Of a stretch of DNA of 64,000 nt, positions 1 to 64,000 are shown one piece after another. Position 1 is the first letter of the stretch. Every line of letters begins with the position of its first letter. The DNA is from an uncultured Clostridia bacterium (GTDB lineage: Bacteria > Bacillota > Clostridia > Oscillospirales > Ruminococcaceae): the NCBI GenBank assembly GCA_945829235.1, contig CALZUA010000004.1:62001-126000 (forward strand), given 5' to 3'. The position numbers and the translations under genes were made by a program. Below the pieces are notes generated by a model. The model did not search any database, had not been told where the DNA came from, and worked only from the letters and a program-made list of their open reading frames with translations.

Positions 1-2
1 CC

Positions 3-254
3 GACAAGTCGCTTAACGAGGGCGCTTGTTTCACGGATTACAGCGGTGAAATCAAGAGCGAAATTCCCGCGCTCACCGGCGCTTATATCGATGAAAAACG
101 CGGCGCACTAAAGGTGACGGACGTTACTCCCGAGGAATACCCGCCTGTTTTGGATATCTTCGCGGACGGGGTTTACCATTTGTATGATTATCAGTTCTTT
201 TACAGAAATCTGCAAAAGAATGTAAAGACGCGAATTGACGCGTTTAACAAGTAA
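3..254 (+). CDS. 3' end of an unrecognised protein (partial)
   Basis: An open frame runs in from the left edge and stops at TAA 252-254, giving about 83 C-terminal residues. The segment is rich in acidic and aromatic residues (for example FADGVYHLYDYQFFYR) and ends in DAFNK. I do not recognise the family and see no membrane segment. It lies 35 bp upstream of the tpiA start in the same direction, so it may be the previous gene of that operon. Confidence 0.6.
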   Translation, partial: DKSLNEGACFTDYSGEIKSEIPALTGAYIDEKRGALKVTDVTPEEYPPVLDIFADGVYHLYDYQFFYRNLQKNVKTRIDAFNK

Positions 255-289
255 TTTTGGGCGAAAGCCATAAGAAAGGATGTTTTACT

Positions 290-1063
290 ATGAACAAATC
301 TGTAAGAAAAGCGGTTATCGCGGGCAACTGGAAGATGAACAAAACTCGTCCCGAGGCAAAGGCGCTCCTTGAGGAGCTCAAGCCGCTGGTTGCCGATGTA
401 AAGGGCGTGGAAATCGTAGCTTGCGTACCTTTCACCAACCTTGAAACCGCTCTTGCCGCAACCGAGGGCACGAACATCAAAATCGGTGCAGAAAACTGCC
501 ACTTCGAGAAGAGCGGTGCGTTCACCGGCGAAATTTCTGCGGATATGCTGGCTGAAATGGGCGTTGAATACGTTGTTCTCGGTCACTCCGAGCGCAGACA
601 GTATTTCAACGAAACCGATGAAACCGTTTACAAGCGCACAAAGGCGGCTCTCGCGGCAGGCTTGAAGCCCATCGTTTGCGTTGGCGAACTGCTTTGGGAG
701 CGCGAGTGCAACATCACCGAGGAGGTTATCGCGCGCCAGATTAAGCTGGATTTCTACGATATCTCCGCTGAGGATATGAAGAAGTGCATCATCGCTTACG
801 AGCCTGTTTGGGCAATCGGCACGGGCAAAACCGCAACCGCAGAGCAGGCTGAGGAGGTTTGCGCGTTTATCAGAGCACAGCTCGAGAAAAAGTACGACAA
901 GGCAACCGCAGAGGCTGTTACCATTCAGTACGGCGGCTCGATGAACGCAAAGAACGCCGAGGAGCTTGTCAAGAAGCCCAACGTTGACGGCGGACTTATC
1001 GGCGGCGCTTCGCTGAAGGCTCCCGATTTCACCGCGATTATCAAGGCGGCTGAGGCGAACTGA
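290..1063 (+). CDS. tpiA: Triosephosphate isomerase
   Basis: Glycolytic enzyme interconverting dihydroxyacetone phosphate and glyceraldehyde 3-phosphate in the cytosol. The 257-residue product shows the family landmarks in order: the N-terminal AGNWKMNK with its active-site Asn and Lys, the GHSERR motif with the catalytic His, AYEPVWAIGTGK with the catalytic Glu and the flexible loop, and the C-terminal phosphate-binding YGGSMNAKN and GLIGGASL. The length is normal. The frame is open back to a TTG at 257, but ATG 290 is preferred because AAGAAAGGA (272-280) sits at ribosome-binding distance. It is followed 34 bp later by gpmI on the same strand, a glycolytic pairing common in Bacillota. Confidence 0.97.
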   Translation: MNKSVRKAVIAGNWKMNKTRPEAKALLEELKPLVADVKGVEIVACVPFTNLETALAATEGTNIKIGAENCHFEKSGAFTGEISADMLAEMGVEYVVLGHSERRQYFNETDETVYKRTKAALAAGLKPIVCVGELLWERECNITEEVIARQIKLDFYDISAEDMKKCIIAYEPVWAIGTGKTATAEQAEEVCAFIRAQLEKKYDKATAEAVTIQYGGSMNAKNAEELVKKPNVDGGLIGGASLKAPDFTAIIKAAEAN

Positions 1064-1097
1064 TTTACTAAAAAGTTGATTGAAAGGATTTGGAAAT

Positions 1098-2666
1098 ATG
1101 TCAAAACCTGTATTATTGGTAGTAATGGACGGCGTTGGTTTCTCGAAAACGGGGCTCGGCGACGCTGTAACTCTGGCGAATACGCCCACTTTGGACTGGC
1201 TTCTCGCAAACTGCCCGAACACGCGTCTTAAGGCGCACGGCGGCGCGGTTGGACTGCCCTCCGATGACGATATGGGCAACTCCGAGGTTGGTCACAACGC
1301 GCTCGGTTGCGGACAGATTTACTCGCAGGGCGCAAAGCTCGTAAACGAGAGCATCGAGAGCGGTAAAATGTACGACTCCGCGGCTTGGAAGGAGCTTGTC
1401 GCAAACTGCGTTTCCAAGAATTCCACGATGCATTTCATCGGTCTTTTGTCCGACGGCAACGTTCACTCGAACATCTCGCACCTGTTCAATATGCTGAAAA
1501 AGGCAAAGGCTGACGGTGTGAAAAAAGCGCGCGTTCACTGCTTGCTGGACGGGCGTGACGTTCCCGCAACCTCCGCTCCTATTTATATTGAGCAACTCGA
1601 AAAGGTGCTCGCGGAGCTGAATGACGACAATTTCAACGGCAAAATCGCTTCGGGCGGCGGCCGTATGAAGATTACGATGGACCGCTATCAGGCTGACTGG
1701 GCGATGGTAGAGCGCGGCTGGAACACCCACGTTAAGGGTGAGGGCAGACAGTTCGCATCGGCTCTTGAGGCTGTTGAAACGTTCCGCAACGAAACCGGCG
1801 CAATCGATCAGGATTTGCCCGCGTTTGTTATCGCGGAAAACGGCGAGCCTGTCGGAAAAATCGTTGATGGCGACAGCGTTATCCTGTTCAACTTCCGCGG
1901 CGACCGTGCAATCGAGCTTTCGATGGCGTTCGACAACGATGAGTTCACCCACTTTGAGCGCGGCGGCAAGCCCAACGTTTGCTATGCGGGTATGCTCGAA
2001 TATGACGGTGATATGAAGCTCCCGAAGCGCTTCCTCGTAAACCCGCCCGAAATCCATGACACGCTTTCCGAGGTGCTTGTTGCGGCTAAGCTCAACCAGT
2101 ACGCGGTATCCGAAACGCAGAAGTACGGTCACGTCACCTATTTCTGGAACGGAAACAGAAGCGGCAAGTTCTCCGAGGAGCTTGAAACGTTCAAGGAAAT
2201 CCCCTCCGACAACGTCAGCTTCGACCAGCGCCCGTGGATGAAGAGCGCGGATATTGTCGATGATTTGATTGAGGCAATCAAGTCCAAGAAGTACGATTTC
2301 CTGCGCTGCAACTTCCCGAACGGCGATATGGTTGGTCACACCGGCTCGCTTCAGGCAACAATTATCGGCGTTGAGGCGGTTGATATCGGGCTTGCAAGAC
2401 TGATGAAGGTTTGCGACGAGTACGGTGTGACGATGCTCATCACCGCCGACCACGGCAACGCGGACGAGATGCTCGAAAAGAACAAGAAGGGCGACATTCA
2501 GGTTCGCACGGCGCACTCGCTCAACCCCGTTCCGTTCATCATCTACGACAAGGACGTCAAGTACACCATCAAGGACGGCGAGTACGGTCTGTCGAACGTT
2601 GCTCCGACCGTTGTCAAGATGTTCGGTCTTGAAGCGCCCGCTTGCTGGCAAGAGAGTATGATTTAA
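1098..2666 (+). CDS. gpmI: 2,3-bisphosphoglycerate-independent phosphoglycerate mutase
   Basis: Interconverts 3- and 2-phosphoglycerate using two Mn ions, with no 2,3-bisphosphoglycerate cofactor. The 522-residue length suits the iPGM (alkaline-phosphatase superfamily) enzymes. Visible landmarks are the N-terminal VVMDGVGFS metal-binding Asp, the GNSEVGHNALG motif with the phosphorylated Ser, HFIGLLSDGNVHS, HCLLDGRDV, the NFPNGDMVGHTG metal site and TADHGNADEM near the C-terminus. ATG 1098 follows GAAAGGATT (1082-1090); an in-frame TTG at 1080 has no better site. It is cotranscribed with tpiA and ends at a strong hairpin terminator. Confidence 0.97.
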   Translation: MSKPVLLVVMDGVGFSKTGLGDAVTLANTPTLDWLLANCPNTRLKAHGGAVGLPSDDDMGNSEVGHNALGCGQIYSQGAKLVNESIESGKMYDSAAWKELVANCVSKNSTMHFIGLLSDGNVHSNISHLFNMLKKAKADGVKKARVHCLLDGRDVPATSAPIYIEQLEKVLAELNDDNFNGKIASGGGRMKITMDRYQADWAMVERGWNTHVKGEGRQFASALEAVETFRNETGAIDQDLPAFVIAENGEPVGKIVDGDSVILFNFRGDRAIELSMAFDNDEFTHFERGGKPNVCYAGMLEYDGDMKLPKRFLVNPPEIHDTLSEVLVAAKLNQYAVSETQKYGHVTYFWNGNRSGKFSEELETFKEIPSDNVSFDQRPWMKSADIVDDLIEAIKSKKYDFLRCNFPNGDMVGHTGSLQATIIGVEAVDIGLARLMKVCDEYGVTMLITADHGNADEMLEKNKKGDIQVRTAHSLNPVPFIIYDKDVKYTIKDGEYGLSNVAPTVVKMFGLEAPACWQESMI

Positions 2667-2685
2667 CTTAGTTTTCTCATAAAAA

Positions 2686-2716
2686 CGCGCTCCCGAGTGA
2701 TTTCGGGAGCGTTTTC
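2686..2716. terminator. Bidirectional terminator between gpmI and the radical SAM gene
   Basis: A 9-bp perfect stem CGCTCCCGA (2688-2696) / TCGGGAGCG (2703-2711) with a 6-base loop is followed by TTTT on the + strand. The - strand reads the same stem followed by a T-rich run. It separates the convergent gpmI and radical SAM genes. Confidence 0.85.
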
Positions 2717-2742
2717 TGTTATAACCGGTTACCGTGTTTCCT

Positions 2743-3603
2743 TTATAATAAGGTTAGTTGTTCGGGTTCATCGAGCGTGTTGAGGAACGAGAAAACCTCG
2801 TTCTGATTGCGGACAATGCCGTGTTTATCGCAAAATTCCGTGAAATACCGCCAAAGTTTCTCGTGATTTGGCGAGGGCAACTCGTAGTTGTTGCCGTAGT
2901 AACGCTCGTATTTTTGGCGAAGTCCGGGGAAATGCTTGTCGAGCGCGGCGTAAAAATACTCTCGGTCACCGCTTCGGAGAGTCAGCCCCATACCGAACGA
3001 AATTATCCCGTAAACACCGGCACCGGCGATGTTTTCGAGTAGCTTTGCGAGATTTTCCACGGTATCGTTGATGAACGGCAGAAGCGGCGTGAGCCACACA
3101 ACGGTCGGAATCCCGCGCTTTTTCATCTCGCACAGCACCTCAACCCGCCGTGATGTCACGCACACATTTGGCTCAACAATGCGGCAAAGCTCGTCATCAG
3201 CGGTCGTGAGCGTCATCTGAACCACGGCTTTTGTCTTGCTGTTAATTTCTTCCAGCAAGTCGATGTCGCGCATAACCAAATCCGATTTCGTGAGCAGAGC
3301 CGCGCCGAAATCGTATTTGTCAATAGTTTCCAAGCACCGCCGCGTTATCCGCAAATCCTTTTCAATCGGTATATATGGGTCGCACATCGCGCCCGTGCCT
3401 ATCATACAGCGCCGCCGCTTCGCCCGCAGAGCCGCTTCGAGCAACTCGGGCGCGTTTTGCTTAACCTCGATATCCTCGAAATCGTGCGGCATATTGTAGC
3501 AGTCGCTTCGCGCATCGCAGTAAATGCACCCGTGCAAACAGCCGCGGTACACGTTCATACCGTTTTTCGCGCTCAAAATTCCCTTCGCTTGTACAAAATG
3601 CAT
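2743..3603 (-). CDS. SPL-family radical SAM protein
   Basis: The 286-residue protein has the radical SAM CX3CX2C cluster motif near the N-terminus (RGCLHGCIYCDARSDCY) within a context typical of the SPL (spore photoproduct lyase-like, Rv2578c-type) group: MHFVQAKGIL upstream and PYIPIEKDLRITRR and TLTTADDELCRIVEPN downstream. These proteins bind a 4Fe-4S cluster and S-adenosylmethionine, but the substrate of this subgroup is not established. The gene is monocistronic, convergent with gpmI and divergent from hrcA. The start is supported by AAGGTGAAATTATG and a consensus promoter upstream. True spore photoproduct lyase is less likely because this subgroup is distinct and shorter. Confidence 0.85.
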   Translation of the reverse strand: MHFVQAKGILSAKNGMNVYRGCLHGCIYCDARSDCYNMPHDFEDIEVKQNAPELLEAALRAKRRRCMIGTGAMCDPYIPIEKDLRITRRCLETIDKYDFGAALLTKSDLVMRDIDLLEEINSKTKAVVQMTLTTADDELCRIVEPNVCVTSRRVEVLCEMKKRGIPTVVWLTPLLPFINDTVENLAKLLENIAGAGVYGIISFGMGLTLRSGDREYFYAALDKHFPGLRQKYERYYGNNYELPSPNHEKLWRYFTEFCDKHGIVRNQNEVFSFLNTLDEPEQLTLL

Positions 3604-3639
3604 AATTTCACCTTGTTCATCACATTATTGCTCGTGAAT

Positions 3640-3668
3640 ATTATACCGCATTTCACCGCGTTTGTCAA
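3640..3668 (-). promoter_or_regulatory. Sigma-A promoter of the radical SAM gene
   Basis: On the - strand, TTGACA (3668-3663) is followed by a 17-bp spacer and TATAAT (3645-3640), a perfect match to consensus, about 37 bp before the start codon. Confidence 0.85.
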
Positions 3669-3783
3669 GACTTGCTCCTATAAATATAGTATAAAATCGC
3701 GGGAAAATACAGAATATAGTAATATTGCACAATTTATTATTAAAAAATTAGCGCGAGTTTGTAATCTTTTTTTGCAAAAACCC

Positions 3784-3812
3784 TTGACAAAATGAGTTAA
3801 ATGTGATAAATT
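3784..3812 (+). promoter_or_regulatory. Probable promoter of the hrcA operon
   Basis: TTGACA (3784-3789) is followed, 17 bp later, by a weak -10 TAAATT (3807-3812). A better -10 match, TATAAT at 3812-3817, lies 22 bp from the -35. Either way the promoter abuts the CIRCE operator. Confidence 0.6.
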
Positions 3813-3816
3813 ATAA

Positions 3817-3843
3817 TTAGCACTCGGAGAGAGTGAGTGCTAA
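3817..3843 (+). promoter_or_regulatory. CIRCE operator (HrcA binding site)
   Basis: Perfect inverted repeat TTAGCACTC-N9-GAGTGCTAA, identical to the CIRCE consensus. HrcA binds it to repress heat-shock operons, so the operon that starts with hrcA is predicted to be autoregulated. It lies between the -10 box and the preferred hrcA start. Confidence 0.97.
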
Positions 3844-3883
3844 ACAAAAGTTCACGGCGAAAAAAAGAAAGGTGGGAGCTTCG

Positions 3884-4933
3884 GTGGATACGCGTGGAAT
3901 GAAAATTCTGACGGCGATTATCGATGAGTATATCAGAACAGGCGAGCCAGTCGGTTCAAAAGCTCTTGCCGAAACGCACGACCTCAAGGTTTCCTCCGCG
4001 ACAATCCGCAACACAATGGCGGCTCTTGAGCAGGAGGGTTACCTCGACCACCCGCACACCTCCGCAGGACGCGTGCCAACGTTCAAGGGCTTTCGGTACT
4101 ACATCGATAACCTGATGAACCCCGAGCCTGTTGCCGCGGAAAATATCTCGCGTATTGATGAGTTCTTTGACGAGAGCAGTTTAACCGATGACGCGATTAT
4201 CGAAAGCGCCTCGACTGCGCTTGCCGAAATCACGAAATGCGCGGCGATTTCCACAAATCACGCGTCAAAGTTTTCGGTGATATCAAAGGTTGACGTTATC
4301 CCGACAGGGCGGAGAATGTACGTTTTGTTGCTGATAACCTCGAACGGTGCGATTAAAAACAAGGTCTGCCGAATGGAGTTTGACCTCACCGATGAGCAAA
4401 TGCGCGGCTTCACGGAGTTTCTGAACGACCACTTGCGCGGCGTGAACCTCGAAAATATGTCCGAGGAGTACGTTGAAAAGCTGGTTTCCGCGATGAGCAG
4501 TTATATGCTCTCGCTCTCGCCGCTTCTTCACGCGGTTTATGAGCTGTCCGAGGAGATGATGCGCGACAGCGTTGCCGTGAAAGGCGAAGCAAATCTTCTC
4601 GCGTGCAGTGAAATTCCAACTCAGGACGTGATGAAGTTCCTCGAGCAGAAAAGCCTGTTCCCCGAGATGCTTGACGGAGCGCTTTCGGGAATTTCGGTGA
4701 AATTCGGCGAGGAGGACGGAACGTTTGCGATATCTAACTCAACTGTTGTGAGCGCAAACTATTACAAAGACGGTAAGCCCGCGGGAACTCTCGGTATAAT
4801 CGGTCCTATGCGGCTCGATTATCGAAAGGTTATCCCGTATATCGAATATTTGAGCAAAAAAGTAACGCGACTGCTTTCCGATGAGGGCTGTTTGCAGATA
4901 GAAAGTGAGGAAATTGACGACAATGATGAATGA
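3884..4933 (+). CDS. hrcA: Heat-inducible transcription repressor HrcA
   Basis: HrcA binds CIRCE and represses heat-shock genes; GroE usually maintains its activity. The 349-residue product begins with the family's N-terminal winged-helix region (TRGMKILTAIIDEYIRTGE, PVGSKALAETHDLKVSSATI, MAALEQEGYLDHPHTSAGRV) and ends with the typical IGPMRLDYRKVIPYIEYLS. An in-frame GTG at 3833 would lie inside the CIRCE element and has no ribosome binding site. GTG 3884 follows AAAGGTGGGAG (3868-3878) and gives the usual N-terminus, so it is preferred. First gene of hrcA-grpE-dnaK-dnaJ. Confidence 0.95.
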   Translation: MDTRGMKILTAIIDEYIRTGEPVGSKALAETHDLKVSSATIRNTMAALEQEGYLDHPHTSAGRVPTFKGFRYYIDNLMNPEPVAAENISRIDEFFDESSLTDDAIIESASTALAEITKCAAISTNHASKFSVISKVDVIPTGRRMYVLLLITSNGAIKNKVCRMEFDLTDEQMRGFTEFLNDHLRGVNLENMSEEYVEKLVSAMSSYMLSLSPLLHAVYELSEEMMRDSVAVKGEANLLACSEIPTQDVMKFLEQKSLFPEMLDGALSGISVKFGEEDGTFAISNSTVVSANYYKDGKPAGTLGIIGPMRLDYRKVIPYIEYLSKKVTRLLSDEGCLQIESEEIDDNDE

Positions 4934-5459
4934 AGAAGAAATAGAAAAGACCGAGGACATTTCCGAGGAACAGGCTGAACAAAATGTTGAACAGGAAAAT
5001 CAGCCCGAGGAAACCGAGGTAAACGAAGCCGACAAGGTTGCCGAGGAGCTTTCGGCGGTGAAAGAACAGCTTGTTCGGACAATGGCGGAGTACGATAACT
5101 TCCGCAAGCGTTCACAGCGCGAAAAGGACGCGCTCCGAGCTGATATTATCGTAAACGTGACCTCAAAGTTTTTGCCCGTTATGGACAATCTCGAGAGAGC
5201 GCTCAGCGCGGATTGCACCGATGAGAACTACAAAAGCGGCGTGAAGATGATTTACGACAGCTTTATGGAAACGCTCAAAAATCTCGGAGTTGAGGAAATC
5301 GAAAGCGACGGCGCGGATTTCTCGCCGAATTTGCATCAGGCGGTGCAGAAAATTGCTTCCGAGGAAGTTGAAAGCGGAAAGGTTGCTCAAACCTTCGCAA
5401 AGGGCTACAAAATCGGCGACAAGGTTATCAGATTTGCGGTAGTCGCTGTTGCCGAATAG
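4923..5459 (+). CDS. grpE: GrpE, nucleotide exchange factor of DnaK
   Basis: GrpE promotes ADP release from DnaK in the chaperone cycle. The 178-residue product has the expected acidic, disordered N-terminus (about residues 1-50, many Glu), then a long helix with EYDNFRKRSQREKDALR, the FLPVMDNLERAL motif and a C-terminal beta domain ending VAQTFAKGYKIGDKVIRFAVVAVAE. Two adjacent ATGs (4923 and 4926) overlap the end of hrcA, which suggests translational coupling; the nearest Shine-Dalgarno-like sequence is GTGAGG at 4905-4910. Confidence 0.95.
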   Translation: MMNEEEIEKTEDISEEQAEQNVEQENQPEETEVNEADKVAEELSAVKEQLVRTMAEYDNFRKRSQREKDALRADIIVNVTSKFLPVMDNLERALSADCTDENYKSGVKMIYDSFMETLKNLGVEEIESDGADFSPNLHQAVQKIASEEVESGKVAQTFAKGYKIGDKVIRFAVVAVAE

Positions 5460-5525
5460 CAATAAAGGTTAGTTTCTAACCAAATTAAAAAGCAAGAAAT
5501 TTCATTTTGAAAAGGAGATAATATT

Positions 5526-7373
5526 ATGAGCAAGATTATTGGTATTGACTTAGGTACTACAAATAGCTGTGTATCCGTTATCGAGGGCGGCGAGCCTGTG
5601 GTTATCACGAACTCCGAGGGTTCGAGAACAACTCCTTCGGTTGTCGCTTTCACAAAGGACGGCGAGCGCCTTGTCGGACAGCTCGCAAAGAACCAGGCTG
5701 TTCAGAACCCCGATAAGACCGTTATTTCAATCAAGCGCCATATGGGCAGCGATTACAAGGTTGACATTGACGGCAAAAAGTACACACCGCAGGAAATTTC
5801 CGCGATGATTTTGCAGAAGCTGAAGGGTGACGCGGAAGCGTACCTCGGCGAAAAGGTAACGGACGCGGTTATCACTGTTCCCGCTTACTTCACCGACTCT
5901 CAGCGTCAGGCAACCAAGGACGCAGGACAGATTGCGGGACTTAACGTTCAGCGTATCATCAACGAGCCGACTGCCGCGGCGCTTGCTTATGGTGTAGATA
6001 AGGAAGAAGAGCAGAATATCGTGGTTTACGACCTCGGCGGCGGTACGTTCGATGTATCCGTAATCAACATCGGTGACGGCGTTCAGGAGGTTCTCGCAAC
6101 TGCCGGCAACAACCACCTCGGCGGCGATGACTTCGACCAGAGAATTATCGACTGGCTGAAAGATGAGTTCAAGAAGTCGGACGGGATTGACCTGTCGAGC
6201 GATAAATTTGCAATGCAGAGATTGAAGGATGAGGCTGAAAAGGCGAAGATTGCCCTCTCCAACTCCACCACCGTCAACATCTCCATTCCGTATATCACCG
6301 CAGACGCAACCGGTCCCAAGCACTTGAACGTAACCCTTTCGAGAGCAAAGTTCAACGACCTCACCTCCGACCTTGTTGAAATGACAATGGGCCCGCTGAA
6401 ACAGGCAATTTCGGACAGCGGTCTTGACAAGAAGGATATCCACAAGATTTTGCTTGTCGGCGGTTCTACAAGAATCCCCGCTGTACAGGACGCTGTTAAG
6501 AACTTTATCGGCAAAGAGCCGTTCAAGGGAATCAACCCCGATGAGTGCGTTGCAATCGGCGCTTCTATTCAGGGCGGTGTTTTGAACAAGGAAGTACAGG
6601 GTATCGTACTGCTCGATGTAGCGCCGCTGTCGCTCGGTATCGAAACCGCAGGCGGTATCTGCACCAGAATGATTGAGCGCAACACCACCATTCCTACCAA
6701 GGAAACAAAGGTGTTCACAACCTATGCAGACAACCAGCCGTCTGTTGATATAAACGTTCTTCAGGGTGAACGTGAGTTCGCGAAGGACAACAAGTCTATC
6801 GGCAACTTCCGTCTTGACGGTATTGCTCCCGCTCCTCGCGGAATCCCGCAGATTGAGGTTACCTTTGATATCGACGCAAACGGTATCGTAAACGTAACCG
6901 CAAAGGACAAGGGCACCGGCAAGGAACAGCACATCTCCATCACCGCTTCCACAAATATGTCGAAGGAAGATATCGACAGAGCTGTTCGTGAGGCTGAGGC
7001 TTATGCGGCTGAGGACAAGAAGCGCAAGGAGGACGTTGACGCGAGAAACGAAGCGGACTCGATGGTTTATCAGATTAAGAAGTCGATGACCGAGTTCGGC
7101 GACAAGGTTTCCGCTGATGATAAGGCAAAGGTTGAGCCGAAGATTACCGCTCTCGAGGAAGCGCTCAAGGGCACCGATATCGAGGCAATCAAGAAGGCTA
7201 AGGAAGAGCTTCAGACCGCGTTCTACGAGGTTGCACAGAAGGTTTATCAGGCTGACCCGAACGCCGCGGCGGCCGCGGGAGCTGACGTTTCCGGTGCAAC
7301 GGGAGCGGCTTCCGACAACAACGGCGGCAACAACGACGACGGTGCGGTTGACGTTGAATTTACCGAGAAATAA
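5526..7373 (+). CDS. dnaK: Molecular chaperone DnaK (Hsp70)
   Basis: ATP-dependent Hsp70 chaperone. The 615-residue sequence starts with the nucleotide-binding signature [14 protein letters not shown], followed by [13 protein letters not shown] and [14 protein letters not shown]. The interdomain linker region contains [17 protein letters not shown] and the substrate-binding domain contains [15 protein letters not shown]-like sequence (here [18 protein letters not shown]). The C-terminus is a Gly/Ala/Asn-rich tail ending in an acidic [12 protein letters not shown], the usual DnaK ending. AAAGGAGATAATATTATG gives a strong start. The 66-bp gap to grpE contains a small GGTTAG/CTAACC hairpin but no obvious second promoter. 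Confidence 0.98.
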
Positions 7374-7392
7374 GTTTTTCACAATCAATCGG

Positions 7393-7430
7393 GGCATCGC
7401 CTTGCGGGAAATCCGCAGGGCGTTGTCTTG
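7393..7430 (+). other. Hairpin between dnaK and dnaJ
   Basis: CGCCTTGCGG (7398-7407) pairs with CCGCAGGGCG (7413-7422) with one G-U pair and a 5-base loop, and the helix can extend outward. It is followed by only a weak T-run (TTGTCTTG), so it may be a leaky terminator or an RNA processing/stability element that adjusts DnaJ relative to DnaK. Confidence 0.5.
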
Positions 7431-7455
7431 ATTAAATGTTAGGAAAGATGATTTT

Positions 7456-8619
7456 ATGGAAAAGAGAGATTATTATGAGGTCTTAGGGTTGCAAAAGGGG
7501 GCAACGGACGCCGAAATCAAAAAGGCTTACCGCAAGCTCGCGAAGCAATATCACCCCGACTTGAACCCCGATGACCCGACTGCCGCGGAGAAGTTCAAGG
7601 AGATAAACGAGGCAAATCAGGTGCTTTCCGACCCCGACAAACGCGCGAAATACGACCAGTTCGGCTTTGCGGGTGTTGACTCAAGCTACGGCGGCGGCTC
7701 GAATTTCACGGGCGGAATGGACGGCGTGGATTTGAGCGATATTTTCAGCGATATTTTCGGCGGCGGCTTCGGTGGATTTGGCGGCGGATTCAGCTCACGT
7801 TCATCGAGCGCAAATGCCCCGAGAAGAGGCGCGGATATTGCTTCGTCGCTGGATATCAGCTTTATGGACGCTTGCAAGGGCGTTTCGCGCGATATTACGA
7901 TTAACCGCACGGAGGAGTGCCCCGATTGTAGCGGCACGGGTGCGGCTTCGGGCAGTACAACAAAAACCTGCCCCGACTGTAACGGCAGAGGCGTGGTTAC
8001 GGTTCAGCAGAGAAGTATGTTTGGTATGATGCAGAGCCAGCGGCCTTGTACAAAGTGCGGCGGTAAGGGTAAAATTATCGAAAAGCCGTGCGGAAAGTGC
8101 GGCGGCTCGGGACACGTCAACCAGCGCAAAACCGTCACGGTTAAAGTCCCTGCGGGTATTGATGACGGAATGTTGCTGAACGTACGCGGACAGGGCTCAG
8201 TCGGTTCAAACGGCGGTTCTCGCGGTGATTTGAAGGTAAAGATTTCCGTGAAATCCGACCCTGTTTTCGAGCGCGAGGATTACAATATCTGGATTGATTT
8301 CCCGATTACTTACGCTCAGGCGACGCTTGGCGCGGAGATTGAGGTGCCGACAATTGACGGCAAGGTGAGCTACAACGTTCCCGCGGGAACTCAGCCGGGA
8401 ACCGTTTTCAGACTGCGCGGAAAGGGCGTTCAGCGCCTTCAGCAGAGCGAGGGTAACCGCGGCGACCAGATGGTGAGAATAAGCGTGGAAGTTCCCAAAA
8501 ACCTCACAAAACCGCAAAAGGACGCGCTTTTGGCGTTTGAAGAAAAGCTCGGTGAAAAGAACTATGAAAAGCGCAAGAGCTTTTTCGATAAGATTAAAGA
8601 AAAGTTTGCAAACAAATAA
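7456..8619 (+). CDS. dnaJ: Chaperone protein DnaJ (Hsp40)
   Basis: Co-chaperone that delivers substrates to DnaK and stimulates its ATPase. The 387-residue type I J-protein shows a J-domain with the HPD motif ([11 protein letters not shown]), a Gly/Phe-rich linker (about residues 75-115, [13 protein letters not shown]), four zinc-binding CxxCxGxG repeats ([36 protein letters not shown]) and the C-terminal substrate-binding domain. The start follows AGGAAAGATGATTTTATG. Last gene of the heat-shock operon, with a terminator 5 bp after its stop. Confidence 0.97.
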
Positions 8620-8624
8620 AAATC

Positions 8625-8655
8625 GCTCCGGAGAAATTCTTCGGAGCTGTTTTTA
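8625..8655 (+). terminator. Terminator of the hrcA-dnaJ operon
   Basis: GCTCCGGAGA (8625-8634) pairs with TTCTTCGGAGC (to 8647) around a short loop, one G-U pair, followed by TGTTTTTA. The position right after dnaJ fits intrinsic termination. Confidence 0.85.
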
Positions 8656-8734
8656 TAGAAAAAACAAGGTGTGCAAAAAACTATCGACAAAATGACCAAG
8701 AGAAATTCTTCGGAGCTGTTTTTATAGAAAAAAC
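8631..8734. repeat. 35-bp direct repeat of the dnaJ terminator 3' half
   Basis: Positions 8631-8665 recur exactly at 8700-8734. The second copy carries only the 3' arm and T-run of the terminator, so it cannot fold the same hairpin. The 69-bp period suggests a local duplication. Confidence 0.8.
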
Positions 8735-8753
8735 CGGAGATTGCTCTCCGGTT
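8732..8753 (-). terminator. Terminator of the surface-protein gene
   Basis: On the - strand, AACCGGAGA/TCTCCGGTT form a 9-bp perfect stem with a 4-base loop, followed by a run of six T. It lies 37 bp past the stop of the gene at 8790. Confidence 0.85.
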
Positions 8754-8789
8754 AGTGTGGAATTGCGTTTTTTCTTTTGATGAGGAGGA

Positions 8790-9686
8790 TTATTTCTTCT
8801 TACGTGAGAGAACGGCAAACGCTCCGCCAAGTGCCGCAAATCCAACAGCAAACCCTATTCCGACAACGCCGGTGTTGGGGTTTCCGCCCTCGGAGGTTGC
8901 ACCTGTTCCCGATGTTGAGCCCGAGGTTTCGGAAGATGTAGGTTCGCTTGTGGGCTCGGAGGTGGGTTCACTGGTCGGTTCGGAAGTGGGTTCACTTGTG
9001 GGTTCGGAAGTAGGCTCGCTTGTGGGTTCAGAAGTCGGTTCGCTTGTGGGTTCACTGGTCGGCTCAGATGCCGGTTCACTCGTAGGCTCACTTGTCGGCT
9101 CATCGGGCTTTTTGCCTATATCCTCAAAAAGCCGAACATTTGCTTGCTTGTATTCCGTAAGCTCACCGTCGGGTGTATAAAACACAATCTCCTTGCCTTT
9201 CAGACCGTAAACGTAATACAAAATCGCGTTGTAGCCTGTAAACATTTCATTGTAATATGTGCTGTTTTTGTCAACATAAATCACGAAATCGGTTCCCGCT
9301 TCGGGGTTAAACAAAGCAGGACCGCCGCCGTTATCGGTGCCGTAGCCGTAAAATTCGCCGGTTTCGTTGTTATAAACCGACCACAATCCCAAAACGTAGC
9401 TTTTGTCGCAACGCGCAGAGATTGCATACTTGTTGGTGTGCGTGAAATTGTACTTGCCGTCGGTCAATTCAACCGTGCAAAAAAACGCGTCAACAATAAC
9501 CGAATCACACTCGGCGTATTTTGATGAAATGTTGCTGATAGAAATTGTGGTTGCCGAACCTTCTTCACCGATAGTCATAGTATGAGCTTTCGGCTGTTCA
9601 CCGGAGCTTGCACTTGCTGAAATTGCTAATGTTGTTGAGAGGGCGGTTGCAAGCAGAGCCGCGCCGATTTTCTTGAAAATGTTCAT
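8790..9686 (-). CDS. Cell-wall-anchored surface protein with TSEP repeats
   Basis: The 298-residue product has an N-terminal signal peptide ([20 protein letters not shown], cut near SASA/SS) and an extracellular domain of about 180 residues that I do not recognise. A Pro/Thr/Ser/Glu stalk of about 14 TSEP tetrapeptides follows. The C-terminus is a sorting signal: NPNTG, a hydrophobic helix, then RKKK. NPxTG is a sortase motif variant, so covalent wall attachment is inferred; no sortase gene lies in the window. ATG 9686 follows GGAGG at good spacing, so the in-frame TTG at 9698, which overlaps that site, is rejected. The gene is divergent from a ribbon-helix-helix regulator with shared operator-like repeats between them. 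Confidence 0.85.
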
Positions 9687-9723
9687 AAAAACCTCCAAAA
9701 AATGTTATATTATCCTACTAAAT

Positions 9724-9760
9724 GTGATATAATAGGATTACAAATACTATTATATCGCAC
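9724..9760. promoter_or_regulatory. Inverted repeat operator in the divergent promoter region
   Basis: GTGATATAATAG (9724-9735) and CTATTATATCGCAC (9747-9760) form an inverted repeat that covers the -10 box of the surface-protein gene. A third related half-site, GTGCTATAAT (9794-9803), overlaps the extended -10 of the regulator gene. It is a likely binding site for the adjacent ribbon-helix-helix protein. Confidence 0.6.
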
Positions 9761-9777
9761 TTTATAGTATTTGTCAA
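9749..9777 (-). promoter_or_regulatory. Sigma-A promoter of the surface-protein gene
   Basis: On the - strand, TTGACA (9777-9772), a 17-bp spacer and TATAAT (9754-9749): perfect consensus. The transcript leader would be about 55 nt before ATG 9686. Confidence 0.85.
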
Positions 9778-9794
9778 TACTTTTTCCGATAATG

Positions 9795-9803
9795 TGCTAT
9801 AAT
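9795..9803 (+). promoter_or_regulatory. Extended -10 promoter of the RHH regulator gene
   Basis: TGCTATAAT (TGn plus consensus -10) about 18 bp before ATG 9821. TTGTCA at 9771-9776 is too far for a normal -35, so the extended -10 probably carries recognition. Confidence 0.6.
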
Positions 9804-9820
9804 TTTTTTGAGGTGATAAT

Positions 9821-10012
9821 ATGAATGGTCAGCGACCGCTTAAAGACAAAGTCAGCATAACTCTCGACAGCGATGTTATCGAGGCGATAAAGGAGCTTTC
9901 TGAGCAGGACGACCGCCCGTTTTCGCAGTATATAAACCGCGTTTTGCGAAAGCATCTGATTGCCGTGGGTTATTTTCCGGACGCTTCGGGCAAATCCAAC
10001 AAAGATGAATAA
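9821..10012 (+). CDS. Small ribbon-helix-helix (CopG/Arc-like) DNA-binding protein
   Basis: The 63-residue protein has the pattern of a ribbon-helix-helix dimer: a short strand KVSITLDSDV, helix IEAIKELSEQDD, then PFSQYINRVLRKHLI. The tail is short and polar. GAGGTGATAATATG gives a strong start. RHH proteins usually repress their own promoters through short palindromic half-sites. Here the divergent intergenic region holds three copies of a GTGnTATAAT-like half-site over both promoters, which suggests that it controls itself and the surface protein. This is inferred from layout, not from homology to a studied regulator. Confidence 0.8.
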   Translation: MNGQRPLKDKVSITLDSDVIEAIKELSEQDDRPFSQYINRVLRKHLIAVGYFPDASGKSNKDE

Positions 10013-10180
10013 CGTTTGTGAAAGATTGCTTGTCACAACTTGCAAATTTGGAAGAAATTCTTGGCAAATTTCACTGAATAAGAATTTTTCTTTTGCCGAA
10101 AATTCATTTTTTCAAAGATTTTTGTGGAAATTGCTCTAAAAAACCACGAAAAATTTTTGCAAATTTGTTTATAAATCCGA

Positions 10181-10209
10181 TAGACAAAACGCGATTTTTC
10201 GGATATAAT
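10181..10209 (+). promoter_or_regulatory. Promoter of glnN
   Basis: TAGACA (10181-10186), a 17-bp spacer and TATAAT (10204-10209). Transcription would start near 10216, leaving a leader of about 94 nt that holds the attenuator-like structure. The stretch 10013-10180 is AT-rich and shows no gene. Confidence 0.8.
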
Positions 10210-10221
10210 TAAATTGTAAAT

Positions 10222-10279
10222 CGGAAACAACGACGTTTCGAGCACAGGGTAAACCTGCGCTTCGGGCGTCGTTTTTTTA
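10222..10279 (+). promoter_or_regulatory. Attenuator-like leader of glnN
   Basis: A terminator hairpin pairs ACGACG (10230-10235) with CGTCGT (10267-10272), with further inner pairing (CGAGC/GCTTCG, CAGG/CCTG), followed by seven T. It lies between promoter and gene. An alternative 5' hairpin, GAAAC (10224-10228) / GTTTC (10235-10239), has the six-base loop AACGAC and would block the terminator's 5' arm. That loop fits the A1...G4 pattern of ANTAR antiterminator targets, although the usual first hairpin of the pair is not seen. Confidence 0.6.
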
Positions 10280-10309
10280 TCAAAAAAATTTTTACGGAGG
10301 AACGGGACA

Positions 10310-12412
10310 ATGGAAGAAAAGAAATTTGATGTGGTTGCTGAATTTGGCGTTGACGTGTTCAACGAGGAAACAATGCAACAAAGACTGCCGAAGAACGTGT
10401 TCAAAGCGCTGAAAAAGACGATGACCGAGGGCAAGGAGCTTGACAGCTCGATTGCAGATATCGTGGCAAACGCGATGAAGGACTGGGCTATCGAGAAGGG
10501 TGCAACGCACTACACTCACTGGTTCCAGCCGATGACCGGTATCACTGCCGAGAAGCACGACAGCTTCATTTCCCCGAACGGCGACGGCACGGTTATAATG
10601 GAATTTTCGGGCAAGGAGCTCATCAAGGGCGAGCCTGACGCTTCGAGCTTCCCCTCGGGCGGCATCAGAGCTACCTTCGAGGCGCGCGGCTACACCGCTT
10701 GGGACCCCACTTCTTACGCGTTTGTAAAGGGCGGCTCGCTGTACATTCCCACCGCATTCTATTCATATTCGGGCGAAGCGCTCGACAAGAAAACTCCGCT
10801 TCTGCGCTCGATGGACGTTGTATCGGACGCGGCGCTTCGCATTTTGAAGCTGTTTGGCAACACCACCTCAAAGCGCGTTGTTGCGACAGTCGGCGCCGAG
10901 CAGGAGTACTTCCTTGTTAACAAGGAAACCTATGACCAGAGAAAAGACCTTATTTTCACGGGCAGAACGCTTTTCGGCGCGCCCGCACCCAAGGGACAGG
11001 AGCTTGACGACCACTATTTCGGCGTCATCAAAGACCGCGTTGCCGAGTATATGAAGGATTTGGACGAACGTTTGTGGAAGCTCGGTATCACCTCTAAGAC
11101 AAAGCACAACGAGGTTGCTCCCGCACAGCACGAAAACGCACCGATTTTCGCTCCCGCAAACCTTGCAACCGACCAGAACCAGCTCACAATGGAGCTTATG
11201 AAAAAGGTTGCTTTGGAGCACGGACTTGTTTGCCTGCTCCACGAAAAGCCTTTTGCGGGAATTAACGGTTCCGGTAAGCACGACAACTGGAGCTTGTCCA
11301 CCGATGACGGCAAAAATCTGCTCGACCCCGGCAAATCGCCGATGCAGAACGCACAGTTTTTGACATTCCTTGCGGCGATTATCAAGGCTGTTGACGAATA
11401 TTCGGATTTGCTCAGACTGTCGGTTGCTTCTCCCGGAAACGACCACCGTCTTGGTGCAAACGAAGCGCCTCCCGCAATTATCTCGATTTTCCTTGGCGAA
11501 GAGCTTCAGGGTGTTGTTGACGCGCTGGTTGAGGGCAAGGAGTACACCTCGAACGGCAAGCAGATGTTCAACGTCGGCGTTTCCTCTCTGCCCGATTTCC
11601 CGAAGGACAGCACCGACAGAAACAGAACTTCTCCGTTCGCGTTCACGGGCAACAAGTTCGAGTTCAGAATGGTCGGCTCGAACCTCAATATCGCAGGCCC
11701 GAACACTATCCTCAACACTATCGTTGCAAATTCGCTCACAGAGTTTGCCGATGAACTCGAGAAAGCGGGCGAGGAGAACTTCAACGAGGCGCTCCACGAC
11801 CTGCTTGTAAAGACAATAACCGAGCACAAGAGAGTTATCTTCAACGGCAACGGTTACGGCGACGAGTGGCCTGTTGAAGCTGAAAAGCGCGGTCTTTTGA
11901 ACCTCAAATCCACGGTTGACGCAATTCCTTGCCTGACTGCCGAGAAGAACGTTGCGCTGTTCAAGAAATTCGGCGTTTACAGCGAGGTTGAGTTGCACGC
12001 AAGACAGGAAATCCTCCTTGAAAACTACTCCAAGGTTATCAATATCGAAGCGCTTACTGCCGCTGATATGGCAAAGACAGAGATTTTGCCCGCTGTTATG
12101 AAGTACGGCAAGGAAATCTGCGATATCGCGGCAAGCAAGAAGGCTGTCGGTATCGAGCCTACGGTTGAGCTTGCGACCGCAAAGAAGGTCAACGACCTCA
12201 CCGCCGCGCTCAGCGAAAAGGCTTCAGCACTTTCCGATGCGGTTGTAAAGGCACAGGCTGTCGAGGGCGAGGAGCAGAAGGCTCGCTTCTATCACGACGA
12301 GGTGTTCAGCCTTATGCAGAGCCTCCGTGCTGTTGCCGATGAGCTTGAAACCATCGTTGGCGAGAAGGAGTGGCCGTATCCTACTTACGACGAACTTTTG
12401 TTCAACGTATAA
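10310..12412 (+). CDS. glnN: Type III glutamine synthetase (GSIII)
   Basis: ATP-dependent synthesis of glutamine from glutamate and ammonia. At 700 residues it has the size of GSIII rather than GSI (about 450). The family pattern is clear: [11 protein letters not shown], the [20 protein letters not shown] stretch, [12 protein letters not shown] with metal-binding Glu residues, [30 protein letters not shown] and [25 protein letters not shown] is frequent in Clostridia, Bacteroidetes and cyanobacteria. The start follows ACGGAGGAACGGGACAATG. The gene is monocistronic, with its own promoter, a leader attenuator and a downstream terminator, so nitrogen control at the leader is likely. Confidence 0.96.
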
Positions 12413-12458
12413 AATACAAAAAATGTTCGTTCTCGGAGAATGGCTTCGGTCTATTCCC

Positions 12459-12541
12459 AGAGAAAGGCAGAAGCCTTTCTCCGATAACAATAAATTCCCG
12501 CTCCCTTTTCTTTTCGGGCTGCTTCGGTAGCCCATTTTTTT
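12459..12541 (+). terminator. Hairpins and terminator after glnN
   Basis: A GAGAAAGGC/GCCTTTCTC stem (about 12459-12481) is followed by the main terminator GGGCTGC-TTCG-GTAGCCC (12516-12533) with a TTCG loop and ATTTTTTTAT tail. Confidence 0.85.
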
Positions 12542-12553
12542 ATAGGAAATCTG

Positions 12554-12582
12554 TTGAAAATCACGGTAATTTGTGTTATAAT
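12554..12582 (+). promoter_or_regulatory. Promoter of the ATP-grasp gene
   Basis: TTGAAA (12554-12559), a 17-bp spacer and TATAAT (12577-12582), 32 bp before ATG 12615. Confidence 0.85.
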
Positions 12583-12614
12583 GTAATTTGTAATAATTTT
12601 ACGGGGGAAACAAA

Positions 12615-13637
12615 ATGGGAAAACTCAAAACCTTTTTCCGCAGACTCGGCGGCGGCAGTTTCAAGCGAATGTTCAAGCAAATTGACTTGATACATAAAGA
12701 AACAGGGAAGAACAGATTTTTGATGTTCTTCGATATGATTTGGTGCATTTTCAGATATTCCGTGGGATATCTCGATTATCACGTTTTCGGTTTTGCGCTG
12801 ATTAAGGGCAAAAATCGCCGCACGTTTATGACGATGAACGACAACCTGAAGATATCTCACGCCCTCAACAGCAAGGAGTATTTTCACTTTTTTGATGATA
12901 AACTTGAGTTTGACGAGAAGTTCTCGGAGTACATCGGCAGAGAGTTTATTGATGTGAGAACAGCGGGCGCGGAGGGTTTGAAAAAGTTCTGCGAGAACAG
13001 GACTTGCTTCTTCGCAAAGCCGCTCAACGCGTTCGGCGGGAGCGGTATCACCCGCGAAGCTGTTGACGAGAACACGGATTTTGCGGCGCTCTATGACAGG
13101 CTTATGAAAAACGGGCAGTATCTCGCGGAGGAAGCTATCGTTCAGCACGAGAAGATGAACGAGCTTTCGCCGAGTTCAATCAACACAATACGAATGGTCA
13201 CGCTCAATTACAACGGAAAAACGCATTTTATGTACGCGCTTGTGCGAATGAGCAACGGCACGGAGGTTGTCGATAACATTTGTAGCGGCGGTATGTACAC
13301 GGCGGTCGGCGCGGACGGCGTTATCAGAAAACCCGCGTGGTGCGACGCAACAAGCGTTTACTACGACGCGCACCCGTTCTCAAAAACCGTGTTTAACGGC
13401 TTCGAGATACCGTTGTTTAACGAGGCGGTCGAGATGTGCAAAAAAGCCGCCGAGGTTATCCCGCAGGTCGGCTACATAGGCTGGGACGTTGCGATAACGC
13501 CCGACAGACCCGTGCTGGTCGAGGGAAACACGCTCCCGAGCTATGATATGGTTCAGAATTACGGTCATCTCGAGGAAAAGACGGGCATAAAACCGCGGTT
13601 TGAGGAAATTGTCGGCAAGGATTTCTTCAAAAAGTGA
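12615..13637 (+). CDS. Sugar-transfer-associated ATP-grasp protein
   Basis: The 340-residue protein resembles the 'sugar-transfer associated ATP-grasp' family, found near polysaccharide and glycopeptide biosynthesis genes. Visible features are the glycine-rich loop FFAKPLNAFGGSGITR, AEEAIVQHEKMNELSPSSIN, the RMVTLNYNGKTHFMYALVRM strand pair and the C-terminal metal/ATP segment GWDVAITPDRPVLVEGNTLPS. No signal peptide is evident, although residues 45-65 are hydrophobic. It probably ligates a carboxylate to an amine or phosphate acceptor; the substrate is unknown. It is a single gene, 53 bp upstream of eno, from which it is separated by a hairpin. Confidence 0.8.
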   Translation: MGKLKTFFRRLGGGSFKRMFKQIDLIHKETGKNRFLMFFDMIWCIFRYSVGYLDYHVFGFALIKGKNRRTFMTMNDNLKISHALNSKEYFHFFDDKLEFDEKFSEYIGREFIDVRTAGAEGLKKFCENRTCFFAKPLNAFGGSGITREAVDENTDFAALYDRLMKNGQYLAEEAIVQHEKMNELSPSSINTIRMVTLNYNGKTHFMYALVRMSNGTEVVDNICSGGMYTAVGADGVIRKPAWCDATSVYYDAHPFSKTVFNGFEIPLFNEAVEMCKKAAEVIPQVGYIGWDVAITPDRPVLVEGNTLPSYDMVQNYGHLEEKTGIKPRFEEIVGKDFFKK

Positions 13638-13646
13638 ATAAAACCA

Positions 13647-14989
<1,343 letters not shown>

Positions 14990-15000
14990 AAAAATCACGC

Positions 15001-15131
15001 GGCGCAGGCAATTCGGTTCTGATTAAACTCAACCAAATCGGCACGGTTTCCGATACTGTCAAAGCAATGAAAATGGCTCACAAAGCGCATTACACCGCGA
15101 TTTCTTCGCGCCGTTCGGGTGTGGGATTGTG
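15001..15131 (+). pseudogene. eno: Diverged internal fragment of enolase
   Basis: This stretch repeats eno 14692-14817 and encodes [20 protein letters not shown], then [20 protein letters not shown], before the frame runs into TGA. Many differences from eno are third-position (GGT/GGC, AAC/AAT, AAG/AAA), which suggests that it descends from a different, once-functional allele rather than a recent local copy. The Lys of the catalytic IKLNQ motif is kept, but the rest of the gene is absent, so it is a relic. Confidence 0.8.
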
Positions 15132-15405
15132 ACTTTATAGATTTTTCATCTTCGGGCGCAAAAAACCGCCCCTAGAACAAACTAGGGGCGAAATTCGTTG
15201 CCGGTCGCACCGGTTGTGGGATTGTGACTTTATGGATTTTTCAGCTTCGGGCACAAAAAATCGCCCCTAGAACAAACTAGGGGCGAAATTCGTTGCCGGT
15301 CGCACCGGTTGTGGGATTGTGACTTTATGGATTTTTCAGCTTCGGGCACAAAAAATCGCCCCTAGAACAAACTAGGGGCGAAATTCGTTGCCGGTCGCAC
15401 CGGCT
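15121..15405. repeat. Three tandem 95-bp repeats with terminator-like hairpins
   Basis: Units start at 15121, 15216 and 15311; the last two are almost identical and the first differs at a few bases. Each holds the stem CGCCCCTAG/CTAGGGGCG with loop AACAAA, then a CCGGT-CGC-ACCGG palindrome. Read on the - strand the stem is followed by a run of six T, so each unit is a - strand terminator. Related single copies lie at 45,939-45,985 and 50,147-50,190. Confidence 0.9.
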
Positions 15406-15493
15406 GTGGAAATGTTACTAAACAGATTTTACTCTATATTAATATAGTATAATAAAATCTTGACAAAAATCTATGCAACTGTTTCCAAAATGG

Positions 15494-16170
15494 AAATAGT
15501 TCAAACCGAGGGAGAAAGAGAAGTAAAAAGGAAACTATCTTTCTATAACCTTGACGCCTTTATTTCGGTCGGCTAATGTATTTGACAAAGGCGAGCTTGA
15601 TGAAAAAATGGTTATTGCAAAAATTGCAACAACCACTCAACACGGTGCTATTGAAGGAAAAACGCAGACAAAAGATGTGAATTTCTACAACCTTGACGCC
15701 ATTATATCGGTTGGCTACCGTGTAAATTCTCAGAGAGCCACACACTTCAGAATATGGGCAACCAAAATTCTGAACGAATATATCCGCAAGGGATTTGTCC
15801 TTGATGATGAACGATTAAAGCGTGGAAGAATGCTCCGGACGGAAGAGTTCTAAAATCCGATGTGTCCGTTGCCAAAAACTATCTTGACGAGAAGCAAATC
15901 AGGCAGCTGGGGCGAACCGTCAGCGGTTATTTTGATTATCTCGAGGACTTGATTGAACGCGAAAACACCTTCACTATTGCGGAATTTGAAAAGAGTATAA
16001 ACGAATTTCTGTCCTTCAGAAGATACGATATTCTCGAAGGCAAAGGCTCGGTATCGCACAAAGCTGCAGTCAAAAAGGCCGAAGCCGAGTACGATGAATT
16101 CAACAAAAAGCAGAAGATTAACTCTGATTTTGACAAAATGGTCAAGAAAATGCTTTCAAGCGAAGAATGA
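15494..16170 (+). pseudogene. rhuM: Remnant of a RhuM-family gene
   Basis: RhuM-type proteins are DNA-binding-like 'virulence' proteins common on mobile elements; their function is unclear. Three blocks remain. 15494-15576 encodes MEIVQTEGEREVKRKLSFYN and then LDAFISVG before a stop. 15551-15853 encodes the core (DKGELDEKMVIAKIATTT, FYNLDAIISVGYRVNSQRA, FRIWATKILNEYIRKGFVLD) and stops after RTEEF. 15862-16170 continues the C-terminal helical part in another frame. The FYNLDA-ISVG segment occurs twice, so a local duplication and a frameshift have broken the gene. The IS256 element begins about 12 bp after its end. Confidence 0.7.
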
Positions 16171-16181
16171 TTTTTCGTCGC

Positions 16182-17682
16182 GGTTCTATCCCAAAATCTG
16201 TGTAAACCACAAATGTGCATTAAGTGAAATCTGTAAGCTCTGGGTGCATTTCGATGCATTCAGAGCTGAATTTATGGTATCACAAAAATATTAAGTTGTC
16301 AATAGGAACTGCTGTTGAAGTGGAGGGCGAAGTCCGTAACGGAAACAGCAGTTCCGGCGCGGCGCTCACTCGGGTATGCGGTCGCCGTAGTATAACGCAA
16401 GCTGAGGGTAAATTTGCCCCCAATCCTGTCGCCGTCCCGTCCACTTTTTGGTGATGTCAAGCATAGCCAGATAAAGCATCTTGAACAAACTGTCGTCGGT
16501 CGGGAAAACCGACTTGGATTTAGTTACCTTACGCAGCTGCCGATTGAAGCCCTCAATGGCGTTAGTCGTATAAATGAGCCGTCGAAGTTCCTCCGGAAAC
16601 TTGAAATATGTGCTGAGATTTGCCCAGTTTTCTCTCCAAGATTTCGAGATTTTCGGATATTTTTTATCCCAGACATCAGCGAAATCGTCCAGAGCAGCAA
16701 GCGCGGACTGCTCGTCAACAGCCTGATAAACCCGTTTCAAATCTGCCATCAGAGCCTTTATATCCTTGTACGAAACGTACTTGCTGGAGTTCCTGAGTTG
16801 GTGGATTATACAATTCTGAATATCCGTTTTCGGGAATACCGCCGCTATTGCCTCGCTGAATCCTGTAAGGTTATCCGTGCAGGCGATGAGGATATCTTCG
16901 ACCTTTCGGTTTTTCAGATTATTCAGAACGGAAGCCCAGAATTTTGCGCTTTCATTCTCGCCGACCCACATTCCGAGCACCGATTTTTTGCCCTCAAGAT
17001 TGATGCCTATTGCTATGTAAACCGCCTTTTTTACTATCTGACCCTCGCTGCGAACGTGGTAATGAATTGCGTCCATAAACACGACTGCATACACGCTCTC
17101 AAGCGGTCTCTGCTGCCATTCTCGAGCTTCTGGAAGAATTTTGTCTGTTATCCGGCTAACCGTTGTGTCCGAGATATCCAATCCGTAAATGTCCTTAATA
17201 TGCGCCTGAATATCCGAGGTAGTCATTCCTTTGGCGTACATTGAGATTATCTTGCTTTCAATTGCTGCCGAGACGCTGGCCTGGTTCTTGGGGAGTATCC
17301 TCGGTTCAAACTCGCCGTTTCGGTCCCGCGGAATATTGATGTCTATCTTCCCGGCGCTTGTTTTCAGAGTTTTCCGGCTATGACCGTTTCTGCTGTTTGT
17401 TGTTCCGGATTCGGTTCTGGCGGCATGGTCATATTTCCCATAGCCAAGCGTTTCCTCAAGCTCAGCGTCAAGGCTGTCCTCCATAAACTCAGCTATCGTT
17501 TCCTTGAACAGCGTTTGGATATCCTCCATGCCCGTAACGTTTGCCTTGCTCAGCAGCTCTCGTATGAGCTCCCGTCTTGCTTCTTCCTCCGGTGTCCTTT
17601 TTCTGCCCATTTCTTTTTGCTCCATTTGTTTGCTTTTATTATACACTATTTATGGAGTTTACACAAGATTTGGGAGGGTTTC
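16182..17682. mobile_element. IS256-family insertion sequence
   Basis: Terminal inverted repeats are visible: left 16182-16207 and right 17657-17682 share CCCAAA and TGTGTAAAC, about 19 of 26 matches when one is inverted. They enclose one transposase gene. The left non-coding part (16182-16365) holds two hairpins, AGCTCT...AGAGCT near 16237-16268 and GGAACTGCTGTT/AACAGCAGTTCC at 16305-16355. I could not identify a target-site duplication. Confidence 0.8.
16366..17646 (-). CDS. IS256-family transposase
   Basis: The 426-residue DDE transposase has the family hallmarks: an N-terminal DNA-binding region (EETLGYGKYDHAARTESGTT, with SRNGHSRKTLKTSAGKIDI after it), VVFMDAIHYHVR with the first catalytic Asp, CTDNLTGFSEAIAAVFPKTD with the second Asp, the CIIHQLRNSSKYVSYKD signature, and TTNAIEGFNRQLRKVTK with the catalytic Glu. 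No frameshift or stop is seen, so it may be active. The first Met residues (MYNKSKQ, MEQKEM, MGRKRTPEEE) are close together; the exact start is uncertain by up to 13 codons. Confidence 0.95.
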   Translation of the reverse strand: MYNKSKQMEQKEMGRKRTPEEEARRELIRELLSKANVTGMEDIQTLFKETIAEFMEDSLDAELEETLGYGKYDHAARTESGTTNSRNGHSRKTLKTSAGKIDINIPRDRNGEFEPRILPKNQASVSAAIESKIISMYAKGMTTSDIQAHIKDIYGLDISDTTVSRITDKILPEAREWQQRPLESVYAVVFMDAIHYHVRSEGQIVKKAVYIAIGINLEGKKSVLGMWVGENESAKFWASVLNNLKNRKVEDILIACTDNLTGFSEAIAAVFPKTDIQNCIIHQLRNSSKYVSYKDIKALMADLKRVYQAVDEQSALAALDDFADVWDKKYPKISKSWRENWANLSTYFKFPEELRRLIYTTNAIEGFNRQLRKVTKSKSVFPTDDSLFKMLYLAMLDITKKWTGRRQDWGQIYPQLALYYGDRIPE

Positions 17683-18030
17683 GAACAAAATGATTTTATT
17701 TATGTCAAGCATTGCTAAATCATGCTGCACCAATATAAAGGAAGGTTTCGCTGTCAGCCACATCTGCTGCATTTATAATACCCAAGAGCTTCTCTAAAGT
17801 TCAAAGAAAACTTGAGCCATCTTCTTGATTTTAGTAAACCAAAAACAAACAACCATTTGAACACTTCAAAAGAAAATGCTGAGAATCAGTGCGAAACACC
17901 GCCAAAAGCTATCTCAACAATTTTATAAATAAATGCATACATATATTCGAAAGCAAAAGCCATGCGAATTTCTTGCTGATTCATTGCTCATATAGCATTC
18001 CATTTTCAGATCAGATAAACTTATCTGCAC
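17683..18030. other. Gene-free stretch right of the IS element
   Basis: About 350 bp of AT-rich sequence with short open frames only and no recognisable product, RNA or repeat. It may be decayed coding sequence; I see nothing I can support in it. Confidence 0.5.
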
Positions 18031-19185
18031 TTAAATATTAGGATTAATATACGGAATATTTGAGCAATTGATTTCTACATTCTGAAGCCAATATTTGCTT
18101 TTACAAAACCGCTCGATCACCTCTTTGATATATTTTTGCTTAGGTGACGGTGAAACTGTGATACTTACAATCGGCAGATGTCCCTCGCATATTATTCTCA
18201 AAGGATTCGCTTCCCAACGTTTTTTTAGCTTTGGACTGTCGGCCCGCTCGATCTTGTGTTTATTAAATAATTTGGTAAACTCCCTGCAGACATCCTTCTG
18301 ATCTTTACCAACAGGAATAACGATAGGTTCCCTCATTCGCGATTCGATGTGCTCTTTAAATATTTCTTTAATTTTCTCCGAGGAAAAATATCTTTTAAGC
18401 GAATGCTCTCCGCGCAACAAATCACCGCATTTAACGATAATATACGGTATCTTTGTTCCGTCGGTCAATGTTCTGAATTGTATGTAATCCTCTAACTCTC
18501 CGTTTGAATTGTCAAACATCAGCCGATATTCACTTTCCTCAATGAAGTAACCACTTTTTAAATAAGGCACGATATCTCGTAATCCTATCTTATAAAGACC
18601 TTCATTTTGATCGGGCAGCAATTGCTCTATCGCCTTCCAGGAATTTTGCAAATTCTCTTTCACGTCATATATTCCGCTGTCGTTTTCGGCACGATCATCC
18701 GTGCGGCAATATATAACAGGCAACGGAGTATTTTTATATAACTCCATATTGCTCTTAGGCTCGCTCGTTCCGGATCTACAAATCGTGTACGTGCTTTCGC
18801 TAATGAACTTAAAGCCAATCGAAGCGCCACCGTTAGGACAATACCCGCGCCATTGGCTCAGTTTATCGTTTTCCCCACAGAAACACACGATGTAATTATC
18901 TCCGTAATAGTTCTCTTGGTTTATCCACTCTTCCCCTAATATTTCCCCTTCGGTAGAGTCGTTCGAAAACCTTGAACGTGATGCCCAGAATGAATCCCCC
19001 TCAAGAATACTAAAAAGCTTTTCAATAGATGTGTAGTGATATAGTATATCCGTACATGTATTTTTGACCACAGGCCTAGATTCGGCAGGAAATCCGGATA
19101 TCAATCCGTTAATCGCCTTCGTAACCGATAACAATTTAAATTCATTGAGCGCAATATATGGCGTCTCTTTTTTGGGGCTTAACAT
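18031..19185 (-). CDS. DUF2971-like protein
   Basis: The 384-residue protein matches the pattern of the DUF2971 family: LYHYTSIEKLFSILEGDSFW, then SRFSNDSTEGEI, YIVCFCGENDKLSQWRGYCP and GASIGFKF, followed by a beta-rich middle and the EESEYRLMFDN segment. DUF2971 proteins are uncharacterised but recur in defence islands. This is the third gene of the giant GHKL operon, starting 3 bp after the stop of the receiver-like gene with AGGAGAGGAATGATAAATG, so it is translationally coupled. It could be the effector of the operon, but that is inference only. Confidence 0.7.
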   Translation of the reverse strand: MLSPKKETPYIALNEFKLLSVTKAINGLISGFPAESRPVVKNTCTDILYHYTSIEKLFSILEGDSFWASRSRFSNDSTEGEILGEEWINQENYYGDNYIVCFCGENDKLSQWRGYCPNGGASIGFKFISESTYTICRSGTSEPKSNMELYKNTPLPVIYCRTDDRAENDSGIYDVKENLQNSWKAIEQLLPDQNEGLYKIGLRDIVPYLKSGYFIEESEYRLMFDNSNGELEDYIQFRTLTDGTKIPYIIVKCGDLLRGEHSLKRYFSSEKIKEIFKEHIESRMREPIVIPVGKDQKDVCREFTKLFNKHKIERADSPKLKKRWEANPLRIICEGHLPIVSITVSPSPKQKYIKEVIERFCKSKYWLQNVEINCSNIPYINPNI

Positions 19186-19188
19186 TTA

Positions 19189-19971
19189 TCATTCCTCTCC
19201 TTTCGGAAATTGACCTATTATAAAATTTAATTTATCCATATTAAGCGAACCAGCAAAAAACTGTGTTCGAGAAAAAATCTCCAAGTCCTTTGGCGCTTTA
19301 TCATCCAACTTTCTATACAGGTTTATCCAATTATTCTGAAGGGAAGAAAGATAGGTGTGCATAGAGTATAAAAAACATTTTGCATGAAGCTCTTTGGTAA
19401 TATAATAATATAATGCCATAGAAAGCACGAAACCCGGCTCTTTAGCGATAAGACTGTTATATTCTTGATCAAGCAGCACTACATCAAGCATATATACATA
19501 TTCGCTATTTGCCGGAATAACATTATCGCCTGATTCATCGTTATCGCAAAAAAAACCGCCGACACACTTCACAGCAGCTTCACACATTTTATTGTTGTCT
19601 TTATCATATATGTCTTTTTTGTAAATAATCTCTTTCCACTTGTTAATTATACCTTCTGCTGTTTTGTTTGAAGGTGCAAGAACAAAAACATCTTTTGGTG
19701 TGTTTTTTTCATAATATGTGTTCATTTCCTGCAATGCCTTTTTGAAATCCGGATTTTCCGATGCATATCGGCTCTTTATATTCATAGTCAAAACATCTGA
19801 GATCAGTAAACTGAAGGCTTCCGGATCAAAATCATCCATATCATGGTATACCGCATTGCCCAAAAAGACTGCTTTCCCAAGGATCCCGCTTGCCCAAAGT
19901 TTGGGGAATGTTCCCCTGACAATGTTTTCCATATCATTCTTCCTGTCATTGATCCAAATTATTGTGTTCAT
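19189..19971 (-). CDS. Receiver-like protein of unknown function
   Basis: The 260-residue protein has no family I can name. Its order of strands suggests a divergent response-regulator receiver fold: TIIWINDRKND at the N-terminus (acidic pair position), MLDVVLLDQEYN around residue 170 (phospho-acceptor-like Asp) and KCFLYSMHTYLSS (Ser/Thr position). No invariant Lys is evident and a long insert separates the first and third strands. ATG 19971 follows GGAGG at 19981-19985 and overlaps the end of the giant gene by 26 bp. As the partner of a GHKL-containing protein, it may be a phosphate or signal acceptor; this is inference. Confidence 0.5.
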   Translation of the reverse strand: MNTIIWINDRKNDMENIVRGTFPKLWASGILGKAVFLGNAVYHDMDDFDPEAFSLLISDVLTMNIKSRYASENPDFKKALQEMNTYYEKNTPKDVFVLAPSNKTAEGIINKWKEIIYKKDIYDKDNNKMCEAAVKCVGGFFCDNDESGDNVIPANSEYVYMLDVVLLDQEYNSLIAKEPGFVLSMALYYYITKELHAKCFLYSMHTYLSSLQNNWINLYRKLDDKAPKDLEIFSRTQFFAGSLNMDKLNFIIGQFPKGEE

Positions 19972-22900
19972 CGTCAATATCCTCCGTAAACAAAGGCAAC
20001 TGTGTCAAAAACCAGTAGTCGTATTTCTCTGCGTTCTCATCAAGATGTACTTTGTGATTTCGTATGATCTTTTTAGCCTCATCCGAGGTGATGTATTTAA
20101 ATTGCGTGTCACAATTATCATCACCTGATCTATCCGGATTATTCAAATCCCTTAGACCTAAAACAAAATGTCTGATAGTAAAAAGGCTCATATGACCGTC
20201 TCCGTAATCCAGCGGATCGTGGATCCGACGGTATATCTCCTCGTTCATCCGATCACACATAGTTGTGTCAATGCGATTTGAGTTAACATTGTTTAAAATG
20301 ATAAGATTTTCGTTCTCTCTTAACAAATACACGTAACTATGCAGACTTGAAGATCCGAAATAATCCCTATACCAAATCAGATTATCTACCCTTGGCAGGA
20401 ATGAAGCATCAGTGGTAGCGTACTTAATTGCGGAAAAGAAAACATCAAACAATATGCATTTAATAAATTCACAATTGTAGTAAAAAACATTTTCGTTAAC
20501 AACAGCTGAAAAAAATTTGACATCATCGGCAATACCAATATACATATGCACAACCTTTTCTAGCATACCGAAACGCTCATCACAAGAAATATTCAGGTCG
20601 TCAAAATTTTTAGCCGCTTGTTTGAATACATCGCTTTTTAGTTTCTCGTCTATTTCAAGATACAACTTAGGGATATCTTCATCACTTATGTCACTATTAT
20701 TTAAACTGAAAGACCTGTTAAACAGACGGGCGATTTGACCGTTAACATAGTTTTGAAAAAGAAGCCATAATTCAGCACGTTTAAAACAATCTTCTTCTAT
20801 TTGCCTTGTTTTAAGGTCTACAGGGTGCAAAATACAGTTTAAGGTGGACACATCTCCTAACCCGAACACCTGAAGGGAACCCCGCTCATCTGTTGTTGAC
20901 ATATGGCTTGCGGAACGCTCATGAGTAATAACAATCTCCTCTTGAATTGACTTTGCATGCTTTTGCATAATCTCGCCATCGAAATCATCCTCAAGCATAT
21001 TCATGATCATGCCCCGACACGATAAAATATTTCTCAATACAACAAAGGGAAGTTCCTTGATGGCCTCAGGATTGTATATCCCCACATAAAGAAAAACCTT
21101 ACTTAATGTGCTGAGTTTTCGTCCTATGGCGTGGCTGCCCTCTCTATCACCTGGGTTATCAAAATAAATTATGACGTAAGGCTTATGATAACCATTTATT
21201 ATATGATGCTTATCATCATATTCAGGATGATTTTGGTCGTCAAGCCAGATATTTTCCCCATTTCCCGGATTATGCAGTTCTACATGATAGCCGTTGCTTT
21301 GTAGATCGTATTGTTCATTATTCCATATCTCAATGATACGGTCTTTTATGATATAACGTTCTTGCTTAATATCAAATTTCGTGTTCTTAAACGAACTCGC
21401 ATCGCTTAAAATATGTATCTCCTCAAAATTGATTCTGCTCCCAGGATCTGCGCTAAATTCCTCGCTGCCACCGGCACTAAGTACGGCAACATAATATTCT
21501 GTCTTGTCGCAAGTAAGCTCATTAAGCATCTTTAAAAGCTTGTCGGTAAACGTAGTATAACGCAATGATATTGGGTTTTTATCTTGGCGACCAGTTTGTT
21601 CACCTTTCTTTGTTTCCAAAAAATTCAGCCACTCCACAGAAAGGTTGTTGGGTGTTGAGTTCATCCTTGCCCATTTGCGCTGCATTGAAAAATTGCTTAA
21701 GTAATAGGATCTTGCGCCGCCTTTATTTTCCGTGGCTTTGCTTTCTAAAACCGTTTTAAAAGTTTCCATAGTATCCCTTTCCAATGACGATGTAAGCAGA
21801 AACAAATCAACATTTCGGTTTGAATTTGAAATTGCGATCTCGTTAGCTTCACTATTGATGTTAGTATCGTCAGTTATTTCCTTGCCTGTAAGCATATAAT
21901 AATAAAACCAAAGCGAATGAGTTTCGTCAGTATTGCAGTCTATTATTTTATGTATATGCGCGTAATATGTTATCCAAAAACACTTTTTCGCGTTTTTCAT
22001 CAAACACTGATTTGGATTTAACAAGCAGTTGCACGACGAATCATCGCATATAATACCCGAATCGGGAAATGTCGTTTCTACAAGACGTTCTACCCTTTCT
22101 ATAACACTTTTTCTAAGCAAATATGTGCTCTTCATATCTGCCAATGACTCAAAAAGCACATCCTTATAAAAGTAGAGAATATCCTGTGTGCCGTCGCCGA
22201 CCAAGCATAAAATGCGCTTTGCCAGTTCAACCGTTCTCTTTATTCTGCTGTTACTAAGTAAAAAAACCTTATAATTGTCTTCTTTAACATTACTTTTCAA
22301 AGTCTCAAAAATGAGACGCGCATCTTCTTCCGAAGAATTCCTAGTAATATTTATATAGACTGTTTCGCGTTTTATACCTAAGTAGCACTCTGCTAATATA
22401 AGCAGAAATGTTTGCATTTGATTGCGAAAAGAAAAATCATATGAAAAGAATGGACGTGACAATAATTTTATAAGCAGTTCGCATAAAATACAACCTGCTT
22501 GTTTGTGGTGCCGCGCTTTTTCTTTGCCAAGATTTTCTGTTTTTTTACCAGAATTATAATTTGGAATCAAATAATTATTTGTCAAATCCTCAAGCAGATC
22601 GGTAAAAAGAAAATTCGACGGAGCCTTGTTTATGCTTTTTCCTTCACCAAGCGATACGATCAATTCAAAAATACAAATGATGCTATCGTAATATTCTCCG
22701 ATACTTCTTGTGGTAACTCCATCTTTAAAAATAAAATTTTGTGCAATATGCGAAAGCACAAAACGCTCATATGCATTGTTCCCACTTTTAAGCTTAGTCA
22801 TTTCTTCAACATTATTAAAATCTACTGGAATGAGATCAAGATATTTTTTTGCCCAATAATTTGCGATTATTTTTATTGGACTTCTGTTAAAAAGCCTTTT

Positions 22901-25900
22901 TGTATCGACACTGAGCTTGCAGCCAACGCATGAATCCCCCTGACGTCTCATATGAGAAACATCGATATGTACAAAAGCATGACAATCGGAGGGGTCACCT
23001 GATAGAACAAGCGATCCCTTTGACTCATCTGAAAGTCTGTCAACGAGTAAGAAACACTTTTTTATTACCACTGGAGAATACGACTTAATATATTCATTGG
23101 GTATAAGAGAACGCAGAAAACTGTTTGCTTTTTTTATCGTATCCCCTGTATTTATGTTGTCATCAACAAAATAAAATTCAACCGGATTGCCGAGGTCAAA
23201 AATTTCCTGCGTTTTATGAAGTCGCTCTATAGTTCGCCTTATGGACTCGTGCTCGCATATAAAGTTCGTTCTGAATTCTTTATCCTCATTTATGGAAATA
23301 ATCTCTGCCGTTCCGTTGAAATAATATGTGTTTACATACTGCGCGAAGCCTACGTTAGTGTTGTGTTCAGGAGAAAAAATAATTTTCAGCCTGGGACTTT
23401 TTAGGCGATCGCTTTGTTCATTTTCTTTCTTAAGCCCATAAAGCCATTCTCTGATCTCCTCTCTGACCTCGTCTTTGTAAAAAAAATCCTGGGTGCTTAT
23501 GTAGTATTGAAAATGATTTTTACCGCGTTCAATATGTCCGTAATATACGCAGTCTCTCAGCAAGGTTATTCTGTGATTGTTTCCTCCGACTTTACTTTTA
23601 TCGGAGCCGTCAGATATGCCTTTGTGCAGTTTCCTGCGTTTATCTAATAATTTATCTATAAGTTGTTGAGACCGATATGATATCTCGGAGCGTATCTGCT
23701 GAGATGGAACCGTTGATGTTAAATCTGTTTCAACAAGTGGCACCTCGTTTATCAGTCCATGTTCATTCGGAAAACAGAGTTTACATTTTAACGGATGCTC
23801 CCAAACAGTTGTCGTGCGCATCAAATAGTATATTTTAGGATTGCCGTTTAAAAGCCTTAACCCTTTTTCGCTATCTGTTCGTATGGTTATACATTTTGAC
23901 ACGGAATCAGCTTCTGACCAGTAATCAGATTCAATTTCTGACGGGAATATTTTATTTTCTGTCGAACGGCATTTGCAGTCTCCTACCCAAAAGGCGGTAA
24001 AATTATTGACCAAAACAAAATTACCGTTGCTGGAATCTTCGCGATAGCTGTACAGCTTTTCCAGCATTTTATCAAAAGTCGTAAGAGTGGAACTGATAGG
24101 TACTATTGTAACAAGGTTGATATCTTCTTTGAGTTTAATCAGTTTACCGACTGATGAACTAATCGACGAATCATTCAATAATTCTGCGCCGCTGTAATCA
24201 TTCGAAAAACTAAAAAACAATTGGATTGTATCCATTTTTGTTTCGCTTTGAAGATTATACTGATATGATGCAAAGGCAACCTGTGCTTGTGCATGTTCAA
24301 TTTTTTTGTACAATTCCCCCTTATCAAGTTTGGAGTACATTTCGTTATATTTTTTTATAGTACCTTCAAGATACAACTTGGTTATTTCAACTAACGACGT
24401 TACTATTGCCTTAGAGTATGAAGAATAACTGTAATACATTATAGGTTTGATAGTAAGAAGCTGCGGATCAATCAAATCATTAAGCTTTTCAGAAAATATT
24501 TTGAACACCTTAAATGCAATGCGATTGGCGATAGTAGTTCTGTAAAACAAGAATGACATTTCATAGAATGAGCGAATGTGCACCTTACTGCCGAGTCTTG
24601 TGTGAGTATCAACTAGCTTGTAGCCACAATTGTCCGCGCTGTCTATTCTCTCTTCTACCATGTCTAGCGTTCTCTTCTCAAAAATTGTAACATTTGAATC
24701 AGGATTATACGGAACAAGTATATCAAACGGCACAACAACAATCTTATCATCCGAATTACTTGATACGCTCAGAGACGCAATATATGCAGAGCAGGCAGAA
24801 TCATACGGTCTGAACAGCGGCGAACCATGTTCAACAGCCATTTCAACAGCATTTATCACAGCCTGTTTTATTGTGTTTCCAATTATTTGAACAAACCATT
24901 TACAACTTCTATCAATAAAATAAAGTTGGATATTGCTTTTAAATCGCTTGCAGGAGAGTGCAACAATAACTTCTCTGAACGTTTCAAGAAATTGACGAGT
25001 AAGATTTGTTGTTGCAAAAAATACATTTTTTTCGTCAGAAAGCTTGTTCAGCGCTCCAAACAGACCTTTGATAAACACTTCACAATTCGCCGCATCGTTA
25101 AAATATTCGCCGTCTTTTTCGGACACATACCAGTAATTAACAAGCTCTGAATTGTCATTTTGAAGTTTTAACATTTGAGTTTTCAGATAACTCTCCCACT
25201 TTAATTGCACAGTGAGTTTCTCATCCGGATCGGTCATTTTGTAACCGCTAACATTCTCAATAATATCAGCCGTTTTTTCAGGCGTAAACAAATAGGTTTT
25301 CAGATCTAAAACAGACGAAAAAGACGAGTAATCCTCAATAAAATTACATCCGCTTATGCTTGCGCCGCCGCTTAATATCTCATTTCTCCAGCTGCCGAGC
25401 GAAAGAGTTATAAGGTATTGCGTACCTGGTATTGAACGTTTTCCTTCTTTAAAATAAGCAGAAACATCAGAATTTTCCGCTTGACCGTCATTTATCCAAA
25501 CAAAGCTGCTGCCGTCAATGGATTCATATTTGTCTTCACTTCTCAAAATAAAATTCGCACGACAATGCTCGACAGCCTGATAAAACAGAAGCAACCCTAT
25601 ATGTGAAGTGCAGTCAGCACTGCGAAATTTTCTCCATGCTTCCTTTGCATCAATCTCCTGATCTTCAAACTTATTGAAAAAATGTGAAACCTTTATGCCC
25701 GATGCGTTGACAATCGAATTATAACCGTTAATTGTATCATCGTCAATGAAATCGCCACTCTTAAGGACTGCTATTTCTTGTGAAAGTCGTCTTTTAAACG
25801 TATCGATCAACGTACCGTTTGTGTTGATATCCACAACATTAAGCCTTAGCTTGTTATTATTATCAATGCAGAATGTGAATACGCACGACTTATATTTTGA

Positions 25901-27193
25901 ATGCTGAACAGAGTTCTGCATTAACTGCTGAAGTCCTGCTGACAATTCTCTGGCCATCTTATAGGAGCGGTCAATATGCTGATAATCAACTTGAAGTTTA
26001 TCATTGGAATCATCAGTACCGTACAAAAAAGAAAACAAAGCAAATATCAGCCAATTATTGTGCTCCTCACCAAATTTCGCTGATACAGTCTCTTTGAAAA
26101 GAAGCGTCTGATACTCATCGTATCCTTCTATAAAATGTCTGAGACGATTCCATGAAGTTTCAGCAATATATGCAAGAAGCGCCGCTTTAGGATCGTCAGA
26201 ATTCGCGTTGTAAAAACGAAGTCCCCCAACATTAAAAAGAGTTTTCTTATTTCTGGCATCGGAGCCACTTTGCCAAAGATCGTCTTTTTTGATATATGAT
26301 GACGGCTCAATATCTGACGTACTTTCGTTAGAAACAAACAATTTATTATAAGAAACTTCATTTATGATTGTGATCGGAAAAAAACTGCTGCCGGCAGATG
26401 ATATTTTATAATCCATCGGTATCAGTTCGGGTACGACAATGTTATCTCGCCGAGCAAATTTTGGAGCATAGATTATACCCGTATACTCCTTTGAAAGAAG
26501 GCGGAGATATCGTGAAAACATGTTGTGAGATCTGTTTAATTCCTCGAATTTTTCGGGATTATTGTAATCATAAAAAGGGAAATACGATAAAGGCAATTTA
26601 TCGCTTAAGAGAACCACAGAGAGCCTGTTTTGATTTACTAAATCATTAAAACGAATCAACAGTAACGCTAAATATTGAAGATCGAATAGATTTTCTTCGC
26701 TTATCTTTATCCTGATATGAAAATAAGTATCCCCAGACTTTACAGCACTGATAAAACTAGCAGTACTGATGCTTTGTCTTTCTTGAATTTGCGCGCGTAT
26801 TGACAACGGCATCTGCACACTGCACGTTATTTTGTTTTCATCCAGATAAAATATTGAAGAAAGTTCGGACAGCACAGTTTTATTTGTTTCTTCATCGTTT
26901 TTTGATATTTTTAAAACCTCATCGTGATATTTTTTTATAATATCCACATTACTACAAAGTGCAGAAGTCTCCGTCTGTACGATCTCGCCCTTTGGGCACT
27001 CGAAATACCTTACCGATGGTATCTGATTAGCTTCACATCTTTTTACCATTTGCTTATTCTTGCCTATGTTAAAAAATCCTTGTAGTTTATTCCTACTCAA
27101 CCATTCTGTATCATTTAAAAGTTCGATATTCTCAATTACATAAGAATAATCTTCATGGCAATTATCAATATTAAAAAAAATTATATGTTTCAT
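19946..27193 (-). CDS. Giant GHKL ATPase / phosphoribosyltransferase-like protein
   Basis: A single 2,415-residue frame starting at AAGGAGATCAACTAAATG. Around residues 410-560 lies a GHKL (histidine-kinase/Hsp90-type) ATPase fold: the N-box LQQLMQNSVQHS, VVDINTNGT as a G1-like box and SHIGLLLFYQAVEH as a G2-like box. Near residue 1344, VEFYFVDDNINTGDTI is a classic phosphoribosyltransferase PRPP motif; an earlier VPISSTLTT (about 1032) may belong to a second such domain. CxxC pairs (KCKLC near 1132, CVGC near 1421) could bind zinc. Near the C-terminus are an H-box-like THERSASHM (about 2094), FFSAIKYAT (about 2254, N-box with Asn replaced by Ser) and GDGHMSLFTI (about 2331), a degenerate second GHKL domain. 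No membrane segments are evident. It is probably cytosolic; the function is unknown. Confidence 0.75.
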   Translation of the reverse strand: MKHIIFFNIDNCHEDYSYVIENIELLNDTEWLSRNKLQGFFNIGKNKQMVKRCEANQIPSVRYFECPKGEIVQTETSALCSNVDIIKKYHDEVLKISKNDEETNKTVLSELSSIFYLDENKITCSVQMPLSIRAQIQERQSISTASFISAVKSGDTYFHIRIKISEENLFDLQYLALLLIRFNDLVNQNRLSVVLLSDKLPLSYFPFYDYNNPEKFEELNRSHNMFSRYLRLLSKEYTGIIYAPKFARRDNIVVPELIPMDYKISSAGSSFFPITIINEVSYNKLFVSNESTSDIEPSSYIKKDDLWQSGSDARNKKTLFNVGGLRFYNANSDDPKAALLAYIAETSWNRLRHFIEGYDEYQTLLFKETVSAKFGEEHNNWLIFALFSFLYGTDDSNDKLQVDYQHIDRSYKMARELSAGLQQLMQNSVQHSKYKSCVFTFCIDNNNKLRLNVVDINTNGTLIDTFKRRLSQEIAVLKSGDFIDDDTINGYNSIVNASGIKVSHFFNKFEDQEIDAKEAWRKFRSADCTSHIGLLLFYQAVEHCRANFILRSEDKYESIDGSSFVWINDGQAENSDVSAYFKEGKRSIPGTQYLITLSLGSWRNEILSGGASISGCNFIEDYSSFSSVLDLKTYLFTPEKTADIIENVSGYKMTDPDEKLTVQLKWESYLKTQMLKLQNDNSELVNYWYVSEKDGEYFNDAANCEVFIKGLFGALNKLSDEKNVFFATTNLTRQFLETFREVIVALSCKRFKSNIQLYFIDRSCKWFVQIIGNTIKQAVINAVEMAVEHGSPLFRPYDSACSAYIASLSVSSNSDDKIVVVPFDILVPYNPDSNVTIFEKRTLDMVEERIDSADNCGYKLVDTHTRLGSKVHIRSFYEMSFLFYRTTIANRIAFKVFKIFSEKLNDLIDPQLLTIKPIMYYSYSSYSKAIVTSLVEITKLYLEGTIKKYNEMYSKLDKGELYKKIEHAQAQVAFASYQYNLQSETKMDTIQLFFSFSNDYSGAELLNDSSISSSVGKLIKLKEDINLVTIVPISSTLTTFDKMLEKLYSYREDSSNGNFVLVNNFTAFWVGDCKCRSTENKIFPSEIESDYWSEADSVSKCITIRTDSEKGLRLLNGNPKIYYLMRTTTVWEHPLKCKLCFPNEHGLINEVPLVETDLTSTVPSQQIRSEISYRSQQLIDKLLDKRRKLHKGISDGSDKSKVGGNNHRITLLRDCVYYGHIERGKNHFQYYISTQDFFYKDEVREEIREWLYGLKKENEQSDRLKSPRLKIIFSPEHNTNVGFAQYVNTYYFNGTAEIISINEDKEFRTNFICEHESIRRTIERLHKTQEIFDLGNPVEFYFVDDNINTGDTIKKANSFLRSLIPNEYIKSYSPVVIKKCFLLVDRLSDESKGSLVLSGDPSDCHAFVHIDVSHMRRQGDSCVGCKLSVDTKRLFNRSPIKIIANYWAKKYLDLIPVDFNNVEEMTKLKSGNNAYERFVLSHIAQNFIFKDGVTTRSIGEYYDSIICIFELIVSLGEGKSINKAPSNFLFTDLLEDLTNNYLIPNYNSGKKTENLGKEKARHHKQAGCILCELLIKLLSRPFFSYDFSFRNQMQTFLLILAECYLGIKRETVYINITRNSSEEDARLIFETLKSNVKEDNYKVFLLSNSRIKRTVELAKRILCLVGDGTQDILYFYKDVLFESLADMKSTYLLRKSVIERVERLVETTFPDSGIICDDSSCNCLLNPNQCLMKNAKKCFWITYYAHIHKIIDCNTDETHSLWFYYYMLTGKEITDDTNINSEANEIAISNSNRNVDLFLLTSSLERDTMETFKTVLESKATENKGGARSYYLSNFSMQRKWARMNSTPNNLSVEWLNFLETKKGEQTGRQDKNPISLRYTTFTDKLLKMLNELTCDKTEYYVAVLSAGGSEEFSADPGSRINFEEIHILSDASSFKNTKFDIKQERYIIKDRIIEIWNNEQYDLQSNGYHVELHNPGNGENIWLDDQNHPEYDDKHHIINGYHKPYVIIYFDNPGDREGSHAIGRKLSTLSKVFLYVGIYNPEAIKELPFVVLRNILSCRGMIMNMLEDDFDGEIMQKHAKSIQEEIVITHERSASHMSTTDERGSLQVFGLGDVSTLNCILHPVDLKTRQIEEDCFKRAELWLLFQNYVNGQIARLFNRSFSLNNSDISDEDIPKLYLEIDEKLKSDVFKQAAKNFDDLNISCDERFGMLEKVVHMYIGIADDVKFFSAVVNENVFYYNCEFIKCILFDVFFSAIKYATTDASFLPRVDNLIWYRDYFGSSSLHSYVYLLRENENLIILNNVNSNRIDTTMCDRMNEEIYRRIHDPLDYGDGHMSLFTIRHFVLGLRDLNNPDRSGDDNCDTQFKYITSDEAKKIIRNHKVHLDENAEKYDYWFLTQLPLFTEDIDDEHNNLDQ

Positions 27194-27488
27194 TTAGTTG
27201 ATCTCCTTTTTATTACTATCTTAATTGGTTTGCACTAACTGCTTCACAGGCAGCATAGATTAGCTTTATTTCAACTGCAAAATATATACAACAAAATTAT
27301 TTAACTTGATCTCTACATAACAGAACATTTATCAATTTGTAATCGTTATAACCCACGATGGGAAAACAATACATTAGTCTGTTTACCAACCTTTGGCATT
27401 CCGTTCAACCTAAACAACAATTATAAAATTCGCTTTAAAGAATGATAATATACAATCATCCCCTCTGGACAATATTATTCATCTACAA

Positions 27489-27517
27489 TTATAACACCCT
27501 TTCATTCACATTTCAAC
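27489..27517 (-). promoter_or_regulatory. Promoter of the giant GHKL operon (copy C of the shared module)
   Basis: On the - strand, TTGAAA (27517-27512), 17-bp spacer, TATAAT (27494-27489). The predicted leader is about 290 nt long and shows no recognisable RNA motif. Confidence 0.8.
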
Positions 27518-27613
27518 CCACGATTTCCCAAGATGTAGAAACCCTTCGCAACGTGTAACATTTTCATACGTTTCGACAAAATCCGCGACGATGTTTTGTG
27601 GAATTCTACCGTA
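27511..27613 (-). repeat. Shared upstream regulatory repeat, copy C
   Basis: About 100 bp homologous to 49,881-49,986 and 53,091-53,194. It contains the 20-bp-period repeats in degenerate form (TTCCCAA at 27526-27532 and TTCGCAA at 27546-27552 on the + strand) just upstream of the -35 box. Confidence 0.75.
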
Positions 27614-27664
27614 ACTATCATTTTGCTTGAAGAACCCTGCGTTCAGAAAAATCGGTGCCAATAT

Positions 27665-27906
27665 TTCTCGAAAAAACCAGCAGTTTTCTCTTGGTTTCGG
27701 CAACTCTGTTTCGGCTTAACAGAAGCGCAGTTCCGTCCGATGTCAAGGAAAAACGCGTCAAAGAGTACACGAGCGCTGTCCTCAAGCAGAATTTTCTCGT
27801 CAACATAGCACGTTATCTCGCACTCGTCGAGGTAAAACTCGCGCAGCTTTTCCGCAACCAAATCAGCCATTTCCTGCTCGTCATCGCACACCGCAAACTT
27901 CACCAA
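27665..27906 (-). pseudogene. Truncated LytTR response regulator gene
   Basis: The N-terminus MVKFAVCDDEQEMADLVAEK and DAFFLDI of a receiver domain match the intact regulator at 44,984. The frame then jumps to the DNA for its extreme C-terminus (GTALLLSRNRVAETKRK), now out of frame. About 450 bp covering the rest of the receiver and most of the LytTR domain are deleted. The upstream flank (27,907-28,145) also matches the flank of the intact gene, including its promoter. Confidence 0.85.
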
Positions 27907-28145
27907 ACCGCTCCCACGCCTCCGAAATCTCGTCTGATTTTTTGTATTTTACAACAAAGTTCGACAAAATTCAAGAAAGTGGAGTTGTGATTTTTCTTTG
28001 AAATGTGTTGATTAGCAAGAATTACGGTCAAAGTCATCGCAACAAGAGAGAATTGTTGAACACGATTTTGCGTGATTTAATGCACTTTCTCAGGTTTTCT
28101 TTTGAGAAAAGTGAGATAATTTTTGTGCATAATTATAAAATTTGA
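27907..28145. repeat. Upstream flank duplicated with the regulator
   Basis: This flank matches 45,677-45,910, including ATTTTACAACAAAG, GATTAGCAA, TTTTGCGTGATTTAATGC and TTTTTGTGCATAAT. A weaker third relative of the last part lies at about 46,605-46,670. Together with 27,665-27,906 it makes a direct repeat around the 18-kb operon. Confidence 0.8.
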
Positions 28146-28160
28146 AACAGCTCCTGAAAT

Positions 28161-31100
28161 TTATATCGCTAAAGTCACGGAAATCTCTGCGATTACGGCG
28201 GAATCATACCCGTCCTCTCCGAACACGTTAATCTTAAAAACAATCATCGAGGGTGCAGAATGTTTTCCACTTGTTCCGAGCCACTCCTCAAGCGCTCTGA
28301 CAACTTCTTCGGGCTTTGAAACCTCGGTAAGAAATACTGCAGGAATTCTCGTCAGAATATCCCTCTCCGACAGTGAGTCAAGCTTATAACAGCAAGTAAC
28401 CGCAACAGAAGATTTTTTATTGTAACCGGTTAGCTCCAAAAGCTCCCAAACCATTTCAACAGCTCGGTCAATTTTGTTTGCCGACAGATTTTTTGAATAC
28501 TCCACATTAACCAAAATTGGCTGTAAAAAAACCTCCTCTGTTCTAAACAAAAATGCTTCGTTTACCCGAATGCTGCTGTTATTAAACAGGTTCTCGTTTT
28601 GAACTATCCACACGGACGGCTCAATATACGGACAAACATAGACCGGCATATTGGAGAGAGTAACGTTGAAAACGATATCCTTACCGAATTCTACGCCCGA
28701 AACCGGCTTTGGCTGTTGGATTTGAATATTATGCGTTCGGATAAACTCTCTGCTTGTTTTGTCAAATACCTCGTAAATAATCGATGTAGTATCCGAAAGC
28801 TTAAAGTTCAGCTTCAAAACAATCTCATCATACACAGCCTCCGAAGACATCAAAACGGTGTTTTCCGACATAGCTTCGGCAAGTGTGCCTGCAGCGTTTG
28901 CAATCTGCTCATAGGCTCTCTCAAATTCCTCGTCCGCTGCGGAAATATGTTCAAGCAGCTCTGAGCGTTTATAGTCGTAGTCCGCCAAAACATCAAAAAT
29001 CCGAGCGCTTCCCGCAGATTTACAAGTGCTGTTTTTCACGAACCTCAACCGCAAATACAGAGTTTGCTGTTCAACCGCCTTACAGGATATCCTTACGGTA
29101 TAGCTGAACCGCAGTATCTCGTCATCGGGACAAACAGCTTGCGAAAGCAGCTTTGGATTTTCGGGGAACAGCTTGAGCGGGTGAGGAATTCCCAGCTGCG
29201 CGCGCAGGTCAATTTTGTCGGACGTCAGCGGTGACAGCAATCTAAGCCAGCTTGAGCTTTCATATCCCGATGAGTCGTTTTTGATATTATATTCAAAATG
29301 AACAAACGACAAATCCAAATCACAAATCTCGTTCGAGTGCTTTTGTACACCCGATGAATAAACGCAAAAACAACCGCTCTCGGAATCAGCTTTTTTGCAA
29401 TGCAGATTGTCCGAGCCCTTAAGGACGCCCTCCAATCTGCTGCGGTATTTCTCCGCTGCGTGCTTAATGTCGGATTTATAAACGCAAATTACGTCCGTAT
29501 CGTAAACATTATTCAGTGTTTTGCGGAAAAGCTGCACGGCGGTTTCCTGGGCGGCAGATTTATCATCGCCCAAAAATCCGTCTATAAGGGGCGCCAACTT
29601 GTCCGCAAAGCATTCAGCCAAAGCGCCCTTGACTTCAATCAAATCATCGGCAGACTTTGGACATTTTTTCACTGCACTTGACAGAATATCTCCGCAAAGC
29701 AGATTTTCAATATCGCCAAGAAATCGCTTTATCCAAAGCTCAATGTCGATATCCGTAAACTCAGCCGTGACGCATGTACCATCAAACGCAGTTACCGAAG
29801 CAGCGCGTGTAATAAGATTTCGCGAAAACGGAGCTGTTGAATAAAATCTCGGTGAAAGCTTGATTCCGTCTTGGGTATTGATAACATACGGTGAGATTGA
29901 AATTTCCTCAAAATACGATTTGCGGGGTATTCCATACAAGCTAGTGCCGCCCGCTGCCAAAAGAATATCGGGAAATGCTCTTTCAAACTTCTCCTCAAAG
30001 TCCTTGGAGCGTAAAATTTCGCACTCTGCGAACTTTATGCTCTCATAATCACATTTGGCATTTTTTCGCGTTGTTCTTGCTGTAAACCCGATTTCAAAGA
30101 CGCTCTCGGGAAGTGCGTCAAGAGTTACCGCGAAGGATATTGAAAATTCCGCTTCGTTCAAATCGGAATTGCCGCAAACGGCATTATATACTGCGCGCGT
30201 GTAATCTCTGTAACGCGCAATGTCATCTGAATTAAGCGTATAAGCGCAGCCAAGCGTTGAGGTGAATTCTATTCCGATATCGCAGCCAGCCTGACGCATT
30301 GCCGTAAGAGATAACTCACGAGCACGCTCCGTATCCTCATCGGAACAAACAAATCTTGACAACACAACAATCCTTGCCGCGTTTTCAGTTTTTTCAACGA
30401 AATAATTTGTTTCGGTGCAAGGAAGCTGATTTATGCTCAGCGGAAAATCATTGTAATCAGCTTCAACCTCAAGCGAGCCGATTTTAAATGTGTTGCCAAG
30501 AACATCGCGGCGGTAAAAATCCAGACAGAACCGCTTCCCAACCGCATTGTACGGCGATTCGGGGTATTCCGGATTACTGCAAAGACGATACAGCGGAACA
30601 GCGGCGCTGTACAAAACAGAGCCGTCCGATTTCTGCTGCGGAAGTATCGTCATAGCCTCCAAAATCGCGCCCTCATCGGTTGCTGCCGTATAACCCAAAA
30701 CGCTGAAAAGCTCGGACATTCTGTCATCCGTCAAATCTCCGTCTGCGCAGACGCCAATACTTCCGACCGGATAATTCGGCACAAAAGCCTTTTCCGCTTT
30801 TCCGATAAACACGGGTTTCTCGTCTGAAGCGTCATCTAAAACAACTTTGTTGATAAAACTGCCGCAAAGCGCTTCGTTTTCAAAAATCGCTAGAAAATAT
30901 ATTCTCGCTTTTCCGTCCGAATCAAAAGCTTCCTCTGGAATATCGGTACAGTAAAACCAAAATCCGCCGCCGATAACCGAACATTCCCACGCCAAAAGCA
31001 GAAATTTGTTTGCATCGTCAATTCCCGCGATATTCCTTAATTCATCGGCAGAAACAAGGTTTTGCGAATGCGTTTCCGTTGAAAGGTCGGAGCGGATAAT

Positions 31101-34100
31101 CACACAACTCTCGGAAGCAATCTCCATATACCCGACTTTTTCGGTATCAAATCTTGAAGCCCTGCATAAAACCTGAATTTTCTTAATGTTTTTATCAATA
31201 ATTTTATAAAGCGCAGAGCGTTCCCGAGGCGAAGCTCCGCAAAAATAATATATCTCCCTGCCCGATTTGTAAACAGTAAATTCGATTAAACAAGCCCAAT
31301 TGAAAGCACGTTTTCTATTCGACATCTCAACAGAATTAGTGCTGTTTCGCGATAAATATTCGCACATATCTTCGGGCAAAGAACAAATCGTCCGACGCGA
31401 ATTATTTTGAAGAATTATTTCAATTTCCGATGCCGACCAGCATTTAGGTGTTTCCGAGAAATCCTCCGCCCTTTGCGGAACTTCAGCAATCGAAATTTGA
31501 CCGCTTGGAACAGCATTTGCAAGAGCTTCTCCGTTCAGCTTCGCAGCGTTTTCAGCGGACAGGCTCACCCAATCGCATTCCTCTCCGCTTTTGTATATAG
31601 AAAAGCTGAATTCACCGGTGGAAATATCAACATCAATCTGCTGACGCAGCAGCTTAAAAAGCGGTTTAATCTCTCCGTCAACAGGCGATGACACGCGAAG
31701 TCCCTGAAGGAAAAACCGTGAAATCACAGCGCCCGTGCGAGTGGTGTTCTCGGCAGTCAAAATCAGGCTTTTCAGCTCTTCCTTCGACAACTCATTCGGT
31801 GCAATAACCACATTTTGTACACTTGCAAGCTCCGCTGTTCCCGCATTCAATGCGTCGGCAATTTCCGCTGCGGTAATTCCCGATTTTCCGACCGAAACAG
31901 AAGAAAGTCCAACTTTTGCATCGGACAAAATTATATCTTTCAGAGGACTTAATATCGGCTGCTCCCATAAAAAGTTCTCGGCGATTTCTCTGGTAAAATC
32001 GGGACAAAGTCTTCGATTTAATTCAGCAAGATTATTATCCCGAATGATGTATTCGCTGTCTAAACGGTAATATTCCGCGCCATCGGAATTATTCGATAAA
32101 AAGCGTTCCAGAAAGTCCTCCCAGCCGTCTGCAAATTCACCGTTAACAAGCGCCGCAGCCTTGGCTATCCTCACGGCGCTGTCGCCCGCCAAAGCTGTAT
32201 ATTTGCCGCTCCAACCGATAACGCCAAGCGTTCTGCTGCCGAAAACATCGCTGCGCCAGCCCTGCTCAAGCCCGTTGTCGGAAACGAGCTGTTCCGCGTA
32301 CCTGAAATATAAAACCTCCGGTTCGTACAGGCGCACGAAGAACACGGCTGCCGCTTCCCGCGCAGTCATCTTTGCAATTCTGTTGTCGAATGTGTGATTA
32401 TTAAGCACGACCGTTTTTCCGCGCGCAGGTATCATCGAAATTTCGGAAATATCCCTCCACAAAACGTCCGCGCTTATGGAAAATTTCTCGCTGATTTTGT
32501 GCAGCGTGTCGCCTTGCTGAATGGTATATGTGAATTTCGGAATACTGCTTATATTCAGCAGGATATCGTGATTTTGCTCCAACAATTCCTCCGCAGAAAT
32601 TCTGTAATGTTCAGAAAGCTGGTTGAAGCTGTCTGTTTCAACGGAAATGCTCTCGAACTGTCTGCGTGTAAGAGAAATAAGCTCGGATAAAATCATTCTG
32701 AAATAATCGGTGAGGATTGCCGCGCTCATAGGCATTGCTTCATCGGAAGCATTTTTCTGCGATATCTCGTGAAACGGGTCGGAGTTTAATTTCGCCAGAT
32801 ATTCCCCGATAATCCGACAATATTCGTCCGTAACGATATTTTGGCTGAAATCGGATTCTGTTTCTCCGCAAACCAGCCTTAAACAGTGCAGCATCGGAAA
32901 GAAAATGCCGTCCAAGCTGTTTTCGGCAGATTTATTTTCAGTCTGAGCCTTAACGGTAATTCGCAGGTTTTTTGAAAAAAAGTCCTCAAAATCCGAAAGG
33001 TAAAGTTTTTCCTCTGCCTTTTCGGGAATTGAAGCCGCCATATCCCGCGTTACTTTTTCCTCGGGAAACGACGCCAGAAGCCAGCTCAAAAGCATCTCAA
33101 AAAGCCTTGCAAAATCTTCTGCAGACACCAAGCAAAGAAAAGCCGCACAATAATCGGGAGTGCTTCCGCTGTTCGGGTTATTGACCGAAAACAACGGCAA
33201 AACCAAGGTCTGTATCTCCCAATCGCCGAGCTTTTTGCAGGGGAACATTTCGAGATTGTACGATATTACAGAACGAACATCATTTGAATTTTCAAGCTTC
33301 CACGGCGTTACAGAATCATTTCCAAACGTAAATTTGATGGTCTTGTCAAACACGAACGAAAAGTTGATTTTTATAAACAAAATTTTCAGTGAAGCGGATA
33401 ATTTCAAATACATCGACAGCTTTATAACAGATTTGCGAAAACTCTCGATTTTCATATCGCACATAGCGCTGACCTGCGAGCTTACCGATATCGAAATTAT
33501 TTTCAGATCCGCGCTTAAAAAGAGAGTTCCGCCAACTCCCACGGCGGCTTGAACGAGATAGTACATTCCGCTTTTTTGCGTTTGGTCGTTCGGTTCAAAC
33601 AGCGCAAAAACACCCTCGAGAATACCGGTCGCAGTGAGCGACACCCCGCCCTTGACTATTCCGAAATCAAACGAACGTCCAAGCCCCACACGAAGCCCTA
33701 TCCCGATAAGCACAACCGGAGAAAACGCGCCGTTGGTGATTTTGGGAACATTCTTTGCGGCATCGCCTTTAAGCGTGCCGAAATAAATTCCGCCGCGCCC
33801 TGTAAATATGCCGTATTCCAATCCAAATGACTTTGAAAAATCACCGTTATGCGGAAATCCCAAATCAATCAGAAAGCTGCCGTTTGTGTAAATCTCAAGA
33901 GCCATCTGCCCGAGCGTAACAGCAACCGCGCCTAAATTCAACCGCGACATAGACTTCGGCAGTGTTACAGTACCGCGGAACATTCCGATACTATCGCTTA
34001 TTTTCCGATAAACAAGCTCCAGCTCCAACCCATTGAAATAATAAATAGGAGATTTTTCCGAGACATTGACCGTTATCTTCGCGCCGTACAACTCGGGATC

Positions 34101-36596
34101 GATAAGCGCGGTCTGAAGACGAAACAGTTCGCCCAAGGTAATATCCGCTCCGAATATCCAGCAATTTTCTTCGCTGTATTGAAAATCGGGAACGCTTTCC
34201 TCAACCGGCTTAAGCTGCTCTTTCAGCTTATCAACCGCGCACGCAACGGAGCTTGAGTCAACGTTTATTTTCAAATGGCTGCCAAGTCCGATATACGACA
34301 CCTTGGTTTTGGTTTCTGCGGCAGCCGTGTTTTCGGGCGGAGCACCGTCCAGAGCGTCCCAAGTTATCGGATTGTCAATTCCGTAGGTCTTTCCGAGCAG
34401 ATTTCCCGTTAAGATATAGCTTATTTTGTCCTTGTCGTTATTGAAGCTGTATCGGATACCGATATCTTCAATTCTCATCAATCCCGCAACAGCAATATCT
34501 GCGTGATATATTACGGACGCAGTTTTCTGAGTTGCGTTGATAATAAGAGAAAAATCCGATAAGTTGATTTTGTCGAGAATATTCCACGGAGATGACAGCG
34601 ATGACTTTGCGTTGGGATTTACAAGATGAATAATAGCCGTCACAATATCCCCGAAGGTCATTCCACCGAGAGAAAAGCTTACTATCTCGTCATTGTTTTT
34701 CTCCCTGTAATAAACGCCTTGAATATACGCCTTATTAAACGAAAGCCTGAATAAATACTTTATGTTTTCGGTATAAAAATTGTCCGCCTGAACCAAAAAA
34801 TTAAGCGCACCGATATCAAGATAAAACAGCGCAGAACCGTATATCGCCTCTTTATCCGATGGCTTCTTTTCAAGCTTAATCTTTCCGCCAAGCTTTGGCT
34901 TGCAACCGAGAATTTCAAACCAGCTTATGTAAAACGACGCATAAAGACTGAATTCGCCCTTGCTCGGAGCAAAGGAAACCGACAAATCGTCCACCACGAT
35001 ATCCGCGCAGACTTTGGAAGCGTCGATTTTGAATAATCCTGCAAGTAAATTCCCGATACTGATTTCGCCGGTTGTAAGTTCTCCCGAAAAGCTCCAATAT
35101 TTATCATAACACGCAGATATTCCAATTTGGAATTCCAATTCATCTGCTTCAAAACCAAACACTCCGCAAAACATAAAGCTGTTTTCAGCAGGACTAACCG
35201 ATGCTCTAACGATTATGGAGTCAATGGATATTTTCAAATTCCCGATATTGATATCAATAATTCCGTTCGCCACAGCGCCAAGCGAATAGCTTCTGTCCAA
35301 AAGCTCTGCGGTTATGCTGAATTCAGCAAGCGGCTTGCCCCAGTCATCGGGAACGGGACAGCCGAACTCGCCCGCCATATCCGCCAAGGTGAACACGCCC
35401 TCGGTTTCGTTAACACCAAGCTCGTCCGCCGCTTTGTTCAAGGACAGATATCCCTCAAAGCTTTGCTGCGGATAATATCCCTTCACGCGACCCCGTATCA
35501 AATATTTTCCGAATTTCAGCACTGCCTCGCAGGAAACGGCAACCGAAAAAATAGGTTTTTTATCTATATAAGACATTTCGGAAAAAACCGTAAAATCAAC
35601 AAGCTGTAAGCCGTGTACGGGTGTATCCCAAGGGTTTTGAAGAGTCATCGCAGTTTCAATATATTCAAGTTCAAACCCGTCGCTAATCTTTTCTCCTTTG
35701 AGTTCAAGTCTGAGCGATATTCTATGAATACCGAAATCGCTTAAAACCGCGCAGCTCGGCAGCATAAGCTGATTTTCCTTATATTGAAGTCCAAGCAAAT
35801 CGCAGATAAATTTCACGATATTTGAAGGAGAAAGCACGGGAGAGAAAAAAGCTGCGGCATAAATGCCCTCGCTTTTAAAATCGGAAATCCCCACCTGAAA
35901 CGTCATTCCCTCGCCGCTGCCGCCGGTTATCTTAAGCAAAAGATATGCGTAGGCTTTGGGCAGCGAATAATACTGTTTCTGCAGGTCAAGAGTCCGCAAA
36001 GCAAGAGTGACCTCGGAAGTTCCGAACGGAAAAGAGAAATTGCCGATACCGGTTGAAAAATCGATAAAATAACCGATTATGCCCGAAACTCTTCGCGCGT
36101 GACCGTTAAACGTCATAATCTCGGGTAAAAATTCCGAAAAAAGCTCGAATTTGCTATTCATTACAGCGACCGCAACACCTGAAATTCGGAAGCCGTATTC
36201 CTCCGATGAAACACGCAAAACAGGGTTTTTCAGCAAAAAGTCCGAGAAAAAATTATCGGGCTCAATAAGAGTTTTCTGATTATTGCAAAGCTCCTTCAGC
36301 ATTCCGCTGCCGTTAAAGCTTATCCGGAAATCGTATGCGACGCGCTCGCTTTTCACCTTGATATCTGCGGACACCGAACCCGCTCCGAACAGCTTATAAG
36401 CCGGAATTTCCACTGTGCCGACGACAGATACTTGACTTCCGGAAAGCTCCGGCACGCAGCCCGCGATTTCAAGCTTGTCCATATCCAGAGAATTGAGCAA
36501 GTTATAAAACGCATTATTCAACAGCGTATCGTCAATTACAAGCACGCCGTTATCTATTTTCCCGAGAAGCTCGGCATACAGTTCGTTTATATCCAT
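28161..36596 (-). CDS. Giant LysM protein with DUF6603-like region
   Basis: A single 2,811-residue frame after AAAGGAAAAATACTATG. The first ~1,100 residues are beta-rich. About residues 800-1010 (FGADITLGELF, LELVYRKISDSIGMFRGT, TNGSFLIDLGFPHNGDF, GRGGIYFGTL) resemble the DUF6603 family as I remember it. A LysM domain lies around 1340-1390 (YTIQQGDTLHKISEKF, SADVLWRDI). The remaining ~1,400 residues are unrecognised. There is no signal peptide or membrane segment. LysM in large cytosolic-looking proteins occurs in phage-tail or contractile-injection baseplates, but no sheath, tube or AAA ATPase gene is in the window. Last gene of the operon, 12 bp after the metallo-hydrolase gene. Confidence 0.75.
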   Translation of the reverse strand: MDINELYAELLGKIDNGVLVIDDTLLNNAFYNLLNSLDMDKLEIAGCVPELSGSQVSVVGTVEIPAYKLFGAGSVSADIKVKSERVAYDFRISFNGSGMLKELCNNQKTLIEPDNFFSDFLLKNPVLRVSSEEYGFRISGVAVAVMNSKFELFSEFLPEIMTFNGHARRVSGIIGYFIDFSTGIGNFSFPFGTSEVTLALRTLDLQKQYYSLPKAYAYLLLKITGGSGEGMTFQVGISDFKSEGIYAAAFFSPVLSPSNIVKFICDLLGLQYKENQLMLPSCAVLSDFGIHRISLRLELKGEKISDGFELEYIETAMTLQNPWDTPVHGLQLVDFTVFSEMSYIDKKPIFSVAVSCEAVLKFGKYLIRGRVKGYYPQQSFEGYLSLNKAADELGVNETEGVFTLADMAGEFGCPVPDDWGKPLAEFSITAELLDRSYSLGAVANGIIDINIGNLKISIDSIIVRASVSPAENSFMFCGVFGFEADELEFQIGISACYDKYWSFSGELTTGEISIGNLLAGLFKIDASKVCADIVVDDLSVSFAPSKGEFSLYASFYISWFEILGCKPKLGGKIKLEKKPSDKEAIYGSALFYLDIGALNFLVQADNFYTENIKYLFRLSFNKAYIQGVYYREKNNDEIVSFSLGGMTFGDIVTAIIHLVNPNAKSSLSSPWNILDKINLSDFSLIINATQKTASVIYHADIAVAGLMRIEDIGIRYSFNNDKDKISYILTGNLLGKTYGIDNPITWDALDGAPPENTAAAETKTKVSYIGLGSHLKINVDSSSVACAVDKLKEQLKPVEESVPDFQYSEENCWIFGADITLGELFRLQTALIDPELYGAKITVNVSEKSPIYYFNGLELELVYRKISDSIGMFRGTVTLPKSMSRLNLGAVAVTLGQMALEIYTNGSFLIDLGFPHNGDFSKSFGLEYGIFTGRGGIYFGTLKGDAAKNVPKITNGAFSPVVLIGIGLRVGLGRSFDFGIVKGGVSLTATGILEGVFALFEPNDQTQKSGMYYLVQAAVGVGGTLFLSADLKIISISVSSQVSAMCDMKIESFRKSVIKLSMYLKLSASLKILFIKINFSFVFDKTIKFTFGNDSVTPWKLENSNDVRSVISYNLEMFPCKKLGDWEIQTLVLPLFSVNNPNSGSTPDYCAAFLCLVSAEDFARLFEMLLSWLLASFPEEKVTRDMAASIPEKAEEKLYLSDFEDFFSKNLRITVKAQTENKSAENSLDGIFFPMLHCLRLVCGETESDFSQNIVTDEYCRIIGEYLAKLNSDPFHEISQKNASDEAMPMSAAILTDYFRMILSELISLTRRQFESISVETDSFNQLSEHYRISAEELLEQNHDILLNISSIPKFTYTIQQGDTLHKISEKFSISADVLWRDISEISMIPARGKTVVLNNHTFDNRIAKMTAREAAAVFFVRLYEPEVLYFRYAEQLVSDNGLEQGWRSDVFGSRTLGVIGWSGKYTALAGDSAVRIAKAAALVNGEFADGWEDFLERFLSNNSDGAEYYRLDSEYIIRDNNLAELNRRLCPDFTREIAENFLWEQPILSPLKDIILSDAKVGLSSVSVGKSGITAAEIADALNAGTAELASVQNVVIAPNELSKEELKSLILTAENTTRTGAVISRFFLQGLRVSSPVDGEIKPLFKLLRQQIDVDISTGEFSFSIYKSGEECDWVSLSAENAAKLNGEALANAVPSGQISIAEVPQRAEDFSETPKCWSASEIEIILQNNSRRTICSLPEDMCEYLSRNSTNSVEMSNRKRAFNWACLIEFTVYKSGREIYYFCGASPRERSALYKIIDKNIKKIQVLCRASRFDTEKVGYMEIASESCVIIRSDLSTETHSQNLVSADELRNIAGIDDANKFLLLAWECSVIGGGFWFYCTDIPEEAFDSDGKARIYFLAIFENEALCGSFINKVVLDDASDEKPVFIGKAEKAFVPNYPVGSIGVCADGDLTDDRMSELFSVLGYTAATDEGAILEAMTILPQQKSDGSVLYSAAVPLYRLCSNPEYPESPYNAVGKRFCLDFYRRDVLGNTFKIGSLEVEADYNDFPLSINQLPCTETNYFVEKTENAARIVVLSRFVCSDEDTERARELSLTAMRQAGCDIGIEFTSTLGCAYTLNSDDIARYRDYTRAVYNAVCGNSDLNEAEFSISFAVTLDALPESVFEIGFTARTTRKNAKCDYESIKFAECEILRSKDFEEKFERAFPDILLAAGGTSLYGIPRKSYFEEISISPYVINTQDGIKLSPRFYSTAPFSRNLITRAASVTAFDGTCVTAEFTDIDIELWIKRFLGDIENLLCGDILSSAVKKCPKSADDLIEVKGALAECFADKLAPLIDGFLGDDKSAAQETAVQLFRKTLNNVYDTDVICVYKSDIKHAAEKYRSRLEGVLKGSDNLHCKKADSESGCFCVYSSGVQKHSNEICDLDLSFVHFEYNIKNDSSGYESSSWLRLLSPLTSDKIDLRAQLGIPHPLKLFPENPKLLSQAVCPDDEILRFSYTVRISCKAVEQQTLYLRLRFVKNSTCKSAGSARIFDVLADYDYKRSELLEHISAADEEFERAYEQIANAAGTLAEAMSENTVLMSSEAVYDEIVLKLNFKLSDTTSIIYEVFDKTSREFIRTHNIQIQQPKPVSGVEFGKDIVFNVTLSNMPVYVCPYIEPSVWIVQNENLFNNSSIRVNEAFLFRTEEVFLQPILVNVEYSKNLSANKIDRAVEMVWELLELTGYNKKSSVAVTCCYKLDSLSERDILTRIPAVFLTEVSKPEEVVRALEEWLGTSGKHSAPSMIVFKINVFGEDGYDSAVIAEISVTLAI

Positions 36597-36608
36597 AGTA
36601 TTTTTCCT

Positions 36609-38378
36609 TTACACAAACAGGCTGTTTGGGGGAAGACTTCTTTTCATGGTATTCGGCTTTATATTATCGCGTTTTTCAATCACGGTCATAGGTTCTTTTG
36701 AAACGCATTCTATCAGTTCCCTTGAAGCATAAAAGAATGCGTCACCGGTCAAATAGATACCCTTATCTACTTCTATTGTTATAAGCTTTCTATCTCTATC
36801 AAACATATTTATGTTGTGCTTGCGCGGGTCAAATGGCGCATGCTGTTCCGCAATATCAAAATATGCCTTTGACGGAATATGATATTGGGTATTGTTGACG
36901 CATTCACTAAACACTGTGGAAACCTCGTTTCCCATTGCATTATAAAGTTTTTCCAAAGGCTGTTTAAATTTTTTGCTTATTTCTCCGTTTTTGTTAAGAA
37001 TAAAATTTGAATTATACGAACCATGATGCGGCGCAAAAATATATTGACATTTAACGCCGGAATTTTCAAGCTCTGATGCGACATCTAATTGATTGTGATG
37101 GGTTACATCTCCGGGGAATAAAATTGATTTGGAATTATTTGCTTTATCTTTATATATTAAATTTACGACAACAGCAGTTGCATTGTAAATAACACCTTTT
37201 TCATCATCTATATATTTATTTATAATATTCAATTTGGTGACATTATCCTCGCTATCGTCCGACAAGGGAATACTAGGATTGCAAATATCCAAATTCAAAA
37301 ACTTGAAATCGCTGAAGGCTTGAAAATTGCCTCTAAACATCTGTTTAACGTATTTTTCGAGAAAATTTTTTAGTACAATATATCTATCACTTTCGCTGTA
37401 CCCTCCCATGATAACCGTGTTCAGCTTAAACGTAGGAGATTTCAACTGTGCTCTTTGACCTATGAGGTAATTTAAGCTGTTGCAGTCGTACATAATATTC
37501 TCTGCTTTAAAATAATAGTTCCCCAGCCAAGTCAGCCACGAAGTATAAATTTGAATTACTTTTTCAAACTGAGAACCTTTGGACTTAATAAAAATAGCAT
37601 GATTAAAATCTGCAATAATACAGTCGTACCAATTATTATAAGAAATAAATATTTCTTCTGACGACCACTTCATATTGAATTCATTTTGATTGAATGTGAG
37701 AGTTGTTTCTATTTCGGTGTATTGCACTACGATGGTTTTGCGGTTTTTTTCCTGAGAAATATTCGCTTGTATTTTTATTTCAAATTTAGGCGTACCATTT
37801 TTCTCATTTGATTTATCTTTGTATCCCCAAACGTTATTTTTTGCCACGGCAATAAGTTTATTACAATATAAATCACCGGTTAGTGAACTAACAGTCTGAG
37901 TTATTTCAATCTCTTTGCTGCAATAAATATAATCCCTGAAATCTGATGAATCCTTGTAAACATATTCTATATTTCCGTTTTTACATAAAGTAATTTTCTT
38001 AGTATCGCGGGTATAACCGTTTATCATAGTATTCTCTCCGCGGAGGAACCAATGAGCCTGATTGACGGGTTCCGACCAGCGGTTCAGCTTCGACAACAGC
38101 TTTATGATAAGATTATTGTGATCTTGGTCTTGATGAGAGGATACGAGCAAATCCAAATGATCATTTCCGCCCTCCAATATCAAACCCGCCATGTGATTAA
38201 GCACTTTATCTATCCATTTTTCATCAATCGGAAAAATATTATATTCCTTACCTGCACACGCCGGCTGATACCCGCAGTCGAAAACAGCGTTGTACGGCGA
38301 GCCGTCATCGTTTATGCCGTGCAGCAGCGTACACAGCCCATGACCTATGTTGTAAGCAAATAATCTCAGCTCTTTCAT
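36609..38378 (-). CDS. Metallo-beta-lactamase-fold protein, ComEC-like hydrolase domain
   Basis: The 589-residue protein has the metallo-beta-lactamase signature SSHQDQDHNN (HxDxDH, residues 82-87), an upstream NAVFDCG, a later ILFPGDVTHHNQ metal-ligand Asp region and FAPHHGSYNSN, the pattern of the ComEC/Rec2 C-terminal hydrolase. No membrane segments are present, so it is a soluble enzyme, probably a nuclease or phosphodiesterase; the substrate is unknown. ATG 38378 follows GGGAGGCTGACAGT, so the upstream in-frame start at 38429, which overlaps the previous gene, is rejected. Its place among large structural-looking genes is unusual. Confidence 0.8.
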   Translation of the reverse strand: MKELRLFAYNIGHGLCTLLHGINDDGSPYNAVFDCGYQPACAGKEYNIFPIDEKWIDKVLNHMAGLILEGGNDHLDLLVSSHQDQDHNNLIIKLLSKLNRWSEPVNQAHWFLRGENTMINGYTRDTKKITLCKNGNIEYVYKDSSDFRDYIYCSKEIEITQTVSSLTGDLYCNKLIAVAKNNVWGYKDKSNEKNGTPKFEIKIQANISQEKNRKTIVVQYTEIETTLTFNQNEFNMKWSSEEIFISYNNWYDCIIADFNHAIFIKSKGSQFEKVIQIYTSWLTWLGNYYFKAENIMYDCNSLNYLIGQRAQLKSPTFKLNTVIMGGYSESDRYIVLKNFLEKYVKQMFRGNFQAFSDFKFLNLDICNPSIPLSDDSEDNVTKLNIINKYIDDEKGVIYNATAVVVNLIYKDKANNSKSILFPGDVTHHNQLDVASELENSGVKCQYIFAPHHGSYNSNFILNKNGEISKKFKQPLEKLYNAMGNEVSTVFSECVNNTQYHIPSKAYFDIAEQHAPFDPRKHNINMFDRDRKLITIEVDKGIYLTGDAFFYASRELIECVSKEPMTVIEKRDNIKPNTMKRSLPPNSLFV

Positions 38379-38400
38379 ACTGTCAGCCTCCCGATAAATA

Positions 38401-41079
38401 TTATTCCGAGTAGCCGAAAAACCAGCCAACCTTTCCGCTGTCGCCGAAAATATACAAATCCGCGCTTTTCGGCGGAACGGATATCCCTAAAAATTTTAAT
38501 GCAAGACTGTTTAGCTTAAAAATCGGAGCGCCGCTTTCCGATTTGATAAGCGATATGCTTTGAAATCCTACATTGAGCAGATTTTGCAGTGAAAATTGCT
38601 TTGAAAAAACATCGCTCATACGCACTCCGAAATAATATCCGCCGTCCTTCCAAGCACATATTAAATCGAAATACAGCAGAGAATTTGCGCCCAAGCCGCC
38701 CGATTTTCCGAGCTGCAAACGGTAAATTATTCCGCTCCAGCCCGTGTTCATTTCTCCCTGTCGAACGGGTGTTGTAATTGACGAAAAACCAAGCTCATCG
38801 GGCGATTTTGCGGTGCTGTTAACAATATACTGCTCCGCGCAAGCACCGAAAACCTCCGCTGTCGAACCATCGCGCGCTTTGCTTTTATCTGTGCGGATAC
38901 GCAGCTCCGACAAGTCCTCGTATGATTTTTCGGAAGCGCAGACTATAGCCGCTCCCTCAAATCCCAATTCATCATAGGAAAAAATATCAAGATTATTGTC
39001 ATTCGTCAAGGACAAACTGCCGCTCAGCAGAAAACGGCTCTGTCCATTGTCCGAGGACATACTTACCCCGTTTATTACTATTGATTTTACGGGCTTGTTT
39101 TGAGGAACATAGTTAACATCGTTCTCCGGAGAAAACCGGTAAACAGCAATTCCGTTTTGGATATCCGCCCTACCCAGCAGCGCAATGCATTTCGGCTCTG
39201 AAAGCCGCTCCCCTAGAAGCCTTCTCGGCAAAATCTCCGTTCGTGAGGCAAAGCTTGTGACGCGGGAATTCTGTATGACAGCCTCAAGGTCAACGGTTTT
39301 GCAGGTGAAATCACGGCTGCTGTCGCTCTGCATTATGCCGCCGGAATTATAGGCGATAAGCGCGTCTATCTGAGAAGAAGCAACGGTCACATTGCCGTTT
39401 TCCAAATCAACCTTGCTTCGTTTAACAGCCGCGTAAGCACAGTTGAGATATTTCTCGCCCGTCATAGCGGCAACATCATATACCTCGCGCGGAAGCTCAT
39501 TTTCAACAGCTTCGGCAAGCACGTTCAGCAGCACAACTCCCTCAAACCGTTCGGAGGAAACCGCGTCAATAAATCCGCGAAAACTCTCCTTTTCCGCAGA
39601 ACCGACATAAGCGCTGTTCAAGAGTTTTTGAAACAGCAAGTTATCCGAAAGCTTTTCTCTGATGGAAATTCCCGTGCAGTATTTTATGATTAAAATCGAA
39701 TTCTTCCAATCGTCCTCCGAAAGCCTGATTTTCCAACCGCCTACATCAACGGATAGACTTCCGCTGCCAAATCTCGCGTATTCCTCTTTCGATGTAATTA
39801 CCACAAAACAGTCCTTTTGCAGCAGCTTTTTTTTACCCTCAAGAGTAATGCTGTTTATTCTGACATTTGGCAGCGCCTGAGATGAGGTTTGCGCTATGCC
39901 AAGCCATCTCCAAGAGCTTATGTCAACGCCGACGCACAATCCCGCCGGAGTTACAGCGGTTACCTCGCCGTTTGCCGAAGAAAAAAGCTGAGCCTCTTCA
40001 AAAGCCTTGTCCATAATGGCGCACCGCACGCGATACAGGATATCGTCCGCCTCATTTTCGCTGAAATTATCGGAAAGCTGTGCGTTTCTCCAAGAGAAAA
40101 AAGGGATAGGCTCAGAGGCTTGCGAAAACACCGCCACGGGGGTTTCATACGGCAGCAAAACATTGTCCTTAGGAGCGTACAACGGCATACTCTCGGGCAT
40201 TGAAAAATATTCTCCGCAAACAGAAATCCACGATGTTACCGCGCCCTTTTCATAATCGGGAAAATCAGCGGCGAGAAAAGCCGAATATCCGGAACAAAAC
40301 GTTATCTCATCGCAGCTTCTGATATACTCCATTCCGTACAATCCAAGCAGGATTTCGCGGCTGTTGTTGACGCGAAAACTTCCGCTGTAACTGAAATAAA
40401 AATCAAGCTGAACGGGGATTTGCTTTTGGCTTTTGCGGTCAAGACACACCGAGCGTGCAAAGCGCGCAAACACCAAAGACGCGTCGTCAAGCGGCGTGAG
40501 AATGTACGGTTCACCGACGCGGTCGGTCAGATTACTGTTGAAGTTTTCTTTTGGGAGAGAGATAAACGTCTTTTTTGGATTAAATAATCCGTTAAAATCA
40601 AGCGTTACACAAAATTCGCTTTTCCCCGTATATTGAAGCAGCGTATTCGAGAATTCCGCCGCGCTCTTTTTCGGCTTGTCCTTTGAAACAGCTTCGGAAC
40701 GGCTTGGCATAACAAACCGAATTTGCGCCCCGAGCGCTTCAAATATATCACTGCCGTCCGGACAGCTTATTGAAAAGGTAAAAACGCCCGTAGAAAGCGA
40801 CAGGGCAATCTCCGATGTATTAAATTTTATCCCGCCGTGCATAAACAGTCCATCAAATTTGATTTCAGAAGAATTTTTGGTGCGGACGCTTCTCAAAAAA
40901 AGCCTGTATTGCTCAATGCTCAAACACCCCGGGCAGCTGCACCCCGTCCATCTCCAGCACTCATAGTTATCTTGTGGATTTTCAATCCACAAGAGCAGAT
41001 AATTTCGGCTGCGAAGAATTTCTGCACGTCTGTTAAACTCTTCATCGGGAACAAAGCCCTCGGGATAAAATTCAAACAT
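38401..41079 (-). CDS. Unrecognised 892-residue protein
   Basis: I do not recognise this protein. The N-terminus (MFEFYPEGFVPDEEFNRRAE) is followed by a cysteine motif WTGCSCPGCLS at about residues 45-53 that might bind a metal. The rest is beta-rich with many aromatic and Ser residues and no signal peptide or membrane helix. The C-terminal ~100 residues (YRLQLGKSGGLG, SLLYFDLICAW, FGVRMSDVFSKQF, ADLYIFGDSGKVGWFFG) resemble in style the beta-rich part of the 2,811-residue partner, so the two may share a fold. It begins 3 bp after the 759-residue gene (GAGGTATAAACGATG) and precedes the hydrolase, so all are cotranscribed. Confidence 0.75.
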   Translation of the reverse strand: MFEFYPEGFVPDEEFNRRAEILRSRNYLLLWIENPQDNYECWRWTGCSCPGCLSIEQYRLFLRSVRTKNSSEIKFDGLFMHGGIKFNTSEIALSLSTGVFTFSISCPDGSDIFEALGAQIRFVMPSRSEAVSKDKPKKSAAEFSNTLLQYTGKSEFCVTLDFNGLFNPKKTFISLPKENFNSNLTDRVGEPYILTPLDDASLVFARFARSVCLDRKSQKQIPVQLDFYFSYSGSFRVNNSREILLGLYGMEYIRSCDEITFCSGYSAFLAADFPDYEKGAVTSWISVCGEYFSMPESMPLYAPKDNVLLPYETPVAVFSQASEPIPFFSWRNAQLSDNFSENEADDILYRVRCAIMDKAFEEAQLFSSANGEVTAVTPAGLCVGVDISSWRWLGIAQTSSQALPNVRINSITLEGKKKLLQKDCFVVITSKEEYARFGSGSLSVDVGGWKIRLSEDDWKNSILIIKYCTGISIREKLSDNLLFQKLLNSAYVGSAEKESFRGFIDAVSSERFEGVVLLNVLAEAVENELPREVYDVAAMTGEKYLNCAYAAVKRSKVDLENGNVTVASSQIDALIAYNSGGIMQSDSSRDFTCKTVDLEAVIQNSRVTSFASRTEILPRRLLGERLSEPKCIALLGRADIQNGIAVYRFSPENDVNYVPQNKPVKSIVINGVSMSSDNGQSRFLLSGSLSLTNDNNLDIFSYDELGFEGAAIVCASEKSYEDLSELRIRTDKSKARDGSTAEVFGACAEQYIVNSTAKSPDELGFSSITTPVRQGEMNTGWSGIIYRLQLGKSGGLGANSLLYFDLICAWKDGGYYFGVRMSDVFSKQFSLQNLLNVGFQSISLIKSESGAPIFKLNSLALKFLGISVPPKSADLYIFGDSGKVGWFFGYSE

Positions 41080-41082
41080 CGT

Positions 41083-43338
41083 TTATACCTCGATTTTGTC
41101 GCCCCTCAGCAGTGTTATTTCGGAGCTTGAAACGTTGCTCTCAATAAACACCGGACAGTATTCCCGCCGATAATTAAGCCGAAACAGCTTAAACTCCGAT
41201 CCGAAATATCCTAACCCCGTCAGCAGCTCATAGACCGTCATTCCGACAGGAACGCAGCGCTGCTCTCCGTTTACGCAAACAGGTATCATTATAGTGACGG
41301 AGCTTCTGCCATTAAAGTACGAAACATTTTCTAAATCCGCCGAGTGCTCGGGATATTCGGTAATGTCCATAAGCTCATCAAGCAGCGTTGAATAATTTGT
41401 GCTGCCAATAAAAAAAGCATTGTCATACGGGTAAACCGACGCGGGCATATCCGAAGAATAATAATTTATCGGATACACAAGATAAATGTACGGATTTTCA
41501 GCATTTGCCGTAATGTCCATTATTCCGGAAAGCCGCCAATTCGGGTTTTCCTCCGCCGACCTCGCGAAGCACATATTCTTTATCATACTGCTTACAAACG
41601 AATTAAAAATGATTGACGCGTTATTGCCGCTGCCATTCAGCACCGCGCAGTATTCCGCGGTATTTGTCAGCGTGTAGCCCGAAATTTTTTCGGAGTTGGA
41701 ATCTGTCTGTTCCGTGTAAATCGAGGTTTCAACCATCAGTACGTCTCCCGGCATCACCGCGCAGTAACGCGACTCGGGAATGAAATTCCTCGACAGTGTG
41801 CAGACGTCCGTGAGCTTACAGCGGCACATTCTGCTCACCGCGTCGGCAAGCAGATAAAACCCCGCAGGTGTGATATTTTTGACAGCTCCGCCAGCGTCAA
41901 TCCCAAACAGCTTTTTATAAAATCCGTTAAGCTCGGAATTATTATTTCCTGCGGCAAGAATGGAGCTGTTGTCAAGCGTTAACGTGTACAAAGCGCCGCC
42001 TTCCGTGCATGGCGCAAGAGTAATGATGTTATTTTCGGAAGAAATTCCCTCGTTTAAATGGTCGGAAAACAGCTCCTGCGTAAATTGACAAACAGCTTTA
42101 TCTGCTTTGTTTGAATTTTGACGATAATATATAACCGCATTTTTATCGTAATCTCTTTCAACAATAAAGGCTTCGCGGGAAATCGGAATTTTTTCTGAAG
42201 AAATTCCCTTACATTCACGACCGTTAACACAAAAAATCGGGCGCACTCCAAATGTGTAAAACTCGGAACAATTAACATCAATTTCATCAGAGAAATGCGT
42301 TTTATTATCATCTCCCCAAAATCCGATAACCGGCGCGCTTTGCGGATATTTCACGGCAATCCGAATGACATCGCGGGCATATTCCGCGACATTAAGCGCA
42401 GGTGTCGCCAGCGGCAGACAAGCCGCTCCGCTGAACAATTTTGTTTTAGCTTTGCGGTATTCGATGACAGCGCCCAATGACCATTTTTCCAAACGGGAAG
42501 GGATAATTTCCGCAAAAAAATCTTGGAGCGTTATCTTAAAATGGTTTTTTTCAAGCGATGTTAAAGGAGTCGCTGCGGAGCGCTTCAGCACGGTATTATC
42601 CTTTACAATGCAAAAATAAATGTTCAGATTTTTGCTCTCCTCATCGGAACAGGGAAAATCAAATTCCGCGAAAAGAGAATTGATGTTTCTGTCAAAGGAA
42701 GTCAGAGTTATGCCTTGAGGGAAAAACCGCAAATGTTGGGTAATTCCGTAAATTCCATCTCCGTCCGTTGAAGAAATATCCGCATTGAGAGGAATTTCGT
42801 CTGATGTTTCGGGTACGCTTATTTGAAATCTTGTATTTTCTCGCGTGACCTCGTAAACCGTTTCAACTCCGTTATCACGGTAAACGCGGCAGGTAATATA
42901 CGGACAGCTGTTGAACGACTTGTCCCAGCTTATAATCAGGTTTCCCTCAAAGTATTCGCCCCGCAGATTTTCAAGCTCGTAAATCGGAATTTCAACCGCG
43001 TCGCTTTCCTTGCTCTGGCTGTCCTTTGAATAAACCAGCGAAATCGAATAAGCCTTCTCCTTGTCTGACGTATCGAGCTTCATTCCGCTCACCGTTCCCG
43101 AGGAGCCGTCGATTTTATCAACGGTCACGGTATAACCCTCGCTTTGCTTAACGCCGCCGTAAAAAACGTTCACCTCATATTTTGCGTCACTGTCGCGAAT
43201 TCTTCCGCCGTTAAGACTCCACGAAAGAGAAAGCCCAAAAACACCGTCCTCGGTTTTTTCTGCGTTAAGCGTCACGATTTCGACATTGGTTATGTACTGC
43301 GCTTCATCAAGCGAGTTGTTGATATTTACATCAAACAT
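41083..43338 (-). CDS. Unrecognised ~750-residue protein with beta-sandwich repeats
   Basis: No named family. The first ~230 residues look like two fibronectin-III-style beta modules (LSLSWSLNGGRI, YEVNVFYGGV, then LIISWDKSFNSCPYITCRVY). The C-terminal ~80 residues (VPVCVNGEQRCVPVGMT-like, YELLTGLGYFG, TLLRGDKIEV) suggest a small beta-grasp domain. No signal peptide is seen. The frame is open to 43362, one base after the stop of the Hint gene. ATG 43338 is chosen because GGAG lies 7-10 bases before it; ATG 43359 is an alternative seven codons longer. It sits between the Hint-bearing gene and the 892-residue gene in one operon. Confidence 0.75.
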   Translation of the reverse strand: MFDVNINNSLDEAQYITNVEIVTLNAEKTEDGVFGLSLSWSLNGGRIRDSDAKYEVNVFYGGVKQSEGYTVTVDKIDGSSGTVSGMKLDTSDKEKAYSISLVYSKDSQSKESDAVEIPIYELENLRGEYFEGNLIISWDKSFNSCPYITCRVYRDNGVETVYEVTRENTRFQISVPETSDEIPLNADISSTDGDGIYGITQHLRFFPQGITLTSFDRNINSLFAEFDFPCSDEESKNLNIYFCIVKDNTVLKRSAATPLTSLEKNHFKITLQDFFAEIIPSRLEKWSLGAVIEYRKAKTKLFSGAACLPLATPALNVAEYARDVIRIAVKYPQSAPVIGFWGDDNKTHFSDEIDVNCSEFYTFGVRPIFCVNGRECKGISSEKIPISREAFIVERDYDKNAVIYYRQNSNKADKAVCQFTQELFSDHLNEGISSENNIITLAPCTEGGALYTLTLDNSSILAAGNNNSELNGFYKKLFGIDAGGAVKNITPAGFYLLADAVSRMCRCKLTDVCTLSRNFIPESRYCAVMPGDVLMVETSIYTEQTDSNSEKISGYTLTNTAEYCAVLNGSGNNASIIFNSFVSSMIKNMCFARSAEENPNWRLSGIMDITANAENPYIYLVYPINYYSSDMPASVYPYDNAFFIGSTNYSTLLDELMDITEYPEHSADLENVSYFNGRSSVTIMIPVCVNGEQRCVPVGMTVYELLTGLGYFGSEFKLFRLNYRREYCPVFIESNVSSSEITLLRGDKIEV

Positions 43339-43362
43339 AAAGCTCTCCATTTTAGTCATCAA

Positions 43363-44874
43363 TTACTCGGGCATCTTACCGTTCTGAATAGCAAAATCTC
43401 CGCTTTGCAAGCCGTTCGCGATAATTATGGTCGGCGAAGCGAATTGCAGATTGAACACATTTAGCGTTTCATCTGTTTTCACAATACACGAAATGCCCAC
43501 CTGATTTCCGTCCTCATCAAGCAGCCTATCGCCGGCTTTCAGCTCGTTAGCACGCTTCCAGCCGTTATCCGTGAGAAAAGGGTGATTATATGTTGCCGTA
43601 ACAGCAAATCCGCGCTCACAGGTGATTTTATAGCAATCCGACTCTTTTCCCCTCCAAACGTTGATTACTTCGCAAAAGCGTCCGCTTGCAGAATACACAC
43701 GCTCTCCCATCGTGATATACTTGATTTTTTTATGAGAACCGTCCGCCATAGAGATTTGGGTATTTTCATCAAGGCAGCCCCATTCCAGCTCAATATATGA
43801 GAGCTTTTCATCTGAACCTTGATTTAAAATTCCACCCGAAGAATACGACCGAGTTAAAGACAAAATTTGCCCGCCGTGCAGTTTATAATGCACGTTAAAT
43901 CTGATTATATAGACATATTGCTTCAGAGCAAATAACCCCGGCTCTTTATAGATTTTTTGCCACGAATATTGGGTAAGGTCATAATGCAGAGTGTTTCCTC
44001 TAACCGTACAGCCTACCGAAGTATCATATTCGCTTCCGCTTGAAGCAACAACCAGAACTCCGTCAGAGTCTATCTCGGATATCGTGCAAACAACCGAAGG
44101 CTTATATCCTCCTTCGTCAAAAATCTCGACTGCCTCCTGAATTTTAAAATCCCCCTCAATCGGTATGCCAAGAATAGGATAATTGCCCTCCGCCGGGTCA
44201 CACTTTCCAAAATTGCAAAGATAGTCAATGTCATCGATGTCCTCGGGCTCTCGAAACAATGCGATTTTTACGATATTATCTTTCTTTGCGCTCAAAGTTA
44301 CGTCAAAATCGGATAATGCCGACAGCGAAACATTTGTCCCATCTCCGAATGTAATATACCCGTTTTGCCGTTTCGGATGCTTAACATTGTGGATAATGTT
44401 TGCGCCTGCCTCATATTCCAGCTTAACCGCGTGAGTTTGCGAACCCGAATCATCGATAAGGTCAACATAAATCAGAACCGCTGCCCTGTCTTGCTCGTGA
44501 GCTGCAAATACATCCTTCAAATTTCCTTCCTGATGATAATTCAGCCTCGATATATCGCTCAAGGTTTTCTTGGGAGTCCATAACTGTTTTCCGGTATCAT
44601 TCTCGTCGCATATATCGGCATAAATTGTGATTTCCTTGTATTGTTCTGCCAAATTAACATCAGCGTCCAGAACAAAATCAAAGGTTTTGTGATCAAGCTC
44701 GAACTTGTTAACGCTTATATCCGAATACACATTTCCAACCTTAGGGATTTCGCCGTTCTCGAACAAAAACGGCGAAGACAGATTATCGGCAATTTCTCTC
44801 TCAACTAAGATTTTATTTTCATTCTTTGCAAGCCGGCAAATGATTTTTGCTGCTTCCTCACGCGAACTAATCAT
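43363..44874 (-). CDS. Unknown protein with C-terminal Hint (intein-like) domain
   Basis: The 503-residue protein has an unrecognised beta-rich N-terminal part (about 1-366) and a C-terminal Hint domain from Cys367: GCLDENTQISMADG with the nucleophile Cys (block A), ATYNHPFLTDNGW with the block B His, AGDRLLDEDG, NVFNLQF (block F) and IIIANGLQSGDFAIQNG at the end. Hint domains cleave or splice their host polypeptide at the Cys. The domain ends the protein, so there is no C-extein or toxin after it. Cleavage would release the N-terminal part, possibly with a modified end. It starts after AAGGGGTCTGTAAAAATG, 109 bp after the response regulator gene. Confidence 0.8.
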   Translation of the reverse strand: MISSREEAAKIICRLAKNENKILVEREIADNLSSPFLFENGEIPKVGNVYSDISVNKFELDHKTFDFVLDADVNLAEQYKEITIYADICDENDTGKQLWTPKKTLSDISRLNYHQEGNLKDVFAAHEQDRAAVLIYVDLIDDSGSQTHAVKLEYEAGANIIHNVKHPKRQNGYITFGDGTNVSLSALSDFDVTLSAKKDNIVKIALFREPEDIDDIDYLCNFGKCDPAEGNYPILGIPIEGDFKIQEAVEIFDEGGYKPSVVCTISEIDSDGVLVVASSGSEYDTSVGCTVRGNTLHYDLTQYSWQKIYKEPGLFALKQYVYIIRFNVHYKLHGGQILSLTRSYSSGGILNQGSDEKLSYIELEWGCLDENTQISMADGSHKKIKYITMGERVYSASGRFCEVINVWRGKESDCYKITCERGFAVTATYNHPFLTDNGWKRANELKAGDRLLDEDGNQVGISCIVKTDETLNVFNLQFASPTIIIANGLQSGDFAIQNGKMPE

Positions 44875-44983
44875 TTTTACAGACCCCTTTATTTAATATT
44901 GCCTAAATGAAACCTGCGCAGAGTGTATTATTTTCATCAAGCTCTGCTCTTCTGCGGCACATTGCGTTTGTGAAATTCAAAAC

Positions 44984-45673
44984 CTATATTTTTGAAAAAA
45001 TCATCATCTTTCTCTTAGTTTCGGCAACTCTGTTTCTGCTTAACAGAAGCGCAGTTCCGTCTGTCAAAGTCACGGTGGTTTTTCCGATTGACTCGATAAA
45101 CCGAAAATTCACGAGAAAACTTTTATGAATGCGAATAAAACCGATATTTTTCAGCCGCTCCTCATACTCGTTCAATGTGCCGCTAACTCGCTCCTCGGTA
45201 TCATCGAAAAAAGCGGTAACTCGATGCCCTTTGACCTCGAAATATCGGATACTGTTCACGTCTGCGACAACCTCTCCGAACGGCGTTTTGAGAAGCAGAA
45301 ATTCACTTTGCAAGTCAAATTCGCGTTTCAGGCTCAAAACTGCCTCGCGCAATTCCTCCAGAGCGAATTTTCTCACATAACGAAACGCGCCGTACAGGTA
45401 GCCGATGTGGGCAAGCTCGGTGTGGTTCGTGACGAAAATTATCTTCGCGAAAGGGTTGTCCGCGCGGATTTTCTCGGCAAGCGTAAACCCGTCAAGAGTG
45501 GGCATTCTGATATCGAGGAAAAACGCGTCAAAGAGCTCACGAGCGCTGTCCTCAAGCAGAATTTTCCCGTCCGTGTAGCACTTTATCTCACATTCATCGG
45601 GGTAAAACTCGCGCAGTTTTTCCGCAACCAAATCAGCTATTTCCCGCTCGTCATCACACACCACAAACTTCAC
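44984..45673 (-). CDS. LytTR-family response regulator
   Basis: The 229-residue protein has an N-terminal receiver (FVVCDDEREIADLV acidic pocket, DAFFLDIRMPTLDGF phospho-Asp, FVTNHTELAH, AFRYVRK Lys) and a C-terminal LytTR DNA-binding domain (about residues 128-229, YFEVKGHRVTAFF, GFIRIHKSFLVN, LLLSRNRVAETKRK), the AgrA/LytR architecture. GTG 45673 is preferred to the adjacent TTG because of spacing from GGGAG. No cognate sensor kinase gene is adjacent. It is the first gene before the Hint/LysM operon and probably activates it. A truncated copy lies at the other end of that operon. Confidence 0.9.
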   Translation of the reverse strand: MKFVVCDDEREIADLVAEKLREFYPDECEIKCYTDGKILLEDSARELFDAFFLDIRMPTLDGFTLAEKIRADNPFAKIIFVTNHTELAHIGYLYGAFRYVRKFALEELREAVLSLKREFDLQSEFLLLKTPFGEVVADVNSIRYFEVKGHRVTAFFDDTEERVSGTLNEYEERLKNIGFIRIHKSFLVNFRFIESIGKTTVTLTDGTALLLSRNRVAETKRKMMIFSKI

Positions 45674-45715
45674 CAAACCGCTCCCGCCTCCCCGAAATCT
45701 TGTCCGTTTTTCCGT

Positions 45716-45744
45716 ATTTTACAACAAAGTTCGACAAAATTCAA
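45716..45744 (-). promoter_or_regulatory. Promoter of the LytTR regulator
   Basis: On the - strand, TTGAAT (45744-45739), 17-bp spacer, TAAAAT (45721-45716). The same sequence is conserved upstream of the truncated copy near 27,946-27,975. Confidence 0.65.
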
Positions 45745-45938
45745 GAAAGTGGAGTTTTGATTTTTCTTTTCAAGGTATTGATTAGCAAATATTACGGTCA
45801 CAATCATCGCAGTATGAGTGAATTTTTGAGCTCGATTTTGCGTGATTTAATGCGCTTTCGTGGGTGTTATTTTAGAAAATCGAGATAGTTTTTGTGCATA
45901 ATCACAAAATTTTTGATTGCCGATTTAACGAGTATTTT

Positions 45939-45985
45939 AGGCACAAAAAATCGCCCCAAGAATTAACTCGAGGCGAAACTATTTC
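45939..45985 (-). terminator. Terminator after the free Hint gene (dispersed repeat copy)
   Basis: A GCCTCGAG/CTTGGGGC stem followed by a run of T on the - strand; it is homologous to the 95-bp units at 15,121-15,405 (shared GGCACAAAAAATCGCCCC). It lies just after the 46,002 gene. Confidence 0.75.
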
Positions 45986-46001
45986 AATTTGTCGGCAAAA
46001 A

Positions 46002-46457
46002 TTATTCGGGCATACGACCGTTCTGTATAGCAAAATCTCCGCTTTGCAAGCCGTTTGCTATAAGAATTGTCGGCGACTTGAACAGCAGATTGAATACATT
46101 ATGTGTTTCATCTTTTTTCTCTATACAGGCAACACGAACCGGATTATTACGCTCGTCAAGCAGCATTGTATCGGCGTCAATCGCGGAAGCGGTTATCCAA
46201 CCTTGCGTCGTCAAAAAGCGGTGTTCGGGTGTGGTGATAACAGAAAAACCGTTCTCGCAGGTTATTTCAAGGCAGTTTTCCTCCCTACCCTTCATAATAT
46301 TTGCCACCATGCAAAATTTTCCATCTGCGGAGAATATGTAATCTCCAATAGTGATTTTCCAGATTTCTTTCCTCATGCCGTCTGCCATCAAAATCTGCGT
46401 TCTTTCGTCAAGACAGCAGCTCAATCCGCGAGTTTCTTTGCAAATTTCGTTCATCAT
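46002..46457 (-). CDS. Free-standing Hint domain protein
   Basis: The 151-residue protein is a Hint domain with only 14 residues before its Cys15: CCLDERTQILMADGMRK, TTPEHRFLTTQGW with the block B His, DETHNVFNLLF and ILIANGLQSGDFAIQNG. The domain is the same length (137 residues) as that of the 503-residue protein and the two end almost identically (NG-K/R-MPE). It has its own promoter, ribosome binding site (AAAGGAAAAACCGTATG) and terminator, so it looks expressed rather than dead. It may be an orphan module that can recombine with the longer gene, or an autonomous cleaving protein. Confidence 0.8.
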   Translation of the reverse strand: MMNEICKETRGLSCCLDERTQILMADGMRKEIWKITIGDYIFSADGKFCMVANIMKGREENCLEITCENGFSVITTPEHRFLTTQGWITASAIDADTMLLDERNNPVRVACIEKKDETHNVFNLLFKSPTILIANGLQSGDFAIQNGRMPE

Positions 46458-46508
46458 ACGGTTTTTCCTTTCATAAGTAGTTTTTCAAGTCGTGCAGGGG
46501 CTATATAT

Positions 46509-46537
46509 ATTTTACAACATATTCCAACCAAAGTCAA
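46509..46537 (-). promoter_or_regulatory. Promoter of the free Hint gene
   Basis: On the - strand, TTGACT (46537-46532), 17-bp spacer, TAAAAT (46514-46509). The TGTTGTAAAATA part of the spacer and -10 is shared with the LytTR regulator promoter ATTTTACAACA. Confidence 0.65.
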
Positions 46538-46707
46538 GTAAGTAATATTTCGATTTCCTTCTTAAAAATGGAATTTCAGATTTTTTTGGGGCGAGGTTTT
46601 AAGTAGTTTTAAGCGCGTTCGCGAGGGTTGTTGGTGGTTTATCGAGATTGTTTTTTGTGCATAATTACCCGACTTGTCAACACGCTTAATCCCATACATT
46701 GCAGAGA

Positions 46708-47295
46708 CTATTTATCTACATGGACATCGTATATTGTAATTCCCTTTTCTCTCCTCTTTCCATCAATTTTTAAGATTGTTCCAATATCTAATATGAGCTC
46801 TCCCACCGTATCCTTGATTGTCTGATTTTCTTCGGGAGGATATGAACCAATTGTGTTGCTAAAAACGCCTGTATATAAATATGGTGTACCTTCGGGAATT
46901 AGTATTTTTAAATGAATTTGACCTGAATATGCTCTAAGTAACGATGTGTATAAAAATCCATCATGAAATAAATGCTTTTTTGACAATCCTTTGTTCCTGG
47001 CTAATGTCAATTCATAATCAATAGAGCGCACGGCTCTATTAACAATAATACTGTGCTTTAAAGTGTGCATTTGTATCAATCTTTGAAATAGGTCCATTTC
47101 TTGCTGAGTATAGGGATCTAACTCGCGTCCACTTCTTATTGCATTATTTAAGCCGCATCCAATTCTATTAACAACAATTTTTTCTTCCTCAGTAATACCA
47201 TAATGCGGCTTTTCATTTTTTATAAATTCATATATATCATCTGAAGTATTGAATATCAACGGATGGTCTATCAGATTCTTTTTTCGAAAAATCAT
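46708..47295 (-). CDS. ADP-ribosyltransferase-like protein, degenerate active site
   Basis: The 195-residue protein follows the layout of the R-S-E ADP-ribosyltransferase toxins: an N-terminal helical part, a strand with Arg (IIVNRAVRSID, about residue 87-90), LFHDGFLYTSLL at the Ser-Thr-Ser position, HLKILIPEGTPYLYT, and GELILDIGTILKI where the catalytic E-x-E turn should be. Only one Glu (E166) remains there; the first position is Val, so activity is doubtful or altered. ATG 47295 follows GTGAGG; the frame is open to a TTG at 47313. It may be an inactive toxin, a binding partner or an immunity-like relative of the second transferase at 52,392. Confidence 0.5.
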   Translation of the reverse strand: MIFRKKNLIDHPLIFNTSDDIYEFIKNEKPHYGITEEEKIVVNRIGCGLNNAIRSGRELDPYTQQEMDLFQRLIQMHTLKHSIIVNRAVRSIDYELTLARNKGLSKKHLFHDGFLYTSLLRAYSGQIHLKILIPEGTPYLYTGVFSNTIGSYPPEENQTIKDTVGELILDIGTILKIDGKRREKGITIYDVHVDK

Positions 47296-47414
47296 TCTAT
47301 ATTCCTCACTCAATGTCTTTATCTTTATTTGTCTCTTTCTACATAATAAAACAAGCAGAATTCACTCATAGGCGAATCAACCGTAAAATCGCATTGGAAC
47401 AGGAAATAAAACAA

Positions 47415-47462
47415 AATACCTGTCGTTACCCAAACTGTAAGTGTCAGTTTACGACAGGTATT
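47415..47462 (-). terminator. Terminator after the kinase operon
   Basis: AATACCTGTCGT (47415-47426) and ACGACAGGTATT (47451-47462) form a 12-bp perfect stem with an inner AAACTG/CAGTTT helix; on the - strand it is followed by TTGTTTTATTT. The rest of 47,463-47,646 is AT-rich. A 15-codon frame there (MIPGKPGLIGG...) overlaps a CCAGG...CCTGG palindrome and is not called. Confidence 0.75.
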
Positions 47463-47646
47463 CACCTCCGATAAGTCCAGGCTTGCCTGGAATCATTACA
47501 TTTTAAGCAAGGTCTTTCAACTCTATTGCATATAGGAAAACATTGAATAATAAATAAAAAATCAACTATCGAATCTTAAATTTCCGCCTCAGATTTAGAC
47601 AGGTGGTTCATTTATAAAATGTTACCAACAAACATCATTAAAGTAT

Positions 47647-48897
47647 CTAAAAAATGCGATTATAATATGGTTGTAAGCATGAAGGAAGAGATGATTTTTC
47701 AATACCAAGTGGCTCTAAATATACATTTTGCGCTGATAACAGACTAGCTAATTCTGTACATTCCGCAACATTAGATTTTGCTGCTCTTAATAGAGATGTT
47801 GCTATACCCATAACATGCCATCTATTATGAGATATACCAACCTCAATGATTGTGAAAAGCAAATTGGCTTTTACAACTACATTACCGGAAAGATCATATA
47901 ATCGCTTGCAATTATCGCCAATGGTATCGGTATATCCAAATCCCCATCCTTGTGAAGTATAGTATTCTTGCAATCGAACAATTAATGATTCGGTTAATCG
48001 ATCATCCTCCTTCTCCAAATATTTATATTGTTGATTTAATATGCTGCGAAAGAAATTTTCCAGTTGATCGTTGTCATTACAACTCATAAGACGTTTTGCA
48101 AGGACGAGTATTGATTTATTATCAAGCTTTCCAAGTTGCAGTTCCAGCAACAAGTTGCTAATGTCATCATCCGCTATTCCGAGTAAACGATGATATACAT
48201 TGTCCACTATTTCTTTTATATCGGACACTGAATTAAATCTGTTATTCGGATTATTTTCTGTGCATTTACGAATTATATAATTTAAGTCACTGACTGGAAT
48301 ATAAGCTGAACATCCGTTTGTGACAATATCTTCTATTACTTTTCCCAACGAAAAAATGTCTGCTTTTTCGGTTACATTGCTAGCATCATTAAACTGCTCG
48401 GGAGCTGTGTATCGTTCAGTGCCAAAGGCATGACCATAGCTAGTAAGGCGTGTTGAGTTAGAATCGACCTGTCTGCTAAACCCAAAATCGTTTATCGCAA
48501 TATCACTATCCGAATTATATAGAATATTTTCGGGCTTTAAATCTCGATGAAGAACTCCTTGAGAATGCAAATAAATGACGCCGTCTATAATTTCGGATAT
48601 AACCTTATATTGCCGATCATAATTATTATAAAGCTCAGGTAAAACACTTCTGAGACTAGATTTGTAAAGAGGCATTATGTAGAGCTTCTTTTCACTATCA
48701 AAAGCAATTATTTTAATAATATTAGGATGAGATAATCTCCTAATAAGTCGGATTTCTTTTGCAAATCGTTCCGTTGACTCCTCATCCATTTGTTCTAACA
48801 GTTTTATTGCATACACTTCTCCCGTTTCTGAAGTGCAAAGATGAACCGAACCAAATCCACTATTATCACCGATTTTTTCCCCAATGCTGAACCTCAT
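47647..48897 (-). CDS. Hanks-type serine/threonine protein kinase
   Basis: The 416-residue protein carries a complete eukaryotic-like kinase domain in about residues 1-250: glycine loop IGDNSGFGSV, VAIK-type Lys in YAIKLLE, the C-helix Glu in KEIRLIRRLSHPNI, catalytic LHRDLKPENILYN, INDFGFSR, the YTAPEQF activation-segment end and ADIFSLG. The C-terminal 165 residues are helical and unrecognised. There is no membrane helix or PASTA repeat, unlike housekeeping PrkC, so it is a soluble kinase. ATG 48897 is at good distance from GAGGAGG; the upstream ATG at 48906 is too close to it. It is the second gene of a pair with the DUF4145-like protein. Confidence 0.85.
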   Translation of the reverse strand: MRFSIGEKIGDNSGFGSVHLCTSETGEVYAIKLLEQMDEESTERFAKEIRLIRRLSHPNIIKIIAFDSEKKLYIMPLYKSSLRSVLPELYNNYDRQYKVISEIIDGVIYLHSQGVLHRDLKPENILYNSDSDIAINDFGFSRQVDSNSTRLTSYGHAFGTERYTAPEQFNDASNVTEKADIFSLGKVIEDIVTNGCSAYIPVSDLNYIIRKCTENNPNNRFNSVSDIKEIVDNVYHRLLGIADDDISNLLLELQLGKLDNKSILVLAKRLMSCNDNDQLENFFRSILNQQYKYLEKEDDRLTESLIVRLQEYYTSQGWGFGYTDTIGDNCKRLYDLSGNVVVKANLLFTIIEVGISHNRWHVMGIATSLLRAAKSNVAECTELASLLSAQNVYLEPLGIEKSSLPSCLQPYYNRIF

Positions 48898-48953
48898 AAT
48901 ACACATTCCTCCTCATTATTTTTCACAACAAGAATACAATTGCTGCACTCATT

Positions 48954-49757
48954 CTAGTTATCCTGACAATTTTTATCGGGCAATTCTCCGGTAAGTATCA
49001 TCGAAACTAAAATCACAAAAGAATCCCTTTCATCTTCAGCTATAGACGGCAACAAACTCAAAAAATTTCTTTTGGCTTCGTCTAAATTATGAGCAATGTT
49101 AAATTTATCTAAATAAGGTTCAAGTATTTTGAGGCTTTCCTCCAAACGTTCAAATTCATACTGTGAAATCTGCCCTTTAGTATAACATTCAGCCAAGAAC
49201 GAATATGCTTCTTTCTTCATATCATTTTTTAAATAAGCCTTTGATAATTTATCTATGACAAGAACAGAAGAGTTTTTGACATAGTATTTTTCTAATATCT
49301 GAACCCGATAAACAGGAGGAAGAACGCTAAACACAGTTGGAACCCAGGAACGCTGTTGATTGCCACCAAATCCATCTATTTCAAAATACGATAAAATGAT
49401 TTCAAGCGAAAATTTCTTTATTGTTTCCAGGGATTCGCTAATATCCTGTTGCGAATAATCTCCCTCTTCACCATTATGTACGCCTTCGTTACCGATGTTT
49501 TTGGCATTTAAAACATCATCTACGATTTGGGGATTCATAAATTCCTTACATGCATTCAATTTATCATGGAGTTTATACTTTCCCCACTTTTGTTTTGTTT
49601 TTGGAGATACTAGTTGAAAAACAATAGAGTCACATATCTTCTCTAAACAAATTCTAACATCTTCTGCACGATGATGAATTTTTTCTGAATCATCATTTGC
49701 ATACTGATAGTACTTTCTTGATAAAGGTGAAATTAATGGGATATTTAAGTTTTCCAT
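48954..49757 (-). CDS. DUF4145-like protein, partner of the kinase
   Basis: The 267-residue protein has a central stretch (VDDVLNAKNIGNEGVHNGEE, then YSQQDISESLETIKKF) typical of the DUF4145 type of helical domain that accompanies restriction and other defence proteins: a conserved GN-x-x-VH turn followed by a helix. The C-terminal ~110 residues are helical and resemble a tetratricopeptide-like array. ATG 49757 follows GGAGATTAAGT; the frame runs open to 49793 without a better site. It is transcribed from the shared module (copy B) and followed by the kinase gene 56 bp later. The function is unknown; a sensor or adaptor for the kinase is plausible. Confidence 0.6.
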   Translation of the reverse strand: MENLNIPLISPLSRKYYQYANDDSEKIHHRAEDVRICLEKICDSIVFQLVSPKTKQKWGKYKLHDKLNACKEFMNPQIVDDVLNAKNIGNEGVHNGEEGDYSQQDISESLETIKKFSLEIILSYFEIDGFGGNQQRSWVPTVFSVLPPVYRVQILEKYYVKNSSVLVIDKLSKAYLKNDMKKEAYSFLAECYTKGQISQYEFERLEESLKILEPYLDKFNIAHNLDEAKRNFLSLLPSIAEDERDSFVILVSMILTGELPDKNCQDN

Positions 49758-49858
49758 ACTTAATCTCCAAACAAAATAATACTTGCATTGCACGGCCGTA
49801 TGAACTTAATAGCAAGATATTTTTTCACTTTTGACCGTTGTACAATCCTAACACATTT

Positions 49859-49887
49859 ATTATAACACCCTTTTGTTTTCTTTTCAA
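49859..49887 (-). promoter_or_regulatory. Promoter of the DUF4145-kinase operon (copy B of the shared module)
   Basis: On the - strand, TTGAAA (49887-49882), 17-bp spacer, TATAAT (49864-49859); spacer end AGGGTGT is identical to copy C. Confidence 0.8.
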
Positions 49888-49986
49888 GCCCTAATGCGCA
49901 ACATGTCGAAATCCTGCGCAAATGGTAAGGGAATCTGTATTTATGCCAAAATCCGTCGCTGATGCTTGTGCAATTTCACATTATTC
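49881..49986 (-). repeat. Shared upstream regulatory repeat, copy B
   Basis: About 105 bp with two TGCGCAA boxes (49895-49901 and 49915-49921 on the + strand) at a 20-bp period, 7 bp upstream of the -35 box. Homologous to 27,511-27,613 and 53,091-53,194. The rest of the interval to 50,146 shows no gene. Confidence 0.8.
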
Positions 49987-50146
49987 ATAATATTGCAAAC
50001 AAGACACCATCTGTATGACTTTTATCTCACTGCTTTCTTTGAATTGATTTGGTTACGAAACAACTCCAAATTCATTTAAGTTCTAAAAAAAGCATTTTTT
50101 ATTCATCGACTCTTGAAAATCATGTGCAACAAAACATATTTCCGGA

Positions 50147-50190
50147 AAAAATCGCCCCTAACACAAGTTAGAGGCGAATTTCACTGCCGG
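50147..50190 (-). terminator. Terminator after the DUF4411 gene (dispersed repeat copy)
   Basis: TCGCCCCTAACACAAGTTAG-type hairpin with a T-run on the - strand and the CTGCCGGTCGCA tail, homologous to the 95-bp units near eno. It lies 135 bp past the DUF4411 stop; the interval 50,191-50,324 is otherwise empty. Confidence 0.7.
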
Positions 50191-50324
50191 TCGCAATTTG
50201 CTGATAAAAAGAATTTCTTTTATAGAAAACGAAAACCATTAAATGATTAATTGTTGGGAATCAATTACTCGAAAATCACGCTGGTAGAACACCACACATT
50301 CCCATATGTAATGAATAACAATAC

Positions 50325-50843
50325 CTATTTTAACACAAAATTCAATTCGCGCATCATATAAAACAGATTGTCCGTTTTCACGCTGAAACAATTTGCCACA
50401 TCAGGAATTTTGGCGTTTTTAGATGGACTTTTGGGAGATATAATTCCAGATGATGTTTCCATTGTTATCAGCGTATAATTTTTAACTGCCGCTGTTGCAA
50501 TAAGCCATGCATCAGCAACAGTGTTCTTTGACCACTCATCCAAAGCAGATTGCTTGTAGCAACGGTTGGATTTGACATTATTGATTACTTCCGAGTACTT
50601 GTAAATAATTGATGTGTCCTTGTAGGTAATCAAGCTTGAAATATTAATTCCACTCAGCCATTTCCATAATTCATCGCTGCCATTTTGAATCTCGTTCATC
50701 ACCTTATCCAAAATAGCTATCTCACCTGCTTCGATATGCTTTTTCAACTGCTGCCAAAATCCGGGGGCAAAGTCAAAAGAATAGTATGTTTTTTTGGGTT
50801 GAATTAATATATTAGAATCTATTAAAAAAACTTCATTGCTCAT
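50325..50843 (-). CDS. DUF4411 (PIN-like) protein, probable toxin
   Basis: The 172-residue protein fits the DUF4411 family, a PIN-like nuclease group: FLIDSNILIQPKK with the first acidic residue, AILDKVMNEIQNG, then TVADAWLIATAAVKNYTLIT with further acidic residues and a C-terminal KIPDVANCF. PIN-domain proteins are Mg-dependent RNases and often toxins. The gene begins 6 bp after the ImmA/IrrE gene and is cotranscribed with it, a known neighbour pairing of toxin-antitoxin type. Toxicity and target are inferred. Confidence 0.75.
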   Translation of the reverse strand: MSNEVFLIDSNILIQPKKTYYSFDFAPGFWQQLKKHIEAGEIAILDKVMNEIQNGSDELWKWLSGINISSLITYKDTSIIYKYSEVINNVKSNRCYKQSALDEWSKNTVADAWLIATAAVKNYTLITMETSSGIISPKSPSKNAKIPDVANCFSVKTDNLFYMMRELNFVLK

Positions 50844-50849
50844 TGTTTA

Positions 50850-52004
50850 TCACCGCCCTTGATTTGTAAGTCGTTCAAATGTTTTCGAGGTTGTATTTGT
50901 GAGCCTGTACGCATCGGTATATAATGTTTTCCCCTCAGCAACACTTGTTGTCAGCATTCGTAAAAATCGTTTATCGATTCTGACAGATAGAGTTTTGTAG
51001 TAATCCCCACCGCTATTTTTCGCTTTGTCTTTCTTACGCTGTTCGTTAAACATTTTGACGGCATGTTGCGAAATTTCCTCATATAATTCAGAAGAAATCA
51101 ACTTGTTGTCCAATGCTTTTCGAGCAATTACCGTTGCCCCACATTTAAAATCAGAAGCTAGTTCGGATACCGTTTGTTTCTGGTCGTTGTGCTTAATACT
51201 AATTTCCCATTTTTTAAGAAATATCGACTGTGGCACAATTATTTCGGCTGCAACAGAGTTACAGATTGTTTCAACCTGACTAACATTTTTACCGATACTA
51301 TATCTGTCATTGTACAAGTCATTTTCGCCCAGACAAACATGCGCAAATTCGTGTAATAAGGAGAACAGCTTTCCACCTTTGGAATCATTACCGTTAACAA
51401 AAATTAACGGCGCATAATCATCAACAATTGTGAATGCTCTGAATTCGTCTACATTAAGAGGACGATGCGTATTGGTGCCAACAATGCCGTTTACCATAAC
51501 AATTATGCCGGATTCGCTTATTGCGTTTCTGATATAATTAAATGGATCACGCCCGTTCAAATCTTTTTGCCAATTTGTTTCTATGTTTATTATTTCCCTG
51601 ATTGCTTCGGAAATCTTAGACGCATTTGATTTAAATTTCCCGACATAATTTAACGCATCAAATCCCTCACTGATTAGATATTCTCTTGTCCAATCTTGAA
51701 TCATCTCCATATCGTGTATAGTATTCATCAAATCACGGCTTGGATTATTAAATGCAACGCTTTTTATTGTACGGCACTGGATAATGGATTTGTCCTCAAT
51801 AGGTGGAGTATCTAAGAAGAAATATCCCAACGGAATTCCTGTTGCACTGCTTACAGCTTCGATCTGATTGAACGTTGGAGACTTCTTTTGCTCCTTCCAA
51901 TCATTTAGATATTTCACGACTTTTGGAGACAATTCTTCAAGATTCACTTGAGATATTACCCAATTTATCATTGTCGGAGCAACTTTAACCTCAATTTTGT
52001 TCAT
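50850..52004 (-). CDS. ImmA/IrrE metallopeptidase with N-terminal XRE-like domain
   Basis: The 384-residue protein has an N-terminal helix-turn-helix-like region (NWVISQVNLEELSPKVVKYL, KSPTFNQIEAVSSATGIPLG) and a central ImmA/IrrE zinc-peptidase motif LLHEFAHVCLGEND (HExxH). Later segments include EIIVPQSIFLKKW, the usual follow-up helix. Such proteins cleave or control repressors, or act as antitoxin partners. ATG 52004 follows GGGAGGTGGAGGC. It has a perfect consensus promoter with nearby ACATTTTGT repeats, and DUF4411 follows, so it probably serves as the regulator/antitoxin of the pair. Confidence 0.85.
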   Translation of the reverse strand: MNKIEVKVAPTMINWVISQVNLEELSPKVVKYLNDWKEQKKSPTFNQIEAVSSATGIPLGYFFLDTPPIEDKSIIQCRTIKSVAFNNPSRDLMNTIHDMEMIQDWTREYLISEGFDALNYVGKFKSNASKISEAIREIINIETNWQKDLNGRDPFNYIRNAISESGIIVMVNGIVGTNTHRPLNVDEFRAFTIVDDYAPLIFVNGNDSKGGKLFSLLHEFAHVCLGENDLYNDRYSIGKNVSQVETICNSVAAEIIVPQSIFLKKWEISIKHNDQKQTVSELASDFKCGATVIARKALDNKLISSELYEEISQHAVKMFNEQRKKDKAKNSGGDYYKTLSVRIDKRFLRMLTTSVAEGKTLYTDAYRLTNTTSKTFERLTNQGR

Positions 52005-52075
52005 TGCCTCCACCTCCCATCTCCCAATATTATATGCCAAAATAAAATGCAAAACACTGCATATATACTACATAT

Positions 52076-52104
52076 ATTATAACATTTTGTTTTGGGAATG
52101 TCAA
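52076..52104 (-). promoter_or_regulatory. Promoter of the ImmA/DUF4411 operon
   Basis: On the - strand, TTGACA (52104-52099), 17-bp spacer, TATAAT (52081-52076): perfect consensus. Confidence 0.85.
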
Positions 52105-52180
52105 CTCTAAATCAACCAAATATATAATCGAGGCAAAATATACAAAATGTCATCTAATTGATAATTGAATTACATTTTGT
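52082..52180. repeat. Three ACATTTTGT boxes upstream of the ImmA gene
   Basis: The 9-mer occurs at 52082-52090 (+, inside the promoter spacer), 52142-52150 (inverted) and 52172-52180 (+). The last two form an inverted repeat with centres 30 bp apart. Likely operator sites for the XRE-like domain. Confidence 0.5.
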
Positions 52181-52294
52181 TGAACCGCCTATTTTTTCAT
52201 TTTGAGACTAGTGTTAATGAACAGTACTAAATGCTTCGCTGTAAGCAATCAACTTATCATCTATGTCGCGATCAAAGAATTATTTTCAATTTAG

Positions 52295-52354
52295 TCACAC
52301 CTTAATCTGTTCTATTATTTTCAGAAAATCATTGATATTGTTGACTTGTCTCAT
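52295..52354 (-). pseudogene. Broken small ORF after the ADP-ribosyltransferase gene
   Basis: An ideal ribosome binding site (CAGGAGGAAAAATG) starts a 19-codon frame, MRQVNNINDFLKIIEQIKV, ending in TGA. Beyond it another frame reads FDRDIDDKLIAYSEAFSTVH and stops near 52,212. This looks like a small gene broken by frameshift or deletion. Its place 38 bp after a toxin-like gene would suit an immunity gene, but the length is too short to classify. Confidence 0.35.
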
Positions 52355-52391
52355 TTTTCCTCCTGTAAAAAAGCTTGAGCAGAAAAATAAC

Positions 52392-53036
52392 TTAACACAC
52401 AATACACTCTACAACTTTACCCAAGAAATGCTTACTAATCACCTCAAGTCTTATCCCAGGAGCAAAAAGCATTTCCTGCTCGTTCATATCAGAAACCAAA
52501 TCAACATATACAGCCGGCGTTCCCATTGGAACATAAACAGTAAACAAGGAACTGTTTTTTAAAGAAGCGTATGTCTGTTCAGCAACAGCTTCTAAAGATA
52601 ATGTTGTACTAAAAAAACCTTTATCAATAAGAATAGCGTTCTTTTTCAATGATTTTGAGCCGCCCCACTCCAGCATACAACTTATGAGTGGTTTAGGAAC
52701 ATATCTGTAAACAACTATATCGTCCGGAATTGGATGGGAATTGATCTCGTGAACACTGTCATCAAACATTTCCTTTTTGAAAATGCTATCGCTAAAATCA
52801 AATGTATCAATTTCGTCATGCCTGGCTAGTCTATTAAAAAAACTATTCGGACCTTGAGTATAGTACCTAAAGAATTCCTCGACAGGAGTCTGCGGCGAGT
52901 AATCTTGATTTTGAAGTTCCGGCAGCCAATTTCCATAGTTTTTTCTTCCCCAATCCGATGCTTCTTCAAGGGAAAATCTTTTGAATTCGTTATAGTTGGA
53001 GTTCGTTCTCGTCACACCCTTATTGCCAATTAACAC
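52392..53036 (-). CDS. ADP-ribosyltransferase exoenzyme-like toxin domain
   Basis: The 214-residue protein shows the full R-S-E active site of NAD-dependent ADP-ribosyltransferase toxins: Arg111 in IVVYRYVPK, the STS-like FFSTTLS (143-147), and E186-Q-E188 in NEQEMLFAPGIRLEVIS, the E-x-E turn followed by the PG turn. The N-terminal helix EEASDWGRKNYGNW also fits exoenzymes of the PF03496 type. No signal peptide or delivery domain is present. The start is unclear: GTG 53036 has no close ribosome binding site, while GGAGAG lies ~20 bp upstream near an ATT codon in frame. It is transcribed from the shared module (copy A). Confidence 0.75.
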   Translation of the reverse strand: MLIGNKGVTRTNSNYNEFKRFSLEEASDWGRKNYGNWLPELQNQDYSPQTPVEEFFRYYTQGPNSFFNRLARHDEIDTFDFSDSIFKKEMFDDSVHEINSHPIPDDIVVYRYVPKPLISCMLEWGGSKSLKKNAILIDKGFFSTTLSLEAVAEQTYASLKNSSLFTVYVPMGTPAVYVDLVSDMNEQEMLFAPGIRLEVISKHFLGKVVECIVC

Positions 53037-53068
53037 ATTGAGGAAAACAATATTCTCTCCTACATACT

Positions 53069-53097
53069 ATTATAATATATTCTTGTTCACTTTTCAA
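53069..53097 (-). promoter_or_regulatory. Promoter of the ADP-ribosyltransferase gene (copy A of the shared module)
   Basis: On the - strand, TTGAAA (53097-53092), 17-bp spacer, TATAAT (53074-53069). Confidence 0.8.
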
Positions 53098-53194
53098 CCC
53101 GCCAATGCGCAAGATGTAAAAATCCTGCGCAACCTGCAACAAAATCTCCCTTTTCGCCAAAATGCGACACAATAATTTGTTCGATTTCACATTA
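53091..53194 (-). repeat. Shared upstream regulatory repeat, copy A
   Basis: Two TGCGCAA boxes (53106-53112 and 53126-53132 on the + strand) at a 20-bp period, 8 bp upstream of the -35 box. It overlaps the 3' end of the RHH gene by 8 bp, which marks the join between the conflict-gene island and the recombinase element. Confidence 0.8.
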
Positions 53195-53564
53195 CCATTG
53201 ACATCCCCATATCCCCACACTCACTCTGTTCAAGATTCCCCGCAATCTCGCCCTCGGCTTGCCTCTGCGCCAAATCCTGCTCAATTTCATTCTCAATCAG
53301 CCCAATCACAAACTCCTTCTGCGTCAAATTATTGCGCTGCAAGTAGTCCTTGATTTTCCGAAAAAGTTCCTCCGGCACCTGAAAAGCCAGCGTCCGCATA
53401 TTCCCCATAGTTTTGTCCTCCACAAATTTCGGGTGAAGCTCGTCCCGAAGCGACTTCGCGACAAACTCCGCCATTGTCAGCCCATTTTCCTCAAGATACT
53501 GCCGAACTTCAGCGTGAAGTTCCGCGTCAACTTTCACCGTGATTCCTTTCTTTTCAGCCGTCAT
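53187..53564 (-). CDS. Double ribbon-helix-helix (Arc-like) protein
   Basis: The 125-residue protein contains two tandem RHH-like units: TVKVDAELHAEVRQYLEENG, then LTMAEFVAKSLRDEL, and TLAFQVPEELFRKIKDYLQR, then LTQKEFVIGLIENEI. Such fused Arc-type proteins act as DNA-binding accessory or regulatory factors of conjugative and integrative elements. The tail is acidic and Met-rich. AGGAGCTGTACAATG overlaps the end of the recombinase gene upstream by 11 bp, so it is the last gene of the recombinase operon. Confidence 0.75.
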   Translation of the reverse strand: MTAEKKGITVKVDAELHAEVRQYLEENGLTMAEFVAKSLRDELHPKFVEDKTMGNMRTLAFQVPEELFRKIKDYLQRNNLTQKEFVIGLIENEIEQDLAQRQAEGEIAGNLEQSECGDMGMSMVM

Positions 53565-55182
53565 TGTACAGCTCCTTTCTCACCTCAAACCCGCCCTTAA
53601 ACCGCACCGTTATGCAGTTTTTACCTTCCACAACAACCCGTTCAACAAGCTGCCTCACCGCTACATCATCATATTCTGTCAGCTTGAAATCTTCATTTTC
53701 AATCCGTTTAAGCACAGCGTTGAGCTGCTCGGAATTACTTTCAGCGGCAGCAGATTTTAGCTTTTCGCTCTCAATAAATTCGCGGAGATTTTTCATTTCC
53801 TCGCTGAATCTCTCGATATCGCTCATCGCTTCTTTCGTATTTTCGGGTTCAGTCGCCAGCTTAATCAGCACGTCAATATTTCTCGCAAGCTCGTTAATTC
53901 TCTGCTGCGCTGCTTGCACGCTGCCGTTTAGGTTCGGGTCAAACACCTCGTAAACGCTTTCCCGAAGCGCTTTTGCGACATCTTCCTTGACATCGCAAAA
54001 CTCGTTTATCGCCGCAACAATCGCCTTATGAAGCGATTTCTCATCAATCGTCGGCGAACACTTGCACTCTTTTTTCCCATACATCAAACGGTTGACGCAC
54101 CGCCATTTTATCTCCTTGTAACCCTTTGCAGTCCAAGTGACACGCCGATAATTTGCCCCGCATTCACCGCAAATCATAAGCTCTGAGAGAGCATATTTCG
54201 CGCTGTATTTTCCCTTTTTGCCAAGCTTATCGGCAATCACACGCTTTGCCGAACGCCGCGCAATTTCTTCTTGAACACGGTTAAAATCAGCGCGTGAAAT
54301 TATCGGCTCGTGATGATTTTTCACCAGATACATCGGCAATTCACCGTTGTTTTTCCGCGATTTTTTCGTGATGCAATCGGTAATAAAAGTCTTCTGCAAA
54401 AGCGCGTCGCCGACATATTTTTCGTTCGTGAGAATGCGCCGAACTACCTCTTTTCGGTACGGCGAGCCGTTTCCCTTTGTCTTCAAACCCCTGTCGTTAA
54501 GCCTGTCCGCAATCAGATTCAGACTCATTCCCTCAAGATAGCAGCGAAAAATTTCTTTCACAACTTTCGCCTCGTCGCTGTCAATTTCCGCGTTTCCGTC
54601 CGCACCTTTCCGATACCCGAGCAGCCGGGAAAATTGCAGCGTAACCTTGCCGTTTTTGAAGCTCTGCCGAATGCCCCACGACACGTTTTTGCTGATTGAT
54701 TCGGACTCCGCCTGCGCGAAACAGGACATAATCGTCAGCATCATTTCGGTGTCCGATTCGAGCGTGTTTATGTTCTCTTTCTCGAAGAAAACCGCAATGC
54801 CAAGCGCTTTCAGCTCGCGTATGTAGTTCAGGCTGTCAACCGTATTTCGCGCAAATCTTGACAGGGATTTCGTGAGAATGAGGTCGATTTTTCGCTGCCG
54901 GCAAAGCCCAATCATTTTCAGAAATTCGGGACGTTTTTTCGCCTGAGTTCCGGTAATTCCCTCGTCCGCAAAAATCCCCGCGAGCGCCCATTCCGAGTTG
55001 TTTTTTATCTTCTCGGTGTAGTAGGAAATCTGCGCTTCGTAGCTTGATTCCTGCTCCTCTTGGTCGGTGCTGACGCGACAGTACGCGGCAACTTTTAGGC
55101 GCGTTTTTCGCCGAATTTCATCGCGATTTTTTGCCGGAATTACGATGATTTTCGGCTTATTCGCAACGTCTGTTTCCGTCAT
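53554..55182 (-). CDS. Large serine recombinase
   Basis: The 542-residue protein belongs to the large serine recombinases that insert and excise mobile elements. Features: catalytic Ser in KVAAYCRVSTDQEEQ, the ITGTQAKKRPEFLKMIGLC and LTKSLSRFARNTVDSLNYIR resolvase motifs with catalytic Arg, QAESESISKNVSWGIRQ linker helix, the recombinase domain (VVRRILTNEKYVGDALLQKT), a zinc ribbon (MICGECGANYRR, RCVNRLMYGKKEC) and a C-terminal coiled coil. ATG 55182 overlaps the stop of the upstream gene as ATGA and follows GAGGTG. It appears intact and is the best candidate for the active integrase of this element. Confidence 0.92.
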   Translation of the reverse strand: MTETDVANKPKIIVIPAKNRDEIRRKTRLKVAAYCRVSTDQEEQESSYEAQISYYTEKIKNNSEWALAGIFADEGITGTQAKKRPEFLKMIGLCRQRKIDLILTKSLSRFARNTVDSLNYIRELKALGIAVFFEKENINTLESDTEMMLTIMSCFAQAESESISKNVSWGIRQSFKNGKVTLQFSRLLGYRKGADGNAEIDSDEAKVVKEIFRCYLEGMSLNLIADRLNDRGLKTKGNGSPYRKEVVRRILTNEKYVGDALLQKTFITDCITKKSRKNNGELPMYLVKNHHEPIISRADFNRVQEEIARRSAKRVIADKLGKKGKYSAKYALSELMICGECGANYRRVTWTAKGYKEIKWRCVNRLMYGKKECKCSPTIDEKSLHKAIVAAINEFCDVKEDVAKALRESVYEVFDPNLNGSVQAAQQRINELARNIDVLIKLATEPENTKEAMSDIERFSEEMKNLREFIESEKLKSAAAESNSEQLNAVLKRIENEDFKLTEYDDVAVRQLVERVVVEGKNCITVRFKGGFEVRKELYNDG

Positions 55183-55688
55183 TTTTTCACCTCGATTATC
55201 GCAGAATATTTCATTTTCGCACACTTTAAAATCAAGTTTTCAATCGTTTCTTTTTCAGAATTTTCCGCTTGCAAAAGTCGTTTTATCTCATTTGAAATTT
55301 GTTCAATTTCATCGTTTGAAACATATTCGGTTGCCGTAAAATCCTTTTGTTGGACATCTTGTAAAACGGCTTTCAGAGCGGGTTTACGGCACTTGTTGCG
55401 CTCGGCTTTTATTTGCGATACACGCAAGAAATCTTCATCGGAAATTATCCTCGGATAGCCGTTTTCGCCGGTGTATTTTTTGTTGTCGAGAATTCGGCTT
55501 ATCGTGTTTTTATTCCAAATTTTCTCCGAATTGTACGGAATTTTCATCTCAGCAGCGATTGCTTTCAGCGATTTCCCGCTTATGTAGTCCGCGAAGATTT
55601 TCCGCACCGCTTCGGCTTCGTTTTCGTTCAGTGCAAAGCCGCCATTCACCACACAATACCCGAACGGAATACTCCTATTTTTCAGCAT
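55179..55688 (-). CDS. Short recombinase-domain protein
   Basis: The 169-residue protein contains only the middle 'recombinase' DNA-binding domain of large serine recombinases (PFGYCVVNGGFALNENEAEA, KIFADYISGKSLKAIAAEMK, NTISRILDNKKYTGENGYP) and a helical tail; the catalytic resolvase domain is absent. ATG 55688 follows AGGTGACAAA, 5 bp after the upstream recombinase stop. Three-recombinase operons with a short middle member are known on Clostridia elements, where the short protein may be a helper. It overlaps the next gene by 4 bp. Confidence 0.8.
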   Translation of the reverse strand: MLKNRSIPFGYCVVNGGFALNENEAEAVRKIFADYISGKSLKAIAAEMKIPYNSEKIWNKNTISRILDNKKYTGENGYPRIISDEDFLRVSQIKAERNKCRKPALKAVLQDVQQKDFTATEYVSNDEIEQISNEIKRLLQAENSEKETIENLILKCAKMKYSAIIEVKK

Positions 55689-55692
55689 TTTG

Positions 55693-57228
55693 TCACCTCT
55701 CAATCGGCTCTGTAAAGCCAATCTTGCCGATTAAATCGAACCGAATTTCCGACTCCGAAAGCACCGTGATTTTGCTCACGATTTGCCCGAATTTTATCTC
55801 ATCAAATTCGGTTATCTGCGCGGATTTTTCGAGAATTGCAATCAGTTTTCGCAGTTCGTCAAGCCGTTCGTTTTCCTCATCATCAAGGCTTGCGCGAAGC
55901 TGTTTTTGCGCCGTCATCAGCTTCCTGTCAAGCTCCTGCGAGCGCGATTTGAAGTACGCGTCATCGAGCGTTCCCTGCGAATTCAGCACGGTCAGCAAGT
56001 GGATTTGCTGCTTTATTTCTGCGATATCTTTCCGCAGATTTGCAAGCTGAAAATTGCCGGATTTTTCTTTCTCGTAAAGAATTTCAAGTTGCCTTAACAT
56101 TGGCACAAGAATGGCTTTGTAATGCGCTTGGAGCTTGTTCCACAATCTCACAAATGCCATTTGAAACACACATTCGCCGATTTGCCGAATTTCACATTCT
56201 GTGAGACTTTTATGGTCGTGATTTCGGCAGACCCAATAGATTTTTTCGCGGTTTTTCTTTCGTCTAAATGTTCCGCCGCAACGTCCGCATTTGATTTTTC
56301 CGCTGAACACACTCTTTTGCGATGTGAAATCAACGTTTGGCTTCCTTGACTTTAGCAACGACTGAACCTTGTCAAAAATTTCGCGTTGAACTATCGGCTC
56401 GTGCGTTTCATGAATGTAGAATTTTGGCTTTTCACCGCGGTTTTCGACCAGTCGGAACGGGAGTGCATCTGTTGTGAATCTCTTTTGCAGAAGCGTGTCG
56501 CCTATGTATTTTTCATTGGTTAGAATTCTCAGAATTTGATTTGTTCGCCAGCATTTTCCGACGGGCGCCGGAATGTTAGTCCGGTTTAATCTCACCGAAA
56601 TTTCTTCCGCTCCAATTCCATCAACGTACCACTTGAATATTTGGCGAACCGTTTCGGCTTTTTCTTCGACAGGTATCATTTTTCCGTTGTCATAGGCAAA
56701 ACCGTAAGGCACCGAAGGATTTTTGTAGGTGCCGTCAACCATTTGTTTGTGGATGCCCATTCGAACATTTTTTGAGATTGAAATCGACTCTTCCTGCGCG
56801 AATTGACTGTGCAAAGTCAGCAGCATTTCCGTGCTGATTTCGGCGGTTTCGATGTCCTCTTTCTCGAAGTAAACGCTTATGCCAAGTGCTTTCAGCTCGC
56901 GTACCGCCGCCAGGCATTCGGTCGTGTTTCGCGCAAATCTTGACACGGATTTTGTGAGAATTCGGTCGATTTTTCCCTTGCGGCAATCGCTCATCAGCCT
57001 CTGAAAATCCGGACGTTTTGCCGCAGAAGTGCCGGTGATTCCCTCGTCCGCGTACATATCCACGAGCACCGCGTTGGTGCTATTTTTGAGCAGCTCGGTG
57101 TAGTAGCGAATCTGCGCTGCGAACGAGTTCAGCTGGTCTTCGCTGTCGATTGAAACTCGCGCATAGGCGGCAGTTCAGACAATTTCCGACTGCTGATTTT
57201 TCGCCGGAATTATCGTGATTTCAGCCAT
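55693..57228 (-). pseudogene. Large serine recombinase gene interrupted by an in-frame TGA
   Basis: Starting at ATG 57228 (AAAGGAGATGAAAAAAATG), the frame encodes MAEITIIPAKNQQSEIV, then TGA at 57177-57175, then TAAYARVSIDSEDQLNSFAA and the rest of a normal large serine recombinase (ITGTSAAKRPDFQRL, LTKSVSRFARNTTECL, zinc ribbon GKIKCGRCGGTF, coiled coil) to 55693. The catalytic Ser (ARVS) lies after the stop but before the first later Met (57069), so any re-initiated 458-residue product lacks it. It is probably inactive unless TGA is read through. A single CGA-to-TGA change would explain it. Confidence 0.85.
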
Positions 57229-57343
57229 TTTTTTCATCTCCTTTCGTAACACATTATACCGAAAAATTTTCGCTTAATCTATCACCAAACCTGACGAAAT
57301 ATCTGCGGGTTTTTTCATCAAAATTGACAAAAACGGATGCAGT

Positions 57344-57484
57344 TCAAAGTCCCGCAAGCCGCTTTATAACAGCGTTTTCAAGACTTGCTCTCTGCGTTTT
57401 TGTAATCAAGTTTTCGGCTAAAATCTTGTCCAGGAAAATCTTGCACAAGTAGAATTTGTATCTAATAATTGACTCGTTATCCAT
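57344..57484 (-). CDS. Small 46-residue protein in the recombinase operon
   Basis: MDNESIIRYKFYLCKIF followed by LDKILAENLITKTQRASLE and NAVIKRLAGL: an amphipathic, probably helical small protein. The start is strongly supported by GAGGTGAAGAATGG. It lies 8 bp after mazF and about 115 bp before the first recombinase, all on the - strand. Similar small proteins recur beside recombinases on Clostridia elements, as I recall; the function is unknown. Confidence 0.65.
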   Translation of the reverse strand: MDNESIIRYKFYLCKIFLDKILAENLITKTQRASLENAVIKRLAGL

Positions 57485-57492
57485 TCTTCACC

Positions 57493-57858
57493 TCAGTTGT
57501 ATTTTGAATTTAAACCCACGCTTATTTTCAGCGCGCGGTCAACCTCGTCCATTGTGAAATCGTTGATTTTGCCGATATAATCGGTCAAGCGCGATTTGTC
57601 GAGAACGCGGATTTGCTCAAGCATTATGCTCGAATTTTGCGGCAAACCCGAACTTCCCGCGAACGTGAAAACGTGCACGGGAAGCCTGTTCGGAATACGT
57701 TTTGTGGTGATTGGCGCAGCGATTGTAGTCGGGCTGTGCTTGTTGCCAACATTGTTTTGCAGAATCACCACCGGACGAAATCCGCCCTGTTCGCTGCCGA
57801 TTTTTGGTTCAAGATTTGCGAGGTAGATTTCCCCGCGCTTGATTTTTTTGTCGTTCAT
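57493..57858 (-). CDS. mazF: MazF/PemK-family endoribonuclease toxin
   Basis: The 121-residue protein has the MazF fold motifs: IKRGEIYLANLEPKIGSEQG, FRPVVILQNNVGNKHSPTTI with the catalytic Arg nearby, AAPITTK, and LEQIRVLDKSRLTDYIGKI. MazF toxins cleave mRNA at short sequences. No MazE-type antitoxin precedes it; the 46-residue protein after it is the only small partner. ATG 57858 is better spaced from AAAGGGAG than ATG 57864. On this mobile element it may act as an addiction or regulatory module. Confidence 0.85.
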   Translation of the reverse strand: MNDKKIKRGEIYLANLEPKIGSEQGGFRPVVILQNNVGNKHSPTTIAAPITTKRIPNRLPVHVFTFAGSSGLPQNSSIMLEQIRVLDKSRLTDYIGKINDFTMDEVDRALKISVGLNSKYN

Positions 57859-57884
57859 TTTCATTTCTCCCTTTATGTAAAATC

Positions 57885-57910
57885 TCGGCTCTGCGAAAAC
57901 ACAGAGCCGA
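57885..57910 (-). promoter_or_regulatory. Leader hairpin of mazF
   Basis: TCGGCTCTG (57885-57893) / CAGAGCCGA (57902-57910), 9-bp perfect stem with loop CGAAAACA, 27 bp upstream of the mazF start. It could be an attenuator or a barrier to upstream transcripts. Confidence 0.5.
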
Positions 57911-57954
57911 AATCTTATGTTAAAGCGGATTTCTCCGCTGTTTGCCTGTAAAAA

Positions 57955-58400
57955 TTGTCGTATTTGCCCCGCGCCCCCGACTATATGGGAGTATTTCAGA
58001 CCGCTGCTTAGCCTTGCAGCGTCATAGGTCTTTCACCTCAACATGGTTCTCATGAAGCCGCCCCCATTGCGTCAGGCTGTGGCTGGACGGAAGTATCATT
58101 GTCCCCTCGCACAGGTCATCGCGCACTTGCTGCCACGCAAGTATCGGGAGCCGCTCTTTATCGCTCGGTTTTGTATCAATTTACGGATTTTTGACGAGTT
58201 ATTTCTCGTTCGGCTAAGTGCAGGACTTGTCCGATTTTTGATAACTTAAACGTCTTGGCGCGAGGCTGAGGTCACGCTTAACTGCACTGCGTCCGCAGCG
58301 CTTTTGGCGTAACCCCCTCGACATCGTATCGAGCCTGCCGCTTTCTCCTTGTCAGGCTGCGCGAGGGAAAGTATCTGAAATACTGCTATTCGATTTTCAA
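57955..58400. ncRNA. Candidate structured RNA region
   Basis: About 450 bp without a plausible gene, visibly richer in GC than the flanks and dense in hairpins: AGACC-TATGA-CGCTGC/GCAGCG-GTCT (about 57990-58035), CTTGC/GCAAG (about 58125-58145), CTCGATAC.../GTCGAG (about 58317-58340), and a GCCTG/CAGGC pair around 58340-58360. It lies between the mazF-recombinase operon and the operator region. I do not recognise a known RNA family. The strand is uncertain. Confidence 0.35.
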
Positions 58401-58466
58401 TGAACTAAATCAGACTAGTTTGAACTCGTCTGCATTTTTATTGTAACATATATTTTCCCGAAAAAA

Positions 58467-58503
58467 TCCCGAGTTTCGGGAATGTTTTTCCGTTTTTCGG
58501 GAA
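58467..58503. promoter_or_regulatory. Twin operator sites upstream of the integrase gene
   Basis: TCCCG-AGTTT-CGGGA (58467-58481) and TTCCG-TTTTT-CGGGAA (58488-58503), centres 21 bp apart. The same pair in the same order and spacing occurs upstream of the XRE gene (60381-60417). A further half-site TTTTCCCGAAAAA lies at about 58454-58466. Confidence 0.7.
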
Positions 58504-58520
58504 TTCCTGTTTCTGCAAAG

Positions 58521-58550
58521 TTGGACTGCCGGTGTGAATTGTAATATAAT
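58521..58550 (+). promoter_or_regulatory. Promoter reading into the integrase cassette
   Basis: TTGGAC (58521-58526), 18-bp spacer, TATAAT (58545-58550). The transcript would start at the left 26-bp inverted repeat, so the promoter lies outside the possible invertible segment. Confidence 0.7.
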
Positions 58551-58560
58551 GATTGTGGGA

Positions 58561-59950
58561 TTTTCGCAAATTATTTCCATTTGTGAAAGGTAAAATCGGC
58601 TGAAAATCGCAATTCTAAAGCCAAAAATCAAGAAAAAAATATTGCTGACAGCTAATCTGAACGGATAATCGCACAGAATTGAAAAGAAAAAAACTCTTTT
58701 CAAGCGGATTTGCCGTCAGAAATGTTGTCAGGAACGGGGGTTACAGTATGGCAAGACGTGGCGAAAACATTTACAAGAGAAAAGACGGTCGCTGGGAAGG
58801 TCGCTATAAAAGCGGTGCTAGGGCTGACGGAACGGCGAAGTATTCCTCGATATACGGAAAGACCTATGCCGAGGTCAAAGCAGCGCTGTCGGAAAAGCGT
58901 GTTAATACAGCGGTTCCGGCTGTTCCAAAGAATTTGACGTTAAATAGTCTTTTTTTAATGTGGTTTTCAGATATTAGGCTGAAAGTCAAGGAGTCCACCT
59001 ATATGAACTATCAGATGAAATATGAAAAGCACATCAGCTCATCGCTCGGCAAAACGCTTTATGAAAGATTGACGGTTGAAAAACTTAATGATTTTGTTCA
59101 GGCAAAGCTGTCAAGCGGGCTTTCTGCAAAATACACCGCAGATATTGTGGCAGTAATCAAATCGGTGTGCCGCTTCGGTAAGAAACGCTTTGGTTATGAG
59201 GACAAATCGACATTTATGGCAATACCCAAAGGTAGGGCAAAAGAAAAAGAGCTGCTCGACAAGGCGGAGCAGACTCGGCTTAACAATTATTTAATAGCAA
59301 ATCCGGCACCTTCAAATGTCGGTATTTTATTATCAGCGGCAACGGGTATTCGTATCGGGGAGCTTTGTGCGTTGAAATGGGAGAATATCAATCTTGAAAA
59401 AAGAATTTTGACCGTCAGGAATACGGTTCAGCGGATTAAAAATATCGACGGTGATACTGCTACAAAGTTGGTTGTGACATCGCCCAAGAGCAGTTCATCT
59501 GTTCGTGAAATACCTCTGCCTGAGTTTATCATTCCGCTGTTAAGCAGTATTAAAGCAAACAACAATTGTTATCTTCTTTCTGGAACACGGAGTATTGTCG
59601 AGCCGCGAGTTATGCAGTATCGCTTCAAACACATTCTGAAAGAGCTGAAATTGTCAGACGTATCCTTTCATTCTCTGCGTCATCTTTTCGCCACGAATTG
59701 CATAGCAATCGGCGTTGATGTAAAATCTCTGTCGGAAATTTTAGGGCATAGCGGTGTGGAAATCACGCTCAATCGCTATGTTCACTCCTCAATGGAACGC
59801 AAAGCCGAGTATATGAAGTCGGTTTCGGCGCTGTTCTCGGTTGCTTAAAAAGATTATTTGCCGTCTGATTTCTCGTCAGAAAAGCAAAAAATCCCGCTTT
59901 GTTATACGGAATTTGGTCTTAATATCACAAATGGAAATAATTTGCGAAAA
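58561..59950. repeat. Perfect 26-bp inverted repeats flanking the integrase
   Basis: The left repeat 58561-58586 (TTTTCGCAAATTATTTCCAT + TTGTGA) and right repeat 59925-59950 are exact reverse complements with no mismatch. They enclose 1,338 bp that contain only the tyrosine recombinase gene. The flanks beyond the repeats do not match. The arrangement suggests sites for site-specific inversion or strand exchange by the enclosed recombinase. Confidence 0.85.
58748..59848 (+). CDS. Tyrosine recombinase (phage/Tn916-type integrase)
   Basis: The 366-residue protein starts with an arm-binding region (MARRGENIYKRKDGRWEGRY), a SAM-like core-binding domain (about 65-160) and a catalytic domain with the Arg-His-Arg-His-Tyr set: AATGIRIGELCALKW (first Arg), FHSLRHLFATN (His-x-x-Arg), LGHSGVEITLNRYVH (His and nucleophile Tyr). 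ATG 58748 follows GGGGG at suitable distance; the frame is open to a TTG at 58679. It is divergent from the recombinase operon and lies between perfect inverted repeats, so it may act on those sites. Confidence 0.92.
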   Translation: MARRGENIYKRKDGRWEGRYKSGARADGTAKYSSIYGKTYAEVKAALSEKRVNTAVPAVPKNLTLNSLFLMWFSDIRLKVKESTYMNYQMKYEKHISSSLGKTLYERLTVEKLNDFVQAKLSSGLSAKYTADIVAVIKSVCRFGKKRFGYEDKSTFMAIPKGRAKEKELLDKAEQTRLNNYLIANPAPSNVGILLSAATGIRIGELCALKWENINLEKRILTVRNTVQRIKNIDGDTATKLVVTSPKSSSSVREIPLPEFIIPLLSSIKANNNCYLLSGTRSIVEPRVMQYRFKHILKELKLSDVSFHSLRHLFATNCIAIGVDVKSLSEILGHSGVEITLNRYVHSSMERKAEYMKSVSALFSVA

Positions 59951-59998
59951 GGTATCGCAGGTGATATTTTGCCCTTTTTGCAGGCTTTTATTCCATTC

Positions 59999-60334
59999 TT
60001 ACTTGCTTGTTCGAGGGGCATAACCGTTCACCATACCGTCAATCAGCGCTTTCGCATCAGGTGCAAGATTTCTGTACATATCCAGTAGCTTCTGTTCTGA
60101 AAGACGAAGGCTTGCGGTAAATCCGTCTGTTTTGCTGTCCGCAAAGCAAAGTATGTAGTCAATGGATACACCGTAGAAATCGGCAAAACACCTCAATACA
60201 TCGCAAGGAATGTTTTCGCCGTTCTCATAAGCGGACAATCTTGACAGAGAAAGGTTAAGCCGTAACGATACCGCCGATTGTGTGAGGTTGCGGCTCTTTC
60301 GCAATTCATAAAGCCTGTTAGCCCTCTCTTTCAA
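59999..60334 (-). CDS. XRE-family transcriptional regulator
   Basis: The 111-residue protein has an N-terminal XRE helix-turn-helix (RLYELRKSRNLTQSAVSLRL, LSLSRLSAYENGENIPCDVL, FADFYGVSIDYIL) and a short C-terminal helical part. The start is a TTG at 60334 with a strong AGGGGGTGATAT upstream. A -10 TATAAT lies at 60359-60354 on the - strand. Twin palindromes just upstream (60381-60417) match those before the integrase gene, so it probably represses itself and the integrase/mazF region, in the manner of a phage or element repressor. Confidence 0.85.
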   Translation of the reverse strand: MKERANRLYELRKSRNLTQSAVSLRLNLSLSRLSAYENGENIPCDVLRCFADFYGVSIDYILCFADSKTDGFTASLRLSEQKLLDMYRNLAPDAKALIDGMVNGYAPRTSK

Positions 60335-60380
60335 AATATCACCCCCTGCTTATATTATAACAGGGTTTCACAGGCATTTT

Positions 60381-60417
60381 TCCCGTATTTCGGGAATGGG
60401 TTTCCGTTTTTCGGGAA
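60381..60417. promoter_or_regulatory. Twin operator sites upstream of the XRE gene
   Basis: TCCCG-TATTT-CGGGA (60381-60395) and TTCCG-TTTTT-CGGGAA (60402-60417), centres 21 bp apart, matching 58467-58503 in order, spacing and sequence. They overlap the expected -35 region of the XRE promoter. Confidence 0.7.
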
Positions 60418-60433
60418 TTTGGGTTAGAGAAAA

Positions 60434-60457
60434 TGCGGCAGATTGGGAACTGCCGCA
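60434..60457. terminator. Terminator of the ABC transporter operon
   Basis: TGCGGCAG (60434-60441) / CTGCCGCA (60450-60457) with an 8-base loop. On the - strand it follows the ATPase stop and is followed by TTTTCT; on the + strand it is followed by AAAA only. Confidence 0.75.
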
Positions 60458-60461
60458 AAAA

Positions 60462-61103
60462 TCATCTCACTTTTTCGAGTTTCCCCTTATCCATCTCGCA
60501 AACGGTGTCGCACAAAACATCAATATCCTCGGCGGAATGGGAGGCAATCAAGATTGTTTTGCCCTGCGATTTCAGGTCAAGCAAATATTGTCTCATATCA
60601 GCAACTCCGTCCTTATCAAGCCCGTTCATCGGCTCGTCTAAAATCAGCAAATCGGGATTTTCCATAATCGCCTGAGCAAGTCCCAAACGTTGCCGCATAC
60701 CGAGCGAATATTTTCCAACGTGCTTCTTGTCGTCGGGGTTTAATCCTACGCTTTTTATCGCGGCTTTTATTTCTTCCTTGCCGATTTTGTTGTTGATTTT
60801 CGCAAGAAATTTCAAATTGTTATACGCGGAATAATTCGGTAGAAATCCGGGAGTTTCGATAATCACGCCAACGTTTTCCGGAATGTCAACGTCCTTTCCG
60901 ATAACTTTGCCGTTTACGGAAATCCTTCCCGAAGTAACAGGCACGATACCGCAGATACACTTCATCAGCATTGTTTTTCCGCTGCCGTTTCTGCCGATTA
61001 AACCGTGAACTTTTCCTTGCTCAAAATCCACGCTTACTTGATTTAAGACAGTTGCGTCCTTAAATCTTTTGACAACGTTTTCAATGGTTATTACGTTATC
61101 CAA
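60462..61103 (-). CDS. ABC transporter ATP-binding protein
   Basis: The 213-residue ATPase shows Walker A GLIGRNGSGKTMLMK, the Q-loop region VGVIIETPGF, signature YSLGMRQRLGLAQAIM, Walker B LLILDEPMNGLD and the switch His in LIASHSAED. The start is a TTG (61103) directly after the permease stop, with GGAGGGAG upstream. It is the last gene of a lipoprotein-permease-permease-ATPase operon. Single short ATPases with two ABC-2-like permeases are typical of lantibiotic/bacitracin-type immunity or peptide exporters; the substrate is unknown. Confidence 0.92.
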   Translation of the reverse strand: MDNVITIENVVKRFKDATVLNQVSVDFEQGKVHGLIGRNGSGKTMLMKCICGIVPVTSGRISVNGKVIGKDVDIPENVGVIIETPGFLPNYSAYNNLKFLAKINNKIGKEEIKAAIKSVGLNPDDKKHVGKYSLGMRQRLGLAQAIMENPDLLILDEPMNGLDKDGVADMRQYLLDLKSQGKTILIASHSAEDIDVLCDTVCEMDKGKLEKVR

Positions 61104-61964
61104 TTACACTCCCTCCTTTGTATCAAGGCTTTTCTTCCGACCGAATATAAATATCCCCGCAATCAGCATTACGATAAGCCCGCCGTAAACGCACATACAA
61201 TACGCAAACGAGGGTTTGGCGGTCATATTGCCAACGTCGATATTGTTTAAGGTGTTCCACGAAATCGGAGAAAATCGAACGTAATCAATCCATCCGCCCA
61301 TTGCTACTAAAACCGTCCACACCACAAGCAGCGACGAAATAATAATCCCTATAAAACGAGTATTTGAAACCAGATTGCAGAAAAATACAATCATTCCGAG
61401 CAAAACCGCCGACAGCCACGAAGTCAGAAATGTGAAAAACACCGCCTGAACGGGTGTGAAATACTCAAGAATAATGTTCGGAACGTTAAGGAAATAAGCT
61501 TCTGCTGTTGACGCAACATTTGAATTTGCTATCATATAAAGCGTTTTTCCCCAATCAAGCGATGGTTCCGCGATAAAGACTGTCGAAATTATTGTAAGAA
61601 AGAAAATGAAAAAATAATATAAAGCGCTCGCGGTAAAAATATACAAAATCTGTCCTAACAGCCACTTTGCACGGCTTATTCTCGTGTAAACGAAAAGCTG
61701 ATTTTTATCGGTAAACGGCGCGTTGCAGAACATCAGCAAAACGGGCAGAGTAAAAATGACCTTTGTGTGATATTGAATGTACAAAAACGGGAAAATCCAC
61801 ATTGAAATTTTCGTCCCCAAAAATCCGGCGACTTTTTGCATATCGTCAACGTAAATTTGAACCATTATTATCAGCAGCGCCGCGATTGTCCACATTCGAT
61901 AATCGGCTGCCCATTTGCGAAGATTTTGCGCGCAGATTGCCCAAACCGCTTTAATTGAACCCAT
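61104..61964 (-). CDS. ABC-2-like permease (second)
   Basis: The 286-residue integral membrane protein has about six hydrophobic segments, for example IAALLIIMVQIYV near residue 30, FTLPVLLMFCN, IFTASALYYFFIFFLTI, FFTFLTSWLSAVLLGMIVFF, FIGIIISSLLVVWTVLVAM and YGGLIVMLIAGIFIFG at the end, followed by a basic tail GRKKSLD. This is the layout of ABC-2-type exporter subunits. It overlaps the upstream permease by 14 bp and starts at AAAGGAAGGTGCAAAATG. Confidence 0.8.
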   Translation of the reverse strand: MGSIKAVWAICAQNLRKWAADYRMWTIAALLIIMVQIYVDDMQKVAGFLGTKISMWIFPFLYIQYHTKVIFTLPVLLMFCNAPFTDKNQLFVYTRISRAKWLLGQILYIFTASALYYFFIFFLTIISTVFIAEPSLDWGKTLYMIANSNVASTAEAYFLNVPNIILEYFTPVQAVFFTFLTSWLSAVLLGMIVFFCNLVSNTRFIGIIISSLLVVWTVLVAMGGWIDYVRFSPISWNTLNNIDVGNMTAKPSFAYCMCVYGGLIVMLIAGIFIFGRKKSLDTKEGV

Positions 61965-62703
61965 TTTGCACCTTCCTTTCCACCGTTTTTGTAAATATAA
62001 TTCCGCAGATAAGCGAAACGGTGATGAAAACCGCGTTTGTCCACAAAAACGCCGGAAGCGCGCTCATTTCGGTGTGCGAGAGCGAAATACTCCACAAGTT
62101 GAAATTATCGGGGAAGTTCATTGTGACGCGCTCAATCGCGTAGCTGAAAACAAACGGCGCACAAATTGCGATATATTTGCTCGGGAAAAAAGCCGTCAGC
62201 ATAAGCCCCATAACCGACCACATAGCGCAGCTTGCCGCGAAAACAAATGTAGTCGCCGCCAAATCAAGCACGGGAAATCCGTTTAAGGAAAATATTCCGT
62301 AAGGACCGGATTCCGCACCTCCTCCGACAGAGTAAAACGGATAAAAAATTGAATATATTCCCGCGAATATCATCATTCCGAAAAAAACTGTTGCAAGCGC
62401 GGAAATATAGCACACCGCAGCGTTTGCGACAGAGTATTTTTTCGCGCTTTTCCGTGTTACGCAATTCGTTGTCACCATACAATTCCATTCATCGGAAAAA
62501 TTTGCCGCAAACGGCAGCGCGCCCAATATTACGAATATTTTACGGTAACCGTCAAGAGAACGGATAATCTCCATTTCCATCAAAACGTCGCTGCCCTTAA
62601 ACGCGCTCGGCAAAAGCCGCAAACTGCAAATACCGATTACGCCCGCAATTCCTATGTAAAACAGCGGCGAACGAAATAATTTATAAAAATAGGCATTAAG
62701 CAT
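61951..62703 (-). CDS. ABC-2-like permease (first)
   Basis: The 250-residue membrane protein begins with a short cytoplasmic segment (MLNAYFYKLFRSPLFYI) leading into a first helix, and has about six hydrophobic helices (FYIGIAGVIGICSLRLL, AVCYISALATVFFGMMIFAG, TTFVFAASCAMWSVMGLMLT, TNAVFITVSLICGIIF). It ends in a basic tail. AAGGTGAGAAAATG supports the start. Its partner permease and ATPase follow; the two different permeases probably form a heterodimer in the cytoplasmic membrane. Confidence 0.8.
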   Translation of the reverse strand: MLNAYFYKLFRSPLFYIGIAGVIGICSLRLLPSAFKGSDVLMEMEIIRSLDGYRKIFVILGALPFAANFSDEWNCMVTTNCVTRKSAKKYSVANAAVCYISALATVFFGMMIFAGIYSIFYPFYSVGGGAESGPYGIFSLNGFPVLDLAATTFVFAASCAMWSVMGLMLTAFFPSKYIAICAPFVFSYAIERVTMNFPDNFNLWSISLSHTEMSALPAFLWTNAVFITVSLICGIIFTKTVERKVQNGFN

Positions 62704-62712
62704 TTTCTCACC

Positions 62713-63912
62713 TTAATCTCTTGCTGCAATATATCTGTGTCCCGTATCAGCCCAGATATATTCGTATTTTTGAGAACGGTAAAGAAAACTACTGAGTTCC
62801 GAAGTCTCATTGTCTAACTCAAGTGACGAATATCCTGCGAATTCCCACGCGGGCTTAAAATTTACAGTCATGTTGTCGGACGTGCCGCTGTAGGCGATAT
62901 AAACGGGTTGACACCTGTAATATTTTGTTGTTGAAGTTGGTACCAGATTGGAGAGATATTCCTTAAATTTATCGACCGATTTATTCGTATTGCAATTTAC
63001 TGTGACATTTTCCACGACCTCATAACTCTCCGAAAAAATAGTTGATATATTCAGCGATATTATTTTGTCTTTTGAAACAACGGCAATAGCGCCGGGGTCT
63101 TTTATTGCAAATCCGCTGCTAGCTTCAGCGTCCGTATAATAATATGCTGTGCCAGCCATTGCAAGCTCGGTGTTTTCAAAAACCTGCGGATATCGTAAGA
63201 TGTATATTTCCTCGTTTTCTGTCCAAGGGGTTGCCTCAAATTCCGTCCCTTGCTTGTCCAAGGTATCTTTCACATATGGCAGTACCAAATTCGCGAATTC
63301 TGCGCGGACGGAAATTACGCGCGGCTTTCCTAAATTTGTAATCCCGAGTTTATTTATCATCTCTCTTGCGCGTTTGTCGGCGTCCGCTGACGAAAATGCC
63401 GCAAGCTCGCCGTTTGTGGCATAGCAATCGTCAATCAAAGCACAATCGTTCGCTACGAAGCCATAAACGCTGCCGTATTGATATTCACCGCCCGTTTCGG
63501 CTGTATCTTCATAGCTAAATCGTCCGGGCTGTATGATGATATCCAACCCGTCTTCCGTTTTCCAAAAATACATTTTTTCATCGGGATAAAACGGTTCATC
63601 TCTTTCATTTAACTCGGCGATTTCCTTGTCCGCAAGAAAAAGCCGTTCTATTTCTTCCTTATCCCACGTTTTCAAGGTGAGCTTTATCGTTGGAAATTCA
63701 TCGGGAATATTATCGGGCATACTTAAATCGAGTATAAATTTGTCCGAAATTTGTATTGGTGATGATGATTGAAGATCGGTACTCTGAGCCAAATTATCGA
63801 GTTCGGTGCTCTGATCCGAATTATCAATAGGAGCTTGACCTGTCGGGTAACAACCGGTGAGCAGCATTGTAAGCAGGACAATTATTGCAGTCGAAGATAA
63901 TGCTTTTTTCAT
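62713..63912 (-). CDS. Secreted lipoprotein of the ABC transporter operon
   Basis: The 399-residue protein begins with a lipoprotein signal peptide: MKKALSSTAIIVLLTMLLTG followed by the lipobox Cys (LTGC). A Ser/Asp/Gln-rich linker precedes an extracellular domain that I do not recognise (FILDLSMPDNIPDEFPTIKL, GLDIIIQPGRFSY, VSVRAEFANLVLPYVKDTL-like, CQPVYIAYSGTSDNMTVNF). ATG 63912 follows GGAGGAGTTCAAA; the frame extends five codons further upstream. The gene is first in the operon, 9 bp before the first permease, so it may sense or bind the transported compound outside the cell. Confidence 0.85.
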   Translation of the reverse strand: MKKALSSTAIIVLLTMLLTGCYPTGQAPIDNSDQSTELDNLAQSTDLQSSSPIQISDKFILDLSMPDNIPDEFPTIKLTLKTWDKEEIERLFLADKEIAELNERDEPFYPDEKMYFWKTEDGLDIIIQPGRFSYEDTAETGGEYQYGSVYGFVANDCALIDDCYATNGELAAFSSADADKRAREMINKLGITNLGKPRVISVRAEFANLVLPYVKDTLDKQGTEFEATPWTENEEIYILRYPQVFENTELAMAGTAYYYTDAEASSGFAIKDPGAIAVVSKDKIISLNISTIFSESYEVVENVTVNCNTNKSVDKFKEYLSNLVPTSTTKYYRCQPVYIAYSGTSDNMTVNFKPAWEFAGYSSLELDNETSELSSFLYRSQKYEYIWADTGHRYIAARD

Positions 63913-64000
63913 TTTGAACTCCTCCAATATAAATTAAGGCAACAACGCACAATTTTTTTGTTTGATTTCTGAGTAATTTTATTCAGCAGACAGTATGGAT

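Follow-up and report, generated by a model that had tools for sequence, protein, structure and literature searches.

The locus and its three genes

The window analysed here is a stretch of 64,000 nucleotides from a contig of an uncultured Clostridia bacterium; all coordinates refer to this window and all residue numbers to the giant protein encoded in it. An earlier sequence-only reading had described this protein as one frame of 2,415 residues, which is indeed a single open frame, located on the minus strand, a detail omitted there. Its domain order is an N-terminal GHKL domain, an alpha/beta linker, two PRTase-type domains (PRTase1 and PRTase2), a helical region, a region containing His2097 and a degenerate C-terminal GHKL domain. 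Put plainly, the unit is a rare set of three genes in a gut bacterium: behind the giant come a small switch-like protein and a protein resembling an ADP-ribosylating toxin.

19946..27193, minus strand: giant protein, 2,415 aa, single open frame
25379..26041, minus strand: N-terminal GHKL ATPase-like domain (residues 385-605), assigned by hhalign and motif conservation
24689..25276, minus strand: alpha/beta linker domain (residues 640-835), from predicted structure
23792..24688, minus strand: PRTase1 (residues 836-1134), type I PRTase fold, loop hhPIxSTLTT at 24074-24106
23774..23785, minus strand: CxxC pair 1 (1137/1140), Cys at each position in 18/18 ungapped rows (gap in L027)
22949..23596, minus strand: PRTase2-like domain (residues 1200-1415), PRPP motif VDDxxxTGxT at 23135-23167
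22919..22930, minus strand: CxxC pair 2 (1422/1425), both cysteines in 19/19 rows
20903..20905, minus strand: His2097, candidate phospho-acceptor histidine at a conserved position
19964..20491, minus strand: degenerate C-terminal GHKL/CA-like domain (residues 2235-2410), hhalign 82.3%
19189..19977, minus strand: receiver-like partner, 262 aa, overlapping the giant gene by 32 bases
18031..19185, minus strand: DUF2971 partner, 384 aa, candidate effector, Pfam DUF2971 at 4e-5, 3-base gap to the receiver-like gene
16366..17646, minus strand: Mutator-family transposase downstream of the operon, Pfam Transposase_mut at 1e-116

Architecture of the giant protein

A genome scan revealed 18 relatives of the giant protein (L008, L009 and L010 are contigs of L018, L025 and L027, and each was counted once). 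Because the motif residues are conserved across a 19-row alignment, the motifs are not chance occurrences. Conservation extends to the linker domain, where E705, K709 and G772 are each present in 19/19 rows, and the protein is under purifying selection (dN/dS 0.18 against the close homologue L012, residues 520-2415 of the window protein). No family name is available for the giant, since Pfam, PADLOC and NCBIfam returned nothing above cut-off and weak off-target matches only. Foldseek against the PDB found no match at E <= 0.001 for the model of either the giant or the DUF2971 protein; the top row for the giant is PCH-2 (E 0.041, prob 0.66), followed by PRTases and one histidine kinase. Among viral proteins, the fold search found nothing resembling the whole (best E 3.8e-3 at prob 0.18) and returned PyrE-type rows at prob 0.99 and E 0.02-0.04. 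Profile-profile comparison gave no sign of internal duplication, with hhalign values of 4.4% between the two GHKL alignments and 0.4% between PRTase1 and PRTase2.

The GHKL motif set proposed for residues ~410-560 could be located and is conserved. It comprises the N-box LQQLMQNSVQHS at residues 421-432 (Q423/N427/H431), a G1-like Asp455, a G2-like HIGLL at 531-535 (H531-G533) and a terminal PGT at 589-591, with N-box, G1 and G2 standing in Bergerat-fold order. Among rows with a letter at the position, Q423 is kept in 18/18, N427 in 17/18, D455 in 17/17 and G533 in 18/19. Profile comparison supports the assignment in part: hhalign matched the domain at 96.6%, across all three boxes, to a histidine-kinase CA profile built from 19 of 20 loci of the same genome (score filter), whereas Pfam HATPase_c found no match in the giant at E up to 1 and the locus is absent from the 35 HATPase_c places of its own genome. 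The histidine kinase 4r39 stands in Foldseek row 5 (prob 0.93, E 0.085). Searching PDB sequences with the alignment of this domain retrieved two irrelevant matches.

Both PRTase-like motifs noticed earlier are present, in domains of different character. The second of them, VPISSTLTT, occupies residues 1031-1039 of PRTase1, with T1036 and T1039 in 19/19 rows. It lies in the clearest PRTase fold of the protein, whose best fold matches include type I PRTases and PurR, one PurR structure being ppGpp-bound. In all 19 rows PRTase1 is devoid of the acidic PRPP-loop pair, the position being Pro-Ile in 17 rows and Pro-Val and Gly-Ile in the remaining two; owing to this loss, PRTase1 is probably a binding pseudo-enzyme. 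PRTase2 carries the PRPP-binding pattern reported near residue 1344, VEFYFVDDNINTGDTI at residues ~1338-1353, which fits hhhhDDxxxTGxT (VDD in 16/19 rows, [TS]G and G1350 in 19/19). By fold, this canonical VDDxxxTG domain is less certain than PRTase1. Its hhalign match to a PRTase profile (E 7.5e-4, prob 25%, against <=1.0% for five other alignments) leans to the motif, because the 8 of 30 loci used for the profile were selected by an in-frame PRPP-loop pattern. The predicted strand/helix order fits a PRTase; the VIA rows mostly span model residues 495-805 and barely cover PRTase2, and a PDB sequence search with the PRTase2 alignment gave zero matches. The two CxxC pairs, likewise anticipated, probably form a metal site together.

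N-terminal of the C-terminal GHKL-like domain lies His2097, which is kept in 17/17 rows having the position, L028 included, and in 16/16 rows of the C-terminal alignment, from which L028 was left out. The sequence-only reading had seen a kinase-like set here with Ser in place of the N-box Asn. A degenerate GHKL-like domain is supported and Ser2254-Ala2255 is correct for the window protein, but Ser is not a family trait: among the 16 rows having the domain (L015, L027 and L028 left out), the residue is Ser in 7, Asn in 6, Asp in 2 and Thr in 1. Asn2301 replaces the G1 Asp in 16/16 rows with the domain, which L027 and L028 do not have. Judged by its N-box and G1 residues, the module has no intact ATP site. 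Histidine kinases are its top sequence matches in the PDB, at E 0.27 and below threshold.

Partner proteins

The two downstream proteins had been called receiver-like and DUF2971-type. Their coupling and conservation hold and DUF2971 is a true Pfam match, but the receiver-like set does not match a receiver profile built from 18 of 20 loci by score filter (hhalign 3.7%), so that 'receiver-like' is a label by motif. The gene occupies the same place in 17 loci. In aligned columns, with the L028 row left out, its orthologues show the acidic pair in 13/17, the candidate phospho-acceptor Asp at the third-strand position in 16/17 and the Thr/Ser in 16/17; the window protein itself has Asn-Asp at the acidic-pair position. 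The Pfam families recorded for 18 members do not include Response_reg, and a Pfam search for a macrodomain in this partner found none. A PDB sequence search with the set returned entries of one ribosomal protein only.

The DUF2971 partner matches PF11185 at 25.3 bits (cut-off 22), and Pfam DUF2971 was found in 15/17 orthologues at E up to 0.1. Residues E217, E219, R221, N75, D76, E79, Q111 and W112 are invariant in 17 rows. The best six VIA fold rows for its model are all DarT, and the protein looks like an ADP-ribosyltransferase with a predicted DarT-like fold. Against L012, dN/dS is 0.09 for the DUF2971 protein and 0.34 for the receiver-like protein. In the literature searched, nothing joined DUF2971 with defense, and DUF2971 alone appeared in one genome re-annotation.

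Occurrence and genomic neighbourhood

The three genes are conserved as a unit at 17 loci, all found through the giant. Three draws of related genomes each gave the operon in no more than about 1%; one draw gave 4/396 genomes with the giant after G381 was dropped, whose match (92 residues, two stops, E 4e-4) has no giant at the locus. In the window the operon is AT-rich, and transposase or recombinase genes occur within 5 kb at 7 of the 17 loci. Defence neighbours are found at some loci, as judged from 25 listed families out of 93 matched, taken without assignment to loci or a control set; the scan took in 96 of the 159 proteins of 110 aa or longer encoded nearby. Contrary to the possibility that homologues occur only outside defence or mobile contexts, such neighbours stand at several loci. 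Other neighbours, by reading, are sugar-nucleotide and further ordinary genes.

The relatives L027 and L028 carry a calcineurin-like phosphoesterase, and the L028 protein ends in a metallophosphoesterase while retaining His2097; an alternative metallophosphoesterase output exists in relatives. Viral contigs contained 2 and 109 stretches with the pattern and no relatives, the plasmids and phages searched gave zero matches, and PADLOC-DB held 0 families for the three proteins at E up to 1. The phylum label of L018 is doubtful (titled Bacteroides, yet a contig of G168, which is placed in the window's order), as perhaps is that of L021 from the same NALB series, and transfer between phyla is therefore suggested by two Spirochaetota rows only.

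A putative alarm-and-shutdown system

We interpret the three-gene unit as a signal-gated immune system of the abortive-infection type, with a probability of about one half; it is probably an undescribed, putative alarm-and-shutdown system against phages. The giant protein would act as sensor and switch. Its N-terminal GHKL domain and the two PRTase-type domains would detect a nucleotide-type signal altered upon infection; as a pseudo-enzyme, PRTase1 should still bind phosphate or nucleotide, next to a PRTase2 with an intact PRPP motif. The C-terminal module with His2097 may then signal to the receiver-like protein, via phosphotransfer or conformation, and this protein could release or activate the DUF2971 protein. 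With its predicted DarT/Tpt1-like ADP-ribosyltransferase (ART) fold, the latter would draw on NAD+ to modify its target, either nucleic acid or protein, and bring growth to a halt. Tentatively, this can be extended to an undescribed immune class in which one giant chain joins two GHKL-type domains to a pseudo-PRTase/PRTase tandem monitoring the PRPP/purine or alarmone pool, a receiver-like relay fires DUF2971 as a new ADP-ribosyltransferase effector family, and a sister branch has replaced relay and ART output as a whole by a metallophosphoesterase.

Three alternatives have to be weighed. Rather unlikely is that PRTase2, or the GHKL-PRTase core, synthesises or uses up a nucleotide messenger, with the receiver-like protein as nucleotide sensor and DUF2971 again as effector. 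The preserved PRPP motif and the unmatched receiver profile are consistent with this model, and a 2020 J. Bacteriol. paper reportedly describes a receiver-related sensor of nucleotides in immune systems; the invariant His2097, the third-strand Asp and the first-strand acidic pair of most orthologues argue against it. It is improbable that the unit serves housekeeping or stress, the GHKL-PRTase part sensing purine, PRPP or (p)ppGpp and tuning metabolism via a regulatory ART with no phage role: the PurR matches of PRTase1, one ppGpp-bound, and the ordinary neighbours favour this, but the rarity of the operon, its AT-richness and its mobile and partly defence-related surroundings do not. A toxin-antitoxin or addiction module, with the giant as sensor or accessory freeing a DUF2971 toxin from a receiver-like antitoxin, would fit a gene for a predicted ART fold beside a faster-evolving small partner, DarT being the toxin of such a pair, but is doubtful given the giant at 17/17 three-gene loci, though all were found through it.

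If the immune reading is correct, it brings in a type of defence whose phosphorelay-like switch uses folds of nucleotide metabolism as its sensor. ADP-ribosylation would become a testable function for DUF2971, which Pfam still lists by name as a family of unknown function, and the apparent swap between ART and metallophosphoesterase outputs would make the sensor and effector halves separately testable.

Comparison with known systems

ShosTA, an anti-phage toxin-antitoxin pair with a PRTase toxin (PMC12593503), shares a PRTase domain within a defence protein, and ShosT structures appear at Foldseek ranks 33 and 38; these matches are low-scoring (prob 0.10 and 0.14), and architecture and partners differ. 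The accessible parts of PMC13092281 describe DS-8 and DS-9, metallophosphatase systems with a calcineurin-like phosphoesterase as defence protein, as also found in L027 and L028. In contrast to these relatives, DS-8 has a NACHT domain and DS-9 a HAD partner, and those parts do not describe a GHKL/PRTase giant. Judged from the domain abbreviations in its legends (HATPase and REC for predicted systems in Fig. 6F, PRTase for validated ones in Fig. 4), some systems of that study may overlap with the three-gene unit.

Different from the DarT toxins (7omw, 7yk3, 8baq), the DUF2971 partner belongs to another Pfam family and its small partner has no macrodomain match. Compared with type I phosphoribosyltransferases and PurR (4paw, 1p4a, OPRT, APRT), PRTase1 is without the acidic pair and resides inside a giant signalling protein. 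PRTase-CE (PF24390) is a PRTase-type domain of conflict systems, and Pfam found no match to it in 21 rows at E up to 0.1. Detocs is a defence system composed of a histidine kinase, a receiver and a nucleotide-acting effector. The likeness lies in a sensor kinase-like protein and a receiver-type protein that would gate an enzyme effector; here, in contrast, the putative sensor combines two GHKL-type with two PRTase-type domains, and the candidate effector is a DUF2971 protein with a predicted ART fold.

Operon structure and conservation

The 2,415-residue frame described in the sequence-only reading is real and forms, together with two partner genes, an operon in the window:

19946-27193, minus strand: giant gene, a single frame of 2,415 residues
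19189-19977, minus strand: receiver-like gene, 262 residues, directly downstream of the giant gene with a 32-base overlap
18031-19185, minus strand: DUF2971 gene, 384 residues, after a 3-base gap

No model in Pfam, PADLOC-DB or NCBIfam matched the giant above cut-off. The 384-residue partner is a DUF2971 member (Pfam 4e-5, above cut-off), as the same reading had proposed. The GC content of the operon is 37%, compared to 50% in the core-gene stretch at the window's left (HSP70, DnaJ, glutamine synthetase and enolase), and a Mutator-family transposase is located 384 bases beyond its downstream end.

This gene order recurs in 17 of 19 loci (18 from a genome scan plus the window), and Pfam recognises DUF2971 in 15 of these 17. 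Gene junctions range from -53 to +35 bases in 16 of the three-gene loci, including the window; in the remaining one, L015, the frame of the giant is broken (L015:7644-14994) and both partner genes are open. Two loci, L025 and L026, carry the giant as two genes, divided between the GHKL and phosphoribosyltransferase (PRTase) parts; the same division is seen in L120, a partial locus cut off by the end of its contig. Comparison with the close L012 locus yielded dN/dS values of 0.18 for the giant, 0.34 for the receiver-like gene and 0.09 for the DUF2971 gene; thus, all three are under purifying selection. In the same comparison (window 19189-19977 against L012:5917-6705), the receiver-like gene diverges faster than the genes beside it, with 71% versus 88-90% identity; a contact surface under pressure might behave in this way.

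Distribution of relatives

Protein-query searches, in which the window's own genome is counted, matched the giant in 2 of 61 near-relative genomes and in 5 of 396 from the order; one of these five matches, in G381, was discarded as spurious. An alignment of four PRTase regions retrieved 18 loci from a bacterial and archaeal genome collection, three of them already found by the earlier searches, and matched 2 of 398 phylum genomes. A later profile matched 3 of 392 class genomes, one of them new (G1157); the window's genome is included in both counts. By record title, the relatives comprise 17 MAGs, mostly Lachnospiraceae or Oscillospiraceae, and one Pseudoflavonifractor record (An44). Two MAG relatives belong to Spirochaetota and are nested among Bacillota rows in a midpoint-rooted tree. 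Plasmid and phage records, queried with the window protein, contained no relative, and none was confirmed in viral contigs.

N- and C-terminal kinase-like domains

Both GHKL-type domains proposed from the sequence are supported, the second as a degenerate GHKL-like one. In the N-terminal domain, Q423-N427-H431, D455, H531-G533 and the closing PGT-x-hhh-P are almost invariant among relatives. A 17-sequence profile of this domain matched the catalytic ATP-binding (CA) domains of histidine kinases encoded by the window's genome at 96.6% (E 6e-10), spanning all boxes, whereas four alignments with no match expected (receiver-like, PRTase1, PRTase2 and DUF2971) reached at most 0.5%. A histidine kinase was also the fifth Foldseek row for a model of residues 330-1460 (probability 0.93, E 0.085).

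Residues 2040-2415 align to the CA domain at 82.3% in a profile alignment, and their top PDB sequence matches are histidine kinases, below threshold (E 0.27). His2097 is retained in 17 of 17 rows. Every one of the 16 rows containing the C-terminal domain has Asn in place of the G1 Asp, and only six of them retain the N-box Asn. This apparent kinase-type module may therefore be inactive by itself, and phosphate might come from the N-terminal GHKL domain, or from none.

Genomic surroundings

One locus adjoins BrxA, BrxB, BrxC and an AbiH-type gene, and another has an FRG protein nearby. Strong PADLOC scores were obtained for BREX, AbiEi, AbiEii, PDC-S20, PDC-S22 and RdrB among 96 neighbours, pooled rather than assigned per locus and without a control set. 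Seven of 17 loci (the window, L012, L013, L016, L017, L018 and L026) have transposase or serine-recombinase genes no more than 5 kb away; recombinases were called by BLAST clustering with the Pfam-named ones of the window, and the IS3-type calls in L012 and L018 by reading. The remaining loci, also by reading, are surrounded by ordinary or polysaccharide genes.

In L014, a radical SAM protein (L014:14662-15765) starts 4 bases past the DUF2971 gene; it matches PADLOC viperin models weakly and in part (4.7e-14), which may be a generic radical SAM signal. Upstream of the partial homologue in L120, AAA ATPase-type genes and a 152-residue protein (L120:681-6482) resemble, by eye, RloA/RloB- and OLD-type defence genes.

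Upstream of the operon, window 28161-44874 (minus strand) holds five successive large genes (2,811, 606, 892, 759 and 503 residues), with a LysM domain in the first, a Hint/pretoxin-HINT domain in the last and no Pfam match in the middle three; the cluster may be of the secreted or polymorphic toxin type. A 124-residue frame about 100 bases upstream of the L022 giant (L022:7397-7771) aligns at 29% over 116 residues (E 1e-7) with the C-terminal, HINT portion of the window's 43363-44874 gene and is perhaps chance company or a recurring neighbour. An ordinary LytTR response regulator (44984-45676, minus strand) adjoins the HINT-gene cluster, and the region therefore also has a classical regulator. 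Further right, a Ser/Thr kinase, a DUF4411 and M78 peptidase pair, serine recombinases and a phage integrase (47647-48906, 50325-52052 and 53554-59848) probably represent a mobile island.

Proposed function and relation to known systems

L027 and L028, which group as one clade (support 100/100), are the only two of the 19 loci without the receiver-like and DUF2971 partners within the locus DNA examined. Their giants lack the C-terminal kinase-like domain, and each locus has instead a calcineurin-like phosphoesterase (Metallophos 2e-14 and 1.9e-13), encoded by the next gene (752 residues) in one case and as a fusion with the giant in the other. This pattern suggests that the C-terminal kinase-like domain acts with the two partner genes, receiver-like and DUF2971, as a single output module, with the GHKL-PRTase part as the input common to both versions.

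A signalling-based conflict system, hypothesised from the sequence at the outset, is still the best-fitting reading. The GHKL-PRTase part of the giant would take up a nucleotide-type signal, which would move via His2097 and the receiver-like partner to the DUF2971 protein, acting as a predicted ADP-ribosyltransferase. We give this model as a whole a probability of about one half.

Metallophosphatase proteins are also contained in the defence systems DS-8 and DS-9 (PMC13092281), which in this respect resemble the phosphoesterase loci L027 and L028. The unit itself is best classed with the known kind that combines a sensor kinase-like protein, a switch and a toxic enzyme, rather than under a named system.
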